Assembly: GCA_028753945.1 (NCBI GenBank)
Contig: JAPNXP010000009.1
Location: 1,984,001-2,048,000 of the forward strand
Source of the DNA: Hexactinellida sp. DTS-2022
Taxonomy: Eukaryota > Porifera > Hexactinellida
Reading direction: 5' to 3'
DNA: 64,000 nucleotides
The translations under genes were made by a program, and so were the position numbers. Below the pieces are notes generated by a model that was not told where the DNA came from, ran no database searches, and saw only the letters and a list, made by a program, of their open reading frames with translations. Shown here piece after piece: positions 1-64,000 of the stretch. How positions within the stretch are numbered: position 1 is the first letter of the stretch; the number at the start of each line of letters is the position of its first letter.

Positions 1-284
1 CTACAAGTGGGTCTTGACACCTTGAGGTGATGATGACATCGTAAAAAAAATGTGTTTTCACAATTTTGTGAATTATATAATTCAAATGGGTCGGTTCGTT
101 TTGGGTGATGACCCAGAGCTCACAAAAAAAATGCTGAGTCATCAGCTATTATATTCTACTGAAACTTGAATATCTTTGAAATGAAGTGAGCATAAAAGAA
201 ATTTACAACTCACTAAGGGTCGTTGCCTTTTGAAACACCTTTCTGAAATAATTTAACACCTTCGTAGTGATGATGACATGGCGG

Positions 285-413
285 AAAAAAAATCCAAAAT
301 TGCAGCCTGTGCCGACAGCATGTTCCATAGGAGGCACTATCAATAAACCACACCAAAATATAGTGTCACCAAAGGAAAATGCGTCGGCACAGGCTGCAAT
401 TTTGGATTTTTTT
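285..413. repeat. Satellite hairpin copy 1
   Basis: The arms AAAATCCAAAATTGCAGCCT and its complement flank a loop near 345-360. The left arm has CATAGGAGG where other copies have CTTTGGAGG, and the right arm has GGAAAATG instead of GGAACATG, so the stem is slightly decayed in the middle. Confidence 0.85.
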
Positions 414-1484
414 AATTATTTATCCGTAGCCACTCCACAGAACAGAGTTTTATCAACTAAGAGCCCAAATTTTTAGGATGGGTGTCTCATGGGTTACAGA
501 TGTGCACCTGGGGTCACGATTTTTTATTACATTATTTGGACACATATTTGCACCTGTTTAATATTTGAAAAAGAACAATAAATAGTGCGTGAATATTTAA
601 TTTATATGCATTCGATAGAGAATTAAATTCTACACCTTTTCACAGTGCACGAATTTTTAAATTGGGTTTCGTTTGTGCCACAATTGAGTTGCAAGTTTCC
701 TTTGTTTACTAACAATTCAGTTCAATTGAAAGTGTTAAATCTAATTCTATTGTTTCACCTTGCAATAATTGTAGTGATTCAACTTGTAAGATCGAGTAGG
801 CTTCTATTTTATAATTGAAAACTAAGATTCTACATTCCATAACAACGACAGATTATGTGATTATATTTATTTCTGCTTAGAATATTCTTGCACAATGGAT
901 ACATGACAAATTTAATTCTAATTAATTCGCTCTGTGTTTAACTTATAGAGATGGTTCCAAATAGATTAGTGGGGTTATCGAGTGCGCTGAATTCAAATAT
1001 GATAGTGAAATTCAATTTAGATTAATAATAATTACAAATAATTGAACTTAATTTATTTTGATGTACATAATATTGGTGTTAAATTATTAATAGATTAATT
1101 AAATATTATACAAATTATCTAAATTTCATTAATCTCAGAAATGATATAAGATGGAAACAAATTTTCAATTTATCAATTAATCCTTATGGCACGTGCCACC
1201 TATACACGTGGGTCTTGACACCTTGAGGTGATGATGACGTCGTTAAAAAAATGTGTTTTTACAATTTTGTTAATTCGATATTTAAAATGGGTTAGTTGAT
1301 GTTGGGTGATGACCCAACACTCACATAAAAAATGCTGAGTCATCAGCTATTATATTCTACTCAAACTTGAATATCTCTAAAATGAAGTGAACTAAATGGA
1401 AACTTCCACCACTCTAAGGGTCGATGCCTTCTGAAACAACTTTCTGAAATAATTTAACACCTTCATAGTGATGATGACATGGCG

Positions 1485-1612
1485 GAAAAAAATCCAAAAT
1501 TGCAGCCTGTGCCGACAGCATGTTCCTTTGGAGGCACTATCAATAAACCACCACCAAAATATAGTGCCACCAAGGGAACATGCGTCGGCACAGGCTGCAA
1601 TTTTGGATTTTT
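1485..1612. repeat. Satellite hairpin copy 2
   Basis: Long near-perfect hairpin with CAGCCTGTGCC on the left and GGCACAGGCTG on the right. The loop is AATAAACCACCACCAAA. The right arm has CAAGGGAACATG. Confidence 0.85.
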
Positions 1613-2915
1613 ATTATTCTTCCGTAGCCACTCCACAGAACAGAGTTTTATCAACTAAGAGCCCAAATTTTTAGGATGGGTGTCTCATGGGTTACAGATG
1701 TGCACCTGGGGTTACGATTTTTGATTAAATTTTTTTGGACACATCTTTAACACCTTTCAAAATTTGTCTTGTCCATAACTCAAAATATGTTTTAATAAAC
1801 CCCAAAATTATATTTAATATTTAGATTCATCTTAAAATTATGCGTCTGATGGGAGAAGAAAATTTGTTAAAATTGGTTTAATTTCTGCCATAAATGAGGG
1901 TTGAAATTCATTTGTTTACTCAACACTTCAATTTCAATAAAACTGTGAAATCTAATTCCATTGTTTTAACTTGTAATAATTATATTGATTTAACTTGTTA
2001 AATCCGACTCTATTGATTCAACTTGCGATAATTAAATTGATTCAACTTATAAATTCCAGCTGGCTTCTATTTAATTGTAGCATTACTATACAATGGATTA
2101 AATTAAATTAATTTATATAAGGAATTTGTTGACTTTACTCAACTCACCGTGGATAACATTGCTAAAATAAATAACTAATAATTTAATTTATTATCAATAA
2201 GTAATGAATGAATGGCATAAAACTAAAAATGGTTTATTATAGAACCGTTAAGATTTTACATTCCACAACAACGACAGATTAAGTGATTATATTTATTTCG
2301 GCGAGAATATTCTTTTTGCACAATTAATGTACTGACATAATTTATTATAATAAATTCCTTTTGTATTTAACTTATAGAATTTTCCAATTGGATTATTGGG
2401 GTTATCGAGTGCGCTGAATTCAAATATGATAGTGAAATTCGATTTAAATTAATAATAAGTGCAAATAATTGAACTTTATTTATTTTGCTGTACATAATAT
2501 TGGTGTTAAATTATTAATTTATTAATTAAATATTTATACTAATTAGGTAAATTTCATTAATCTCAGAGATGATACAAGATAGAAACAAACTTTCAATTTA
2601 TAAATTGGTCCTTATGCCACGTACCACCTATACAAGTAGGTCTTGACACCTTGAGGTGATGATGACATCGTCAAAAAAATGTATTTTTACAATTTTGTTA
2701 ATTCGATTTTTAAAATGGGTTAGTTGATGTTGGGTGATGACCCAACACTCACATAAAAAATGCTGAGTCATCAGCTATTATATTCTACTCAAACTTGAAT
2801 ATCTCTAAAATTATATGAACTAAATGGAAACTTCCACCACTCTAAGGGTCGATGCCTTCTGTAACACCTTTTTGAAATAATTTAACACCTTCATAGTGAT
2901 GATGACATGGCGAAT

Positions 2916-3045
2916 AAAAAATCCAAAATTGCAGCCTGCGCCGACAGCATGTTCTTTTGGAGGCACTATCAATAAACAACCAACAAAATATAGTGCCACC
3001 AAAGGAACATGCGTCGGCACAGGCTGCAATTTTGGATTTTTTTTT
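2916..3045. repeat. Satellite hairpin copy 3
   Basis: Same hairpin. The left arm reads CAGCCTGCGCC against GGCACAGGCTG on the right, leaving one mismatch (a possible wobble pair). Confidence 0.85.
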
Positions 3046-3749
3046 CTCCGTAGACGGTGCCCTGGCCAGAGCTTTATAGTTGATGGGCTGAAACTTGGCA
3101 TGTAGGTTCGGAGTCGACGTCTAATTTGCACCTGGGGTTACGATTTTTTATTAACAAATTTTTGACACATCTTTAACACCTTTCAAAATTTGTCTGGTCC
3201 ATAACTCAAAATATGTTTTACTAAACCCCAAAATTTTATTTCACATTTGGATTCACCATAAAATTCTGCGTCTGATGGGAGAAGAAAACTTTTAATAAAG
3301 AGTTTTATTTCTGCCATAAATGGGGGTTGAAATTTCTTTGTTTGCTCACACTTCAGTTTCAGTATAACTGTTAAATCTAATTCCATTGTTTCAACTTGTA
3401 ATAATTATATTGATTTAACTTGTTAAATCTTACTCTATTGATTCAACTTGCGATAATTAAATTGATTTAACTTATAAATTGCAGCTGGCTTCTATTTAAT
3501 TTACCATACAATGGATTAAATAAAATAATATAATATAAGGAATTTGTTGACTTAATTCAACTCAACCGTGGATAACATTGCTAATATAAATAACTAATAA
3601 TATAATTTATTATCAATACATAATGAATGAATGGCATTAAACTCAAGATGGTTTAAGATAGAAACAAACTTCAAATTTATCTACCGTTCCTTGTGACTCG
3701 GACCAATTAACAAATGCTTCTTCACACCTTGGGCGTTGATGACTTGGCG

Positions 3750-3882
3750 AAAAAAAATCCAAAATTGCAGCCTGCGCCGACAGCATGTTCCTTTGGAGGC
3801 ACTATCAATAAACAACCAACAAAATATAGTGCCACCAAAGGAACATGCGTCGGCACAGGGTGCAATTTTGGATTTTTTTTTA
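3750..3882. repeat. Satellite hairpin copy 4
   Basis: Same hairpin in a shortened unit. Left CAGCCTGCGCC, right GGCACAGGGTG, so two mismatches near the base. Immediately followed by the 18 bp palindrome ACTATACTATAGTATAGT at about 3890. Confidence 0.85.
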
Positions 3883-5246
3883 CTGTGCCGACTATACTAT
3901 AGTATAGTGGCCCAGTATTGGTCTTAGTGCTTTGGTTATTGTTATTGGTCCGTAGCCTCTCTACTGACCAGAGTTTTATTAACTAAGAGCCAAAATTTTC
4001 AGAATATGTGTCTCATGGGTCACAGATGTGCACCTGGGGTCACGATTTATTAATTTCGACTTGGGAAAATTTTTAACGGGACTTTTAGCTTTTTTTGTCC
4101 CATAAGAAAATAAATGCAATAACAAGAAAAAATTAGAATCATTAGTATCAGAAAAGTATTTTGCAACTGATAGCTCTTCACGATTTTTTTAATCTGTCCT
4201 CATTTTCCCAATAATTAGGCTCAAAGTTGCCACAATTCACCCTTAACTTTCTAAAATCATAAATTCATTAATATTCAATTATGCAATTATTTCGTGGTTT
4301 CAATGAATAACTATATTTATGAATAATTCAATTAGATTCAGTGTTATTTCGATTCAAGTTATTGTTGATATCATAATTACAATAAAGAATTCTAGAATAT
4401 ATGAATAGTTAATTTACATTCAATAGCTATTACTATACAAATCAATTTCTGATATCATAGTTACAATAAAGTATTCTAGTGTATATGAATAATTCAATTT
4501 GATTCAATAGCTGCTACTATATAAATCGATTTCTAATACAATAGTAGTATTAAAGTTTTCTCCTATAAGAAAATTCAATTTAACTCAACAGTTATTCAAT
4601 TTCAGAACGATTCTGATATTCAAACAATGGATTAATGAGATGGAATATCTATTTGTATAAATATTTGTCTATGTGTATGCTTGGTGCCCGAAATGTATTA
4701 GAGTGTAAGGGGGGTTTATAACGCATTTATAATGGAAATATAAACTTAATCCCCATATATCATTCAAAGTAAGCGAGTATGCTGATTTCAATTTTAAAAC
4801 GATGACAGATATACAAACAATGGATTAATGAAATGGAATATCTATTAAATGACTATTCGTCTGTGTGCGTGTTTGGTGTCCGAATTGTATTAGAGTGATA
4901 GGGGGGGGATAATTATAACGCATTTATAATGGAAATATAAACTTAATCCTTTTGTCATTCTAAGTAAACAAGTATGCTTATTTCCAATTTTTAACAAGAT
5001 ATTAATATTCAATGGATTAAAGCAAAGTAAATTATATTGGGAATTTGTTTACTTAACTCAAATCACAGTGGATAACATTGCACAAATAATTAACTATTTA
5101 TATAAATTATTATCTATACATAATGAATGAATGGCATTAAACTCAAGGTGGTTCAAGATAGAAATAATTTAAAATCAACAATCGTTCCTTTGTACCATAC
5201 AACTTGTTAAATGAGTCTAAACACTATGAGGCGTTCATAAAATGGC

Positions 5247-5376
5247 GAAAAAATCCAAAATTGCAGCTGTGACGACAGCATGATCCTTTGGAGGCACTAT
5301 AAATAAACCACCACCAAAATATAGTGCCACAAAAGGAACATGCGTCGGCACAGCTGCAATTTGGGATTTTTTTTTT
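5247..5376. repeat. Satellite hairpin copy 5
   Basis: Both arms lack one C/G of the usual CAGCC/GGCTG: the left reads GCAGCTGTG and the right CACAGCTGC, so pairing is kept. Lies inside the first 1.43 kb copy. Confidence 0.85.
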
Positions 5377-6681
5377 GTTTTCTCCGTGTCGCCTCCCCAG
5401 GCAAAACCATAAGTGCTAGAGCTCTGAGATTCTCAGGATAGGTGTCTGGTTGTTGATTAATGTGCACTTCGTGGCCTGATTTTTCAATTTTGACTTGGGA
5501 AATTTTTAACGGGACTTTTAGCTTTTTTTGTCCCACAAGAAAATAAATGCAATAACAAAAATTTTTTTGAATCATTAGTATCAGAAAAGTATTTTGCAAC
5601 TGATAGCTCTTCACGATTTTTTTAATCTGTCCTCATTTTCCCAATAATTAGGCTCAAAGTTGCCACAATTCACCCTTAACTTTCTAAAATCATAAATTCA
5701 TTAATATTCAATTATGCAATTATTTCGTGGTTTCAATGAATAACTATATTTATGAATAATTCAATTAGATTCAGTGTTATTTCGATTCAAGTTATTGTTG
5801 ATATCATAATTACAATAAAGAATTCTAGAATATATGAATAGTTAATTTACATTCAATAGCTATTACTATACAAATCAATTTCTGATATCATAGTTACAAT
5901 AAAGTATTCTAGTGTATATGAATAATTCAATTTGATTCAATAGCTGCTACTATATAAATCGATTTCTAATACAATAGTAGTATATTAAAGTTTTCTCCTA
6001 TAAGAAAATTCAATTTAACTCAACAGTTATTCAATTTCAGAACGATTCTGATATTCAAACAATGGATTAATGAGATGGAATATCTATTTGTATAAATATT
6101 TGTCTATGTGTATGCTTGGTGCCCGAAATGTATTAGAGTGTAAGGGGGGTTTATAACGCATTTATAATGGAAATATAAACTTAATCCCCATATATCATTC
6201 AAAGTAAGCGAGTATGCTGATTTCAATTTTAAAACGATGACAGATATACAAACAATGGATTAATGAAATGGAATATCTATTAAATGACTATTCGTCTGTG
6301 TGCGTGTTTGGTGTCCGAATTGTATTAGAGTGATAGGGGGGGGATAATTATAACGCATTTATAATGGAAATATAAACTTAATCCTTTTGTCATTCTAAGT
6401 AAACAAGTATGCTTATTTCCAATTTTTAACAAGATATTAATATTCAATGGATTAAAGCAAAGTAAATTATATTGGGAATTTGTTTACTTAACTCAAATCA
6501 CAGTGGATAACATTGCACAAATAATTAACTATTTATATAAATTATTATCTATACATAATGAATGAATGGCATTAAACTCAAGGTGGTTCAAGATAGAAAT
6601 AATTTAAAATCAACAATCGTTCCTTTGTACCATACAACTTGTTAAATGAGTCTAAACACTATGAGGCGTTCATAAAATGGC

Positions 6682-6811
6682 GAAAAAATCCAAAATTGCA
6701 GCTGTGACGACAGCATGATCCTTTGGAGGCACTATAAATAAACCACCACCAAAATATAGTGCCACAAAAGGAACATGCGTCGGCACAGCTGCAATTTGGG
6801 ATTTTTTTTTT
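6682..6811. repeat. Satellite hairpin copy 6
   Basis: Copy of the hairpin at 5247-5376, displaced by 1435 bp in the tandem duplication, with the same paired one-base loss. Confidence 0.85.
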
Positions 6812-7114
6812 GTTTTCTCCGTGTCGCCTCCCCAGGCAAAACCATAAGTGCTAGAGCTCTGAGATTCTCAGGATAGGTGTCTGGTTGTTGATTAATGTGC
6901 ACTTCGTGGCCTGATTTTTCAATTTTGACTTGGGAAATTTTTAACGGGACTTTTAGCTTTTTTTGTCCCACAAGAAAATAAATGCAATAACAAAAATTTT
7001 TTTGAATCATTAGTATCAGAAAAGTATTTTGCAACTGATAGCTCTTCACGATTTTTTTAATCCGTCCTCATTTTCCTGAGAATTAGGCTCAAAGTTGCCA
7101 CCATTCACCCTTAA

Positions 7115-8501
7115 CGGAATTCTATATAGCGAATTGATAATTCAGTACTGAACATGTCTATAGATTATCTGATTACTTCATAGTAACCACAGAGTTATGC
7201 CAGAAGTGATATTACTAGGAATTTATTCATTCAAGTGCTTATTGAATTGTTTTGTCTAGGTATGGATTCTTTTGGAATGCAGTTATGAGCGTCTATTCAA
7301 TATAACATAGATACTGCCATGGATTACTTAGTTTATATTTGTTCTAGAATGTTCTCTATTTGTATTCAGCTATATTAATGCATAATCTAACGATTCAGTG
7401 ACAGAGAAGTTTGATTTTAGACTTCCACATGCCGAATATCAAGGGACAGTGTCTGTATTGCGGATTTGTGAACATTTATTTTATTTATAAGACACTTTAT
7501 ATTATATTTATTGAAGTTTGGTGTTTTTGGCTTATCGAATTAATGCGAAAATACATGTTAGTGACATAGAAATTGTATAAAAATTTTGAGCTCTTAACCT
7601 ATCTTAATTTCGTCAAAATCTGTGGCAATATCTCCCTAACACCGGCATTTATATCATATTGAGATAAAGGCCGTGAAGAATCCCAACGCGTTTAAATTTA
7701 CGAAGTAGTATATTATAACTATACCATCTAACTTAAAATGGATTATTGATGTTACTAGGAAGTTAGAACCAAGGTCTAGCGTAATATTTAATTTCCAACT
7801 TTATGGTCACATCACTGAAATGACACCACCATATATGGGCATGCGAATTTATAGAAGAGTGACCATATGGTTACTAGTCTCATTTGTTCTTCCAGTGAGT
7901 TTGTAGTGGGATATTGATGTGAATAGTTGGTTAGATCTAAGCTCTAGAGTTTATACTTTCGTTGATATAAATTTTGTTGTGTCATCAAAATTGGTCACAT
8001 TTCATGCCCATATACGGATCATTTTGAAAACGGTGCATGTTGGGGTCACAAAATGTATTATGAACGGATAGGAAGTCGGGTATTGCGAGCATTTTGAGAG
8101 GTATTTAAATATTGTAGCTGCTCGGGTGTCTTAGAAAAAAAATGGACCAGAAAACGTACCCTCGAATGCGATTATAGGCCATAAGTGTTTAAATTTTCAC
8201 TTTTTGCGAATTTTTTTTGATCAATTGTTGTTTATTTTCGTCAGTGATTGCTAGGATAGAGTAATGGAACCACAAATCTTACCATTGTTGAGGAATATAA
8301 AAAAGAGAATCGTTCAAAGTGGAGAAACCAGTGATCCGCTGTACAAAATAGCTTATAACTCTGAAAATACGGGTGGACGAGACTCAAAACCATATACAAA
8401 CATTAGTTATGGTCCTTCGGGAGTGTTTGGTACCAAAAAAAAAAAAGGGTTATGATGTCTTTTGGAGCGAAATTTCTGATTTTTCCCTTTAGAGAACACC
8501 G
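7115..8501. mobile_element. 1.39 kb TTAA-flanked insertion
   Basis: The uninterrupted satellite copies read CACCCTTAACTTTCTAAAATC. Here the same sequence is split by 1387 bp, with TTAA at both edges (7111-7114 and 8502-8505). The ends are CGGAATTCTATAT and, inverted, CGGTGTTCTCTA, a weak terminal inverted repeat. TTAA targeting suggests a piggyBac-like non-autonomous element, but no transposase is seen. A 63-codon frame at 8264-8455 is present and unrecognised. Confidence 0.65.
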
Positions 8502-9595
8502 TTAACTTTCTAAAATCGTAAATTCATTAATATTCATCATGCAATTATTTCGTGGTTTCGATGAAGATCTACTATTTATGAATAATTCAATTAGATTCAG
8601 TGTTATTTCGATTCAAGTTATTGTTGATATTATAATCACAATAAAGAATTCTAGTATATATGAATAATTAATTTACATTCAATAGCTATTACTATACAAA
8701 TCTATTTCTGATATCATAGTTACAATAAAGTATTATATTGTAAATGAATAATTCAATTTGATTCAATAACTGCTACTATATAAATCGATTTCTAATACAA
8801 TAATTGTATTAAAGTTTTCTCCTATATGAAAATTCAATTTCACTCAACAGTATTCAATTTCAGAACGATTTCTGATATTCAAACAATGGATTAATGAGAT
8901 GGAATATCTATTTGTATAAATATTTGTCTATGTGTGTGCTTGGTGCCCGAATTGTATTAGAGTGATAGGGGAAGGGGGGGGGGGTGTGTTTATAACTCAT
9001 TTATAATGGGAATATAAACTTGATCTCTTTTGTCATTCTAAGTAAAAAGTATGCTGATTTCCAATTTTTAACAGTATATTAATATTCAATGGATTAAAGC
9101 AAATTAAATTAAATTTGGAATTTGTTTACTTAACTCAACTCACATTGGATAACATTGCTAAAATAATTAACTATTTATATAATTTATTTTCTATACATAA
9201 TGAATGAATGGCATTAAACGCAAGATGGTTTAAGATAAAAACAAAATTCCAATTTATCAATCGATCCTTTGTCCCGTAACAACTTGGTGCCCGAATTGTA
9301 TTAGAGTGATAGGGGGGTCTAAAACGCATTTATAATGGAAATATAAACTTAAACTCAAGATGGTTTAAGATAGAAAGAAGCATGAAATTTATCAAACGTT
9401 CCTTTGTCCCGTAACAACTTGTTAAATGAATCTAAACACCCTGTGACGTTCATGACATGGCGAAAAAAATCCAAAATTGCAGCCTGTGTCGACAGCATAT
9501 TCCTTTGGAGGCACTATCACTAGACCACCACCAAAATATAGTGCCACCAAAGGAACATGCGTCGGCACAGCTGCAATTTTGGATTTTTTTTAGCC
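8502..9595 (+). repeat. Diverged satellite copy
   Basis: Resumes the repeat after the TTAA insertion with AACTTTCTAAAATCGTAAATTC and runs to the hairpin at 9462-9591. A GGGG-rich run sits near 8970, and part of the unit (TTGGTGCCCGAATTGTATTA) is duplicated near 8940 and 9285. Confidence 0.8.
9462..9591. repeat. Satellite hairpin copy 7
   Basis: Left CAGCCTGTGTCGAC, right GTCGGCACAGCTGC. The right arm has the shortened form and the left arm has not, so this copy has a bulge. Confidence 0.8.
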
Positions 9596-9596
9596 T

Positions 9597-10800
9597 ATGG
9601 GAATTCCCATAGGATTATCAATAGAATTTCCACACATTCATATAGAATCTATAGATCATCATATTACCAATAAAGCATAGTGTACATTATGGTTGTAGAC
9701 AAACCATAATGATTCATGAACAATGGTTGTAAATGTGACATGGAATATTTCGCTGCTAACTTCGCTGCTAACTTCACAACCATCTAGTAATGACAAGTAA
9801 TAGCATATCGGCATAATATTACAACCAAGTAAACAAATATAATAATAGCTTAGAAAATAATTGTCAATGATATCAGAATACATAAAAGTTGGGTAACTGT
9901 GTAAATATTAATTGCAAATAACATGTAAGAATAAGAAATCAATTGCAATTTGCAAGTAAATGTCAAAAGTGTTTGGTAGATAGTATGTTGCTAGTTGCCG
10001 AAAATTCACTTTACATGTCAATCAATAGAATTTTATTAGAAATAGATATTGCATGTATGATGTATTCGCATCACATAAATGATTTAGATAGCTTTAGAAT
10101 ATATTTAGTGATTAAAAAAATTCGGGAATACTAGTGTTACATTGTGTAGTAGTACATCAATTTTATAGCATCATTATCAAAAAAGTATGAACTATCAGAC
10201 TTTTGATAGGTGTAAATAAAGAGAAATTAAGGAAGTAGTAAGAGCAACAGAATCGAAATGAAATTTGAAACGTCATTAAATGTGACACGATTTCAGAAAA
10301 TTGAACATAATTTTTGCTGAGTCATTGTGCGATTAGGAGGTGTCAGATGGATTTCTATTGAAATGACATAATCCTCCTAGTCTCACTTAGGCCTGTGCCA
10401 AGTGGAATGTCCATTGAGTCAGCGGTTGCAAAGTTATAAGGTGTTAAATGTGACACGATTTCAGAAAATTGAACATAATTTTTGCTGAGTCATTGTGCGA
10501 TTAGGAGGTATCAGATGGATTTCTATTTGAAATGACATAATCCTCCTAGTCTCACTTAGGCCTGTGCCAAGTGGAATGTCCATTGAGTCAGCGGTTGCAA
10601 AGTTATAAGGTGTTAAATGTGACATGGAATATTTCGCTGCTAACTTCACAACCATTCATGAACACTATATAGGCGAATTCCCATACGTAGGAATCCTGTG
10701 TAATATTGTAAATGCTATGGGATTTCCCACATGTGGGAATCCTGTGGGAATCCTATGGGAAATCCTGTGGGAATGGGAATGAAAATTCCCTTCCCACGGC
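9597..10800. repeat. Region of CCTATGGGAATCC-type repeats
   Basis: Begins with the perfect 20 bp palindrome CCTATGGGAATTCCCATAGG and ends with several copies of CCTGTGGGAAT near 10725-10790. Probably a non-autonomous element, but clean terminal repeats and target duplications were not found. No gene is supported; the minus-strand frame at 9659-9883 contains an internal in-frame direct repeat and has no recognised domain. Confidence 0.4.
10281..10616 (+). repeat. 168 bp tandem duplication
   Basis: A segment starting TGTGACACGATTTCAGAAAA at 10281 repeats at 10449 with one or two differences. A third partial start, AAATGTGACATGG, follows at 10616. Confidence 0.85.
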
Positions 10801-10968
10801 AACCCTGCAGTACACCCTTGCTAATCCGAACAGAGGTATTCCGATACAAAAAATTTATTTTCCGATTAGTGAAGTAATACATTTCACACGCAACAGGCCT
10901 TGTTGTATCGTATATTGAGGCGCTGTATGATACACAATATAAACCATGGATATGCTATTACAAATTAT

Positions 10969-11470
10969 ACTGTGGTATTTTGAGGCGCGGTAGATTTTGA
11001 CGCTACTATAAATGTGATTTCGTATCATTTTGCATTATATCATGAACTCTAGACTCTGCATAAGTGAACCATGGATGCGCTATTAATATTATATTGTAGG
11101 ATTTTGAGGCGCGTACTAAACAATTTTCCATTTCGAGATTTAATTTAATTTAATGTAAAATTGATTAGTTACAGGGTGGTATCCAAGGCGTATTGGGCGC
11201 GCCTAAAGGAGAGTATTTTGGCAGGATTTTAATCTAGGAGTACAATATCGAGAGATGCTCTCATAGACTTAATACAAGATGACTAATCTAGGCGTACAAA
11301 ATTAAAACTGAACGAGCTCAAACTAAATCTAGGAGCGCGGTAATTTTTCCAGAATGAAAGCCTGATTAGTTATCTTAAATTTGCGACTAACTACGATAAA
11401 TTATGTCCTAAAATGATAGGAAATCACATTATAGTAGCGTCTCAATCTACCAGAGCGCCTCAAAATACCA
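10969..11470. repeat. Inverted-repeat element
   Basis: TTTTGAGGCGCGGTAGATTT at about 10977 is matched in inverted form at 11407-11466 (ending GAGCGCCTCAAAA), over about 55 bp with small indels. The GAGGCGC motif recurs at 10917 and 11103. Likely a foldback-type MITE; borders unclear. Confidence 0.55.
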
Positions 11471-11530
11471 CTGTACGTGACCTACGTTATAATAAGGCAT
11501 GTTCATTAGTGTTAAATTTTGGACCATGGA

Positions 11531-11686
11531 CAGGGGCGTGCTGGCCATACAATCGATGCGGGATTCCCGCTCGGGCCCCCCCTTTGGGAGCCGTCTTAGG
11601 GGCCCCCTTGTGGGACCGCAGGCTCCCACTGCGATTACTTTCTGAATGGAATCCCGCATGGGCCCCCCAACCCCAGCACGCCCCTG
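11531..11686. mobile_element. hAT-type MITE, GC-rich
   Basis: Termini CAGGGGCGTGCTGG and CCAGCACGCCCCTG are perfect inverted repeats. They are flanked by the 8 bp direct repeat ACCATGGA (11523-11530 and 11687-11694). An 8 bp duplication with CAG..CTG ends fits hAT. The interior is GC-rich and palindromic, and no coding is expected. Confidence 0.85.
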
Positions 11687-11699
11687 ACCATGGATGTCG

Positions 11700-12900
11700 G
11701 TTAAGTCCATTGATTCTTTTACAATAAATGTTATAGTTAGAGATAATTAACCAAGTTGTTGGAATTAGGGAGGCTGTACTGTACAATTCTTCTCATTAGT
11801 ATACCAGTATCACCAACTATCTAAACTAACCACAAGCTCAACTAAAGACCTAAATCGCGATTACACCGGTGTGAACGCGATCACACCAACATATTAGTAA
11901 ATCGCGTTTGCACTGCAACAGTTATACCATATTTGGCATTGACACCCAAAATTCAATACCTCTTTAGTCAGTGGTACTAATTTCTTGCATGGGGAAGGTT
12001 TATATTTATATATTAAAAGAGGAATTGTTGTTTGTGTGTGTGTTTGGATGTTGTCCAGAATTAATTGGAAAGACTACAAGTCCCAGAAAGCTGAAAATTT
12101 GTATACAGGCATTACAGGGGTAATTTTGTACTGCGACAACGATCTATTGGTTTTTGAAACAAAATAACGGGATTATGACGTCACAGTTGCGAAAAACAGA
12201 TATTTTGTACTAGCTTCCCAATTTTGCTCCGATCTGTAGAAAATTCAAAGCATTAGACGTACACTAAATTTCTACACCTGATAGCAGTTCACGAATTCCC
12301 ATTTTTCTTCTGATTGTGACACAGTTAATTAATTAGTCCCTGCACTAATCAACCATAAATAGTGTATCGTACCAACACAGGTATAGCAAAGTGCAAAATC
12401 GATTTTCGATTGTGTTCTTATTCTCATCTTTAAACCATTATTATGCAGAGATTAAATCCAGGCTAAGTGAATTACTTTGCAATATAATATACTGAAATAA
12501 ATAATTGCGTATAATTTATCAGCCACGGGTTTCAATTTATTTGAGCTAACAAGCTAACCTTTTAATGGAGCTGAAATCAGCTACCTTAATTAAGAATTAT
12601 TGAGCCAATATCATATATTATTAACTAATAATTAATAACTAATAAGTAATGAGAATAACATACATAACACATCATTTCCCAAACAGATTACATTAACGAA
12701 TCACAACCCAGAATGAATTTAAACGCGCGTTAAGTAGTGTGTGTAATATACTAGCCACAGGTTAACTTACTTATTATTAATATTATTGTCTTTAAGAGGA
12801 GGGAAAGGCCGCGAAGCGGCCGTTAATTGCATCGCGTAGTGCCTAACACGAACGAACAAAGGTCGCGAAGCGACCGAGACCGAAGGGCTCGTACGGGTAA
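11700..12900. other. Intergenic, no gene seen
   Basis: AT-rich sequence with no supportable gene. A TATATTAAAAG motif followed by GT-rich sequence near 12010 resembles stretches at 17820 and 34830, so it is probably the end of a dispersed repeat. GGCCGCGAAGCGGCC near 12808 is a short perfect palindrome shared in part with 33820 and 48920. Confidence 0.5.
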
Positions 12901-12905
12901 TACGG

Positions 12906-13062
12906 AAATGGTTCGATTTTTTCAAAATAGGAAATAGTTCGACTTTCATTTTTGTATTGTTGGACCATGGATTCAAGCCGGGATTTTCTCATATCCATGG
13001 TGCAGCATGACTAAAAAATTCGAACTATTTCCTATTTTGGTTTTTCGAACCATTTCCAGCAT
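12906..13062. mobile_element. Short inverted-repeat MITE
   Basis: GGAAATGGTTCGATTTTTTC at 12904 and its inverted partner at 13022-13062 share AAAATAGGAAATAGTTCGA, making ~38 bp arms around a centre with CCATGG motifs. Family not identified. Confidence 0.6.
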
Positions 13063-13140
13063 ACCTATATACGGGAGTGCGTCTATGTACCAGAATTCCA
13101 AAATAACATCTTGCATATTCATATATATATACTGCTGAAA

Positions 13141-13423
13141 ATGTCCGTTAATTAATTCATTAATGAAAATATTTATGTAAAATACACAATATTGGTTCGT
13201 AGATTAATTATATAGATCAGCGTTTCTCAACCGGGGGCCCGTGGCCCCCCTAGGGGGCCACTAGGCCTTCGCCGGGGTACTGGGACGGGCACTGAGGGTC
13301 TCGGTAGGGGGAGCCACGGACCATTAAAGGTTGAGAACCACTGATATAGATTAATAATTCATTTTAATGATAATATTTATGTAAAATACACAATATTGGT
13401 TCTTAGATTAATTATATAGATTT
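13141..13423 (+). repeat. ~78 bp tandem duplication split by a MITE
   Basis: The sequence AATATTTATGTAAAATACAC followed by ATATTGGTTC and a TTAATTATATAGAT end occurs at 13141-13217 and 13350-13423. The second copy overlaps the last codons of the bHLH-PAS gene. The hAT MITE at 13218-13343 sits between them. Confidence 0.8.
13218..13343. mobile_element. hAT-type MITE
   Basis: Ends CAGCGTTTCTCAACC and GGTTGAGAACCACTG are inverted repeats. Flanked by the 8 bp direct repeat ATATAGAT (13210-13217 and 13344-13351). Sits 64 bp downstream of the bHLH-PAS stop codon. Confidence 0.9.
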
Positions 13424-14364
13424 TTAAGAACAGCTGTGAAGCAAAGTACACCTTCAATCTGAGCGTTGTTCTCAAAGAGAGTCATTTTCTTGAATCCACC
13501 CGTGAAGAGAACTGGAAAGTAATACCGTTGAGGATTTATCCCAGGAAGGAACCCCTGCATTGTATGCACATAAGTAGAGTAGGAAAGTTTATTTGCCTGG
13601 TCCGGAAGAAGGGTCGGGTTGTCGAAATCGAGAATACTTTCTTTCTGGTATGATTTGAACTTGCCAACCTCAGAGGGGTGAAGGAATTTGGTGATTTCCT
13701 GTCCTACCAATTGAGACGGAGATAGACCTAGTAGCAAACTTGCTGACCCTTTAGATGCATAAATAATTTTTAAGTCCTCACATTTGAAAGTAATCAAGAA
13801 CCCACTAACAACGCTAGTAGTCAGGTAGGAGAATTCTTCCCTAATCAGAGATGGGATAAGAGGGGGGCCATGCTCCGTGGTACTCGATTTGATATGCTTG
13901 AGATGATCGATAGCAGCAGTTAGAGTCGACAGCTTGTCAGAGCTGGGATAGACAAGTTTCTCGTCCAGGAGGATGCTATGGATGTCTTCAATGTACGCAT
14001 TAATGTTTTCGCGGCGCTTCTTCTCAACTGCGTTATGGTTTTCCTTCTTCCAGTTAGTGGACTGTTCCTGCTCTGGAAGCAGGGGGGCTGATCCATAATT
14101 GGAGGGGCGCTTATTACTCGAATTCACCTGGCTCGGAGACTTACATCTTTTCACTTTTTTACCTTGAGGAAGTTCTAGCGTTCGAATGGCTTTCTCAATG
14201 TTTGACGACATATCAAAATTAGGTATTCTCCGATATGAGAAGCCAGCAATAGTCCTTGCTTCTGGAGTATTATAAGTTGGACGCGGAAGGGTGGTAATAA
14301 TGTGATTAGGCTTGGGAGGCAAGCCATTAGCTGCGAAACGTTCATAATTAGGCGTATGATACAT
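13408..14364 (-). CDS. bHLH-PAS transcription factor, one PAS domain
   Basis: Predicted protein of 318 aa from the ATG at 14364; an alternative is that an upstream exon joins at the TTTATAG just before it. The helix-loop-helix lies at residues ~108-160. Its basic region HNAVEKKRR has the His-Glu-Arg pattern of E-box binders such as ARNT/BMAL and MYC-type factors. A PAS-A-like domain follows at ~177-305 (LLLGLSPSQLVGQEITKFLHP). Family knowledge: such proteins dimerise through bHLH and PAS domains, act in the nucleus, and normally carry a second PAS domain and a C-terminal activation region; both are absent here. The end falls in a small tandem duplication, so the gene may be truncated, or later exons may lie outside recognition. 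No intron seen. A CLOCK/BMAL/ARNT relative is likely; the exact subfamily is not resolved. Confidence 0.8.
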   Translation of the reverse strand: MYHTPNYERFAANGLPPKPNHIITTLPRPTYNTPEARTIAGFSYRRIPNFDMSSNIEKAIRTLELPQGKKVKRCKSPSQVNSSNKRPSNYGSAPLLPEQEQSTNWKKENHNAVEKKRRENINAYIEDIHSILLDEKLVYPSSDKLSTLTAAIDHLKHIKSSTTEHGPPLIPSLIREEFSYLTTSVVSGFLITFKCEDLKIIYASKGSASLLLGLSPSQLVGQEITKFLHPSEVGKFKSYQKESILDFDNPTLLPDQANKLSYSTYVHTMQGFLPGINPQRYYFPVLFTGGFKKMTLFENNAQIEGVLCFTAVLKNLYN

Positions 14365-14628
14365 TTCGTCTATAAACACAACTAGCTGTACGTCCAAAAT
14401 CAAAATAGAGTTATATTTGATAAAGCAAGTATATTTATCTAACTCCTAATAGGTGAAGTTACGATAGAAAATGAAACCAATAGATACAATGAAAAACAAA
14501 TGACAAAATAATGAAACTTGAGGGTAGCTGTAAAATACGTTAATATTACAATGGCCCGGCCCTCGCATGAATTAACGTACGTACAGGTAAACCTTCACCT
14601 GTTCAAATCACCTGCGGGGAAATAATAT

Positions 14629-15032
14629 AAGGGGCCCCATAGGCGCCAAGTTTGGGGTTTTGGGGGGGGCCGCCCCCCCCATGATTTTATTTGGGGGGGG
14701 CTGGGGGGGGCCAGCCCCCCCCAAATTGCTGATTGCCCCCCCATATTGCTTATTGGGGGGGTGCTGGGAGCAACACCCGGACCTGTCGGTCGATTTAATT
14801 TTTATATGAAAGTGGTCCTTTTGATCGACCAAGGGATGATAGAAGGTGAGAATCACGTTTGTTACCCAATATATCCTGATTTTGTTTCTAAAGAAACAAA
14901 TCTGGAAATATTTAGTAAAGATCCCAGTGCCCCCCCCCAGAACCCCCCCAAGTGGCCCGCCCCAGGCCCCCCAAGTGCCCCCCCCCCACCCCATCTTTGA
15001 TTATATTTTCCAAAACTTGACGCCTATGATAA
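14629..15032. mobile_element. Inverted-repeat element with G/C homopolymer runs
   Basis: Imperfect ~28 bp terminal inverted repeat: AAGGGGCCCCATAGGCGCC at the left and, inverted, AAGGGC..CATAGGCGTCAAG at the right. Long G and C runs near 14660-14760 and 14930-14995 pair with each other. Open frames through the runs are low-complexity artefacts. Confidence 0.5.
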
Positions 15033-15828
15033 GGGCATACGCTATTGTCAATAAATATTCGAGTTAATTAATTGAAGAAACAGGATGGTTTCAAAATCAG
15101 ATTTTTGGCATAGAAATAACTTTTGCCCCCCCCACAGCAAGTTGAAGTTTCCACTCGGAATTTCACACTATTATGACATCATTCTCACATTTTTTAGACA
15201 AAGTGAAAATTCACTTAATCGTTAATAAATACATAACACCATCCATAGAGTACTTAATTAATTAAGTAGTCTATGCACCATCTAGAGATAAGATATAAAA
15301 TTAAAGCTGTGCGGACAGCATGCACTTTGGAGACTATATATTGTATTGCATGTTTCTTTTAAATGTTAAAATTTTCACAATTAATCTGCGCCAGTTATTA
15401 TCAAAAATGTATCGTCTTATTGCGTTTCACTACACAGATTGAGGTTGGATGATCCAATCTTACTTTCACTTAGATAATATCCGAAATTGCATTGGTTAAT
15501 CTAGTTTGGCTCCCGTCAGTTTAGTTCTATAGGTGATATATTATTAACTTAATCCATCACATAAGTATGCATAATATTACTACGTATAAATGTTATGCAT
15601 TGACGATATCCCCAGAGGACAAAAATTCATTTTAGTTGAATTATTTGAATCATTTGACAACACTTCTACTAGTTCTACTAGTAGATATTTTTAGAATAAG
15701 GATATAGCTATATAATAGGTAAAATTTTACCCCAAAAAGGGGATGATGGGCCATGATTAAAAAAAAATTATCTCTCAGAATTAAAAAAAATCAGTTATGA
15801 ATTTTAACGTTAGAGATAATATGGATAT
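15033..15828. other. Intergenic, repeat fragments only
   Basis: Contains a degraded piece of the satellite hairpin near 15310 (GTGCGGACAGCATG) and a fragment near 15130-15240 related to the repeats at 34.0 and 48.6 kb. No gene seen. Confidence 0.5.
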
Positions 15829-15985
15829 GTCGCAGGCGAAATTGAGTACCAGGCGAGATTGAGTCTCAATTTGGACTAGTCCAAATTGAGTCATACTTAT
15901 AGAAAATGTTTAAATAAATATTATGGGTTGTTAAAAATTGATTATATCCAGGTATGAATCCAGTTATTTGTTCACTTCTAAATGT
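15829..15985. repeat. Extra partial copy of the foldback arm end
   Basis: TCGCAGGCGAAATTGAGTAC and the following ~150 bp repeat the arm end that starts at 15991. The order of segments and similarity to 15991-16200 suggest a tandem duplication of the outer end. Confidence 0.7.
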
Positions 15986-15990
15986 GTATA

Positions 15991-18900
15991 TGTCGCAGGC
16001 GAAATTGAGTACCAGGCGAGATTGAGTCTCAATTTCGCCTGAAACTCAATTTCGCCTGCGAGGGTCAGGCGAGATTGAGTACCAGGCGAAATGGAGTCAT
16101 ATTACTTATAGAAAGTTTTGAACTAAATATTATGGGTTGTTATAAATTGATTATATCCAGATCTAATCCCGCTATTTGTTCACTTCCAAATGTTAATACT
16201 AGGTAATCAAGTATGCTGAATACGAATTTGACACTCACAAATTTCTATTATGTCTATTTATTGTTGTTATTTACAATATAGGTAAAAAAATTAAGGAATA
16301 TTCCAAATTAAGGAATATTCCAAATTAACATAGAGACTAGCAGTTGTTTTAAGTAATTGCATAGTAACTAAATACGAATTTAGTCTAGAATTAACTACAT
16401 ATGTACTTGCAAATAAGTGCTGTTTGTTGTTAAAGAGACACTTAGTGACACTTGTATTTGAGATACATACTAATTTCTAAGCCACTTACTAAGTTAGTAA
16501 TAGGCGTCGTTACTCGCCCGGGTGCCCGGAAATGTCCGGGGTGCCCGGAAATGTCCGGGCGGCCCGGAAGGGTTGCCCTTATGCTACTAATACTATACCC
16601 GGAATTTCCTGGCTGCCCGAAGGATTGACCTTTGCATTTACGACGCCTATGCACTTACTGTATAGCGTCAGGAGGGAGGTGTCGACCCCACCCTCAAGTC
16701 AGGGGAGAGTATCTTGTTGTTCTCAATATTTTATTCAATGGTAAATTCTGGGGTTACGGTTACGATTCAATTTCTCGCCACGGTTAGCCAGTCAACCGCC
16801 CATGCTGATCACCACAGTAGAACATTATTTATACTACATAATTAGTAAGGTTCAGCTTTGTTTTTATTCCTTAGTATCCTTACTACTGCTACATTTCGTC
16901 CTTCAGAAAATATTAAATCAAGGCTGAATTCGGTTAACCGCCGCTAATATCGGTTAACTGTTACGGATTTTAGTGATCAGTTAACCGATATGTTAATATT
17001 ACAATTTACAATTAGAAGTACAAATTATTGGATAACAGTGTGAATTTGCACGCATTTTGTTCAGAATATAATAATTGTTTATCTTATTTAGACTTATTAC
17101 CCATAGTCACAGATATATTTTGGTGACAACACAGTGTAGAAGTAACCTGAAGTGATAAACTTGTACCGCAGTTAATTGTACTAATAGAGTACTTGGCTAA
17201 AAGAATGTGTTTTTCGTTACTACAATTTAGATATTTTCTGAGAAATGTCTATATATTTTGTTATAACTTTCAGTGCCGGTTAACCGTAGTGTGAAGATAA
17301 TCGTAACCGTGGCCTCAAAATGGTTAACCAACCCCACCCTTGGTTTATAGGAATTTACTACATACATATGGAATTGCATATATTTAAGATTACCATATTC
17401 TAACAAAATTAATATAATTTAAATTAGTGTTTTATATACGCAATTACATTGATATTATTTAACTAGATTAACAGAGCGGTTAACTGCTCAATTAAATCTG
17501 TAACAGTTAACCAATATTAGCAGCTGTTAAGCGGTCACCCGGCTAACCGAATTTAGTCTAGACCTGTGAATTGAGTCTAGTCTGTAGGTATCGTTTCGCC
17601 CCTCATAATATTATTTGGGGTGGCCGTTAATAGACAGCCGGGACCCCGGATCAAAACCTCTTGAATAAAATAGGTTACGAGATAGCAAAACAATTATTGA
17701 ACTACCAGAATTACAACTGGTGGATAACCTTATCCTTAAGAATGCACTATTGTTAGCCCGCCTATGGTCTCGCGGGCTACCAAATCCGGCAGTGCTTAAG
17801 CAGACCACAATAATCTATATATTAAAAGCACAATAGTTCTTTGTGAGTGTGTGTGTGTGAGTAGGTATGTGTTTGTCCGGATTACATTAAAGTAATTCGG
17901 AGATAAAAAACGCATCTCTATTTGAGATAAAAACTAACTAGAGGCCTGCATTTGTCCGGCTCCGTATGTCGGCATTTGTCAAAAATTCCAAATATCAAAT
18001 GTTTAGAATTTTCCGACTACTTTGTCTCTATGTTTATGCTGGCATTTCTCCGACTGTTTATTAAGTATCGCAATGTGAGTATTCAATAACAGTTGTAATT
18101 TATTTATGTTTTCACTCAACACAATTTTTGTTGATATATGTACTTTTCAGATCTTGTGTTTTATTTAAAGATGATATATTGGCTAATAATAGAATACGTA
18201 TAATAAATATATTAATGCTATTTAGTAATTGATATTTAAATTAACATGGATTTTACTTTGGCTCAATATAAATAAAATCGCTGTTCAAAATATAGAACAT
18301 ATGAAGGTCACAAGTTGTTTGTATCCAAAAGAAAGATAATCAATGTACTAGGCTAGTGCTCTTTTTAGCTAAGCTCAGTCAAGAATGTAATCATATTAGT
18401 TAGCTTTCACAGTCAATATGTGTTACTGTGCTATTTCTTTTTCAGTCGTTACATAGCACCTTTTTTATAGAAAGTGCTCCTGAATTAACATTTAACAAGG
18501 CCTCTTAGTGTGTAAGAGGTTTTCTGCTGAGCACCCATTAGGGTCGCTGGCTATACTTACTCCTACGCACTTGACACCCACTATAGTTAGGGCTGACTTC
18601 GCACCTGTCCAAAGATTATATTATGTACTTAGTGAAAGTAAAATGTAATGAAGCTTCTAAATAATTTTTATTATCAATTATATAATTTATATTACATATA
18701 ATTACAATACACATTTATTGTTTGTTTGAAGGTACGAGAAACGAAATGACTTTCAGACCCTGTAGACATGCAAATTGGTGTAGATTGCTGAATTAAATTA
18801 AATAACTTGGATTAACATTCGTATTTGTCATTCACCAATTCAGAGCAGTTTCGAAATAATATCATTTAGAAGTTCCTTAATTCCCACACACTGACCTTGA

Positions 18901-20221
18901 GTTTGAGATTTTCTGATTAATTCCCAATCCCATTCTGAATGGACTGGGATTAATCTTAAAATCTTTTAAACTATAATTTCCATAGGGATTTGGCCCCATC
19001 TCTGGTTGCATATTATAACAATTGTTATTTTTAGACTATTTTCCAATATTGAGAAAGTAGTCTGAAAAATGTCAACATCTTAGATTCGGAGAATTCCCAC
19101 ATACGGAGTTTGACGTAGTCTCAGAATGGGATTAGTAGGGCCCATAGGTTAGTCCATTACGGTGACATTGGGAGGCCATTGCACATTGGTGATTCAATTG
19201 GCAAACTTTTGTATGTCCATGGCCCTACCAACCATACCAGAGCCTACGCCTTTGTATTGTTAATTTATAGATGCACATTTAAACACATTTACTACATAAC
19301 TAGAAGGTAATTACTCATTTACTCACTATACATTCTCAACTGAGTGATATTGATAAGCTGATTTAACAGCAAAACCAGCTATTAAACCAACTAACAACAC
19401 AACCAGCTTATCAATAAACTCAACATTCATTTGAGAATGTGTCGCGATTAATTATGTTCTGTTTATGGTGAATGTATTGAAAATTATATGTATTGGAGAT
19501 TAAACTGGTGGCTTGAGTTAAATGGTTTGAATTCGCGAGTAGATTAGGATAAATATTTATTAGGAGGCAATACGAGCCTACAGTATAATCTCGTTCGCTT
19601 TTGCTAGGGAATACTTAACTATTCCACTTAATTAATTATAATGTATAATTTACACTTTACAACGCAATATAATTAACTTACAAAAGGATTCGTATTCCTT
19701 TTGTCAAGTCTTCAATATTAATCTATATACGTAACTATATGATACTAGTTTGCTTACTTAGTTATATTTTAAAATCTCAATCTTATTCTTAGTCATTAAT
19801 TCCCCAACTTTAACAACAAACAGCCCTTATTTGCAAGTAGTTAATTCTAAATTCGTATTTAGCATATGCAATTACTTAAAATAATCGTCTCATCTCTATG
19901 TAAATTCTAATATTTTACAAACTTATTTACCTATATTGTCAATAACAACAATAAATATTTGTATTAGAAACTTGTGAGTGTCAAATTCGTATTCAGCATA
20001 CTTTGTTTACCTAGTATGATAAGTGAACGAATAACTGGATTAGATCTGGGATATAATCAATTTTTAACAACCCATAATATTTAGTTATAAATTTTCTATA
20101 AGTATTATGACTCCATTTCGCCTGGTACTCAATCTCGCCTGACCCTCGCAGGCGAAATTGAGTTTCAGGCGAAATTGAGACTCAATCTCGCCTGGTACTC
20201 AATTTCGCCTACAACATATAC
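15991..20221. repeat. Left arm of the giant foldback (4.2 kb)
   Basis: This arm is the inverted copy of 27378-33026, checked at many points (for example 17600-17830 against 29640-29850, 18500-18600 against 28810-28900, 19060-19250 against 28150-28330). Divergence of several percent and small indels argue against a simple assembly artefact. Both ends of this arm carry inverted copies of a GGCGAAATTGAG cluster, so the arm may itself derive from an older element. Contains GGTTAACCG-rich MITE material at 16740-17580. No coding seen. Confidence 0.8.
16491..16651. mobile_element. 161 bp MITE inside the left arm
   Basis: The opposite arm lacks this segment. Flanked by the 8 bp direct repeat CACTTACT (16483-16490 and 16652-16659). 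Subterminal inverted repeat ATAGGCGTCGT/ACGACGCCTAT. Interior has GCCCGGAAATGTCCGGG repeats. Probably hAT-like. Confidence 0.7.
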
Positions 20222-20232
20222 TAGGTAAACAA
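20222..20232. repeat. Target-site duplication, left copy (11 bp)
   Basis: TAGGTAAACAA directly precedes the transposon end at 20233. The same 11 bp follow the other end at 27367-27377. Confidence 0.75.
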
Positions 20233-20942
20233 TGACTGTGAAGTTGGCTTAGTATTCGACCAGGCTCACTTCAGTCAAATATTTGACTCACTTCTAGTTA
20301 TTAGATTTGAATAAATTTAGTCTCGTTCGAAAGAGGAGATACGGAGGTTTCCCGTGATATTATTTATTTTTTAATTTTTTAACTTTCAGTTGGTTATTTT
20401 TATCATACAAAGCCGCACTGGTATCTCATCAAAAATCACATTCTCAAAATTTGTTTACAATTCTGAAAATTTGTTACCATACTTTGGAGAGTTGGAGGTT
20501 TATGTGATTTAATTTTCATTTAAAATTTCCCAAAAATTGTGGAGTTATGAACATTCAAACTTGAAGTTGGGAAAAAGAGTGGAAGTAGAATTTTGGAAAG
20601 TCCATTGAGTAGGGTTAGTACAAAGTGTCAATTCCTATCCAATATCAACCTGAATCTATTTTATTTTGGTATCATTCGTTAGAAGAGACACGGAGGTTTA
20701 CCTCAATGCCATTAGATTCCCGAATATTCCCTATATAACAGATAAATAAGTCCTTTAAAAATGGCTTAAATCTCTGTTTTTATTGTTTTATCTTTTCAAA
20801 CTTTGAGCTCAATTTTCCGAGATAAAATTGAACCAGAATCGATTCAAACTTTACAGGTACTTTCTCTGATATATTATTATTCTATCCCCAGAAAAAAAAA
20901 CAGGGGTCGCTAGTCATTTCTTTCAGAATTTTTTTAATTTCT
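20233..20942 (+). repeat. Transposon terminal inverted repeat, left
   Basis: ~710 bp, nearly identical in inverted form to 26657-27366. Pairing ends at 20942 (GAATTTTTTTAATTTCT). Contains two CCTC-rich motifs, GAGGAGATACGGAGGTTT near 20332 and a similar one at 20680. Confidence 0.9.
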
Positions 20943-21278
20943 TGGACAGCAATAGCTAATTAATTAAATTTTCAATATTCATACTTTAGTTTATAATAAG
21001 CTCTCTACAAGTATGCACCTATAGCTATCCCTAAATGGTATTTCCCACAAGTCTAATTTGCGTCACACAATCGTTAGTTCCACTTACAAATTTAGCTGTT
21101 GCGCATTTAGGCTATTCTTAGAATATTTAAGCCTCGACTCAGGCTAGTAGGAGATTTCGAACTTTACATTCATTGCTTTTTTCATCACTCTTTCAAACTT
21201 TTCCTTGATTCTTCTACAATTATTTCTTGAACTTTAGTTCTTTTCTACAATTATTTATTGATTCATTATTCTCTCTCA

Positions 21279-24200
21279 ATGATTTCTATTGAATTGTGGC
21301 GTGCTCACATCGGATTGCATTGCAGCCGCAGATGCAATAATACCCATCATCGTCATCAATCAACAGACCAAACTGATTCATCTGTTTCGATCATCTCGGC
21401 TTTTATTGCATGTATAGTAGCCATTCTACTCGTCATTGGCGGCATCGAGATCAACCCTGGGCCTATCACCCCAGCTCAAGATACTCATCACGAACGAGGT
21501 AATTTTGACTTATATATGTTATGGATAAGAATAACCTTTATTGTTATTTTTTTTAGAACTACCAGCTGAGATCAAATCTTTTATCGACGCACTCCTCTCC
21601 ACAACAATATCATTCGAACAATTGGTCCAGTCCCTGTCTGCAAGCTACAGTTCGCCCAGTTCCATTTGGGGTTCCATTTGTAAGAAAGTCTACTTGCGTA
21701 ACAAGCCTGATAAGAGACATAGCCTGTACTTGAAGTGGAGAAATAATTCTTATGACGTAAGAACCCTGGTGAGGGATGCTTTGAGCGAAGTTAAGCCTTC
21801 AGTAAGTCCCCCTAGTTCGGAGGAGCAATTTCACGTGAGTTATAGTCTTAGTAACTTAACTATTCAGAGCAGAGTATCATTGGTAACTTCCACAATTCTT
21901 AAGGAAGTAAGTTTAAGTGTAGCTGCTTGTTTCGATTTATTTTCGTCATTCGATAACTTAGATTTAAGAAAACTTGAATTGAATGTAGTTGACGATAAAC
22001 TACTTATTGTGTGGGCATCTTCTGCGTCCGACCAAGCTATGTATGATCAGTTAAAGATAGATTCTCAGAATACAAATCTTAGTTCTCTGAATAGTGAAGG
22101 TCACGACGTGTATTACATGTTCAATACAACTGAATGCCAGTTATGGGTAGACGGTGCTATGTTTTATGGATTAATTAATCCACAAAATGTTTCTGGTTTT
22201 TTACAATTCGAGGAAATGTGCTATTTTGAGGAGTGTTTTGATTTTATTACCACGATTGTAAATACTTATTGTAAAAGCTTTGTGGAATGTACTCCTTTAT
22301 TGTTTTTGTGGTTGTCTGAAGTACAGCTTGAATGTAGTTTCTTGTATCAAATGTTTGGTAAGAAATATGTGTTTTTAAGTGGAGATGACTTGAGTCTTTT
22401 TATAACTTGGGTAAAGGTGTTGAGAGATGAGTACAATGCTAATGGTGTCAAGTGCTTAGAAAGTAAGTGTACTGATTTTAGTGTTAAAGTTGAAAGTGAA
22501 TTTAGTGAACCACTTCCTCGTTCTCACGATGTGCCTGATATTAAAACTGACAACTTTGAAACACAAATGGTGATAGAAAGTTCTGAGATTGAAGTTATAA
22601 GTAGTACGAGTAGTAGTGACTGTGGTGAGTTTTATCTCGACATGAGTGAGTGGGATAATATTTGTATTACCAATTCTACTGGTAAAACTTCATTGGTTAG
22701 TAATTGGACTAATGTTTTTGCTGAAAAATTTAAAGATTTAGCCCCAATGTGTGTTTTGAAGTTTGTAAATTATTGGTTGAAGAAACCTGATAGTCGCAAG
22801 GTTAATAGTCCACTCTTCAGAGCTAGAGCGTCTTGTAAGTTTGAAAATTGTCGATCTTATATCTTCTATATTGATGATGCACTAAATTTGGTAGATAATG
22901 ACATACTTGTCAAAATTTACTCAGAAGGATGTTTGTCACTTCAACACACAGATGGACAGAGCGCACATAGTCGCCATCTATCTTGCAGTGAGCGTAGTAA
23001 AATGGGAGAATTATTAGTGAATAATTCGGTTAGTAAAATTTATAATAAACAATTTAATAATTCAAGTAATCATGGTCTCTGTTATGGTAATTTTACTTCT
23101 CTTAAATCACAAGATTGTTTGCGGAAAGTTAGAGCTGAATTGAAATCTACGGAGAGATTTTCTAATTTATATATGGAAGATATAACAGCAACCCAGCAGT
23201 ATTTCCGTTATTTACTCCCTGAATCCCCCCTACCAGGCTATGTTCAGTATTTCGTACAGGATCCTTTCATTATTCATATGTATTCTTATAAGCAGCTGGA
23301 AATTCTAAAACTAATGAATAGTAAAGATATTGTCTTGAATTTAGATGCGACTGGTTCTCTTATTTCTAAACCCCCTTCCTGTTCTAAGAAAATATATTAC
23401 TATGCCCTTACAATACAACACCCGGAGTTTTCCACTAGTCCCATCCCATTAGCTGAAATGATAAGTAGCGATCATAGCACAGCTGAAATCTCACACTTCC
23501 TAAATAAATGGTGTTTGAGTGTAAAATTATTTAACACAATGGAGTTAAAAATTAAGAAAGTTGAGATAGATTTTAGTTGGGCTATGATGCACAGTACATG
23601 TTTAGCGTTTAACAAATTTACTATTTTTCATTATCTCCAATATTGTTGGGAATTTATAGCTAATAGTGAGAACTTAGGTGTTATAACAGTCCTCCATCTC
23701 TGCTCGGCTCATATCATGCACAGAATTAGTTATAATTTAAATAAGAAATTCAAATTAGAAAAGGCTTTAAAAAGATTAATATTGCATGTATTTGGTCGTA
23801 TGGTTAATAGTAAACAAATGGATGAAATTAATCAACTTTTCGGGTTAATTTGTTATATTTTGTGTAGTAAGAAGCAAACTAGTGTTTATTGCACTAAATT
23901 AAACCAACTAGAAGAATGTATTAAGGCGGAGATTAATGTTAGTAATGATGTTCCCAATGAATTCGAGGATGAGACTGAAGTTAAAAGTAATGCTGTAACT
24001 TACAGAGATAAATCCCCTTTTGGCAGACATTTTGAAATGATTTATCGTAATACCTTAGTCTCAATAAGCGAATTCGAAAATAATTCGCAACTTGATCCTA
24101 GTGTTTCTTATAACCCCCAGATAGTTGAATTTCTTCTAACGTATTATATGCCATTGTTACCGTTGTGGAGTGGGATAATTTTATGTACAGTTAATTCGTC

Positions 24201-25317
24201 AGAGAATGCAACAGACAGTAATGCGATTGTTGAGAATTGGTTCAGAATAGTTAAACACAGCATATTTAATTCAGAGACCGGGATACGAGCTGCTGATTTC
24301 ATCAGAACAGTTTATAATAACATAGACGATAGGATCGCGGCGTTTAAATTTGCTTTCACTCCACTGGCTCATAAAGTGTTTAAAGTTAAGAAGAGATTAC
24401 GCGTAGAGAATGAGGAGGAGTGCAAAGAGGAGTGGTCTAGAAGTAAGAAGAGTAAATTTAGTTATACTAAACCAACTGTTGATAAAGTTAGTAAGATATT
24501 TACAAATTTCAAGTCTAAAAGTTTAAGTAGTAAAAATAAAAGTTTTAATGTAGAAAGTATAAGTAAACGTTCAATAGACAGAGAGGAAGCTACTATTTGT
24601 GAAGAGAATCCAGTCGATGTTGCTACAGTTATTAATGATATAGTGCGTGCAAGTGTGGTTGAAATAATTGGTGATTTAGATTTAGTAGAAATGGCTACCA
24701 TGGAATATAAGTTACCGGCATTCCAACCACTTACATATCGGGGACAGAAGAAGTTATGTGAAGGTTTACATTTACAGTTGTCGGATTCTACAAATTCCAT
24801 AAGAGATAATATCCCAGCTAATTCTAATTTAAAAGAATATGTACCTTCAAAGTGTTTGCGAATTCCTGGAGATGGAAATTGTTTATTTGCATCATTGTCG
24901 TACTGGTTGACAGGAAATATTGATGGTTTTAATTTAGTACGGTTGAAAGTTGTAGAGAATATGGTTGGTAAGCTGAAGGATGCATGCAATAAGTTTATTG
25001 CCAATAAATTTCCAAGGAGTGTAATCAACTATCGTAATGTGGCAGACTATGTAGTAAAATCTAATATGAAGAGGAATTCTACGTGGGGTACTGATGTGGA
25101 GTTATTTGCAACAGCCTTATTATTGCATACGGATATTTGGGTATTTAGTTCAGACATGGGTAACAAGTGGATGGTATTCTCAGGCAGAGGTGCTAAACTA
25201 ATTGATACTTTGGAGTCTCCTCCAGGAAATAATGCAGGCTCTATCTATATTAATCATAATGGAGTGCATTATGAACCAATACTAAGGGTGGATTTAATAT
25301 CTACGGGCAATCAATGA
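21279..25317 (+). CDS. NOF/Mutator-like transposase with N-terminal 2A-like motif and C-terminal OTU protease
   Basis: Two exons, 21279-21498 and 21557-25317, join in phase across a 58 bp GT-AG intron to give ~1326 aa. Residues ~36-62 form a hydrophobic stretch ending in GGIEINPGP, a 2A-like motif with Gly in place of the usual Asp. Cys500/Cys505 (CKFENC) suggest a zinc-binding element. A DDE-type core follows: NLDATG (Asp670), EIDFSW (Asp745), CSAH (Cys789, His792) and a candidate Glu966 in VENW. A Lys/Arg-rich stretch follows. The C-terminus is an OTU domain with GDGNC (Asp1179, Cys1182) and VHYE (His1311). Known: DDE enzymes cut and join DNA; OTU proteases remove ubiquitin. Inferred: the OTU protects or processes the transposase. 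The frame has no stops or frameshifts. Superfamily assignment is by motif only; upstream exons are possible. Confidence 0.8.
21453..21464 (+). other. 2A-like NPGP motif
   Basis: Codons for Asn-Pro-Gly-Pro (residues 59-62 of the predicted protein), preceded by a hydrophobic run IACIVAILLVI and GGIEI. The canonical consensus is D-V/I-E-x-N-P-G-P; here Gly replaces Asp, so ribosome skipping may be weak or lost. If active, it would release a ~61 aa leader. Confidence 0.6.
21499..21556 (+). other. 58 bp intron in the transposase gene
   Basis: GT at 21499, pyrimidine-rich TTATTTTTTTTAG end at 21556. Removing it keeps phase: a split GAA codon joins exon 1 (one base) to exon 2 (two bases). The frame is closed upstream of exon 2 otherwise, which supports splicing. 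Confidence 0.75.
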
Positions 25318-26656
25318 ATTCACTGATTACCTCGTAGTCGTAGATATTAATTAATTAAAACTATATAATTAGAAAACCAAAGGATTCCCTTTATTAGTTA
25401 ATGATTAATTGTCTTATGCGGAATGTTATCCAGGTTTAGAAGCGATCCAATTAATTACATCGATAGAAGCAAAGAAGAATAAAATTATCTCGGGCTCTTA
25501 TAGCGCAAAAAATTGCGATTCTCATTTCTACAGGCAATAAACAAACATTTCTACAGCCACCTTCTCTACTTAAATAGTGAAGATTTTCAACAACATTTAT
25601 GTTGGACAGTGTGACATAGCGGTGTGTGGTCCGCGAGAGCTTATGATCAGTCACTCCCAGGAGGACTAGGAGCTGCTGGAGCTGTGTAGACAGCGAGAGA
25701 GAGCAGGCCTAGTTGTGTCGCGACGATGGAAGAAGACCATCTGGACGAGGTCGGATACAGCGGTCTTAGTGAGCGTACCGTGGGTAGAGGACTGGACCGT
25801 CCTCCTGATGAGGCCTATGGAGGGCCGAAACCCTAGAGTGGTGGCGACACCACTTGGACCACTTGAGCTGTCAATGGTGGCAGCTTGATACAGAAAGGTC
25901 CCAAAGCTTCTCATGACAACAGTTATAAAGTGGTAAGTTCTATTCTTAAATGTACATGTGGATGATTTATAAATATTTGTGTAAAGATTTATCCTATAGT
26001 TCTTTAAAGGAAGGCAAATACAAAAAGGAATTGATCTATCCCAAAGCAGTCGGAATTGATAACAGCTACAGTAGTCTCCCAAAACGGACACTCCGAGAAG
26101 CGGACAACACATTTAAAACGGACAAACCTCCTGGAACGGAATGAATTTACCATGCATGTAATTAATACTTCAGCCGTCTCCGAGAAGTGGACATCTCCAG
26201 AGTCCAAAGAACAAAGGCCATTTCCCCAACATGTCCGTTATTCGGACGGTAAACACATATTATTTTAATGAGATACCTGGATGCCATTCTCTCTTCTTGG
26301 AATTGGATAAGTAAGATCAATCCAAAAAGCAGTGGGAATTGATACAAGCACACATTGTGGATGCCATTCTTCTTGCATTTGTTAATAATTATATAATTAT
26401 CACTACCATTATTTCAACCAGAATAATTCATTGTTTACTTATTCTGTTTGCATTCCAATCTGATGTCTTAGTTATATAGTTGCAATTACAATTTACTATT
26501 ATTAGTTGAAACTCAATACTACAATGGGAACTAAGATAAGCGAATGAATTGTGTTACATTACGTAGATAGTATATATGATATCACTAATATTGATGTTAT
26601 GATGAAATAAAGATAGGCTTAGCTAAAATAATGAGATCGAAATTAAAACATTTTGG
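25318..26656 (+). other. 3' part of the transposon, no second gene confirmed
   Basis: A possible polyadenylation signal AATAAA lies at 25536. The hammerhead match follows at 25782-25833. Near 26070-26250 there are AACGGACA/CGAGAAG repeats like those of pogo-type MITEs. A minus-strand 148-codon frame at 25666-26112 overlaps the ribozyme and shows no recognisable domain; it is not taken as a gene. Confidence 0.5.
25782..25833 (+). ncRNA. Hammerhead ribozyme, type III layout
   Basis: All conserved core positions are present in order. Stem III is GGGT (25782-25785) with ACCC (25830-25833), 4 bp. The cleavage triplet is GTA, with cutting predicted after A25786. Stem I is GAGGAC/GTCCTC, 6 bp, with loop TGGACC. 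The core CTGATGA is at 25805-25811. Stem II is GGCC/GGCC, 4 bp, with loop TATGGAG. GAAA is at 25827-25830. Stem III carries the free ends, which defines type III. It is on the transposase strand, 465 nt after the stop codon, so it could cut a read-through transcript. The match is by sequence; activity is untested. It could belong to a small element nested in the transposon. Confidence 0.8.
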
Positions 26657-27366
26657 AGAAATTAAAAAAATTCTGAAAGAAATGACTAGCGACCCCTGTT
26701 TTTTTTTCTGGGGATAGAATAATAATATATCAGAGAAAGTACCTGTAAAGTTTGAATCGATTCTGGTTCAATTTTATCTCGGAAAATTGAGCTCAAAGTT
26801 TGAAAAGATAAAACAATAAAAACAGAGATTTAAGCCATTTTTAAAGGACTTATTTATCTGTTATATAGGGAATATTCGGGAATCTAATGGCATTGAGGTA
26901 AACCTCCGTGTCTCTTCTAACGAATGATACCAAAATAAAATAGATTCAGGTTGATATTGGATAGGAATTGACACTTTGTACTAACCCTACTCAATGGACT
27001 TTCCAAAATTCTACTTCCACTCTTTTTCCCAACTTCAAGTTTGAATGTTCATAACTCCACAATTTTTGGGAAATTTTAAATGAAAATTAAATCACATAAA
27101 CCTCCAACTCTCCAAAGTATGGTAACAAATTTTCAGAATTGTAAACAAATTTTGAGAATGTGATTTTTGATGAGATACCAGTGCGGCTTTGTATGATAAA
27201 AATAACCAACTGAAAGTTAAAAAATTAAAAAATAAATAATATCACGGGAAACCTCCGTATCTCCTCTTTCGAACGAGACTAAATTTATTCAAATCTAATA
27301 ACTAGAAGTGAGTCAAATATTTGACTGAAGTGAGCCTGGTCGAATACTAAGCCAACTTCACAGTCA
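26657..27366 (-). repeat. Transposon terminal inverted repeat, right
   Basis: Inverted partner of 20233-20942; ends GCCAACTTCACAGTCA at 27366. Pairing stops two bases past AAATTAAAAAAATTC at 26657. Confidence 0.9.
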
Positions 27367-27377
27367 TAGGTAAACAA
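27367..27377. repeat. Target-site duplication, right copy (11 bp)
   Basis: TAGGTAAACAA, identical to 20222-20232. The arm sequence elsewhere contains TAGGTAAACAAG followed by TATGCTGAATACG, so this was the pre-existing arm sequence at the insertion point. Confidence 0.75.
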
Positions 27378-30267
27378 GTAAGCTGAATACGAATTTGACA
27401 CTCACAAATTTCTAATACAAATATTTATTGTTGTTATTGACAATATAGGTAAACAAGTTTGTGAAATATTAGAATTTACATAGAGATTAGACAGTTATTT
27501 TAAGTAATTGCATATGCTAAATACGAATTTAGAATTATCTACTTGCAAATAAGGGGTGTTTGTTGTTAAAGTTGGGGAATTAATGACTAAGAATAAGATT
27601 GAGATTTTAAATTATAAGTAAGTAAGCAAACAAGTATCATATTGTTACGTATATATATTAATATTGAAGACTTGACAAAATGAATACGAGTCCTTTTGTA
27701 AGTTAATTATATTGCTGGTAAAGTGTAAATTATGCATGATAATAAATTTAGTGGAATAGTTAAGTATTCCCTAGCAAAAGCGAACGAGATTATAGGCTCG
27801 TAATAAATATTTATCCTAATCTACTCGCGAATTCAAACCATTTCACTCAAGCCACCAGTTTAATCTTCAATACATATAATTTTCAATACATTCACCATAA
27901 TAAGAACATACTAATTAATCGCTACACATTCTCAAATGAATGTTGAGTTTATTGATAAGCTGCTGTGTTGTTATTTGGTTTAATAGCTGGTCTTGCTGTT
28001 AAATCAGTTTATCAATATCACTAAGTTGAGAGTGTGTAGCGAGTAAATGAGTAATTACGTTCTATTTATGTAGTAAATGTGTTTAAATGTGCATCTATAA
28101 ATTAACAATACAAAGGCGTAGGCTCTGGTATGGTTGGTAGGGCCATGGACATACAAAAAATTGTCAATTGAATCACCAATGGGCATTGGCCTCCCAATGT
28201 CACCGTAATGGACTAACCTATGGGCCCTAGCCCTACTAATCCCATTCCGAGACTACGTCAAACTCCGTATGTGGGAATTCTCCGAATCTAAGATGTTGAC
28301 ATTTTTCAGACTACTTTCTCAATATTGGAAAAATAGTCTAAAAATAACAATTGTTATAATATGCAACCAGAGATGTGGCCAAATCCCTAGGCCTAGGGAA
28401 TTAGAGTTTTAAAGATTTTAAGATTAATCCCAGTCCATTCAGAATGGGATTGGGAATTAATCAGAAAATCTCAAACTCAAGGTCGGTGTGTGAATTAAGG
28501 AACTTCTAAATGATGTTATTTCCAAACTGCTCTGAATTGGTGAATGACAAATAGGACATGTTAATCCAAGTTCTTTAAATTTAATGCGGCAATCTACACC
28601 AATTTGCATGTCTACAGGGTCTGAAAAGTAATTCGTTTCTCGTACCTTCAAACATACATACAAATGTGTATTGTAATTTGTAATCATATTAATATAATTG
28701 ATATTCATTAATTATATAGAAGCTTCATTATAAAAAAACAATCGATAGAAACTAGCCAGGTTTTATAATACAAACGCCGATGATCGCTGTATAAGTAAAT
28801 TCATATTATACTTAGACAGGTGCGAAGTCAGCCCTAACTATAGTGGGTGTCAAGTGCGTAGGAGTAAGTGTAGCCAGCGACCCCAATGGATGGGAGCTCA
28901 GCAGAAAACCTCTTACACACTAAGAGGACTTGTTAAATGTTAATTCAGGAGCACTTTCTATAAAAAAGGTGCAATTTAACGACTGAAAAAAAATAGCACA
29001 GACTGCACAGTAACACATATTGACTGTGAAAACTAACTAATATGATTAAATTCTTGACTGAGCTTAGGACGTAATTGCATCTCTTACGAAAAAGAGCCTT
29101 AGTTATATTGATTATCTTTCTTTTGGATACAAACAACTTGTGACCTTCAGATGTTCTATATTTTGAACAGCGATTTTTATTTATATTGAGTCAAAGTAAA
29201 ATCCATGTTAATTTAAATATCAATTACTAAATAGCATTAATATATTTATTAATACGTATTCTATTATTAGCCAATATATCATGTTTAAATTAAACACAAT
29301 ATCTGAAAAGTAGATATACTATCAACAAATATTGTGTTGAGTGAAAACATAAATAAATTACAACTGTTATTGAATACTCACATTACGATAATTACTAAAC
29401 AGTCGGAGAAATGCCAGCATAAAACATAGAGACAAAGAAGTCGGAAAATTCTAAACATTTGATATTTGGAATTTTGGACAAATGCCGACATACGGAGTCC
29501 GACAAATGCAGGCCCCTAGTTACGGTAGTTTTGATCTCAAATAGAGATGCGTTTTTTTAATCTCCGAATTACTTTAATGTAATCCGGACAAACACACACA
29601 CACTCACAAATAACTATTGTGCTTTTATTATATAGATTATAGTGGTCTGCTTAAGCACTGCAGGATTTGGTAGCCCGCGAGACCATAGGCGGGCTAATAA
29701 TAGTGCAATCTTGAGGATAAGGTTATCCACCAGTTGTAATTCTGGTATTTCTAATAATTGTTTTGCTATCGCGTAACCCTCTTATTCAAGAGGTTTTGAT
29801 CCGGGGTCCCGGCTGTCTATTAACGGCCACCCCAAATAATATTATGAGGGGCGAAATGATACCTATTTTAATTTGAACATACAGACTAGACTCAATTCAC
29901 AGGTCTAGACTAAATTCGGTTAGCCGGGTGACCGCTTAATCGCTGCTAATATTGGTTAACTGTTACAGATTTAATTAAGTAGTTAACCGGTCTGTTAATC
30001 TAGTTAAATAATATCAATGTAATTGCGAATATAAAACACTAAATTATATAAATTTTGTTAGAATATGGTAATCTTAAAACTATGCATTTCCATACGTAGT
30101 AAATTCCTAAGAACCAAGCGTGGGGTTGTTAACCATTCTGAGGCTACAGGTATGATTCGTTTTGTTTATACTACAGTGTAGGACTCAAGTATTATGAAGT
30201 ATTACTCCATAAGTAGTACATTAACTAATACATTTCGCAATTTGGGCAAGTTAGAAACAGTGTAGTT

Positions 30268-30351
30268 GTTGCAGCGTGTACGCAAGATTAGTCCGCATGC
30301 ATGCACGCTAGCGTACATGCATGCGGATTAATCTTGCGTACACGCTGCAAC
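30268..30351. repeat. 84 bp perfect-ended snapback hairpin
   Basis: GTTGCAGCGTGTACGCAAGA at the left is matched exactly in inverted form at 30332-30351. The stem is ~36 bp with one mismatch and a short centre ACGCTAGCGT. Both arms hold GCATGCATG. No target duplication was found. Confidence 0.85.
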
Positions 30352-31468
30352 ATATTCATTGTGGTGATGAGAAATGGATTTATGATAATCTTTTCCAACA
30401 AAATTCAGATATTTTTAATTGTTTAAATGTATTTCCTCGCTAATCCCAACAGAGATATTCCGATTTTTAAAAATTCTGTTCCGATTAGTGAATTCGTTCG
30501 GATTAGTGAAGTAATACATTTTCTATTGGCCTCTATAACATGAGATTCCGATAATTTGGATCAAACTTGTTCATACCTTTTTAAACCAAACTAAACATGT
30601 AGTATACTACCTAAATAATTGTCTGAGACTTAATAATGTATAATTCCATCGTAATATACGTTGGATCTCCTGTTCGGACTAGAGAGATGTACTGTAAGAT
30701 AATTTCCAAATAATACTGCTGATTATCAACAGCCCGGCTAACTGGTTAACGAAATCTGTAACCGCTAACCGATATTTAATAGCAACAGTTAAGCGGTTAG
30801 CCAGCCGGTTAACAAATCTAACCTTGTATAAACAATAGTTAAGGGTGGGATTGGTTAATACGTACAAGTTTATCACTTCAGGTTACTTCTACACTGTTGT
30901 CACCAAAATATATCGTGTTACTATGGGTAATAAGATAAACAATTATTATATTCTGAAAAAAATGCGTGCAAATTCACACTTTTATCCAAAAAATTGTACT
31001 TCGAATTGTAATATTAACATATCGGTTAACTGATCACTAAAATCCGTAACAGTTAACCGGTATTAGCGGCGATTAACCGAATCCAGCCTTGATTTAATAT
31101 TTTCTGAAGACGAAATGTAGTAGTAGTAAGGAATAAAAGCAAAGCTGAACCTTACTAATTATGTAGTATAAATAATGTTCTACTGTGTTGATCAGCATGG
31201 GCGGTTAACCGTGGCGAGAAATTGAATTGTAACCGTAGCCCCAGAATTTACCATTGAATAAAATTTTGGTAACAGATACTCTCTCTCCCCTCCCCATGAC
31301 TTGAGGGTGGAGTCGACTCCTCCCTCCTGACGCTATACAGTATGTGGCTTAGAAATTAGTACGTATCTCAAGTGTACTAAGTGTCTCTTTAACAACATTT
31401 GCAAGTAGATAATTCTAAATTCGTATTTAGCATATGCGATTACTTAAAATAACTGTCTAATCTCTATG

Positions 31469-32705
31469 GGGTCTGACTGAATGGTGGAAAATGGTGGAAA
31501 ATGGTGGAAAACATCCGAGAGTGGTGGAAAATGGTGGAAAATGGTGGAAAACTACTTGACTGAATGGTGGAAAATGTTGGAAAATGGTGGAATTTCTGAA
31601 TTTTCGTTGAAATGACTGAATGGTGGAAAGTGGTGGAATTTCTAAAAATCGACTGAATGGTGGAAAATGGTGGAAAACGACTGAATGGTGGAAAATGGTG
31701 GAAAACGACTGAATGGTGGATAATGGTGGAAAACGACTGAATGGTGGATAATGGTGGAAAATGACTGAATGGTGGAAAATGGTGGAAAACGACTGAATGG
31801 TGGATAATGGTGGAAAACGCCTGAATGGTGGAAAATGGTGGAAAAACGGGGGCTGACTGAATAGTGGAATCTAGTGGAATCTTTGACTGAATAGTGGAAT
31901 CGAGTGGAATCTTTGACTGAATAGTGGAATCGAGTGGAATTTGATTAAATTGTTAAACACTACGTATATGCTATAAGCTACGTGTGTATCATATTACGTT
32001 AATTTTCGCCCATGTAAAATTGTTTGCAATGATTGAACTAGTGTTGTGCATGAAGTGACACAATAGGATTTATTAGTTAGGCTTTGTTACCATGTTATTT
32101 AGACACATCTTATTACATTATTTATCAACAATTCCTTATCAAATCCAGTTGGTATTCATTGGGCAGTTCAATAGAAATGATTAGTAAGAATACTAATATA
32201 GTATCATATTGTCCCACTTCATGCACAACACTAGTTCAATCATTGCAAACAATTTTACATGGGCGAAAATTAACGTAATATGATACACACGTAGCTTATA
32301 GCATATACGTAGTGTTTAACAATTTAATCAAATTCCACTCGATTCCACTATTCAGTCAAAGATTCCACTCGATTCCACTATTCAGTCAGCCCCCGTTTTT
32401 CCACCATTCAGGCGTTTTCCACCGTTTTCCACCATTCAGTCATTTTCCACCATTATCCACCATTCAGTCGTTTTCCACCATTATCCACCATTCAGTCGTT
32501 TTCCACCATTTTCCACCATTCAGTCGTTTTCCACCATTTTCCACCTTTCAGTCGATTTTTAGAAATTCCACCATTCAGTCATTTCGACGAAAATTCAGAA
32601 ATTCCACCATTTTCCACCATTCAGTCAAGTAGTTTTCCACCATTTTCCACCATTTTCCACCACTCTCGGATGTTTTCCACCATTTTCCACCATTCAGTCA
32701 GACCC
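31469..32705. mobile_element. 1.24 kb foldback element with TGGTGGAAAA repeats
   Basis: Ends GGGTCTGACTGAATGGTGG and its exact inverse. Arms of ~590 bp pair almost completely (31469-32060 with 32196-32705), leaving a ~140 bp loop. The outer arm halves are tandem GACTGAATGGTGG/AAAATGGTGGAAAAC units. Flanks ATCTCTATG (31460-31468) and ATCTCGATG (32706-32714) form a 9 bp duplication with one mismatch. The empty site ATCTCTATGTAAATTC is seen in the left giant arm near 19890. The 106-codon frame at 32312-32632 is repeat translation. Confidence 0.9.
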
Positions 32706-33026
32706 ATCTCGATGTAAATTCTAATATTTTACAAACTTGTTTACCTATATTGTCAATAACAACAATAAATATTTGTATTAGAAATTTGTGAGTGTCAAAT
32801 TCGTATTCAGCATACTTTGTTTACCTAGTATAAGTGAACGAATAACTGGATTAGATCTGGGATATAATCAATTTTTAACAACCCATAATATTTAGTTATA
32901 AATTTTATATAAGTATTATGACTCCATTTCGCCTGGTACTCAATCTCGCCTGACACTCGCAGGCGAAATTGAGTTTCAGGCGAAATTGAGACTCAATCTC
33001 GCCTGGTACTCAATTTCGCCTACAAC

Positions 33027-33730
33027 ACATATAAATTGAATATTCGGGTACTATTTATTGTTCCTGTTTAAATATTAAACAGGTCCAAAAGTGTGTCCAA
33101 AAAAATGTAATCAAAAATCGTGACCCCAGGTGCACATCTGTAATCCATGATACACATATCCTGAAAATTTGGGTTCTTAGTTAATTAAACTCTGTTCTGG
33201 GGAGAGAATACGGACTAATATACCAAACCACTAAGATAGAGAATTGATCAGAATAGGAACACATTTACAGTACATGTATATAATAATGTTCCATCCATCC
33301 TTAAGTCAGGAAAAACTGTTTTGAATGTCAAAAATCTACTAAAAAAGCGAAAATCATATGCTACCTGCAATGCACGATTAGTTAATTATAGGTTCCACAG
33401 TGAATCCACACTGACAACACATGTTATATTACTTGACAGTAATGGTTTACTTGGCAGTTGTGGTGTACTTAACATTTAACAGGCCAGATGGCTTCAATGC
33501 ATTGGGTCACAATTAGATGTATACAATAATTCAAAAATAATCGCATCGTATATATATTATGACTAATATGTACATATCGTTAAGAAATGTAGTAGCAAAG
33601 CCAGAAATATTTATAAAATCTGGGGTGGCGGACTATAGTCCGACACCCTGGTTCAGAATCTGGGGTGGCGCGCCACCCCACCCTGACGATGGCATCATCA
33701 CCTCAAGGTGTCAAGACCCATCTGTAGAGG
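33027..33730 (-). repeat. Inverted satellite copy
   Basis: Runs in the opposite orientation to the end arrays: AAATCGTGACCCCAGGTGCA near 33115 and CACCTCAAGGTGTCAAGACC at about 33700. The hairpin segment is missing. AGTCCGACACCC and GGGGTGGCGCGCCACCCC (a palindrome) near 33640-33680 are local insert sequence. Confidence 0.75.
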
Positions 33731-33784
33731 TGTTCCGTGGCATAAGGATCACTTGGAGATTTGTTTCTATCTTAAACCATAATT

Positions 33785-34150
33785 GATGTACGTATACTAA
33801 ATAATAGAGCGCTTCGCAAGCTAGGTCGCTTCGCGGCAAAGGTGTGAAATTTAGTGATTACGTCATCATGTGATAATGAGTTAGCATGTGTAATCTGGTG
33901 TGACCACCATGTCTGCATCATTATTGTGCATGTTCTGTTAAATTTTCTGATTTTATCTCTTATAGCCATAGGAGCGGGAATTATGTGCGATTAAGTGAAT
34001 TTTCAGGGTTCTCGAAATGTGACAATGACGTCATAACTTGTCGAGGTGTGAGAAATTTTGAGTGGAAACCTCAACTTGTTGGCGGGTGCCAAAAGTTACC
34101 CCTATATGCCTAAAATCCCATTTGGAAACCGTCCAGTTTCTTCAATCAAC
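33785..34150 (+). repeat. Dispersed repeat, copy A
   Basis: Shares AAATGTGACAATGACGTCAT, CAACTTGTTGGCGGGTGCC and GGAAACCGTCCA with 48536-48990, where it is inverted. Both have CGAAGCG motifs at one end (33820, 48920). A degraded piece is at 15130-15240. Confidence 0.7.
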
Positions 34151-34170
34151 TCGGAACATACAAACAAATA

Positions 34171-34354
34171 CAGGTAAACCTCCCAAAGCGGGCACCCATC
34201 GGGAGAATGATTTTGTGCCGCTTCTCGGAGGTTGCCGCTTGGGAGGTTGCTCGTAAGGTAAAACTCCCAAAGCGGCACCCATCGGGAGAATGATTTTGTG
34301 CCGCTTCTCGGAGGTTGCCGCTACTCGGAGGTGCCGCTTTGGGAGGTTTACCTG
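34171..34354. mobile_element. TA-flanked MITE (mariner/pogo-like)
   Basis: Ends CAGGTAAACCTCCCAAAGCG and its inverse, flanked by TA (34169-34170, 34355-34356). The interior contains two further copies of AAAGCGGCACCCATCGGGAG, showing an internal duplication. Confidence 0.8.
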
Positions 34355-34469
34355 TATATATGTTGCAGTGTAAGTGCGAATTTGGTGTATTTGCGAATAT
34401 ACCAAGTGCGATTACACTGGTGTAAGTGCGAGTCAATAGATCACTAATTGTAAAAGCACATTTGTTTGA

Positions 34470-34590
34470 CGATGTCATCATCACCTCAAGGTGTCAAGAC
34501 CCAATTGTATAGGTGGTACGTGACATAAGGATCACTTGATAAATTGGAAGTTTGTTTTTCTATCTTAAACCATCATTGAGATAATTAATG
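34470..34590 (-). repeat. Short inverted satellite fragment
   Basis: CATCACCTCAAGGTGTCAAG and GGTACGTGACATAAGGATC match the start block of the satellite in reverse. Interrupted at 34601 by the next foldback element. Confidence 0.7.
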
Positions 34591-35279
34591 TATTCTAAAT
34601 AGGGAAAATTCCAAAAAAACTCAAGTTTGTAAAAAATTTCCAAACATACTCAACTTTTTACTGATACTCAAATATAAAACTAGATCTTTCCGAATCTACT
34701 CAAGTTTTTCAGAATACGTAATTCCAATTCTGCTCAAGTTTTTTCAATAAATTCCAAATCTACTCAACTTTTCAGTAAATTCACAGATCAACTCAAGTTT
34801 AGAAAGGCTATATTTGGTCTATTTTATATATTAAATCACAATGTTTTTGTGTGTGTTTGTTTGTTTGTTCAGAATTGATTGAGGAACTGGTAAAAGCTAT
34901 AGACTTGAAATTTGGCAGGGGGTAGCGAATACTGTATGTACAAACAAGTTCAATATCTAAAAAATATTCACATCTTCCATCCCAAAAGGTGTCAAAACCT
35001 TTAGCCAATTAAATTCGAGGGATGTTCCAGTATTGATTAGCAGCTAGCATTCAATTAGTATAATTGAATGCTTTAGTGTCTATTAAATGTTAAGTGTGCA
35101 TTATAGAATACTGAGACTGTAATCTAATTGTTCGAGTGGAAGTTCAGGCGTCTAATCAGTTATTTGTGTTCTGTCTGTCTAGCCATACATTTCAAACAAT
35201 CCATTGTGTTATTTGATATCAAATTATTATCAATCAATACAATAAATTCTCCACATCCCAAAGTTAGGGGTCCACTGGT

Positions 35280-35869
35280 CAGGCCTGGGGTCAATTACTT
35301 TCAAATGTAATATATTACAATTACAATTACATAATTTTTCACCGTTACAATTACTATTACAATTACATTTCCAAATCTTGTCACATATTACAATTACAAT
35401 TACTTAATCTCCCCGTTACAATTACATTTCAATTACATTACCCAAGGTTGGATTTGGTGATAGTGTTAATAGAAAATGATAGAAGTTACGCTAGTGACTA
35501 AAAAGATTATGGAATGCAAAAATAGGAATGGATTGACATTATAATCAGGTTAAATAAGTAGATATGCTTTCTATATTTATAGTATACTCAATGTATCTGC
35601 TTATCACCTGTAGGAAATTAAAAACTATTCAACTTGGTTCAATGTATTTTTCACATCTTCCTAGTTCTTCTCTATATAATTTATTAGTCAAGATTCGAAG
35701 TAATAGAAAAGTAATATAGAATTACATATTACAATAACATCAATTACAATTACTATTACTATTACATCCTATTTGGAAAACACAATTACAATTACTATTA
35801 CTATTACTTTTCAAATTGTAATCGTTACTATTACAATTATAATTACATATTACTATTACCCCAGGCCTG
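35280..35869. mobile_element. hAT-type element with ATTACAATTACT repeats
   Basis: Ends CAGGCCTGGGGT and ACCCCAGGCCTG; 8 bp direct repeat CCACTGGT at 35272-35279 and 35870-35877. Subterminal sequence is many degenerate copies of ATTACAATTAC. Similar repeats occur near 53475-53560. Confidence 0.9.
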
Positions 35870-36207
35870 CCACTGGTACAGTTTCTTAGTGATATTTAAT
35901 TTTATATTTGGAGTTGGTATATTATTATACACGGACAGCTTTAATATCTAGAAAATTATCTGTTCAAATTTGCATAAATATCCCAATTATTTAATCTGTC
36001 CTTATAGAAACCTGTAGCTAGGATGAACGGATATAAATAGACAGCTAGGGGCCATTCATCAAGAACGACATTTAATTTGAAAAGGAACATGCTTGAAATA
36101 CAAGCGAGGGCCGTAGGCCCGAGTACAAGTTGCAAGGACGCGCGTAGAGCAGACGAGCAGATTGTACTAATAAATATTTTTTGTGGTTGGGATCTCCATA
36201 CTAGTTT

Positions 36208-36375
36208 CAATAATCCAATAAAACTTGAGTATATTTGGAATAATCCAATAAAACTTGAGAATATTTGGAATAATCCAATAAAACTTGAGTATATTTGGAA
36301 TAATCTTATAAAACTTGAGTATATTTGGAATAATCCGGTAAAACTTGAGTATATTTGGAAAACTTGAGTATATTT
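36208..36375 (+). repeat. ~36 bp tandem repeat inside the foldback
   Basis: Five or six copies of AATAATCCAATAAAACTTGA plus GTATATTTGG with few changes. The 96-codon frame through it is repetitive and not a gene. Confidence 0.85.
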
Positions 36376-36668
36376 ACAAATTAGTTGAGTATTGTTGAGT
36401 ATATTTGGAAATTTTTAAAAAACTTGAGTATTTTTGGAATTTTCCCATTCTAAATATGTATAAAATTAAAATACCATTTATTATTAAATATTTAATAAAT
36501 TTTCATTAATATCCACAGTGAATTTAGGCCAGGTAAATAAATTAATTGTTTATCATCCACATTTTTTTCACAATATACGGACGGCGACGGGATATTATTT
36601 TCTTTTTTAATTTCCATTAATATGCAAAAAACATCATCCTATGCCAAACAATAACTATTAATATTTAA

Positions 36669-37708
36669 TAGAGCTATATCGGATTAGAGATTCTCTACTC
36701 CGGCCGGATCCGGATATCCGGTGCTTAAATTATCCGGTTATCCGGCTAAATATGTATTTGACAAATGATACCATAATATCACATCAAGCTGGGCTTCATT
36801 TAGGGGATGGCGAGGGATGGCTCCCGCCATCCCTCGGTAATAACTCGCCATCCCTTGCACCCCCTACCTTACAGCGTGCTTCCGCGCGCGGTCATATCCG
36901 CGCCATCCCTTATTCCTGAAAACCATAATTTTGCCATCCCTTAAGTCAATGTCTAAATAGGAGCCCGTCAAGAACAAGTTCTGCTTATTCTTGATTAAAT
37001 TGTACATACGTATACTAAGCTTGTGTTCTTTTAGGGAGGCTTCTAAAATAATTTATGTGATTCCACAATTGATACAGTATATGAATATGCTTTCAATCGC
37101 ATTCGCCTTACCTTTGGTAAATAAGATCTTTTCAATAACATATTTATTTTCGATTCCTATATATTTTTTGTGATCGCTTTTCCTATTAGCTTGAAAGGTT
37201 GCATTTTTTATCAGTCCCAGCATGAGTGAAATTTGGTATTTTTCTCATTATCTAAGAACGATTCTTTCAGAGCACTCTGTAATGAATGTGATGTCAATAC
37301 ATATATCACGTGGTAAAAATCCTAAAATATATAGCACGTCACCACTGTGGAACCACATAAAACATTAACATCCAGAAATTTACAAAAAACTATAAATGAA
37401 AATCCTCTTGTAGAAATTCACAACAAGGTGATCATAGTATTTTTCAATCAACTAGTTCTGCTATTACACATTATCTAAATTCTACTCCAAGAATATCTTT
37501 ACAAGAAAACCTGTACCAGACATTAGAACGATAGAAGAAATGGACAGTTAATGACCCTAGAGCTATGGAAATTCACTTTATATTCGGAGAGATAGTTATT
37601 CTTTAATTCATACACAAATACAATTGGGACCGTTATCCGGCCGGATAGTTGTTCATATCCGGTTCCGGCCGGATACCGGATTATAACCGGATATCCGGTA
37701 CAGCCCTA
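36669..37708. mobile_element. 1.04 kb non-autonomous hAT-type element
   Basis: Ends TAGAGCTATATCGG and, inverted, TAGGGCTGTACCGG. 8 bp direct repeat ATATTTAA at 36661-36668 and 37709-37716. Subterminal GGATATCCGG and CCGGCCGGAT repeats at both ends. The middle (36800-36950) has repeated CGCCATCCCTT. No coding recognised. Confidence 0.8.
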
Positions 37709-37716
37709 ATATTTAA

Positions 37717-38031
37717 CTTGAATCAGAAAATCGAATGACGATGACGTGATGCTCTAAAATACAAGACTTATTAAAAATTGATACACTAGGAGTACTTTAC
37801 ACAAGTTTATAGCTAATATTTTGTACGATTATGTTCATAAGATAACAATTAGATATATCGGACGGAAGGTAAAATTTGAACGGACGGGGATTATAAACAA
37901 GTTAGTTATTACTGGCCGACTATACTAAAGTATAGTGGCCCAGTTCTAATCTTACTGCTTTGGTTACCGATTTGGTCCGTTGATTGAGGGCTGAAACTTG
38001 CAATGTAGGTACGGAGTGACAGTCTAATTTG
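37717..38031. repeat. Satellite fragment with the 18 bp palindrome
   Basis: GCCGACTATACTAAAGTATAGTGGCCC near 37915 is a decayed copy of the short palindrome module. GAGGGCTGAAACTTG and AGTCTAATTTG follow as in the satellite. Confidence 0.6.
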
Positions 38032-38398
38032 TAGGGCTGAAACGAATATACCGAATATATCGTTCGAAATGATTGAACGAATATTCGTTAGGAAACGAAT
38101 ATTCGTTTGGACGAATATTAGATTGAAAGGGATATTCGTTGACAAATGTTGGACAACAACAAGACTTTTGTATAGCTTAGAGATATCGTAAATATAAATA
38201 GCCACTTAAACTAGCTGGTTATTAGTTAACTTGTGTATAATACACTTTGTAACTATTATTATACCATTGTAACATTATCAAAAACCTTTTTGCCAATGTA
38301 TTTTGTCTCTGAAATTGATTTAATGCTTAGTCATCCAAACGAACGAATATTCGAATATTCGTTCGTTCGTTACATTTCGAATATTCGTTTCAGCCCTA
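38032..38398. mobile_element. hAT-type MITE with ACGAATATTCG repeats
   Basis: Ends TAGGGCTGAAACGAATAT and its inverse. 8 bp direct repeat CTAATTTG at 38024-38031 and 38399-38406. The site split is a satellite block (AGTCTAATTTGCACCTGGGG). Confidence 0.9.
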
Positions 38399-40110
38399 CT
38401 AATTTGCACCTGGGGTTACGATTTTTTATCAAATAATTTTAACACCCATTTAAGCTATTTATGGCTCATAACCATGCGGAGCGCCAGCTATTTCGACCTG
38501 GGCGGGGGCAGAGGGGTGGCGACCAATTTTTCAGGGGGGCAGCTTTTCCATCTGTCAGAATTTATCTGAAAACAATGAAGCTACGATAAACTTGTCATAC
38601 TTACAAACTATCCAGGGATATAGGGACTTCATCGAAAATCCAGGGGGGGGGGGATTTTTTTGAAATTATATTTGCTTATCTTCCCGTTAATAAATAAGCA
38701 TTGTATTACAAATAATGTTATTCTTCTGAAGAAAATAATGATCACAAATAGTGTTAATGATTTTTTTGTTACTTTGGGGGTGCGGCGATGCTACTATTCG
38801 AGATATTCGATAGTAATATGTGTGTTGTGATGAAATTCGAGCGAGCGTAGCGAGCGAGCTAAAATTTATAGAAATTCGAGACTCTAGAAATGTGTCCAGG
38901 GGAATGAGTAAATTTCCAGGGAATTATTGCATGAGTCCAGGGATTAGCCTGGGCGAAGTTATCACATATGATTTTAACTTGAGAATACCTTAAAGTTCTG
39001 ACCCCCTAAGGCGCCGCGCATGCTCCTAACACGAAATAGTTAATAGTGAGCTTGATAAAATTCACATATTTGGATAGATAATTAAATTCTATACCTTTTG
39101 GCAAACCAAAAATGTTCAATTTGGTCTAGGTTTGTGCCATAATTGGGGTGCCAATCTCCTCTATTTCCTCACGCTTCAGTTTAATTAAAACTGTTAAATC
39201 TAATTCTATTGTTTCAACTTGTGATAATTATATTAATTCTACCTGCGAGTTCGACTGTAGTATTACTATACAATGGATTAAAGCAAATTAAATAAATTTA
39301 ATAATTTGTTGAGTTAACTCAACTCACCGTGGATAACATTGCTAAATTTTTAACTATTTGTATAATCTATTATCAATACATAATGAATGAATGGGCAATG
39401 GCAATAAACTCAAGACGATTTAAGATAGAAAGAAGCATGAAATTTATCAAACGTTCCTTTGTCCCATAACAACTTGATAAATAGGTGTAAACACTTTGAG
39501 GCGTTCATGACAAAAATGACATGTTGAAAAATCTAAAATTGCAGCCTGTGCCGAATGTATTTCTCTTTGAAGGCAGACTAGTTACCCAACCACCAAATAT
39601 AGTGCCTCCAAAGGGAAATGCGTCGGCACAGGCTGCAATTTTGAATTTTTTATATGGCCTTAGTTTATAAGCATCACTATTCATAGTTCTGTTTTATGGG
39701 CTTTAATTAGTTCAAATACGTGTTAAAAAATAATTTGATCTAAAATTGTGACCCCAGGTCCAAATCCAAGTTAGACGGTCACTCCGCACCTACATGCCAA
39801 GTTTCAGCCATTAATCTATTAGTGTGGCCTGGACACTGTCTACATAATAATAAAGTCAGTGATTACAATACTGGCCCAATACGTAGTAGTCGGAACAGCA
39901 AAATTGAGAGTAAAGCTTTCACTATATTTATATTGGGCAATATTGGGCATCCATTCTATACATACATAAGGCAATTGCAGTCACTCAATCTTCTGGACCA
40001 GCAATTGGGTAGTAATATTAAACAAAATATATGCGATTCAATTCAACTAAACAAAAGCTTGTCTTACTCAGCTCATCTCCCCTCTGAATCCTGCAATAGT
40101 ACATATTAAA
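38399..40110 (+). repeat. Degraded satellite copies and unassigned sequence
   Basis: Satellite resumes at 38400, is interrupted by GC-rich unassigned sequence (38470-39010, with a G run at 38643), and continues from about 39040 to 39850. From 39725 to 39850 the blocks run in reverse. No gene; the 95-codon frame at 39822-40109 has no recognised domain. Confidence 0.6.
39527..39652. repeat. Satellite hairpin copy 8
   Basis: Left CAGCCTGTGCCGAA, right TCGGCACAGGCTG. The middle is altered (TCTCTTTGAAGG against CTCCAAAGGGAA). The only hairpin copy far from the end arrays. Confidence 0.8.
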
Positions 40111-40251
40111 TGTAACAAAGCTCAGGGAAATAATCTAAAGTTACTTTACATCTGTATACAGAAAGTTAGCGTATATAGTACATTACTGAAGAGAGTCTGT
40201 ATTCTAATACAATCTCAATATGCTAAAAGGATTCAGAATGCGATCTTATCA

Positions 40252-41310
40252 TTAACAAGACATAGTGTGAGTCATAAAATCATCGTAACCCAGAGTGGCA
40301 GTTCCCTGTCTATTAGTGTCGCGAGACAGGAAATAGTTTGAGAGAGATCGGAGTCTTGTCGTAAGGGCTATGAAGTCATCAAAGTAGACTTTTCCGTTAG
40401 TATTGTACCGCTGCATTACAGCTGCCAAAGCTGTAGGAGACAGTCTAAATCCAAAACTTGTGACTGCAGAGCTAATCTCTTGAGCGTCTAACGAGCCAGA
40501 CTTGTCTTTGTCCAAAGACTCAAATGTCTGCTTCCACTTAGCTAGAACGTTCCATAGCTCTTTGTACTCTGGAAAGTCCATCTTTCCTATACCTGCGTAA
40601 AGTCGAAATTGTATGTCCGTAACCATAAGTACAAATACATAATTGAGAGGGTATTAAAATTTACCTGACTTGTCTCTGTCTAACAGTGCAATCAATATTT
40701 TGCATGTCTCCTGTGTGAATGGTTTGTAGGATCCAGTAAATCCGGACTGTGACAGGCACTTGCACAGCTCGACAGCATCAATTTTCTGGTCAGTTCCAGC
40801 TACAGCGGAGAAACTAGCCCACATAGGGTCAGCAGTAGGAGCAGGAGATCCATAAGGTGCCCCGCCATAGCTGGGCATTGAAGACTGAGCTCCGAGCTGG
40901 GTGCCAGGAGGGGCTCCAGGCGTTGTCTGTTGGGGCGCTCCTGGGGTACCATAGGGCGTGGTTTGGGGAGTACCTTGCAAGGTACCATAAGGCGTGGTTT
41001 GGGGAGCTACTGGGGTACCATAAGGCGTGGTTTGGGGGACACCTGGGGTACCATAAGGCGTGGTTTGGGGAGTACCTTGGGTACCATAGGGTGTGGTTTG
41101 GGGGACACCTGGGGTACCATAGGGCATGGGTTGGAGGGCACCTTGGGTACCATAGGGCGTGGTTTGGGGGACACCTTGGGTACCATAAGGCGAGGGTTGT
41201 GAAGCAGCAAGGGGAGCGCCGGGAGCTGCATATCCAGAAGCACCTGAATACTGACCGGGGGGAGGTTGAGATGGAGCTGAACCTGTGGGGTACCCTGGTT
41301 GGTAGGTCAT
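40252..41310 (-). CDS. Sorcin/grancalcin-type penta-EF-hand protein
   Basis: Two exons, 41310-40665 and 40586-40252, spliced across a 78 bp intron, giving 326 aa. The acceptor TATAG before 40586 is preferred over the CAG ten bases upstream because it restores a canonical loop, DRDKSGKMDFPEY. Residues 1-135 are Pro/Gly/Gln/Thr-rich with about eight copies of TPYGT(P/Q)G(V/T)PQT. Five EF-hands follow: a divergent first one (AGTDQKIDAVEL), two canonical loops (DRDKSGKMDFPE, DKDKSGSLDAQE), and two degenerate ones. Known: this family binds calcium, dimerises through EF5, and moves to membranes when calcium rises. The core resembles sorcin/grancalcin more than peflin, although the long repeated N-terminus is peflin-like. 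Confidence is high for the family, moderate for the subtype. Confidence 0.9.
40930..41190 (-). repeat. 33-36 bp coding minisatellite
   Basis: GGGGTACCATAGGGCGTGG-type units repeat about eight times and encode the N-terminal PYGT-G-PQT repeats of the penta-EF-hand protein. Open frames on other strands and phases (40857-41321, 40930-41202, 41007-41243) are shadows of this repeat. Confidence 0.9.
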
Positions 41311-42099
41311 ATTTATTCTAGACTAATGCATTTGTATAAAGATCAAGTATGTAAAAAGTGATGAAGCAAATGAAGAGTCCAAGAGTATTAGGTAAATTCA
41401 TAAAATTAATTCCGAATAAAATCAATTTTTAGGAAAGAGAGGAAAGTACAACAAATGAAGTCTTCCAAAAATCGGACGCAGTTTATGACGTCATCACTTC
41501 CGGGAAATCGAATTCTCTCAAATGTTCCAAGTCATATCTGAACTTAACTTAAATTGTCCGGGGTGTGTTCCTCTACAAAATTACTATTTCGGACATATTT
41601 TATTCTGACGCAATAATGAACCAATCCAGTCATGATAATCAAAATAAGCGTAGGTTCCGGCAGGTTTGATGGCCTACCAACAATTTGCATTCATCATTAG
41701 AACGGTATCACCACAGGCCTGTAGCCAGGAAGCTATAGTGGGTAAGGCTGAGTGGGGCTATGTATATTCAACGGAGTTTAATTGGACAAAAAAATTCTAA
41801 GGGGGCCCATAATTCTCTAATTCTCCAGGGGGGCCTAGCAATATAAAGACGATGGAAATACTTTCAGGGGGGAAAGACTAGCTCAGAGTATACTTGTCAT
41901 AGAGAATACAATATCAATAAATAAAATCAGGATTAAAACGTGTGTTTATGAGACTCATCAATATGTACATATGGAGTAAGTGATTAAATTACAATATAAT
42001 TCTGTAAACAGTGAGTGTAAGTTTTGTGCTCGCTCCTAGAGATAATTAGATTCTTAGAGCAAGAGTGACGTCAGGCTGCGATAGATTATAAATTATATA
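41311..42099. other. Intergenic between penta-EF-hand and BTB genes
   Basis: Upstream flank of the penta-EF-hand gene and 3' flank of the BTB gene. Contains TGACGTCA motifs near 41487 and 42068 and GGGGGGCC runs near 41810-41870. No gene or clear element borders seen. Confidence 0.4.
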
Positions 42100-44494
42100 T
42101 TAAGCCTCAGATGATCCAACTGAGCTTGGATCTAGCTGGAAAGCGATCGCTTGCATTGCTGCGCCTGTATCTATGACGTTAACGTTGGCGAGCTTCATCA
42201 GCTGAGAAGAGGACAGCTTTTTCAGGTCTAACTGGTGTAGCATGTGACCTATGTTGAAATGTAAAGTAAAGATTAGGTAGTGAATGAATTGTAAATAACT
42301 TCAGATAAACATTAAATGGTGTTAAAATGTATCGTATCGTATCTTACAATACGTATACCCATGGGCGGAAAAATGGGGGGCGCCCCCCCAAAAAAATTTC
42401 ACAACTAGGCCCCATAGTTGTAATAATATGTACAACCGATAATTGACAGGTCTCGCCCCCCCCCCCCCAATAATTTTAGGAATTTTTAGATAACTTTCCG
42501 CTTATGCGTATACCCTTGTCAATATGACTGATTACACCAATATAGAAATTTTCAGTTTTCTAGGGTAATGGAGTTTCCAATTAATTGAGGACAAACTTAT
42601 AAGAAACAAAAGTATAGTGAAGATTATGATCAGTTATGGAATTATATCCTCGCAATACAGATCACTAGTTAGACCTCAAAAGACTAGAAATCATCCTCCA
42701 ATTTAAAATAATGTAATGAAATTTCAGAAAAGTTAGTTAATAAATTCAACATTAATAAATTACAGATGAAAGTGTTTCCATGTTCGAGTGGTATTGAGTG
42801 AGCATCTGCCCAAGACAGAATAGCATTCAACTTCATTTCTTCTTGAACTGTGAGGTCACGCTGCATAATGGAGGATAATAGGAATTCAGAAATATTGGGA
42901 AAAAAGTCAGAACAAAGAATATCTTCGGCGTTTTGATCTAAGAACGCCAATGCCTAAATATACAGAACAAAATTCAAAAGTTAGGTCTATTTTAATTTAT
43001 AAACTATTCAGAAAATTAGTAGAAGTATAGAAGTATAATAATATAGAAAACTCCCATTATAATGAAGTTCAAGGCAATCCCTTGGACTTAGTTTCATTTT
43101 AAATCAATTATTTTCAAAATCATTAAAATCAAGAGCATCCTTATATGTAGACCGTCTAGAAATAGACGGTCTATAAAAGCCCATACAAATAAGCCAAAAA
43201 TTTGTAGACCGTCTATAAATTCTGTAGACCACTTGCCCTGCTTTTTATGGGTAATACTAATGCATAGGGAATAAAACCTGGTCTATTTCTAGACGGTCTA
43301 CATATAAGATATCTCTAAAATCAATTACTTTATCCTTCTGGGGAATGCTAAAAGTTAGATACAAGGGAAGTTATGTTTTTCAAGAGTTCGGAATAACGGG
43401 AGTTCACTGCATATAGTCCCATAAGAATAATACCTTGACAGTGAGCGTCTTAGCGCTAGGGTATTGAATATAAGTTTCAAGAGAAGAAAGCACGGGACAG
43501 ACCAAGTCAACAAGCAGGCAATGAGGCAATTGTTCGAAACAAGCTTGTCTCAGTTCGGGGAGATCGAAGAGGTCAGAGGCACTCACCAGTCCGGCTATTG
43601 TGAGTGGATTGATAACACACTGGCCACACATGAGGTACTCCATCAGTTGACTGAAGCTTATCTGTATAAATAAGTATAGATAATGGCTCTGACATATACC
43701 ATAGGAGAGCTGAGCAACTACCTCATCAAATTCCTCGAACCAATAGTGGTCAAGGTGTGCATACTCCTGCTGCATGCTGGCTATCTTCCCAGCACCTCTT
43801 AAGCTACTCTTCTTGCTCCTGAAGAATCTCTTCTTGCTCCCTCTCAGCCCTGCGCTGAAGGACCGCTGTATAGGAGACTCACAGTTAAATTTACTGCGTA
43901 GCTTGTGGGAAATAGAGTTACTTGGGCGCCGGATAATAGAGGATCTTTTTGCATTTTTCTTGGGCTTCCTCTCGTTCTCTGGAGCTTGATGGAGTAGGTT
44001 GGCTAGCGTTCTTGACCTGCTGGCTATTATAGCCTTTATTCCTATTGTTTGTAATTCAAAACACGGTAACATACATAAATAAATCAGAAAACAAAGAACT
44101 CACCGAAAATGGGTGCTTGAATAGATCCGACGATAAAAACAACATCACAAAGTTCTGTTACAGAAAATGCCTTTCTATAGTCAGTAACTAATCTTTCAAC
44201 ATTCTCATAAATCTCAGCGTTTAAGTGCAATGAATTTTCGTTTCTCATTGGAGCTTTTCGTACACACTCGTAGTCTTCCATAGCGCGACACAGGTGTTGC
44301 AGTAGGTATGTACGAGTGCGTTTCTGCAACTGTTGGAACTTGGGGCTTTTTACAGCAGCCTTTTCAGAATTAATGCACTTACAAATTAAAAAATCTTTAA
44401 GTTCTGGGCCCATCTCATACACATCCTTTTCAAAGAGATAAGGGCTAAAGATTGGTACTCCGTCTCTGCACACAGTTGCTATCTTGTAACGAAC
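42100..44494 (-). CDS. BTB-BACK protein, like the serine-enriched protein gprs (5' end missing)
   Basis: Five exons in consistent phase: 44494-44104, 44041-43722, 43661-43434, 42953-42764, 42248-42100. The BTB fold starts at CDVVFIVG and continues across the first intron into GIKAIIASRSRTLANLL. It is then interrupted by a ~70 aa basic, Ser-rich insert and resumes at ISFSQLMEYL. A BACK-like helical region follows (GLVSASDLFDLPELRQACF, SSIMQRDLTVQEEMKLNAIL), and the last exon ends KLSSSQLMKLANVNVIDTG. Family knowledge: BTB-BACK proteins are often adaptors, some for cullin-3 ligases; gprs itself is poorly characterised. The 43721-43662 intron is the least certain, as the frame stays open through it. 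The first exon begins after an AG at 44496-44495 and no start codon is visible, so upstream exons are missing. Two MITEs lie in the introns. Confidence 0.65.
42361..42507. mobile_element. hAT-type MITE in a BTB gene intron
   Basis: 8 bp direct repeat GTATACCC at 42353-42360 and 42508-42515. Left end ATGGGCGGAAA; right end inverted GCATAAGCGGAAA. Long C runs inside at 42380 and 42455. Terminal repeats are imperfect. Confidence 0.6.
43141..43308. mobile_element. Inverted-repeat MITE in a BTB gene intron
   Basis: Perfect 27 bp terminal inverted repeat starting TTATATGTAGACCGTCTAGA. A further internal copy of GTAGACCGTCTA is at 43203. Lies between the second and third exons from the 3' end. Confidence 0.85.
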
Positions 44495-44995
44495 CTATGA
44501 TAAGTTTAAGGAATTATACAGGAGCGTAAGACACTCCTTTTGGAATTTGAGTTTTTTGGAAAATTTTAATTCGGAGCGCGAAATTTGGGAATCTTCTCCT
44601 ATACCGTAATATTTATTTGGAATTTAAGCGGATTCAAATTGGATCATACCAGGATTAGGAGCGTATTTACTATGGCTATATAATCACTGGATAAGTTTGA
44701 TAAACTGGGAGTCAAGAAGCTCATAAGAAATATTTAGCTTACCATTTGAGAATTTATGTTATATTTCCTGTGCTTTTTGCATTAAGTATTAGCGAAATAA
44801 CAGAATGTTTCCCTTTAATTCATAATAATTTCTTGAAGTATAACCATCAAATCAGAGGTCAAATATATTTTCAAATACAGTTAAGAGTCAACTTAACGAC
44901 ACTTGTTAATACGAATTTCGGATAAGCAAACAAATTCTACAGTTTCTGATGTTTATAATTACTAAAGAGACTAAGAGAGTCAACTGTTACATGTA

Positions 44996-45171
44996 CAGTT
45001 GAAACCGGATATTTTTAACACCGGATATTTTTAACAATCGGATATTTTTAACACATTTTCTTGTAAATAATTAATTATTGTTGTTGTTATAAAATCGGGT
45101 ATTTTTAACAATCGGATATTTTTAACAAATTTTCGTGTAAAGAATGTGTTAAAAATATCCGGTTTCAACTA
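44996..45171. mobile_element. TA-flanked MITE (pogo-like)
   Basis: Left CAGTTGAAACCGGATATTTT, right inverse TAGTTGAAACCGGATATTTT. TA on each side. Repeated CGGATATTTTTAACA units inside. Confidence 0.75.
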
Positions 45172-45839
45172 TACATTCATTTCATTTCACTAAATACTTA
45201 AACTTGATCGTTGTTTGTAAGATTGAGATAAGGCAATGCAAAATCCATTTAAATCTGAGAAATGAACCAAATGTCACAATTGGTAAAGAAATATGCTGAT
45301 AACTTATTTCGTATTTAGAAATCTATGATAATAATATTCGAGCGATCATCGGTAGATTTCACATATGATATTATATAATATGTCAATTTACTACATACAA
45401 TTTTCTGTGAGTAACAAGGCATTTCAATTTCCCTGTCTATTTTCTTAGAGAATTTGATCTATTTCAGGAACACACCTATGTTTGAATATGAATATGATGA
45501 TTATATGGCATGGCAGTTATAACCTCTCCTCAGAATATCAATTCCTACCAGGACCACCTGGTTATTCCAAATCCGCCGATCTTGATAATTGATAATCACC
45601 AAGTTTACCAACTGATATAATCTGACTTAAACTTGGCTAGATTAATACCAACAAAATGTTTAAGAGCACTCAAGTCCAAGTTTATATCCAAATCCATTGC
45701 CTAATCCTGATCCAATTAAAAGAGAAGTAAATTTCGTAGAGGAAACAAACCAAATAATATAATTCCTGGTAGCATTGATGCAAATATTCGCACAGATAAG
45801 TTCCGAACTGTAGCAGATGTTGTGCATGTTAGAAGAACT

Positions 45840-46640
45840 TTCTTAATGGGCCCACAAGTCACAAGCTATTAACAGGTGGAGGACGTTTTAGTCTAAACTG
45901 GAGTGCTAATATTGTAAGAACGAGTAAAAGGTCGCAAAAGATTCTAAATTGTCATCGTTCGAGTAAGACTAAACTAACTGGAGAAGAAAGATTTACCTAG
46001 TCTTTTAAATGCAATTGTCCTTTCTTGCTTGCATTGAAGAATGTTCTGACGGATGGGATATGGTCGTGGAAATTTCAACATAATAATACAGTTCACCAAA
46101 TTACTGGGTCTAGTCTAGCAGAAGCCCCTCTTCGCTCTAAACCCATGGAGTTTCTAAAGCTCGGTTAAACTTTGAAGTGAGCTGGTTTTTCAGCTTTAAA
46201 AATATCTCAAGCTTTAGAGAGTGAGGCTTATGGGTAGAACTACCAGTATCATGGACTTATCAAGCACAGAAGAAAGGACTTTTGATTCCGGATGGTTGTT
46301 TAGTCAAAGTATTCTGGGAAATGACAATGGCCTATAATGCTGGGCCGAGGATTACGAGAACAATCCTGCATTTTTGACACATCACATGGTACAAACAAAT
46401 ATTGCCTAAAGTTTGGAGCCCCGACAACAGTTGACATGCACGGAAGAGCAGTTATTCTTGCGAGTTTGTTATTAAGTAATGAAACTAAATCATCGTTTGA
46501 TTGGGTAATTAGAAAAACCACTACTTATACTTATATAAAACGGTTATTTTAATCATAAGGCTGGAAATGCCAAAGAAATGTGGAATAAATTTTGTAATTT
46601 TTGGTGGGTTATTTGTAAAAAGCAGGGCTTTTCATGTGAC
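45840..46640 (+). pseudogene. Relic of a Mutator-like (FAR1/FLYWCH-type) transposase
   Basis: Translation across frames gives LTGEERF, FKCNCPF, VLTDGIWSWKF and VHQITGSSLAEAPL, separated by stops. An open stretch then reads DTSHGTNKYCLKFGA and VDMHGRAVILASLL, followed by NETKSSFDWVI. The D-x-x-H-G-T-N-K pattern is typical of the first catalytic Asp region of Mutator-like transposases. It differs from the NOF-like protein at 21-25 kb. Stops and frameshifts show it is dead. Extent is approximate. Confidence 0.6.
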
Positions 46641-47223
46641 TCGAGTCACCGAGTCATTTGACTCGTGATAAAATTCAGTGACTCGAGTCACCGAGTCAAT
46701 TGACTCGTGACAAAATTCGGTGACTCGAGTCATCGAGTCAATCAAGTGACTCGTGAAAAGCCCTGGGGGGTTATTCACTAAACTTCTTAAACTTAAACTT
46801 AAACTTAAACTAAGAAAAAACTTAGTTTTTGCTACAAAACTAAGTTTAAACTAAGTTTAAGTTTAAGTTTAAGTTTTCGTCTTAAACTTAGCTTTTGCTT
46901 AAACTTAAACTTAAACTTAAACTAAGTTTTTGCTTAGTTTTACTGTAAAAACTTAGCAAAAGTTAAGTCCAGTCCGAAGCAGACTTAACTTGATTATTCG
47001 CTCCTTTTTGATATGATGGCATCAATAAATATAATTTTAGAGCTTTGTAACAATTCGTACTATCTCCCAACATAGTATACACTTAAAATAAGAATATAAT
47101 GAAGTGACTTCCACATAATTATTTTAAAATCATGGTTGGACTAGGATTATTAATAATACATGTATAATTGCGTGGATATTGCGATAGTATTGTTTTTAAG
47201 AAGTTTAGTGAATAAGGCCCCTG
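46623..47223. mobile_element. Two adjoining hAT-type MITEs
   Basis: 46623-46765 has ends CAGGGCTTTTCA and TGAAAAGCCCTG with GTGACTCGAGTCA repeats inside. It abuts a second element with ends GGGTTATTCACTAAACTTC and GAAGTTTAGTGAATAAGG, rich in AAACTTAAACTT. The pair is flanked by the 8 bp repeat GTAAAAAG (46615-46622 and 47224-47231), so one has probably inserted into the very end of the other. Confidence 0.7.
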
Positions 47224-47231
47224 GTAAAAAG

Positions 47232-48169
47232 CAAGATGTTGAATAATGTATTAGTTTTGATGAAGAATGGCATGATCTTATTAGCAATACTGAGTCTATT
47301 GACCACTAGTACTGGTGTGAAGACATTAGAATTTGCAAAGCTTATTCTTCTTAGCGATCAATTACATTTGGGTCATTAGATATTCTCTGAAATTAATAGT
47401 ACATTAAAACGTAGAAGAGATGACACATATTAGGCAGAGAGCAACTCAATATACTTACAGCAAAGCAGGATATTAACCCAATTTAAATCGAGATTAACTC
47501 TATTCCTGGCCTGCCTCACAGTATATTTGGTTTCGGTGCTGTGTAGTACCGTAGGAAACTGGGTTAGGTTGATATCACCTAATCCTTGTTTCTTTGAGCC
47601 AATATTTTTTTCCATGCAAGACCCTAGCGAGGAGATAGTGCTAGCAGCAGGCTACATATCAGCTGTACTACTAATATGAAGTGATTTAGGGATCCTACAG
47701 TTTGACTGTGTTCTCATATTCTTGAACCTAGGATATCTCTGATCTCTGCTCAAGGACTAATACACTAGAGTAGCTCATAGCGCAACAAGGAGAGAAATAC
47801 AAAGGCTTATGGATGATTATAATAGTTCAATACTGACGAATACTTCGTAACTATCAGTACTTAGTGTATTATCAGCAATAGTATATAAGTAGAAGTCACT
47901 AATGCTTGTTTTGGTCGGTATATTATAGATAACTATACCCACTGAATATTTGTGTAGAATGTTTGGCATCTGAATTCGTACAATGAAATAGCCAAGGATA
48001 ATTATAAATAAAACAGAATGAACTTAGTAAATTGATAAGGAGCTAGGAATTAATATAATTCCGGGATTGCTAGCGCAAACCGTAGTTAAAATTAATTTCA
48101 GATAAAATGACACATATCAATAGCAATATGTAAGTTTCGAAACTGAGATAAACAGAGATCATAATTCAT
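47232..48169. other. Intergenic, no gene seen
   Basis: AT-rich sequence without clear repeats. A 61-codon minus-strand frame at 47430-47615 shows no domain. The missing 3' part of the RapGAP gene was looked for here on the minus strand and not recognised. Confidence 0.4.
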
Positions 48170-48536
48170 GGCTGGATTCGGTTAACCGTTGATAATATTG
48201 GTTAACGGTTACAGATTTATCAACAAGTTAGTCGGGTGTTTGAATATCAGCAGTATAATTGGGAAATTATTGTGTAAAACATAAAAATCATCTAAATTTT
48301 CTTAGAAATGATAATCATAAATCCATTTCCCATCACCACATAATATATTTTCTGTAACATCGACATCATTGTTTGTATGTTATTTAATTACGAATGTATC
48401 AGTTATTGTACATAGGGTGTATTAATATATAAAGCTGAGTCTTATACTGTAGTAAAAACAAAAATGTTCTATAGGTTAACCGGTTAACCGTGGCGAGAAA
48501 TCGAATCGTAACCGTAGCCTCAGAACGGTTAACCAA
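48170..48536. mobile_element. GGTTAACCG-type MITE
   Basis: GGCTGGATTCGGTTAACCG at the left and CGGTTAACCAAGCC at the right. Related sequence forms part of both giant foldback arms (16905-17340 and 30690-31240). Target duplication not found. Confidence 0.6.
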
Positions 48537-48990
48537 GCCGTTGATTGAAGAAAGTGGACGGTTTCCAAATGTGATTTTTGGCATATTTGGGGTAACTTTT
48601 GGCACCCGCCAACAAGTTGAGGTTCCCACTCAAAATTTCTCACACCTCGACAAGTTATGACGTCATTGTCACATTTCGTGAACCCTGAAAATTCACTTAA
48701 TCGCACATAATTCGCTCCCTCTAAGAGTTAAAAGATCTGAAATTTTTAAAAAGAACATGTACATTAATGATGCGGACATGGTGGTCACACCAGATCGCAA
48801 CTATGCTAACTCATTATCGCATGATGACGTAATCATTAAAATTTCACATTGTTAAATTTGACTATTTAGGCCTATTTACGCTTTATAATCAATATTAGGA
48901 GTATATAAACCACACACCAACCGCGAAGCGGTTGGTGTGTGGTTGTGTTCTGCCGCGAAGCGACCTAGCAAGCAAAGCATGCTAGTTAAT
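48537..48990 (-). repeat. Dispersed repeat, copy B (inverted)
   Basis: Reverse-oriented copy of 33785-34150, including GGCACCCGCCAACAAGTTG and ATGACGTCATTGTCACATTT. CGCGAAGCG motifs are at 48920-48965. Confidence 0.7.
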
Positions 48991-49010
48991 AATATACGTA
49001 CAATATAGGA

Positions 49011-50988
49011 TTATATTAGAATTGAACTGACTGGGATAGCAGAGTCCTTTTCATACAAGACCTTCACAACAATGAAGACGTGTATGTACTGAGACTTGAC
49101 TGCTCTCGGAGAGAATACGGCATCTCCTTCCAGGAAAATTATACAAACGAGGTCATTTCCAATGTGCCTCTTCTTCTGCACCATCTGCTCATCAGTCGGA
49201 GAGTAGGGTAGCAGGGTAGCGACATGACACATAACCTCGTAGCCCTCCCATCTAGTGGCACATTCGTATTAAGATACAAGTGGACAATACCGTCAATTAT
49301 ATGTACCTTGTGTATACGGAGAATTTTCCTGTCGTGTTATTATGTATATCCAGCCCCCCATCAAACTCGGGAAATCCTTTCAGATGAATACGGTCCCCGA
49401 GGACAGCCAGAAATTCCCTGAACGGGCCAGGCTCGTCTTGATTACTCAGAAACTCCAACTCAGTCTTTTGTCCAGGTTTAATATTGATTACTCCTATCTT
49501 AACCTATTAGAAAGTAAAATAGCCAAGGTTCACAATGGATTTCGTCTCTACCTTGTCTTTCACAAATGCCTCGTCCATGTTGAGTATTTCTAGCTCAGCT
49601 TTAGGGTAGGTAGCTATCCTGAACTGCTCCTTAAGTCCGAGCTCTCTGGCCAGCGCGTGCACGCAAGCTCTGACGTCAGGGGCGTGGAAGTCTTTGGCCT
49701 TAATTATTCCGTGTAAGAAGTGCTCTTTGGACCTGAGAATTATTCTGCATAGGGGCGCGTTGGAGTCAGGGTGCAGAGGGGGCTGGAATACATTATAAAT
49801 AAATCGGCACAAGGAAAACATTAAAGAGTAAAAAGTGCATTTAAATCGCTATGGGTGCTAATTTGTTATTTAGTATAACTGGTTCACTACATATAAAACT
49901 CTAAGCTTGTCTCTAACTCAAACTTTCATATTTTAGCTCAATATGTGAAATCGGAACTAAAAAATATTTGTAATAAAGGTATTACATTGGAACTAAACGT
50001 ATTTGTATGATGCGATGTAGATTCGTTGTAAGGCATAATCGAGAGGAGACAGGGACCGTGTTTGGACTCAGGACTGGAGTGAGTAAAGTAATTGAAGTGA
50101 GGACGGCCTTTGAAGAATCTTCGATAGTTCTCACTTTCATGATATTCAATCTCGTACACCAAGCAAGCATCTAAATAACAATTGGGAAATTAGAAATAGG
50201 AGTGTATTCCCAATAAGTCTACAAACTTTTCTGTATTTAGTAAATACCTTCATTTCCCGAAAACTTATAAAAGTCACACTCCTCATGGCCGCCGAAGCTC
50301 TGCGACGCCCGTCCCTTCCTCCTAGCTGCTACGCTGGCCTCCTCCCCGAGGGACTCCCCGCTGTGCTCCGCCCGGGCAGAGCCCCCGCGCGAGGAGCTGC
50401 TGTTAGTGCTGGCACTGTTGGTTTGGCGGCGAGACGACGGCTTCATCTCGAACCAGTATCCGTCTGCTCGGTTAATCGAGAGGAACTAGAAGAATAATTA
50501 AGTTATACTATAATATACCAGCAGGCAGCAGCTTAATACTGGTTAGATAGTAAAGCTAGCTGGGCGCTAGGAGCTATGAATACAATGGTATTCATGTTGT
50601 CAACAATATTACTCCTTAATTAACAAGAGTTTATAGTTTCAGTTCTGTTGAAAAGCTAGTACGTATAGCACTTAACAATTGATAAAGAAAATAAAAATAA
50701 ATTTCTTATAAACTATAATAATGTAAGTATCCAGCATACCAGGTTCTCTGGTGGGTGGCGCAGAGACTCCATAGAGGTAGCAAGCGCCACGCCTCTCTGC
50801 AAGAGCGTGTTCTTCCTCTCCCTCCGTCCCGGACTCAGCTGCAGCTCGTACCGGCCGCACGAGCCGGCTAGGAGGGGACAGCTCTCGGGACAGAAGAAGT
50901 GCCTGATTACCTCGGGTGGGAGAGGGCAGTTGTCAAAGTGCTGTAGGAAGGTACCGCGGACTCGGGGGCTGTGGGAGTTGGAAGCCAT
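49011..50988 (-). CDS. RapGAP-domain protein, short C-terminus
   Basis: Six exons: 50988-50740, 50485-50248, 50170-49986, 49782-49552, 49503-49307, 49251-49011. All have GT-AG borders and compatible phase, giving 446 aa. The RapGAP domain begins near GYWFEM and continues through RRFFKGRPHFNYFT, LCRIILRSKEHF, FREFLAVLGDRIHLKGF, GGLDIHNNTTGKFSVYT and MCHVATLLPY. The motif KRHIGND holds the catalytic Asn (about residue 399), whose role in GTP hydrolysis by Rap1 is known for Rap1GAP. Exon 2 encodes a Ser/Arg-rich stretch absent from the core fold. The protein ends at HVFIVVKVLYEKDS, 13 codons before the stop, and lacks the usual downstream segment with the FGP-LP motif. Either further exons join after VVK (a weak GT follows) or the gene is truncated. 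Role inferred: switching off Rap-type GTPases near membranes. Confidence 0.85.
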
Positions 50989-51056
50989 ACGACCGAGTGC
51001 TAAGAATTGTATATCACTATTCGGAATTGAATATTCTTTTAATTAAATATAGTATA

Positions 51057-51990
51057 ATCTCGAAAAGTACGAACGCGGTTAATACGAACACCATTTTAGT
51101 TCCCTAGAAAGCTTTTCCAATACAAATGACACCAGTTAATACGAATTCCGGATAAGGCGAAACATAGAATTCTATACTCTAAGGCAGCGATTCCCAACCT
51201 TTTTCAACCGTGGACCCCCTATAGTCATTCTGTAGACCCCCTCCCATTGACCGTAATACATCCTGTGGACCCCCTACAGCCATCCGTGGACCCCAGGTTG
51301 GGAACCACTGCTCTAAGGCATGGGTTTTCAACCTGGGGGGCGCGACCCCCAAGGGGGTCGCGTGAAGTTCCGGAAAATTATATAGAATCGTTAAAATCTA
51401 CCGAGATATAAGTCAAAACTTATTTAAATTATCTACCGTACATTAAATGCGTATATTGTGTGGACATTGTACATGCACTTAAAAAATGCAGTGCTACATG
51501 TGTAATGTACATGCAATTATAACGAAATGAGCTTTCAGGGAATATGCGATGATTTGTAAATACATAACCTTGTAGTTATTTCATAATTGTCAGAATATGT
51601 TTGAAACATGAGGTGCAACAAATTAATTAAACAATGGGAATACTTATTACACATTAATAAAAACTTTCACATTAACATTGTGGGGGTCGCGAGCATTTCT
51701 ACATCTGTAAAGGGGTCGCATGGTACAAAAGGTTGAAAACCCCTGCCTTAGAGTATAGAATGCTATGGGCGAACATACAGTCCATACAGTCGAAAAGGTT
51801 TTTTTTAAACCAATTCTTTGCATGAAAATAAAGTAAGAAAATCTGATACATAGTTAGAATAAACCGATTGAAAATAACACAAATTGGAATTTCTTACACA
51901 CTTTAATAAATAATCAGTTAGAAAACCCCGGTTTCGACTGTATTTTGGTGGTTCCCTGGTGTTTATACTAACGCGGTTCTACTGTATAAC
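51057..51990. repeat. Nested inverted-repeat element
   Basis: Outer edges CGAACGCGGTTAATACGAAC and, inverted, GAACCGCGTTAGTATAAAC look like pogo/Tigger-type ends. Inside, ATTCTATACTCTAAGGCA (51163) is matched in inverted form at 51744. GGGTTTTCAACC and GGTTGAAAACCCC continue the inner inverted repeat. Two or three insertions are layered here. Confidence 0.5.
51185..51310. mobile_element. hAT-type MITE
   Basis: Ends CAGCGATTCCCAACC and GGTTGGGAACCACTG; 8 bp direct repeat CTCTAAGG at 51177-51184 and 51311-51318. Inserted into the inverted repeat of the element around it. Interior repeats GTGGACCCCCT. Same end type as 13218-13343. Confidence 0.9.
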
Positions 51991-52054
51991 GAATACAATC
52001 TGAATATCATATAATAATAAATGAACTAGACTACACCCGCGTTAAAATAGAGAA

Positions 52055-52849
52055 TCAAACATTGAACAGATCTGCTGGCCTGACTGACTGAACCTGCATA
52101 GGAGCAGTGCATGGGATGACCCAGAAAGGAGAGAGCGGGCCGAACACCATCTTCAAATTATCCATAGTCCCTGTTTTGTTAGTAGACTTCCTACCTTTCA
52201 TTATTTCCACATAGGTAGTGTCGCTACCGACACAGTACAATTGAATCAAAAACAGGTTAGACAAGAAGCCGATGAATCCGAAGCATACCACATAAGCAAA
52301 GCAGACCACGATAATACAGGTCCCAAACCCGTCGATAGGCAGCCGCTCCTGGCAGGCCGGTACAGTCCCGCCGAAGAGCACGGCGCCAGAGATCACAGCG
52401 AGGTTCAGGTAGGCACAGCAGAGCTGGTAGAAGAGGAGGTGGATGAAATACTTCTGGTTCCGGTGACCAACGCAGCGAGCGATCCACACGCAGTGGTGGT
52501 CCATGCGCCACACGCAACGGGCACACGTGCTGCAGTGGTGGATGCGCGGCGTTTTGAGAGAGTTGCACTTCTCACAGAATCTGATGCGCTCCTTGTGCAC
52601 GAGGTGCTCCGGGGCGTCTTCCGCAGTGGCCGTGTTCTTCTCTGTATACCCAGGGTCCAGGAACATCAGAAAGCAATGCAAGGACATTGCGCTGATTGCA
52701 CAGAACCAGTGTAGAGAGTAGACCGTGTTAGATGCGCGGCCGAATAGCTGACAGGTGTAGAGAAACTTATAATCGATGAACGACGAGAATAAAATCACAC
52801 ATGCATGTCCGCTGAAAGCTGCTAGAACCACTAGCCAGCGTCTAATCAT
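52055..52849 (-). CDS. DHHC-type protein S-acyltransferase
   Basis: 264 aa from the ATG at 52849; four in-frame codons upstream have no ATG. Two hydrophobic segments (about residues 6-26 and 42-64) precede the Cys-rich domain, which begins [16 protein letters not shown] and ends MDHHCVW. Cys120 of DHHC is the predicted acyl-enzyme residue. Two further hydrophobic segments follow (about 135-160 and 172-205), giving the standard four-span layout with the active site in the cytoplasm. DHHC is followed by VWIARCVG where most members have PWxNNCVG, so the usual Asn pair is replaced. After the last span, [17 protein letters not shown] resembles the downstream region of other DHHC enzymes. No intron is seen, unlike neighbouring genes. 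Known activity: transfer of palmitate to protein cysteines; the substrate cannot be inferred. Confidence 0.85.
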
Positions 52850-53320
52850 TCTACTGATCAATAAAAATAAAAATATGCTTGTGTCATGTCAATAGTTGCT
52901 GCACTAGAGATGCTTCTTTCATTTCTTCCGCCTGGATCATGTTTTACTACGAACTTTATTGCCATTATTACATCAGAGCTCCATTATGTGAGGAGCGGAG
53001 GCAGGAACGCGCTCCTTATGAATTTCGGAGCTGAAATGGGAGCGTGCTCCTTTTTGAGACAAGGAGCGCGGAGCGAGAGCCTGCTCAAAAAATTGTGGAG
53101 CGCTTATTAACATGGGGCATGCCTAATTTCCGGGACAGGGACCGTCCGGGAAATCCATGTACCTAAGAGTACTGGACGGGACAGAAGTAATAGGTTCCAA
53201 ATAACTATTTCCAATTATGATGGGCATAAAATAACCACATCATATTATTATATTTTTGCCTTTTATTCTTAATAAAGAACACTAGAAATTTAGAAAACGT
53301 ATAATCGACAATTTTTTACT
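52850..53320. other. Intergenic, small inverted repeats
   Basis: GGAGCG/CGCTCC motifs repeat at 52990-53105 and partly pair; similar GGAGCG sequence is at 44522-44580. GGGACCGTCCGG motifs at 53138 and 53940 suggest element ends. No gene seen. Confidence 0.45.
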
Positions 53321-54367
53321 GTGCCGACTATACTATAGTATAGTGGGCCAGTTATAATCTTATTGCTTTGGTATATTATCCTTCCGTATCCTCTCCACAG
53401 AACAGAGTTTTGTTAACTAAGAGCCCACATTTTCAGGACAGGTGTCTCATGGGTTACAGATATAGGGATTTGTGTTTTTCAATTACAATTACGATTACAA
53501 TTATTTAAAAAACGTAATTAATTGTAATTAAGTAATTACAATTATAATTGAACCCAACACTGATTCAAGGAACCAAATTATGTTCATTATAATAGAGACT
53601 TCATAATATGCAAACTCAACTTAGAATACAAATCATATGTAAGTTGTTAAATTGGTACATAGAACTTATTCATAAAAAATATGTTCATATTAAGCAGACC
53701 TGACTGTATTACAGTGAAAGCCGCTTAATCGGAGACGGATAATCGGGACGAGGTTTTTGAAACAAATTCGTATCAAATAACATAATTTACATCGGTTAAT
53801 AATCTGGAACCCGCATAAACATTACAAAATGCTTACTCCCGAGGCAACATCCAAATCCCCATTTTCCATTTCTCTTAATATAAATTAACCATACGGGACG
53901 TGACGATACACCACATTTATTAAGGGACATTCCGGTACGGGACCGTCCGGAAAATTCATTATATAGAATAGTTGATAAACTATTCACAAATCATATGTTA
54001 TTTTTCAATGAATTGTTTATATAAATTATTAGACACCAGTATGGTTTGACTCACCTAGGATTACGATCTTTGATTAACAAATTTTGGAAACATCTTTAAC
54101 ACCTTTCAAAGTTTGTCTGGTCCATAACTCAAAAAATGTTTTACTAAACCCCCAAATTTTATTTCACATTTAGATTCACCATAAAATTCTGCGTCTGATG
54201 GGAGAAGACAAATTTTTATAGTGAATTTAATTCATGCCACAAATCGGGGTTGAAATGTATTTGTTTACTCACACTTCAGTTTCAGTAAAACGGTTAAATC
54301 TAATTCCATTGTTTCAACCTGTAATAAATATATTGATTAAACTTGTTAAATCTTACACTATTGTTCA
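53320..54367 (+). repeat. Satellite fragments and low-complexity sequence
   Basis: The short palindrome module with ACTATACTATAGTATAGT is at 53331. Satellite block CACAGAACAGAG to GGGTTACAGAT follows to 53460. ATTACAATTACG low-complexity sequence covers 53475-53560. Satellite resumes at 54055-54360. Confidence 0.65.
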
Positions 54368-55210
54368 CATAGATGCATTATACGATTATACGTTATACGT
54401 TCGGGGAGCGTATAATGTTCATATATACGTATAATGGATCATATATACGTTCGAGCGTATAATCATCGTATAACAAATGGCCAACGTATAATACCATCAT
54501 ACGATTAACTGAATTCACTGCCCACCTCAGCCTTTGATTGTTTACAATAATAACAATCAAAACATTTGTAATTTGTGGTTTATAACTCTCAATAAATTTC
54601 TCACCATGATAAATTCCAGTCAATGCAATAGATTGTCATAACATGTTCTCAAGGAAAGTATAGTAACTAATCCTAAATACTGACAGTAAACTAAGATGCT
54701 ATCGTATTGTACGAAGAAGCCCATCCAATTAGTGATGCTAATTGACGACAGGTTTCTTCGCTACATAACACTATTATAAATCCAACAAACGTAACTGGCA
54801 TAGTCATAAATGATAAATAATTCCATAAACAATGCCCCGCTGCAATTCCACCGATACTCCAAAACGCCGACACCTCATGAACAGATAAACCCTCTCCGAT
54901 GAACGTATGATAACGTATGATGAACGTATAATGAACGTATGATAACGTATAATGAACGTATAATGAACGTATGATAACGTATAATGAACGTATGATGAAC
55001 GTATGATAACGTATAATGAACGTATGATGAACGTATGGTAACGTATAATGAACGTATGATGAAAATCGTATAAAATCGTTATACGTTATACGTCGTATGA
55101 TGATTATACGTTTTCCCCATATGATCCTCTAACGTATGATGGCATTATACGTTCACCTATCGTATAATGGTACCATATATACGTTATACGTTACGTATAA
55201 TGCAACTATG
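54368..55210. mobile_element. hAT-type element with AACGTATAATG repeats
   Basis: Ends CATAGATGCATTATACG and, inverted, CATAGTTGCATTATACG. 8 bp direct repeat ATTGTTCA at 54360-54367 and 55211-55218, splitting a satellite block. 54895-55070 is a tandem array of AACGTATGATG/AACGTATAATG. The middle (54690-54890) has a minus-strand frame of 60 codons with two hydrophobic stretches, unrecognised and possibly captured host sequence. Confidence 0.85.
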
Positions 55211-55218
55211 ATTGTTCA

Positions 55219-55875
55219 AACTTGCGAAAATTATATTGATTCCACTTGTGAAATCGAGTAATGTAAAATCTTAACGGTTCTATCATAAACCATCTTTAGT
55301 TTAATGCCATTCATTCATTACTTATTGATAATAAATTGATTATTAGTTATTTATTTTCGCAATGTTATCCACGGTGAATGAGTTGAGTCCAGAAATTCGT
55401 AATATTATATTATTTTATTTTATCCATTGTATAGTAATACTACAATTAAATAGAAGCCAGCTGGAATTTATAAGTTAAATCAATATAATTATCGCAAGTT
55501 GAATCACTAGAGTAGGATTTAACAAGTTAAATCAATATAATTATTACAAGTTGAAACAATGGAATTAGATTTAACACTTTCAATTAAACTGAAGTGTCAG
55601 TAAACAAAGGAAACTTGCAACTCCATTGTGGCACAAACGAAACCCAATTTAAAAATTCGTGCACTGTGAAAAGGTGTAGAATTTAATTCTCTATCGAATG
55701 CATATAAATTAAATATTATCGCACTATTTATTGTTCTTTTTCAAATATTAAACAGGTGCAAAAATGTGTCCAAAAAAATGTAATAAAAAATCGTGACCCC
55801 AGGTGCACATCTGTAACCCATGAGACACATATCCTGAAAATTTTAGTTCTTAGTTAATTAAACTCTGTTCTTAGT
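55219..55875 (-). repeat. Inverted satellite copy, left arm of a palindrome
   Basis: Satellite blocks in reverse order; mirrors 56940-57300 with the symmetry axis near 56403. Confidence 0.8.
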
Positions 55876-57310
55876 AGGGTCAAAAATGAAGGTTCCGTGA
55901 CCAACCTCTGGCTAGTTAAGTTTTATGCCTGATTCTGATACTTTAGGATATAACTCGCGATTTAAGCTCCCATGCCGCTCTGGAAAGTTTGGGCAAACTT
56001 TTTCATAGCGACAAATTCAAAGGGCCTCCGGCAATCATTTTGAAAAATTAAGGCCCCTCTCTGAACATTTCATAAATTGAGATTAGAGTATTTTTGAACA
56101 GTATGCAATAAGTAGTAGCTGCACTGAAAATTTCAACTCAATCGGGACTATACTTTTAATGTAGTAACCTTTTGAAGATTCTTGCGTCATTTGTCACCAT
56201 GGGAGGTCCCTTCTTTAAACTATTTTTTTAAGGGATTTGAAGCATATCTCATCCTATATACTTGCAATAACCTTTTAACTCGCTATGTAGTATGTCTCCA
56301 TGTAAATCTCGGTAATAGACCTAAATTTACCACTTTGACTATACAAAAATTAAAAAATCCAGTCATTTGACGTCAAAATTGTGATAATTATATATATAAA
56401 GTGGCCAATTAAAACGATTATGGGTCAATTTTCTTTGCTTCGTCACCCCCATGTGAGATCTCCAGAAGAGTCAAAGTGGTAAATTTAGGTCTATTACCGA
56501 GATTTACATGGAGACATACTACATAGCGAGTTAAAAGGTTATTGCATGTATATAGGATGAGATATGCTTCAAATCCCTTAAAAAAATAGTTTAAAGAAGG
56601 GACCTCCCATGGTGACAAATGACGTAAGAATCTTCAAAAGGTTATTACATTAAAAGTATAGTCCCGATTGAGTTGAAATTTTCAGTGCAGCTACTACTTA
56701 TTGCATACTGTTCAAAAATACTCTAATCTCAATTTATGAAATGTTCAGAGAGGGGCCTTAATTTTTCAAAATGATTGCCGGAGGCCCTTTGAATTTGTCG
56801 CTATAAAAAAGTTTGCCCAAACTTTCCAGAGCGGCATGGGAGCTTAAAGCGAGTTATATCCTAAAGTATCAGAATCAGGCATAAAACTTAACTAGCCAGA
56901 GGTTGGTCACGGAACCTTCATTTTTGACCCTACTAAGAACATAGTTTAATTAACTAAGAACTAAAATTTTCAGGATATGTGTCTCATGGGTTACAGATGT
57001 GCACCTGGGGTCACGATTTTTTATTACATTTTTTTGGACACATTTTTGCACCTGTTTAATATTTGAAAAAGAACAATAAATAGTGCGAGAATATTTAATT
57101 TATATGCATTCGATAGAGAATTAAATTCTACACCTTTTCACAGTGCACGAATTTTCAAATTGGGCTTCGTTTGTGCCACAATTGACTTGCAAGTTTCCTT
57201 TGTTTACTAACACTTCAGTTCAATTGAAAGTGTTAAATCTAATTCTATTGTTTCAACTTGTGATAATTATATTGATTCAACTTGTGAGATCGGTTAGGCT
57301 TCTATTTTCC
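55500..57310. repeat. 1.8 kb palindrome
   Basis: Coordinate sums of paired sites stay at about 112807 (55591 with 57216, 55891 with 56916) over ~0.9 kb per arm, so there are almost no net indels. The inner part (55876-56340 paired with 56469-56937) is unique sequence starting TAGTAGGGTCAAAAATGAAG; the outer part is satellite. The centre, 56341-56468, is unpaired. Mirror-image open frames at 56182-56370 (+) and 56418-56618 (-) follow from the symmetry; no domain recognised. Confidence 0.85.
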
Positions 57311-57767
57311 AATTGAAAACTATGATTCTACATTCCATAACAACGACAGATTATTTGATTATATTTATTTCTGCTTAGAATATTCTTGCACAATGGATAC
57401 ATGACATATTTAATTCTAATTAATTCGCTCTCTGTTTAACTTAAAGAGACGGTTCCGATTAGATTATTGGGGTTATCGAGTGCGCTGAATTCAAATATTT
57501 TAGCGAAATCAATTTAAATTAATAATTATTGTAAATAATTGAACTTAATTTATTTTGCTGTACATAAAAATGGTGTTAAATTATTATACTGATTAGCAAA
57601 ATTTCATTTATCTCAGAAATGATATATAATAGAAACAAACTTCCAATTTATCAATTGATCCTTATGACATGTAACACATCTACAAATGGGTCTTGACACC
57701 TTGAGGTGATGATGACATCGTCAAAAAAATGTGTTTTACAATTTTGTGAGTTATATAATTCGAATGG
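57311..57767 (+). repeat. Satellite copy up to an insertion
   Basis: Continues the forward satellite with GTTATCGAGTGCGCTGAATTC at 57471 and GGTCTTGACACCTTGAGGTG at about 57688; interrupted at 57775. Confidence 0.75.
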
Positions 57768-57775
57768 GTTGGTTG

Positions 57776-58356
57776 CAGGGAATGAAAGGTTCACGAACGA
57801 ACTTATTGAACTTGAACTGAACGAACTGAACGCACGGCTTTTAAGGGATTCACGGTGAACGAACTGAACGAACGCCAACGGTTTCCGAACGGCAATTGAA
57901 CGAATTGAACGAACTTAAAGAACTGAATTGAACGAATTGAACGGATTGAACGAACTGTACTGAACGAACTAAACTGAATAAAGATAAGTTATTAATATAG
58001 ATCCATTAAATATAATAGGTGACTGCAAAAGTGCTAAATCCGGACATCCCTAGTGGACACATGTATCTTAGCTTAAATTCTAGCTTCTTAACCTGAACTT
58101 CAATAACAGCTTGGAGGATCGAACAGTCTATGATAAACGGAATAGTTCGACCCACTCACTGTACACTAAACGAACTGAACGAACTTAATTGAACGGATTG
58201 AACGAATTGAACGAACGAGGGTTAGCCCGTGAACGAACTGAACGAACGCTGGTGGAGCTGAAGTTAGGAGGTGAACTTGAACGAACTGAACGTGCGTCAT
58301 TTTAAGATGAACTGAATTGCGTCAATTCTGTCCGTTCGTGAACCTTTCATTCCCTG
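57776..58356. mobile_element. hAT-type element with TGAACGAACT repeats
   Basis: Ends CAGGGAATGAAAGGTTCACG and inverse. 8 bp direct repeat GTTGGTTG at 57768-57775 and 58357-58364, splitting satellite. Both ends are built of GAACTGAACGAAC repeats. Confidence 0.9.
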
Positions 58357-58549
58357 GTTGGTTGTTGTTGAGTGATCACCCAACACGCACATAAAAAATG
58401 CTGACTCATCACTTATTATATTCCACTGAAACTTGAATATCTTTGAAATGAAGTGAGCTAAACGAAACTTCCAACTCACTAAGGGTTGTAGCCTTTTGAA
58501 ACACCTTTCTGAAATAATTTAACACCTTCATAGTGATGATGACATGGCG

Positions 58550-58679
58550 AAAAAAAAATCCAAAATTGCAGCCTGTGCCTACAGCACGTTCCTTTGGAGG
58601 CACTATCAATAAACCACAATCAAAATATAGTGCCACCAAAGGAACATGCGTCGGCACAGGCTGCAATTTTGAATTTTTT
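58550..58679. repeat. Satellite hairpin copy 9
   Basis: Left CAGCCTGTGCCTACAGCACG, right ATGCGTCGGCACAGGCTG; two mismatches. Followed directly by the short palindrome array. Confidence 0.85.
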
Positions 58680-58925
58680 ACTGTGCCGACTATACTATAG
58701 TATAGTGGCCCAGTATTGGAATCACTGCCTTTATTACTGTGCCGACTATACTATAGTATAGTGGCCCAGTATTAGAATCACTGCCTTTATTATTATTACT
58801 GTGCCGACTATACTATAGTATAGTGGCCCAGTATTAGAATCACTGCCTTTATTATTATTATTACTGTGCCGACTATACTATAGTATAGTGGCCCAGTATT
58901 AGAATCACTGCCTTTATTTATATTA
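58678..58925 (+). repeat. Array of four short palindrome modules
   Basis: Four units of 57-64 bp, each with TGTGCCGACTATACTATAGT and AGTGGCCCAGTATT, separated by (TTA)n of varying length. The core ACTATACTATAGTATAGT is an 18 bp perfect palindrome. Confidence 0.9.
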
Positions 58926-60062
58926 TTATTTCTCCGTAGCAGGTGCCCTGGCCACACCTGTATACATAGAGGGCTGAAACTTGGCATGTAGATTCGGAGT
59001 CGACGTCTAATTTGCACCTGGGGTTACGATTTTGTATTAACAAATTTTTGACACATCTTTAACACCTTTCAAAATTTGTCTGGTCCATAACTCAAAAAAT
59101 GTTTTACTAAACCCCAAAATTTTATTTCACATTTGGATTCGCCTTAAAATTCTGCGTCTGATGGGAGAAGAAATTTTTCAATAAAGGGGTCAATTTCTGC
59201 CATAAATGGGGGTTGAAATTTCTTTGTTTACTGACACTTCAATTTCAGTAAAGTGTTAAATCTAATTCTATTGTTTCAACTTGTAATAATTATATTGATT
59301 TAACTTGTTAAATCCTACTCTAGTGATTCAACTTGCTATAATTATATTGATTTAACTTGTGAATTCAAGCTGGCTTCTATTTTGCAATTGAAAATTAAGA
59401 TTATATATTTCATAACAACGACATATTATGTGATTATATTTACTTCTGCGAGAATATAATTGCACTGTTAATATACTGACGTAATTAATTATAAATAATT
59501 CAGTTTGTATTTAACTTATATAGAAGCTTCCAAGTTGTATATTAGAGGTTATCGAGTGTGCGGAATTGAAATTTGATAGATAAATTAATTAATTAATTAT
59601 TTATGACAAAATAATTGAACTTAATAATTGTATGTTGACATTGAAATTGGTGTCATATTATAAATAATATTAATAATTATTTATACTAATTAATTAAATA
59701 TCATAAATCTCAGAGATCATAGAAGATAGAAACAAACTTTCAATATATCAATTGGTCCTTATGACACGTGCCACCTATACAAGTGGGTCTTGACACCTTG
59801 AGGTGATGATGACATCGTTAAAAAAATGTGTTTTTACAATTTTGTTAATTCGACATTTAAAATGGGTTAGTTAATGTTGGTTGATGACCCAACACCCACT
59901 TAAAAAATGTTGAGTCATTACAGATTATATTCTACTGAAACTTGAATATCTCTTTAATGAAGTGAGCTGAATGGAAACTTCCACCACTCTAAAGGGTCGT
60001 TGCCTTCTGAAACACCTTTCTGAAATAACTTAACACCTTCATAGTGATGATGACATGGCGGA

Positions 60063-60193
60063 AAAAAAAATCCAAAATTGCAGCCTGTGCCGACAGCATG
60101 TTCCTTTGGAGGCACTATCAATAAACCAACAACAAAATATAGTGCCACCAAAGGATCATGCGTCGGCACAGGCTGCAATTTTGGATTTTTTTT
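60063..60193. repeat. Satellite hairpin copy 10
   Basis: Full-length stem with CAGCCTGTGCCGAC and GTCGGCACAGGCTG. The right arm has GGATCATG where others have GGAACATG. Confidence 0.85.
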
Positions 60194-61500
60194 TTATTAT
60201 TTTTATTTTTTCTCCGTAGACGGTGCCCTGGCCTGAGCTTTATAGTTGATGGGCTGAAACTTGGCATGTAGGTGCGTATGGACCGTCTAATTTGCACCTG
60301 GGGTTACGATTTTTGATTAACGAATTTTTGACACATCTTTAACACCTTTCAAAATTTGTCTGGTCCATAACTCAAAATATGTTTTACTAAACCCCCAAAT
60401 TTTATTTCACATTTGGATTCACCATAAAATTCTGCGTCTGATGGGAGAAGAAATCTTTCAATAAAGGTTTTTATTTCTGCCATAAATGGCGGTTAAAATT
60501 ACTTGTTTACTCACACTTCAATTTCAGTAAAGTGTTAAATCTAATTCTATTGTTTCAACTTGTAATAATTATATTGATTTAACTTGTTAAATCTTACTCT
60601 ATTGTTTCAACTTGAGATAAATATATTGATTCAACTTATAAATTCCAGCTGGCTTCTATTTAATTGTAGTATTACTATACAATGGATTAAATAAGATATA
60701 ATGATATAAGGAATTTGTTGACTAAACTCAAATCACCGTGGATAACAATGCTAAAATAAATAACTAATAAATTAATTTATTATCAATAAGTAATGAATGA
60801 ATGGCATTAAACTAAAGATGGTTTATGATAGAACCGTTAAGATTTTACATACCACAACAACGACAGATTATGTGATTATATTTACTTCTGCGTTAATATT
60901 ATTGCACTGTTAATATACTGACGTAATTATTTATAATTAATTCAGTCAGTATATGACTTATATAGATGCTTCCAATTTGTTTATTAGGGGTTATCGAGTG
61001 TGCGGAATTGAAATTTGATGGACAAATTAATTTATTTATAATTTATGACAAAATAATTAAACTTAATAAATATAAGTTGACATTGAAATTGGTGTTAAAT
61101 TATAAATAATATTAATAATTATATATACTAATTAATTAAATATCATAAATCTCAGAGATCATAGAAGATGGAAACAAACTTTCAATTTATCAATTGGTCC
61201 TTATGGCACGTGGCACCTATACAAGTGGGTCTTGACACCTTGAGGTGATGATGACATCGTTAAAAAAATGTGTTTTTACAATTTTGTTAATTCGATATTA
61301 AAAATGGGTTAGTTCATGTTGGGTGATGACCCAACACTCACATAAAAAATGCTGAGTCATCAGTTGTTATATTCTACTCAAACTTGAATATCGCTAAAAG
61401 GAAGTGAACTAAAACGAAACTTCCACCACTCTAAGGGTCGATGCCTTCTGTAACACCTTTTTGAAATGATTTAACACCTTTATAGTGATGATGACTTGGC

Positions 61501-61632
61501 GAAAAAAAATCCAAAATTTCATCCTGTGCCGACAGCATGTTCCATTGGAGGCACTATCAATAAACCACCAACAAAAATAGTGCATCCAAGGAACATGCGT
61601 CGGCACAGGATGCAATTTTGGATTTTTTTTAT
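61501..61632. repeat. Satellite hairpin copy 11
   Basis: Left CATCCTGTGCC with right GGCACAGGATG: both arms differ from the common CAGCC/GGCTG so that pairing is kept. The loop-side ends are shortened (AAAAATAGTGCATCC). Confidence 0.85.
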
Positions 61633-62356
61633 TATTATTATTATTTCTCCGTAGCAGGTGCCCTGGCCACACCTGTATACATAGAGGGCTGAAACTTGGC
61701 ATGTAGATTCGGAGTCGACGTCTAATTTGCACCTGGGGTTACGATTTTGTATTAACAAATTCTTGACACATCTTTAACACCTTTCAAAATTTGTCTGGTC
61801 CATAACTCAAAAAATGTTTTACTAAACCCCAAAATTTTATTTCACATTTGGATTCGCCATAAAATTCTGCGTCTGATGGGAGAAGAAATTTTTCAATAAA
61901 GGGGTCAATTTCTGCCATAAATGGGGGTTGAAATTTCTTTGTTTACTGACACTTCAATTTCAGTAAAGTGTTAAATCTAATTCTATTGTTTCAACTTGTA
62001 ATAATTATATTGATTTAACTTGTTAAATCCTACTCTAGTGATTCAACTTGCGATAATTATATTGATTTAACTTATAAATTCCAGCTGGCTTCTATTTAAT
62101 TTTAGTATTACTATACAATTGATTAAATTAAATAATATAATATAAGGAATTTGTTGACTCAACTCAACCAACCATGGATAACATTGCTAAAATAAATAAC
62201 TAATAATATAATTTATTATCAATACATAATGAATGAATGGCATTAAACTCAAGATGGTTTATGATAGAAACAAACTTCAAATTTATCTCCCGTCCTTGTG
62301 GCTCGGATCAATTAACAAATGGATCATGACACCTTGAGGCGTTGATGACTTGGCGA

Positions 62357-62484
62357 AAAAAAATCCAAAATTGCAGATGTGCTGACAGCATGTTCTTTTG
62401 GAGGCACTATCAATAACCCACCAACAAAATATAGTGCCACCAAAGGAACATGCGTCGGCACAGCTGCAATTTTGTATTTTTTTA
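62357..62484. repeat. Satellite hairpin copy 12
   Basis: Left GCAGATGTGCTGAC, right GTCGGCACAGCTGC; two mismatches, and the shortened stem form on both sides. Confidence 0.8.
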
Positions 62485-63216
62485 TTATTATTATTTTTAT
62501 TTTTTCTCCGTAGACGGTGCCCTGGCCTGAGCTTTATAGTTGATGGGCTGAAACTTGGCATGTAGGTGCGTATGGACCGTCTAATTTGCACCTGGGGTTA
62601 CGATTTTTTATTAACAAATTTTTGACACATCTTTAACACCTTTCAAAATTTGTCTGGTCCATAGCTAGAAAAATGTTTTACTAAACCCCCAAATTTTATT
62701 TCACATTTGGATTCACCATAAAATTCTGCGTCTGATGGGAGAAGAAAATTTGTTAAAATTGGTTTAATTTCTGCCTTAGATGGGGGTTGAAATTCCTTTG
62801 TTTACTCAACACTTCAATTTCAATAAAACTGTGAAATCTAATTCCATTGTTTCAACTTGTAATAATTATATTGATTTAACTTGTTAAAGCTTTCACTATT
62901 GTTTCAACTTGCGATAATTAAATTGATTCAACTTATAAATTCCAGCTGGCTTCTATTTAATTCTAGTATTACTATACAATGGATTAAATAAAATAATATA
63001 ATATAAGGAATTTGTTGACTAAACTCAAATCACCGTGGATAACATTGCTAAAATAACTAACTAATAATATAATTCATTATCAATACATAATGAATGAATG
63101 GCATTAAACTCTAGATGGTTTATGATAGAAACAAACTTCAAATTTATCTACCGTTCCTTGTGACTCGGACCAAATAACAAATGCTTCTTCACACCTTGGG
63201 CGTTGATGACTTGGCG

Positions 63217-63348
63217 AAAAAAAATCCAAAATTGCAGCCTGCGCCGACAGCATGTTCCTTTGGAGGCACTATCAATAAACAACCAACAAAATATAGTGCC
63301 ACCAAAGGAACATGCGTCGGCACAGGGTGCAATTTTGGATTTTTATTA
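63217..63348. repeat. Satellite hairpin copy 13
   Basis: Nearly identical to copy 4 (3750-3882), with CAGCCTGCGCC and GGCACAGGGTG, and the same upstream CTTCTTCACACCTTGGGCG. Copies 4 and 13 thus share a recent source although 59 kb apart. Confidence 0.85.
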
Positions 63349-63356
63349 TTATTTTT

Positions 63357-63615
63357 ATTACTGTGCCGACTATACTATAGTATAGTGGCCCAGTATTGGA
63401 ATCACTGCCTTTATTACTGTGCCGACTATACTATAGTATAGTGGCCCAGTATTGGAATCACTGCCTTTATTATTACTGTGCCGACTATACTATAGTATAG
63501 TGGCCCAGTATTGGAATCACTGCCTTTATTATTATTATTATTATTTATATTATTATTACTGTGCCGACTATACTATAGTATAGTGGCCCAGTATTGGAAT
63601 CACTGCCTTTATTTA
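63357..63615 (+). repeat. Second array of four short palindrome modules
   Basis: Four copies of the TGTGCCGACTATACTATAGT module at about 63361, 63418, 63477 and 63561, with (TTA)n spacers. Compared with the array at 58.7 kb the copies read AGTATTGGAATC rather than AGTATTAGAATC, so each array was amplified separately. Confidence 0.9.
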
Positions 63616-64000
63616 TATTATTATTATTTTTATTTTTTCTCCGTAGACGGTGCCCTGGCAAGAGCTTAATTGTTGATGGGCTGAAACTTGGCATGTAGGT
63701 GCGATGGGACCGTCTAATTTGCACCTGGGGTTACGATTTTTGATTACGAAATTTTGCACACATCTTTAACACCTTTCAAAATTTGTCTGGTCCATAACTC
63801 AAAATATGCTTTAATAAACCCCCAAATTTTATTTCATATTTGGATTCACCATAAAATTCTGCGTATGATGGGTGAAGAAAATTTTCAATAAATGGTTTAA
63901 TTTCTGCCATAAATGGGGGTTGAAATTTCTTTGTTTACTCACACTTCAATTTCAGTAAAAGTGTTAAATCTAATTCCATTGTTTCAACTTGTAATAATTA

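Follow-up and report, generated by a model that had tools for sequence, protein, structure and literature searches.

The hammerhead ribozyme motif found inside a DNA transposon of an apparent glass sponge very probably belongs to a solo LTR that derives from a non-autonomous LTR retrozyme, a small element that would move through cutting of its transcript, closure to a circle and copying with a reverse transcriptase provided in trans. The motif lies in a window of 64,000 nucleotides (64 kb), by which we mean the whole stretch of DNA analysed, taken from a genome assembled in 18 contigs with a total of 112 Mb. The features of the window, together with the duplications around composite units found elsewhere in the genome, are listed in Table 1.

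Table 1. Positions of features in the window and target-site duplications of composite units of the same genome
Feature	Position	Strand	Details and basis
Host transposon, approximate extent	17417..30049	.	Nested inverted repeats
Host transposon ORF	21535..25317	+	1260 codons, OTU domain near end (Pfam)
Left target-site duplication	25606..25609	.	ACAG
Insert, probable solo LTR of an LTR retrozyme	25610..25918	+	309 bp, TGTGACATAG...CTCATGACA, GC 0.56; empty site, ends, length, relatives
Second conserved LTR block	25646..25713	+	Mean pairwise identity 0.79, 15 independent loci
Type III hammerhead ribozyme motif (subtype B)	25779..25836	+	Predicted cut between 25786 and 25787
Stem III	25782-25785 with 25830-25833	+	GGGT with ACCC
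Expected cleavage base	25786	+	A; cut expected before G25787
Stem I	25787-25792 with 25799-25804	+	GAGGAC with GTCCTC
Hammerhead core	25805-25811 and 25827-25829	+	CTGATGA and GAA
Stem II	25812-25815 with 25823-25826	+	GGCC with GGCC, plus possible U-G wobble
Right target-site duplication	25919..25922	.	ACAG
Composite-unit duplications			L018 CGTA, L081 CTAT, L082 ATAG, L083 CTCC, L084 CTAT
Composite-unit duplications, continued			L086 CAGG, L087 ATAT, L090 CTAC; L085 without exact duplication

The window carries genes for a DHHC protein and a helix-loop-helix protein. The former is 76% identical to a protein of the glass sponge Oopsacas minuta and has three closer relatives at 77-86%, the fifth match being a plant protein with 23% coverage; two relatives of the latter were found. 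A search for Wnt genes gave none, in line with O. minuta, but the control genomes gave none either. Since the insert and both genes lie on the same contig, contamination is unlikely. Elsewhere in the window we noted diverged direct-repeat families with a spacing of about 860-1440 bp (1-9600 and 53900-64000), 28-bp repeat arrays in inverted arrangement with arms 94-98% complementary (31550-32580), a nested foldback with arms of 443 and 383 nt that are 97-99% complementary (55379-57291), and an ORF whose tandem 33-bp repeat encodes a Gly/Pro/Tyr/Thr-rich protein with no match in Pfam (40654-41322).

The core bases, the three stems and their order are all as the first-pass annotation of this DNA had described them. 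The window copy contains the CUGANGA, GAA and NUH core elements, and its layout is type III, as had also been claimed, because helix III is the open helix. The core pattern CTGANGAN{4,30}GAAAC occurs once in the window, for 0.58 expected and at least one occurrence in 43 of 100 shuffles, and by itself is no rarer than chance predicts. An Rfam scan of the window returned no family at its gathering score. When RF00008, the Rfam type III model, was run at a relaxed threshold on 601 bases, it matched 25779-25836 at 33.2 bits (E 2.7e-5), below its gathering score of 48.5 bits, and the E-value rescaled to 64 kb, about 0.003, makes this match suggestive only. The covariance check proposed in the first-pass annotation thus gave a hit at the right place but not one above the family threshold. 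We also built our own covariance model, for which we used 35 distinct hammerheads from this genome, all of a subtype (A) other than that of the window copy (B). This model recovered the site in the 64 kb at 34.7 bits with an E-value of 2.3e-9, E-values of covariance models being rough. Its second match in the 64 kb, at 53007-53047 (14.3 bits, E 0.03), lacks the hammerhead core and was rejected. The same model found subtype-B hammerheads at each of the 15 independent loci related to the insert and at none of five transposon copies without it, so that the search for the same module in related copies, another check that had been suggested, came out positive in these relatives and in 15 insert-bearing transposon copies. 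The match to the subtype-A model and the recurrence of the module in independent relatives are decisive, and the motif is confirmed as a predicted hammerhead.

In this genome, hammerheads form two main subtypes. Subtype A has the triplet GUC and a stem II such as GUCCC/GGGAC, GUCCU/AGGAC or GUUCC/GGAAC, and subtype B, to which the window copy belongs, has the triplet GUA and the stem II GGCC/GGCC. Genome-wide, the pattern CCTGATGAGN{10,16}CGAAAC matched 163 and 159 times on the two strands, i.e. 322 times in total, and a narrower subtype-A pattern 90 and 81 times; the reversed controls gave 0 + 0 in both cases. These counts rest on patterns because the RF00008 genome search scored just 68 of 12,319 first-look candidates (64 of the 68 above cut-off), the window copy not being among them. 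On viral contigs, at least 120 stretches match a loose hammerhead pattern. Among the 35 distinct subtype-A sequences, seven pairs had changes on both sides, against 4.8 in shuffles, and 36 cells were compensatory, against 17.6 in shuffles and 0-10 in slid controls; stem II was paired in all cells and stem III in 79%, its two outermost pairs being mostly unpaired, although the score by which most subtype-A loci had been picked takes structure into account and so favours paired stems. The subtype-B loci were picked by BLAST, and a joint alignment of both subtypes, which placed stem I wrongly, was left out of the counts. The frequency of the core alone and the Rfam score under threshold are what a hammerhead-like motif assembled by chance would give, but this reading is refuted by the existence of the family: the excess of genome-wide matches over the reversed control, the match to an independently built model and the position of the ribozyme in the best conserved stretch of the LTR (see later in the text) leave it practically no probability.

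The transposon around the motif has long nested inverted repeats (for example, 20219-20942 with 26657-27380, 99%, and 17417-17589 with 29877-30049, 95%). The label 'NOF-like' given in the first-pass annotation, which would require foldback termini and a transposase of the NOF type, is unproven, since Pfam recognized the OTU domain alone in the ORF and none of the five relatives found carries a name. The insert ends in TG...CA, with a short inverted TGT...ACA, and is present in 15 copies of the transposon (L031-L045, L031 being the window). In four sibling copies (L046, L048, L049 and L050) the flanks join without insert, with an overlap of 4-5 nt; a further copy without retrozyme, L047, has other DNA near the same place. 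Because of the TG...CA ends, the ACAG duplication and the empty site in four siblings, the hammerhead is read as separate from the DNA transposon and as part of the 309-bp insert. Relatives of the insert were found at 15 further loci (L066-L080), 78-91% identical over the matched part and in different flanks, with the 3' flank common to L068 and L071. The longest stop-free frame of the window insert has 83 codons, i.e. no coding capacity, and this solo copy has no primer-binding site. The insert, its ends, its duplication and the empty site can be read directly from the DNA, as can the type III hammerhead and the longer LTR relatives described below. What had been put forward as an unusual type III hammerhead for an animal inside a DNA transposon is still type III and unusual, but it belongs to a separate insert; the last alternative offered at the time, a small RNA-based element nested there, fits the insert with its 4-bp duplication and empty sites.

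Conservation of the ribozyme was compared between independent copies and those inside the transposon. For the 15 relatives of the insert (L066-L080), mean pairwise identity reached 0.90 in the ribozyme, 0.37-0.79 in other LTR segments and approximately 0.30 in the flanks, and the five best-conserved 56-nt windows of the LTR begin at 25778-25782, at the ribozyme. In the 15 transposon copies, window included, 15 of 839 letters were changed in the ribozyme (0.018), 15/690 (0.022) and 35/2623 (0.013) in the transposon DNA on either side, and the share in the LTR was 0.027 before the ribozyme and 0.006 after it. The base that precedes the cleavage base is missing from L043, one core base is changed in L044, and hammerhead stems are weakened in L036 and L040. 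At the level of sequence, then, the ribozyme is conserved among the relatives, shows compensatory change in the subtype-A set and decays at the background rate in the transposon copies. Selection seems to act on the ribozyme during movement of the element, not while it rides in the transposon, where, since its decay there is like that of the flanks, it would be a passenger. The first-pass annotation had proposed that the ribozyme might trim or destabilize read-through transcripts, and a working part of the transposon could account for the 15 copies that hold a sense-oriented hammerhead downstream of the ORF and ahead of the right inner repeat. Nevertheless, older-branching sibling transposons have no hammerhead, the ribozyme varies at about the rate of its surroundings and its core is damaged in two of the 15 copies, L043 and L044; we consider such a role highly improbable and the proposal not borne out.

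Longer elements support the reading of the insert as a retrozyme LTR. L084 consists of two 302-bp LTRs with two mismatches, each side bordered by CTAT, and a 73-bp interior; a type III hammerhead lies inside the LTR, and the interior begins with a primer-binding site and ends with GGGAAGAGTGA. L085 is a second LTR-interior-LTR copy, with repeats 89% identical and a changed core in one LTR; plain LTR-PBS-PPT-LTR elements were found at these two loci only. From the tRNA-Gly(GCC) gene of this genome (L212), the expected primer-binding site (PBS) is TGGTGCATTGGCCGGGAA, and the agreement with it is 18/18 at seven sites, 17/18 in L084 and 16/18 in L085. Allowing at most one mismatch, a 19-base form of it occurs at eight places genome-wide and at none in the reversed control; an earlier pattern with two free bases after CA gave two places, and without the free bases eight. 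All eight directly follow an LTR end of the retrozyme class, with core and GAAAC just upstream at six; L214 (minus strand) has no GAAAC upstream and L215 (minus strand) no core on that strand. A polypurine tract (PPT) before the 3' LTR was read in L081, L082, L084, L085, L086 and L090. The 231-bp repeats of L082 and L090 stop directly behind the ribozyme, which sets them apart from ordinary LTR pairs. In L083, two 238-bp units stand head to tail, without PBS.

L018, L086, L087 and the 2.2-kb cluster of L081 are palindromic or inverted products. In each of these four, the whole unit was observed to lie within an exact 4-bp duplication, which looks like one-step insertion of strand-switched cDNA. 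Short palindromes follow the LTR end at the expected place of the PBS in L081 (480-590; TAATAACT...AGTTATTA), L087 (330-400) and L018, and possibly represent another priming route.

Of 52 hammerheads, spread over 43 loci, 18 had exact 4-bp duplications with matching ends, whereas controls at 16 shifted positions gave 0-4 (mean 1.06). Three of the 18 (L024 and two L068 entries) are doubtful by their ends; at the remaining 34 of these 52 no exact 4-bp duplication was found. This count leaves out L015 and L019, which overlap others, and L031-L065, which are copies of one insertion. Two stricter scans gave 8/79 (controls 0-3) and 13/73 (controls 0-2), and exact 4-bp duplications surround eight of the nine composite units checked (Table 1). 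The 4-bp duplications, the TGT...ACA short inverted ends and the prevalence of single units would also suit a MITE in which the ribozyme rides along, moved for instance by a Ginger-like integrase, which we presume to be a possible mover of such a unit. Two-LTR elements with a tRNA-Gly PBS, a purine tract and LTRs that differ at 2 of 302 positions argue against a MITE, as does the conservation of a ribozyme of no obvious use to a DNA element, and we regard this alternative as improbable.

The reading of the insert as a retrozyme LTR calls for machinery in trans, and the PPT/LTR-start pattern may point to a candidate. It was found at 24 places, against two in the reversed control, and at seven of these a listed integrase domain precedes the pattern on the same strand by 1.15-1.75 kb, where 0.03 would be expected; the comparison involved 150 listed integrase zinc-binding domains and 2000 random draws (maximum 2) with guessed lengths for contigs C7 and C8. 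The other places are L084, L086, one that adjoins a subtype-B copy, and 14 further ones. Of the integrase-linked LTR starts, one was read (L216, 151 bases); besides the purine tract and TGTCATGAT, it has little in common with the retrozymes. A purine tract and LTR start common to integrase-bearing elements might indicate that the LTRs come from a longer autonomous retrotransposon that bears the hammerhead, with the units as its remnants and no separate retrozyme. However, the LTR start of L216 (about 110 bases) has no hammerhead core and is otherwise unlike the retrozyme LTR, and the L084 interior matched three places in the genome, all of them retrozymes, without reaching a partner element, so this origin is very unlikely.

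For a non-autonomous LTR retrozyme, we propose that a transcript across two LTRs would be cut by the ribozyme of each, which would free one LTR plus the interior (375 nt in L084, 385 in L090, 486 in L081 and 238 in L083). The freed unit would close to a circle, be primed by tRNA-Gly and be copied by a reverse transcriptase that acts in trans; the cDNA would then be inserted by a retroviral-type integrase, probably from Ty3-like elements. Circular folds of these four predicted units are 66-70% paired, with z-scores of -3.4 to -7.1 against 60 shuffles each, a compact fold being no proof of circles. Solo LTRs may be the product of recombination between LTRs or of the integration of cDNA from a single unit, and one such solo LTR would have inserted into an ancestor of the transposon and since been copied along with it. 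More speculatively, a circular RNA element of viroid size might reside in glass sponges, with a circle that may consist of nothing but the LTR unit (238 nt in L083). Insertions of the solo, tandem and palindromic kinds would then come straight from Ty3-type rolling-circle reverse transcription and not be leftovers of recombination, and LTR retrozymes would be older than those of flowering plants or a second invention beside them. We hold this extended scenario to be rather unlikely.

In the available parts of the literature, retrozymes are divided into plant elements, with LTRs and type III hammerheads, and animal elements, without LTRs and with type I (PMC7229834; PMC7761336), and type III elements in bacteria or insects are announced as in preparation (PMC7761336). 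We found no animal LTR retrozyme and no work on sponge hammerheads among the open-access articles listed, which in some searches were 25 of 31 and 15 of 348. If many type III LTR retrozymes do reside in a sponge genome, they cross this divide, and one can then test for an origin of the class before plants and animals split, for a move between hosts or for two separate origins. Such elements would also suggest that small ribozyme circles can come from an early-branching animal, which has a bearing on the origin of viroid-like RNAs.

Among known systems, 4-bp integrase duplications are, to our knowledge, not expected of Penelope-like elements and Terminons. As far as the source consulted in part describes them, these are likewise animal retroelements with hammerheads in terminal repeats, but the hammerheads are minimal type I and the reverse transcriptase is of another class (PMC7761336). 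Metazoan non-LTR retrozymes are, like the elements described here, small non-autonomous hammerhead elements of a few hundred nucleotides; however, the excerpts available give them type I ribozymes, tandem repeats, longer duplications and no LTR, PBS or PPT (PMC7229834), whereas ours are type III with LTRs, PBS and PPT. Type III hammerheads are also known from animals in HDV-like RNAs and in dipteran and termite genomes, but with atypical extended helices and, in the portion of that article covered, no description in LTR elements (PMC7936874). TRIM/SMART elements share the two short LTRs, PBS, PPT and lack of ORF, although an LTR ribozyme is not among their defining features in the sections covered (PMC4918200, PMC7761336). 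The closest likeness is with plant LTR retrozymes, which according to the passages at hand have type III hammerheads in short LTRs, 4-bp duplications, PBS and PPT (Cervera et al. 2016, PMC4918200; PMC7761336), no coding capacity, many solo LTRs and a GC-rich sequence (PMC4918200; PMC7761336), and only short end boxes in common with Ty3-gypsy elements (PMC4918200). The sponge elements differ from them, within the same passages, in their apparent host, in the tRNA-Gly PBS (tRNA-Met in plants), in an interior of 73 bp in L084 against 300-700, in units of 238-486 nt against about 600-800, in the GUA triplet of the window's subtype and in their many palindromic insertions (PMC4918200; PMC7761336).
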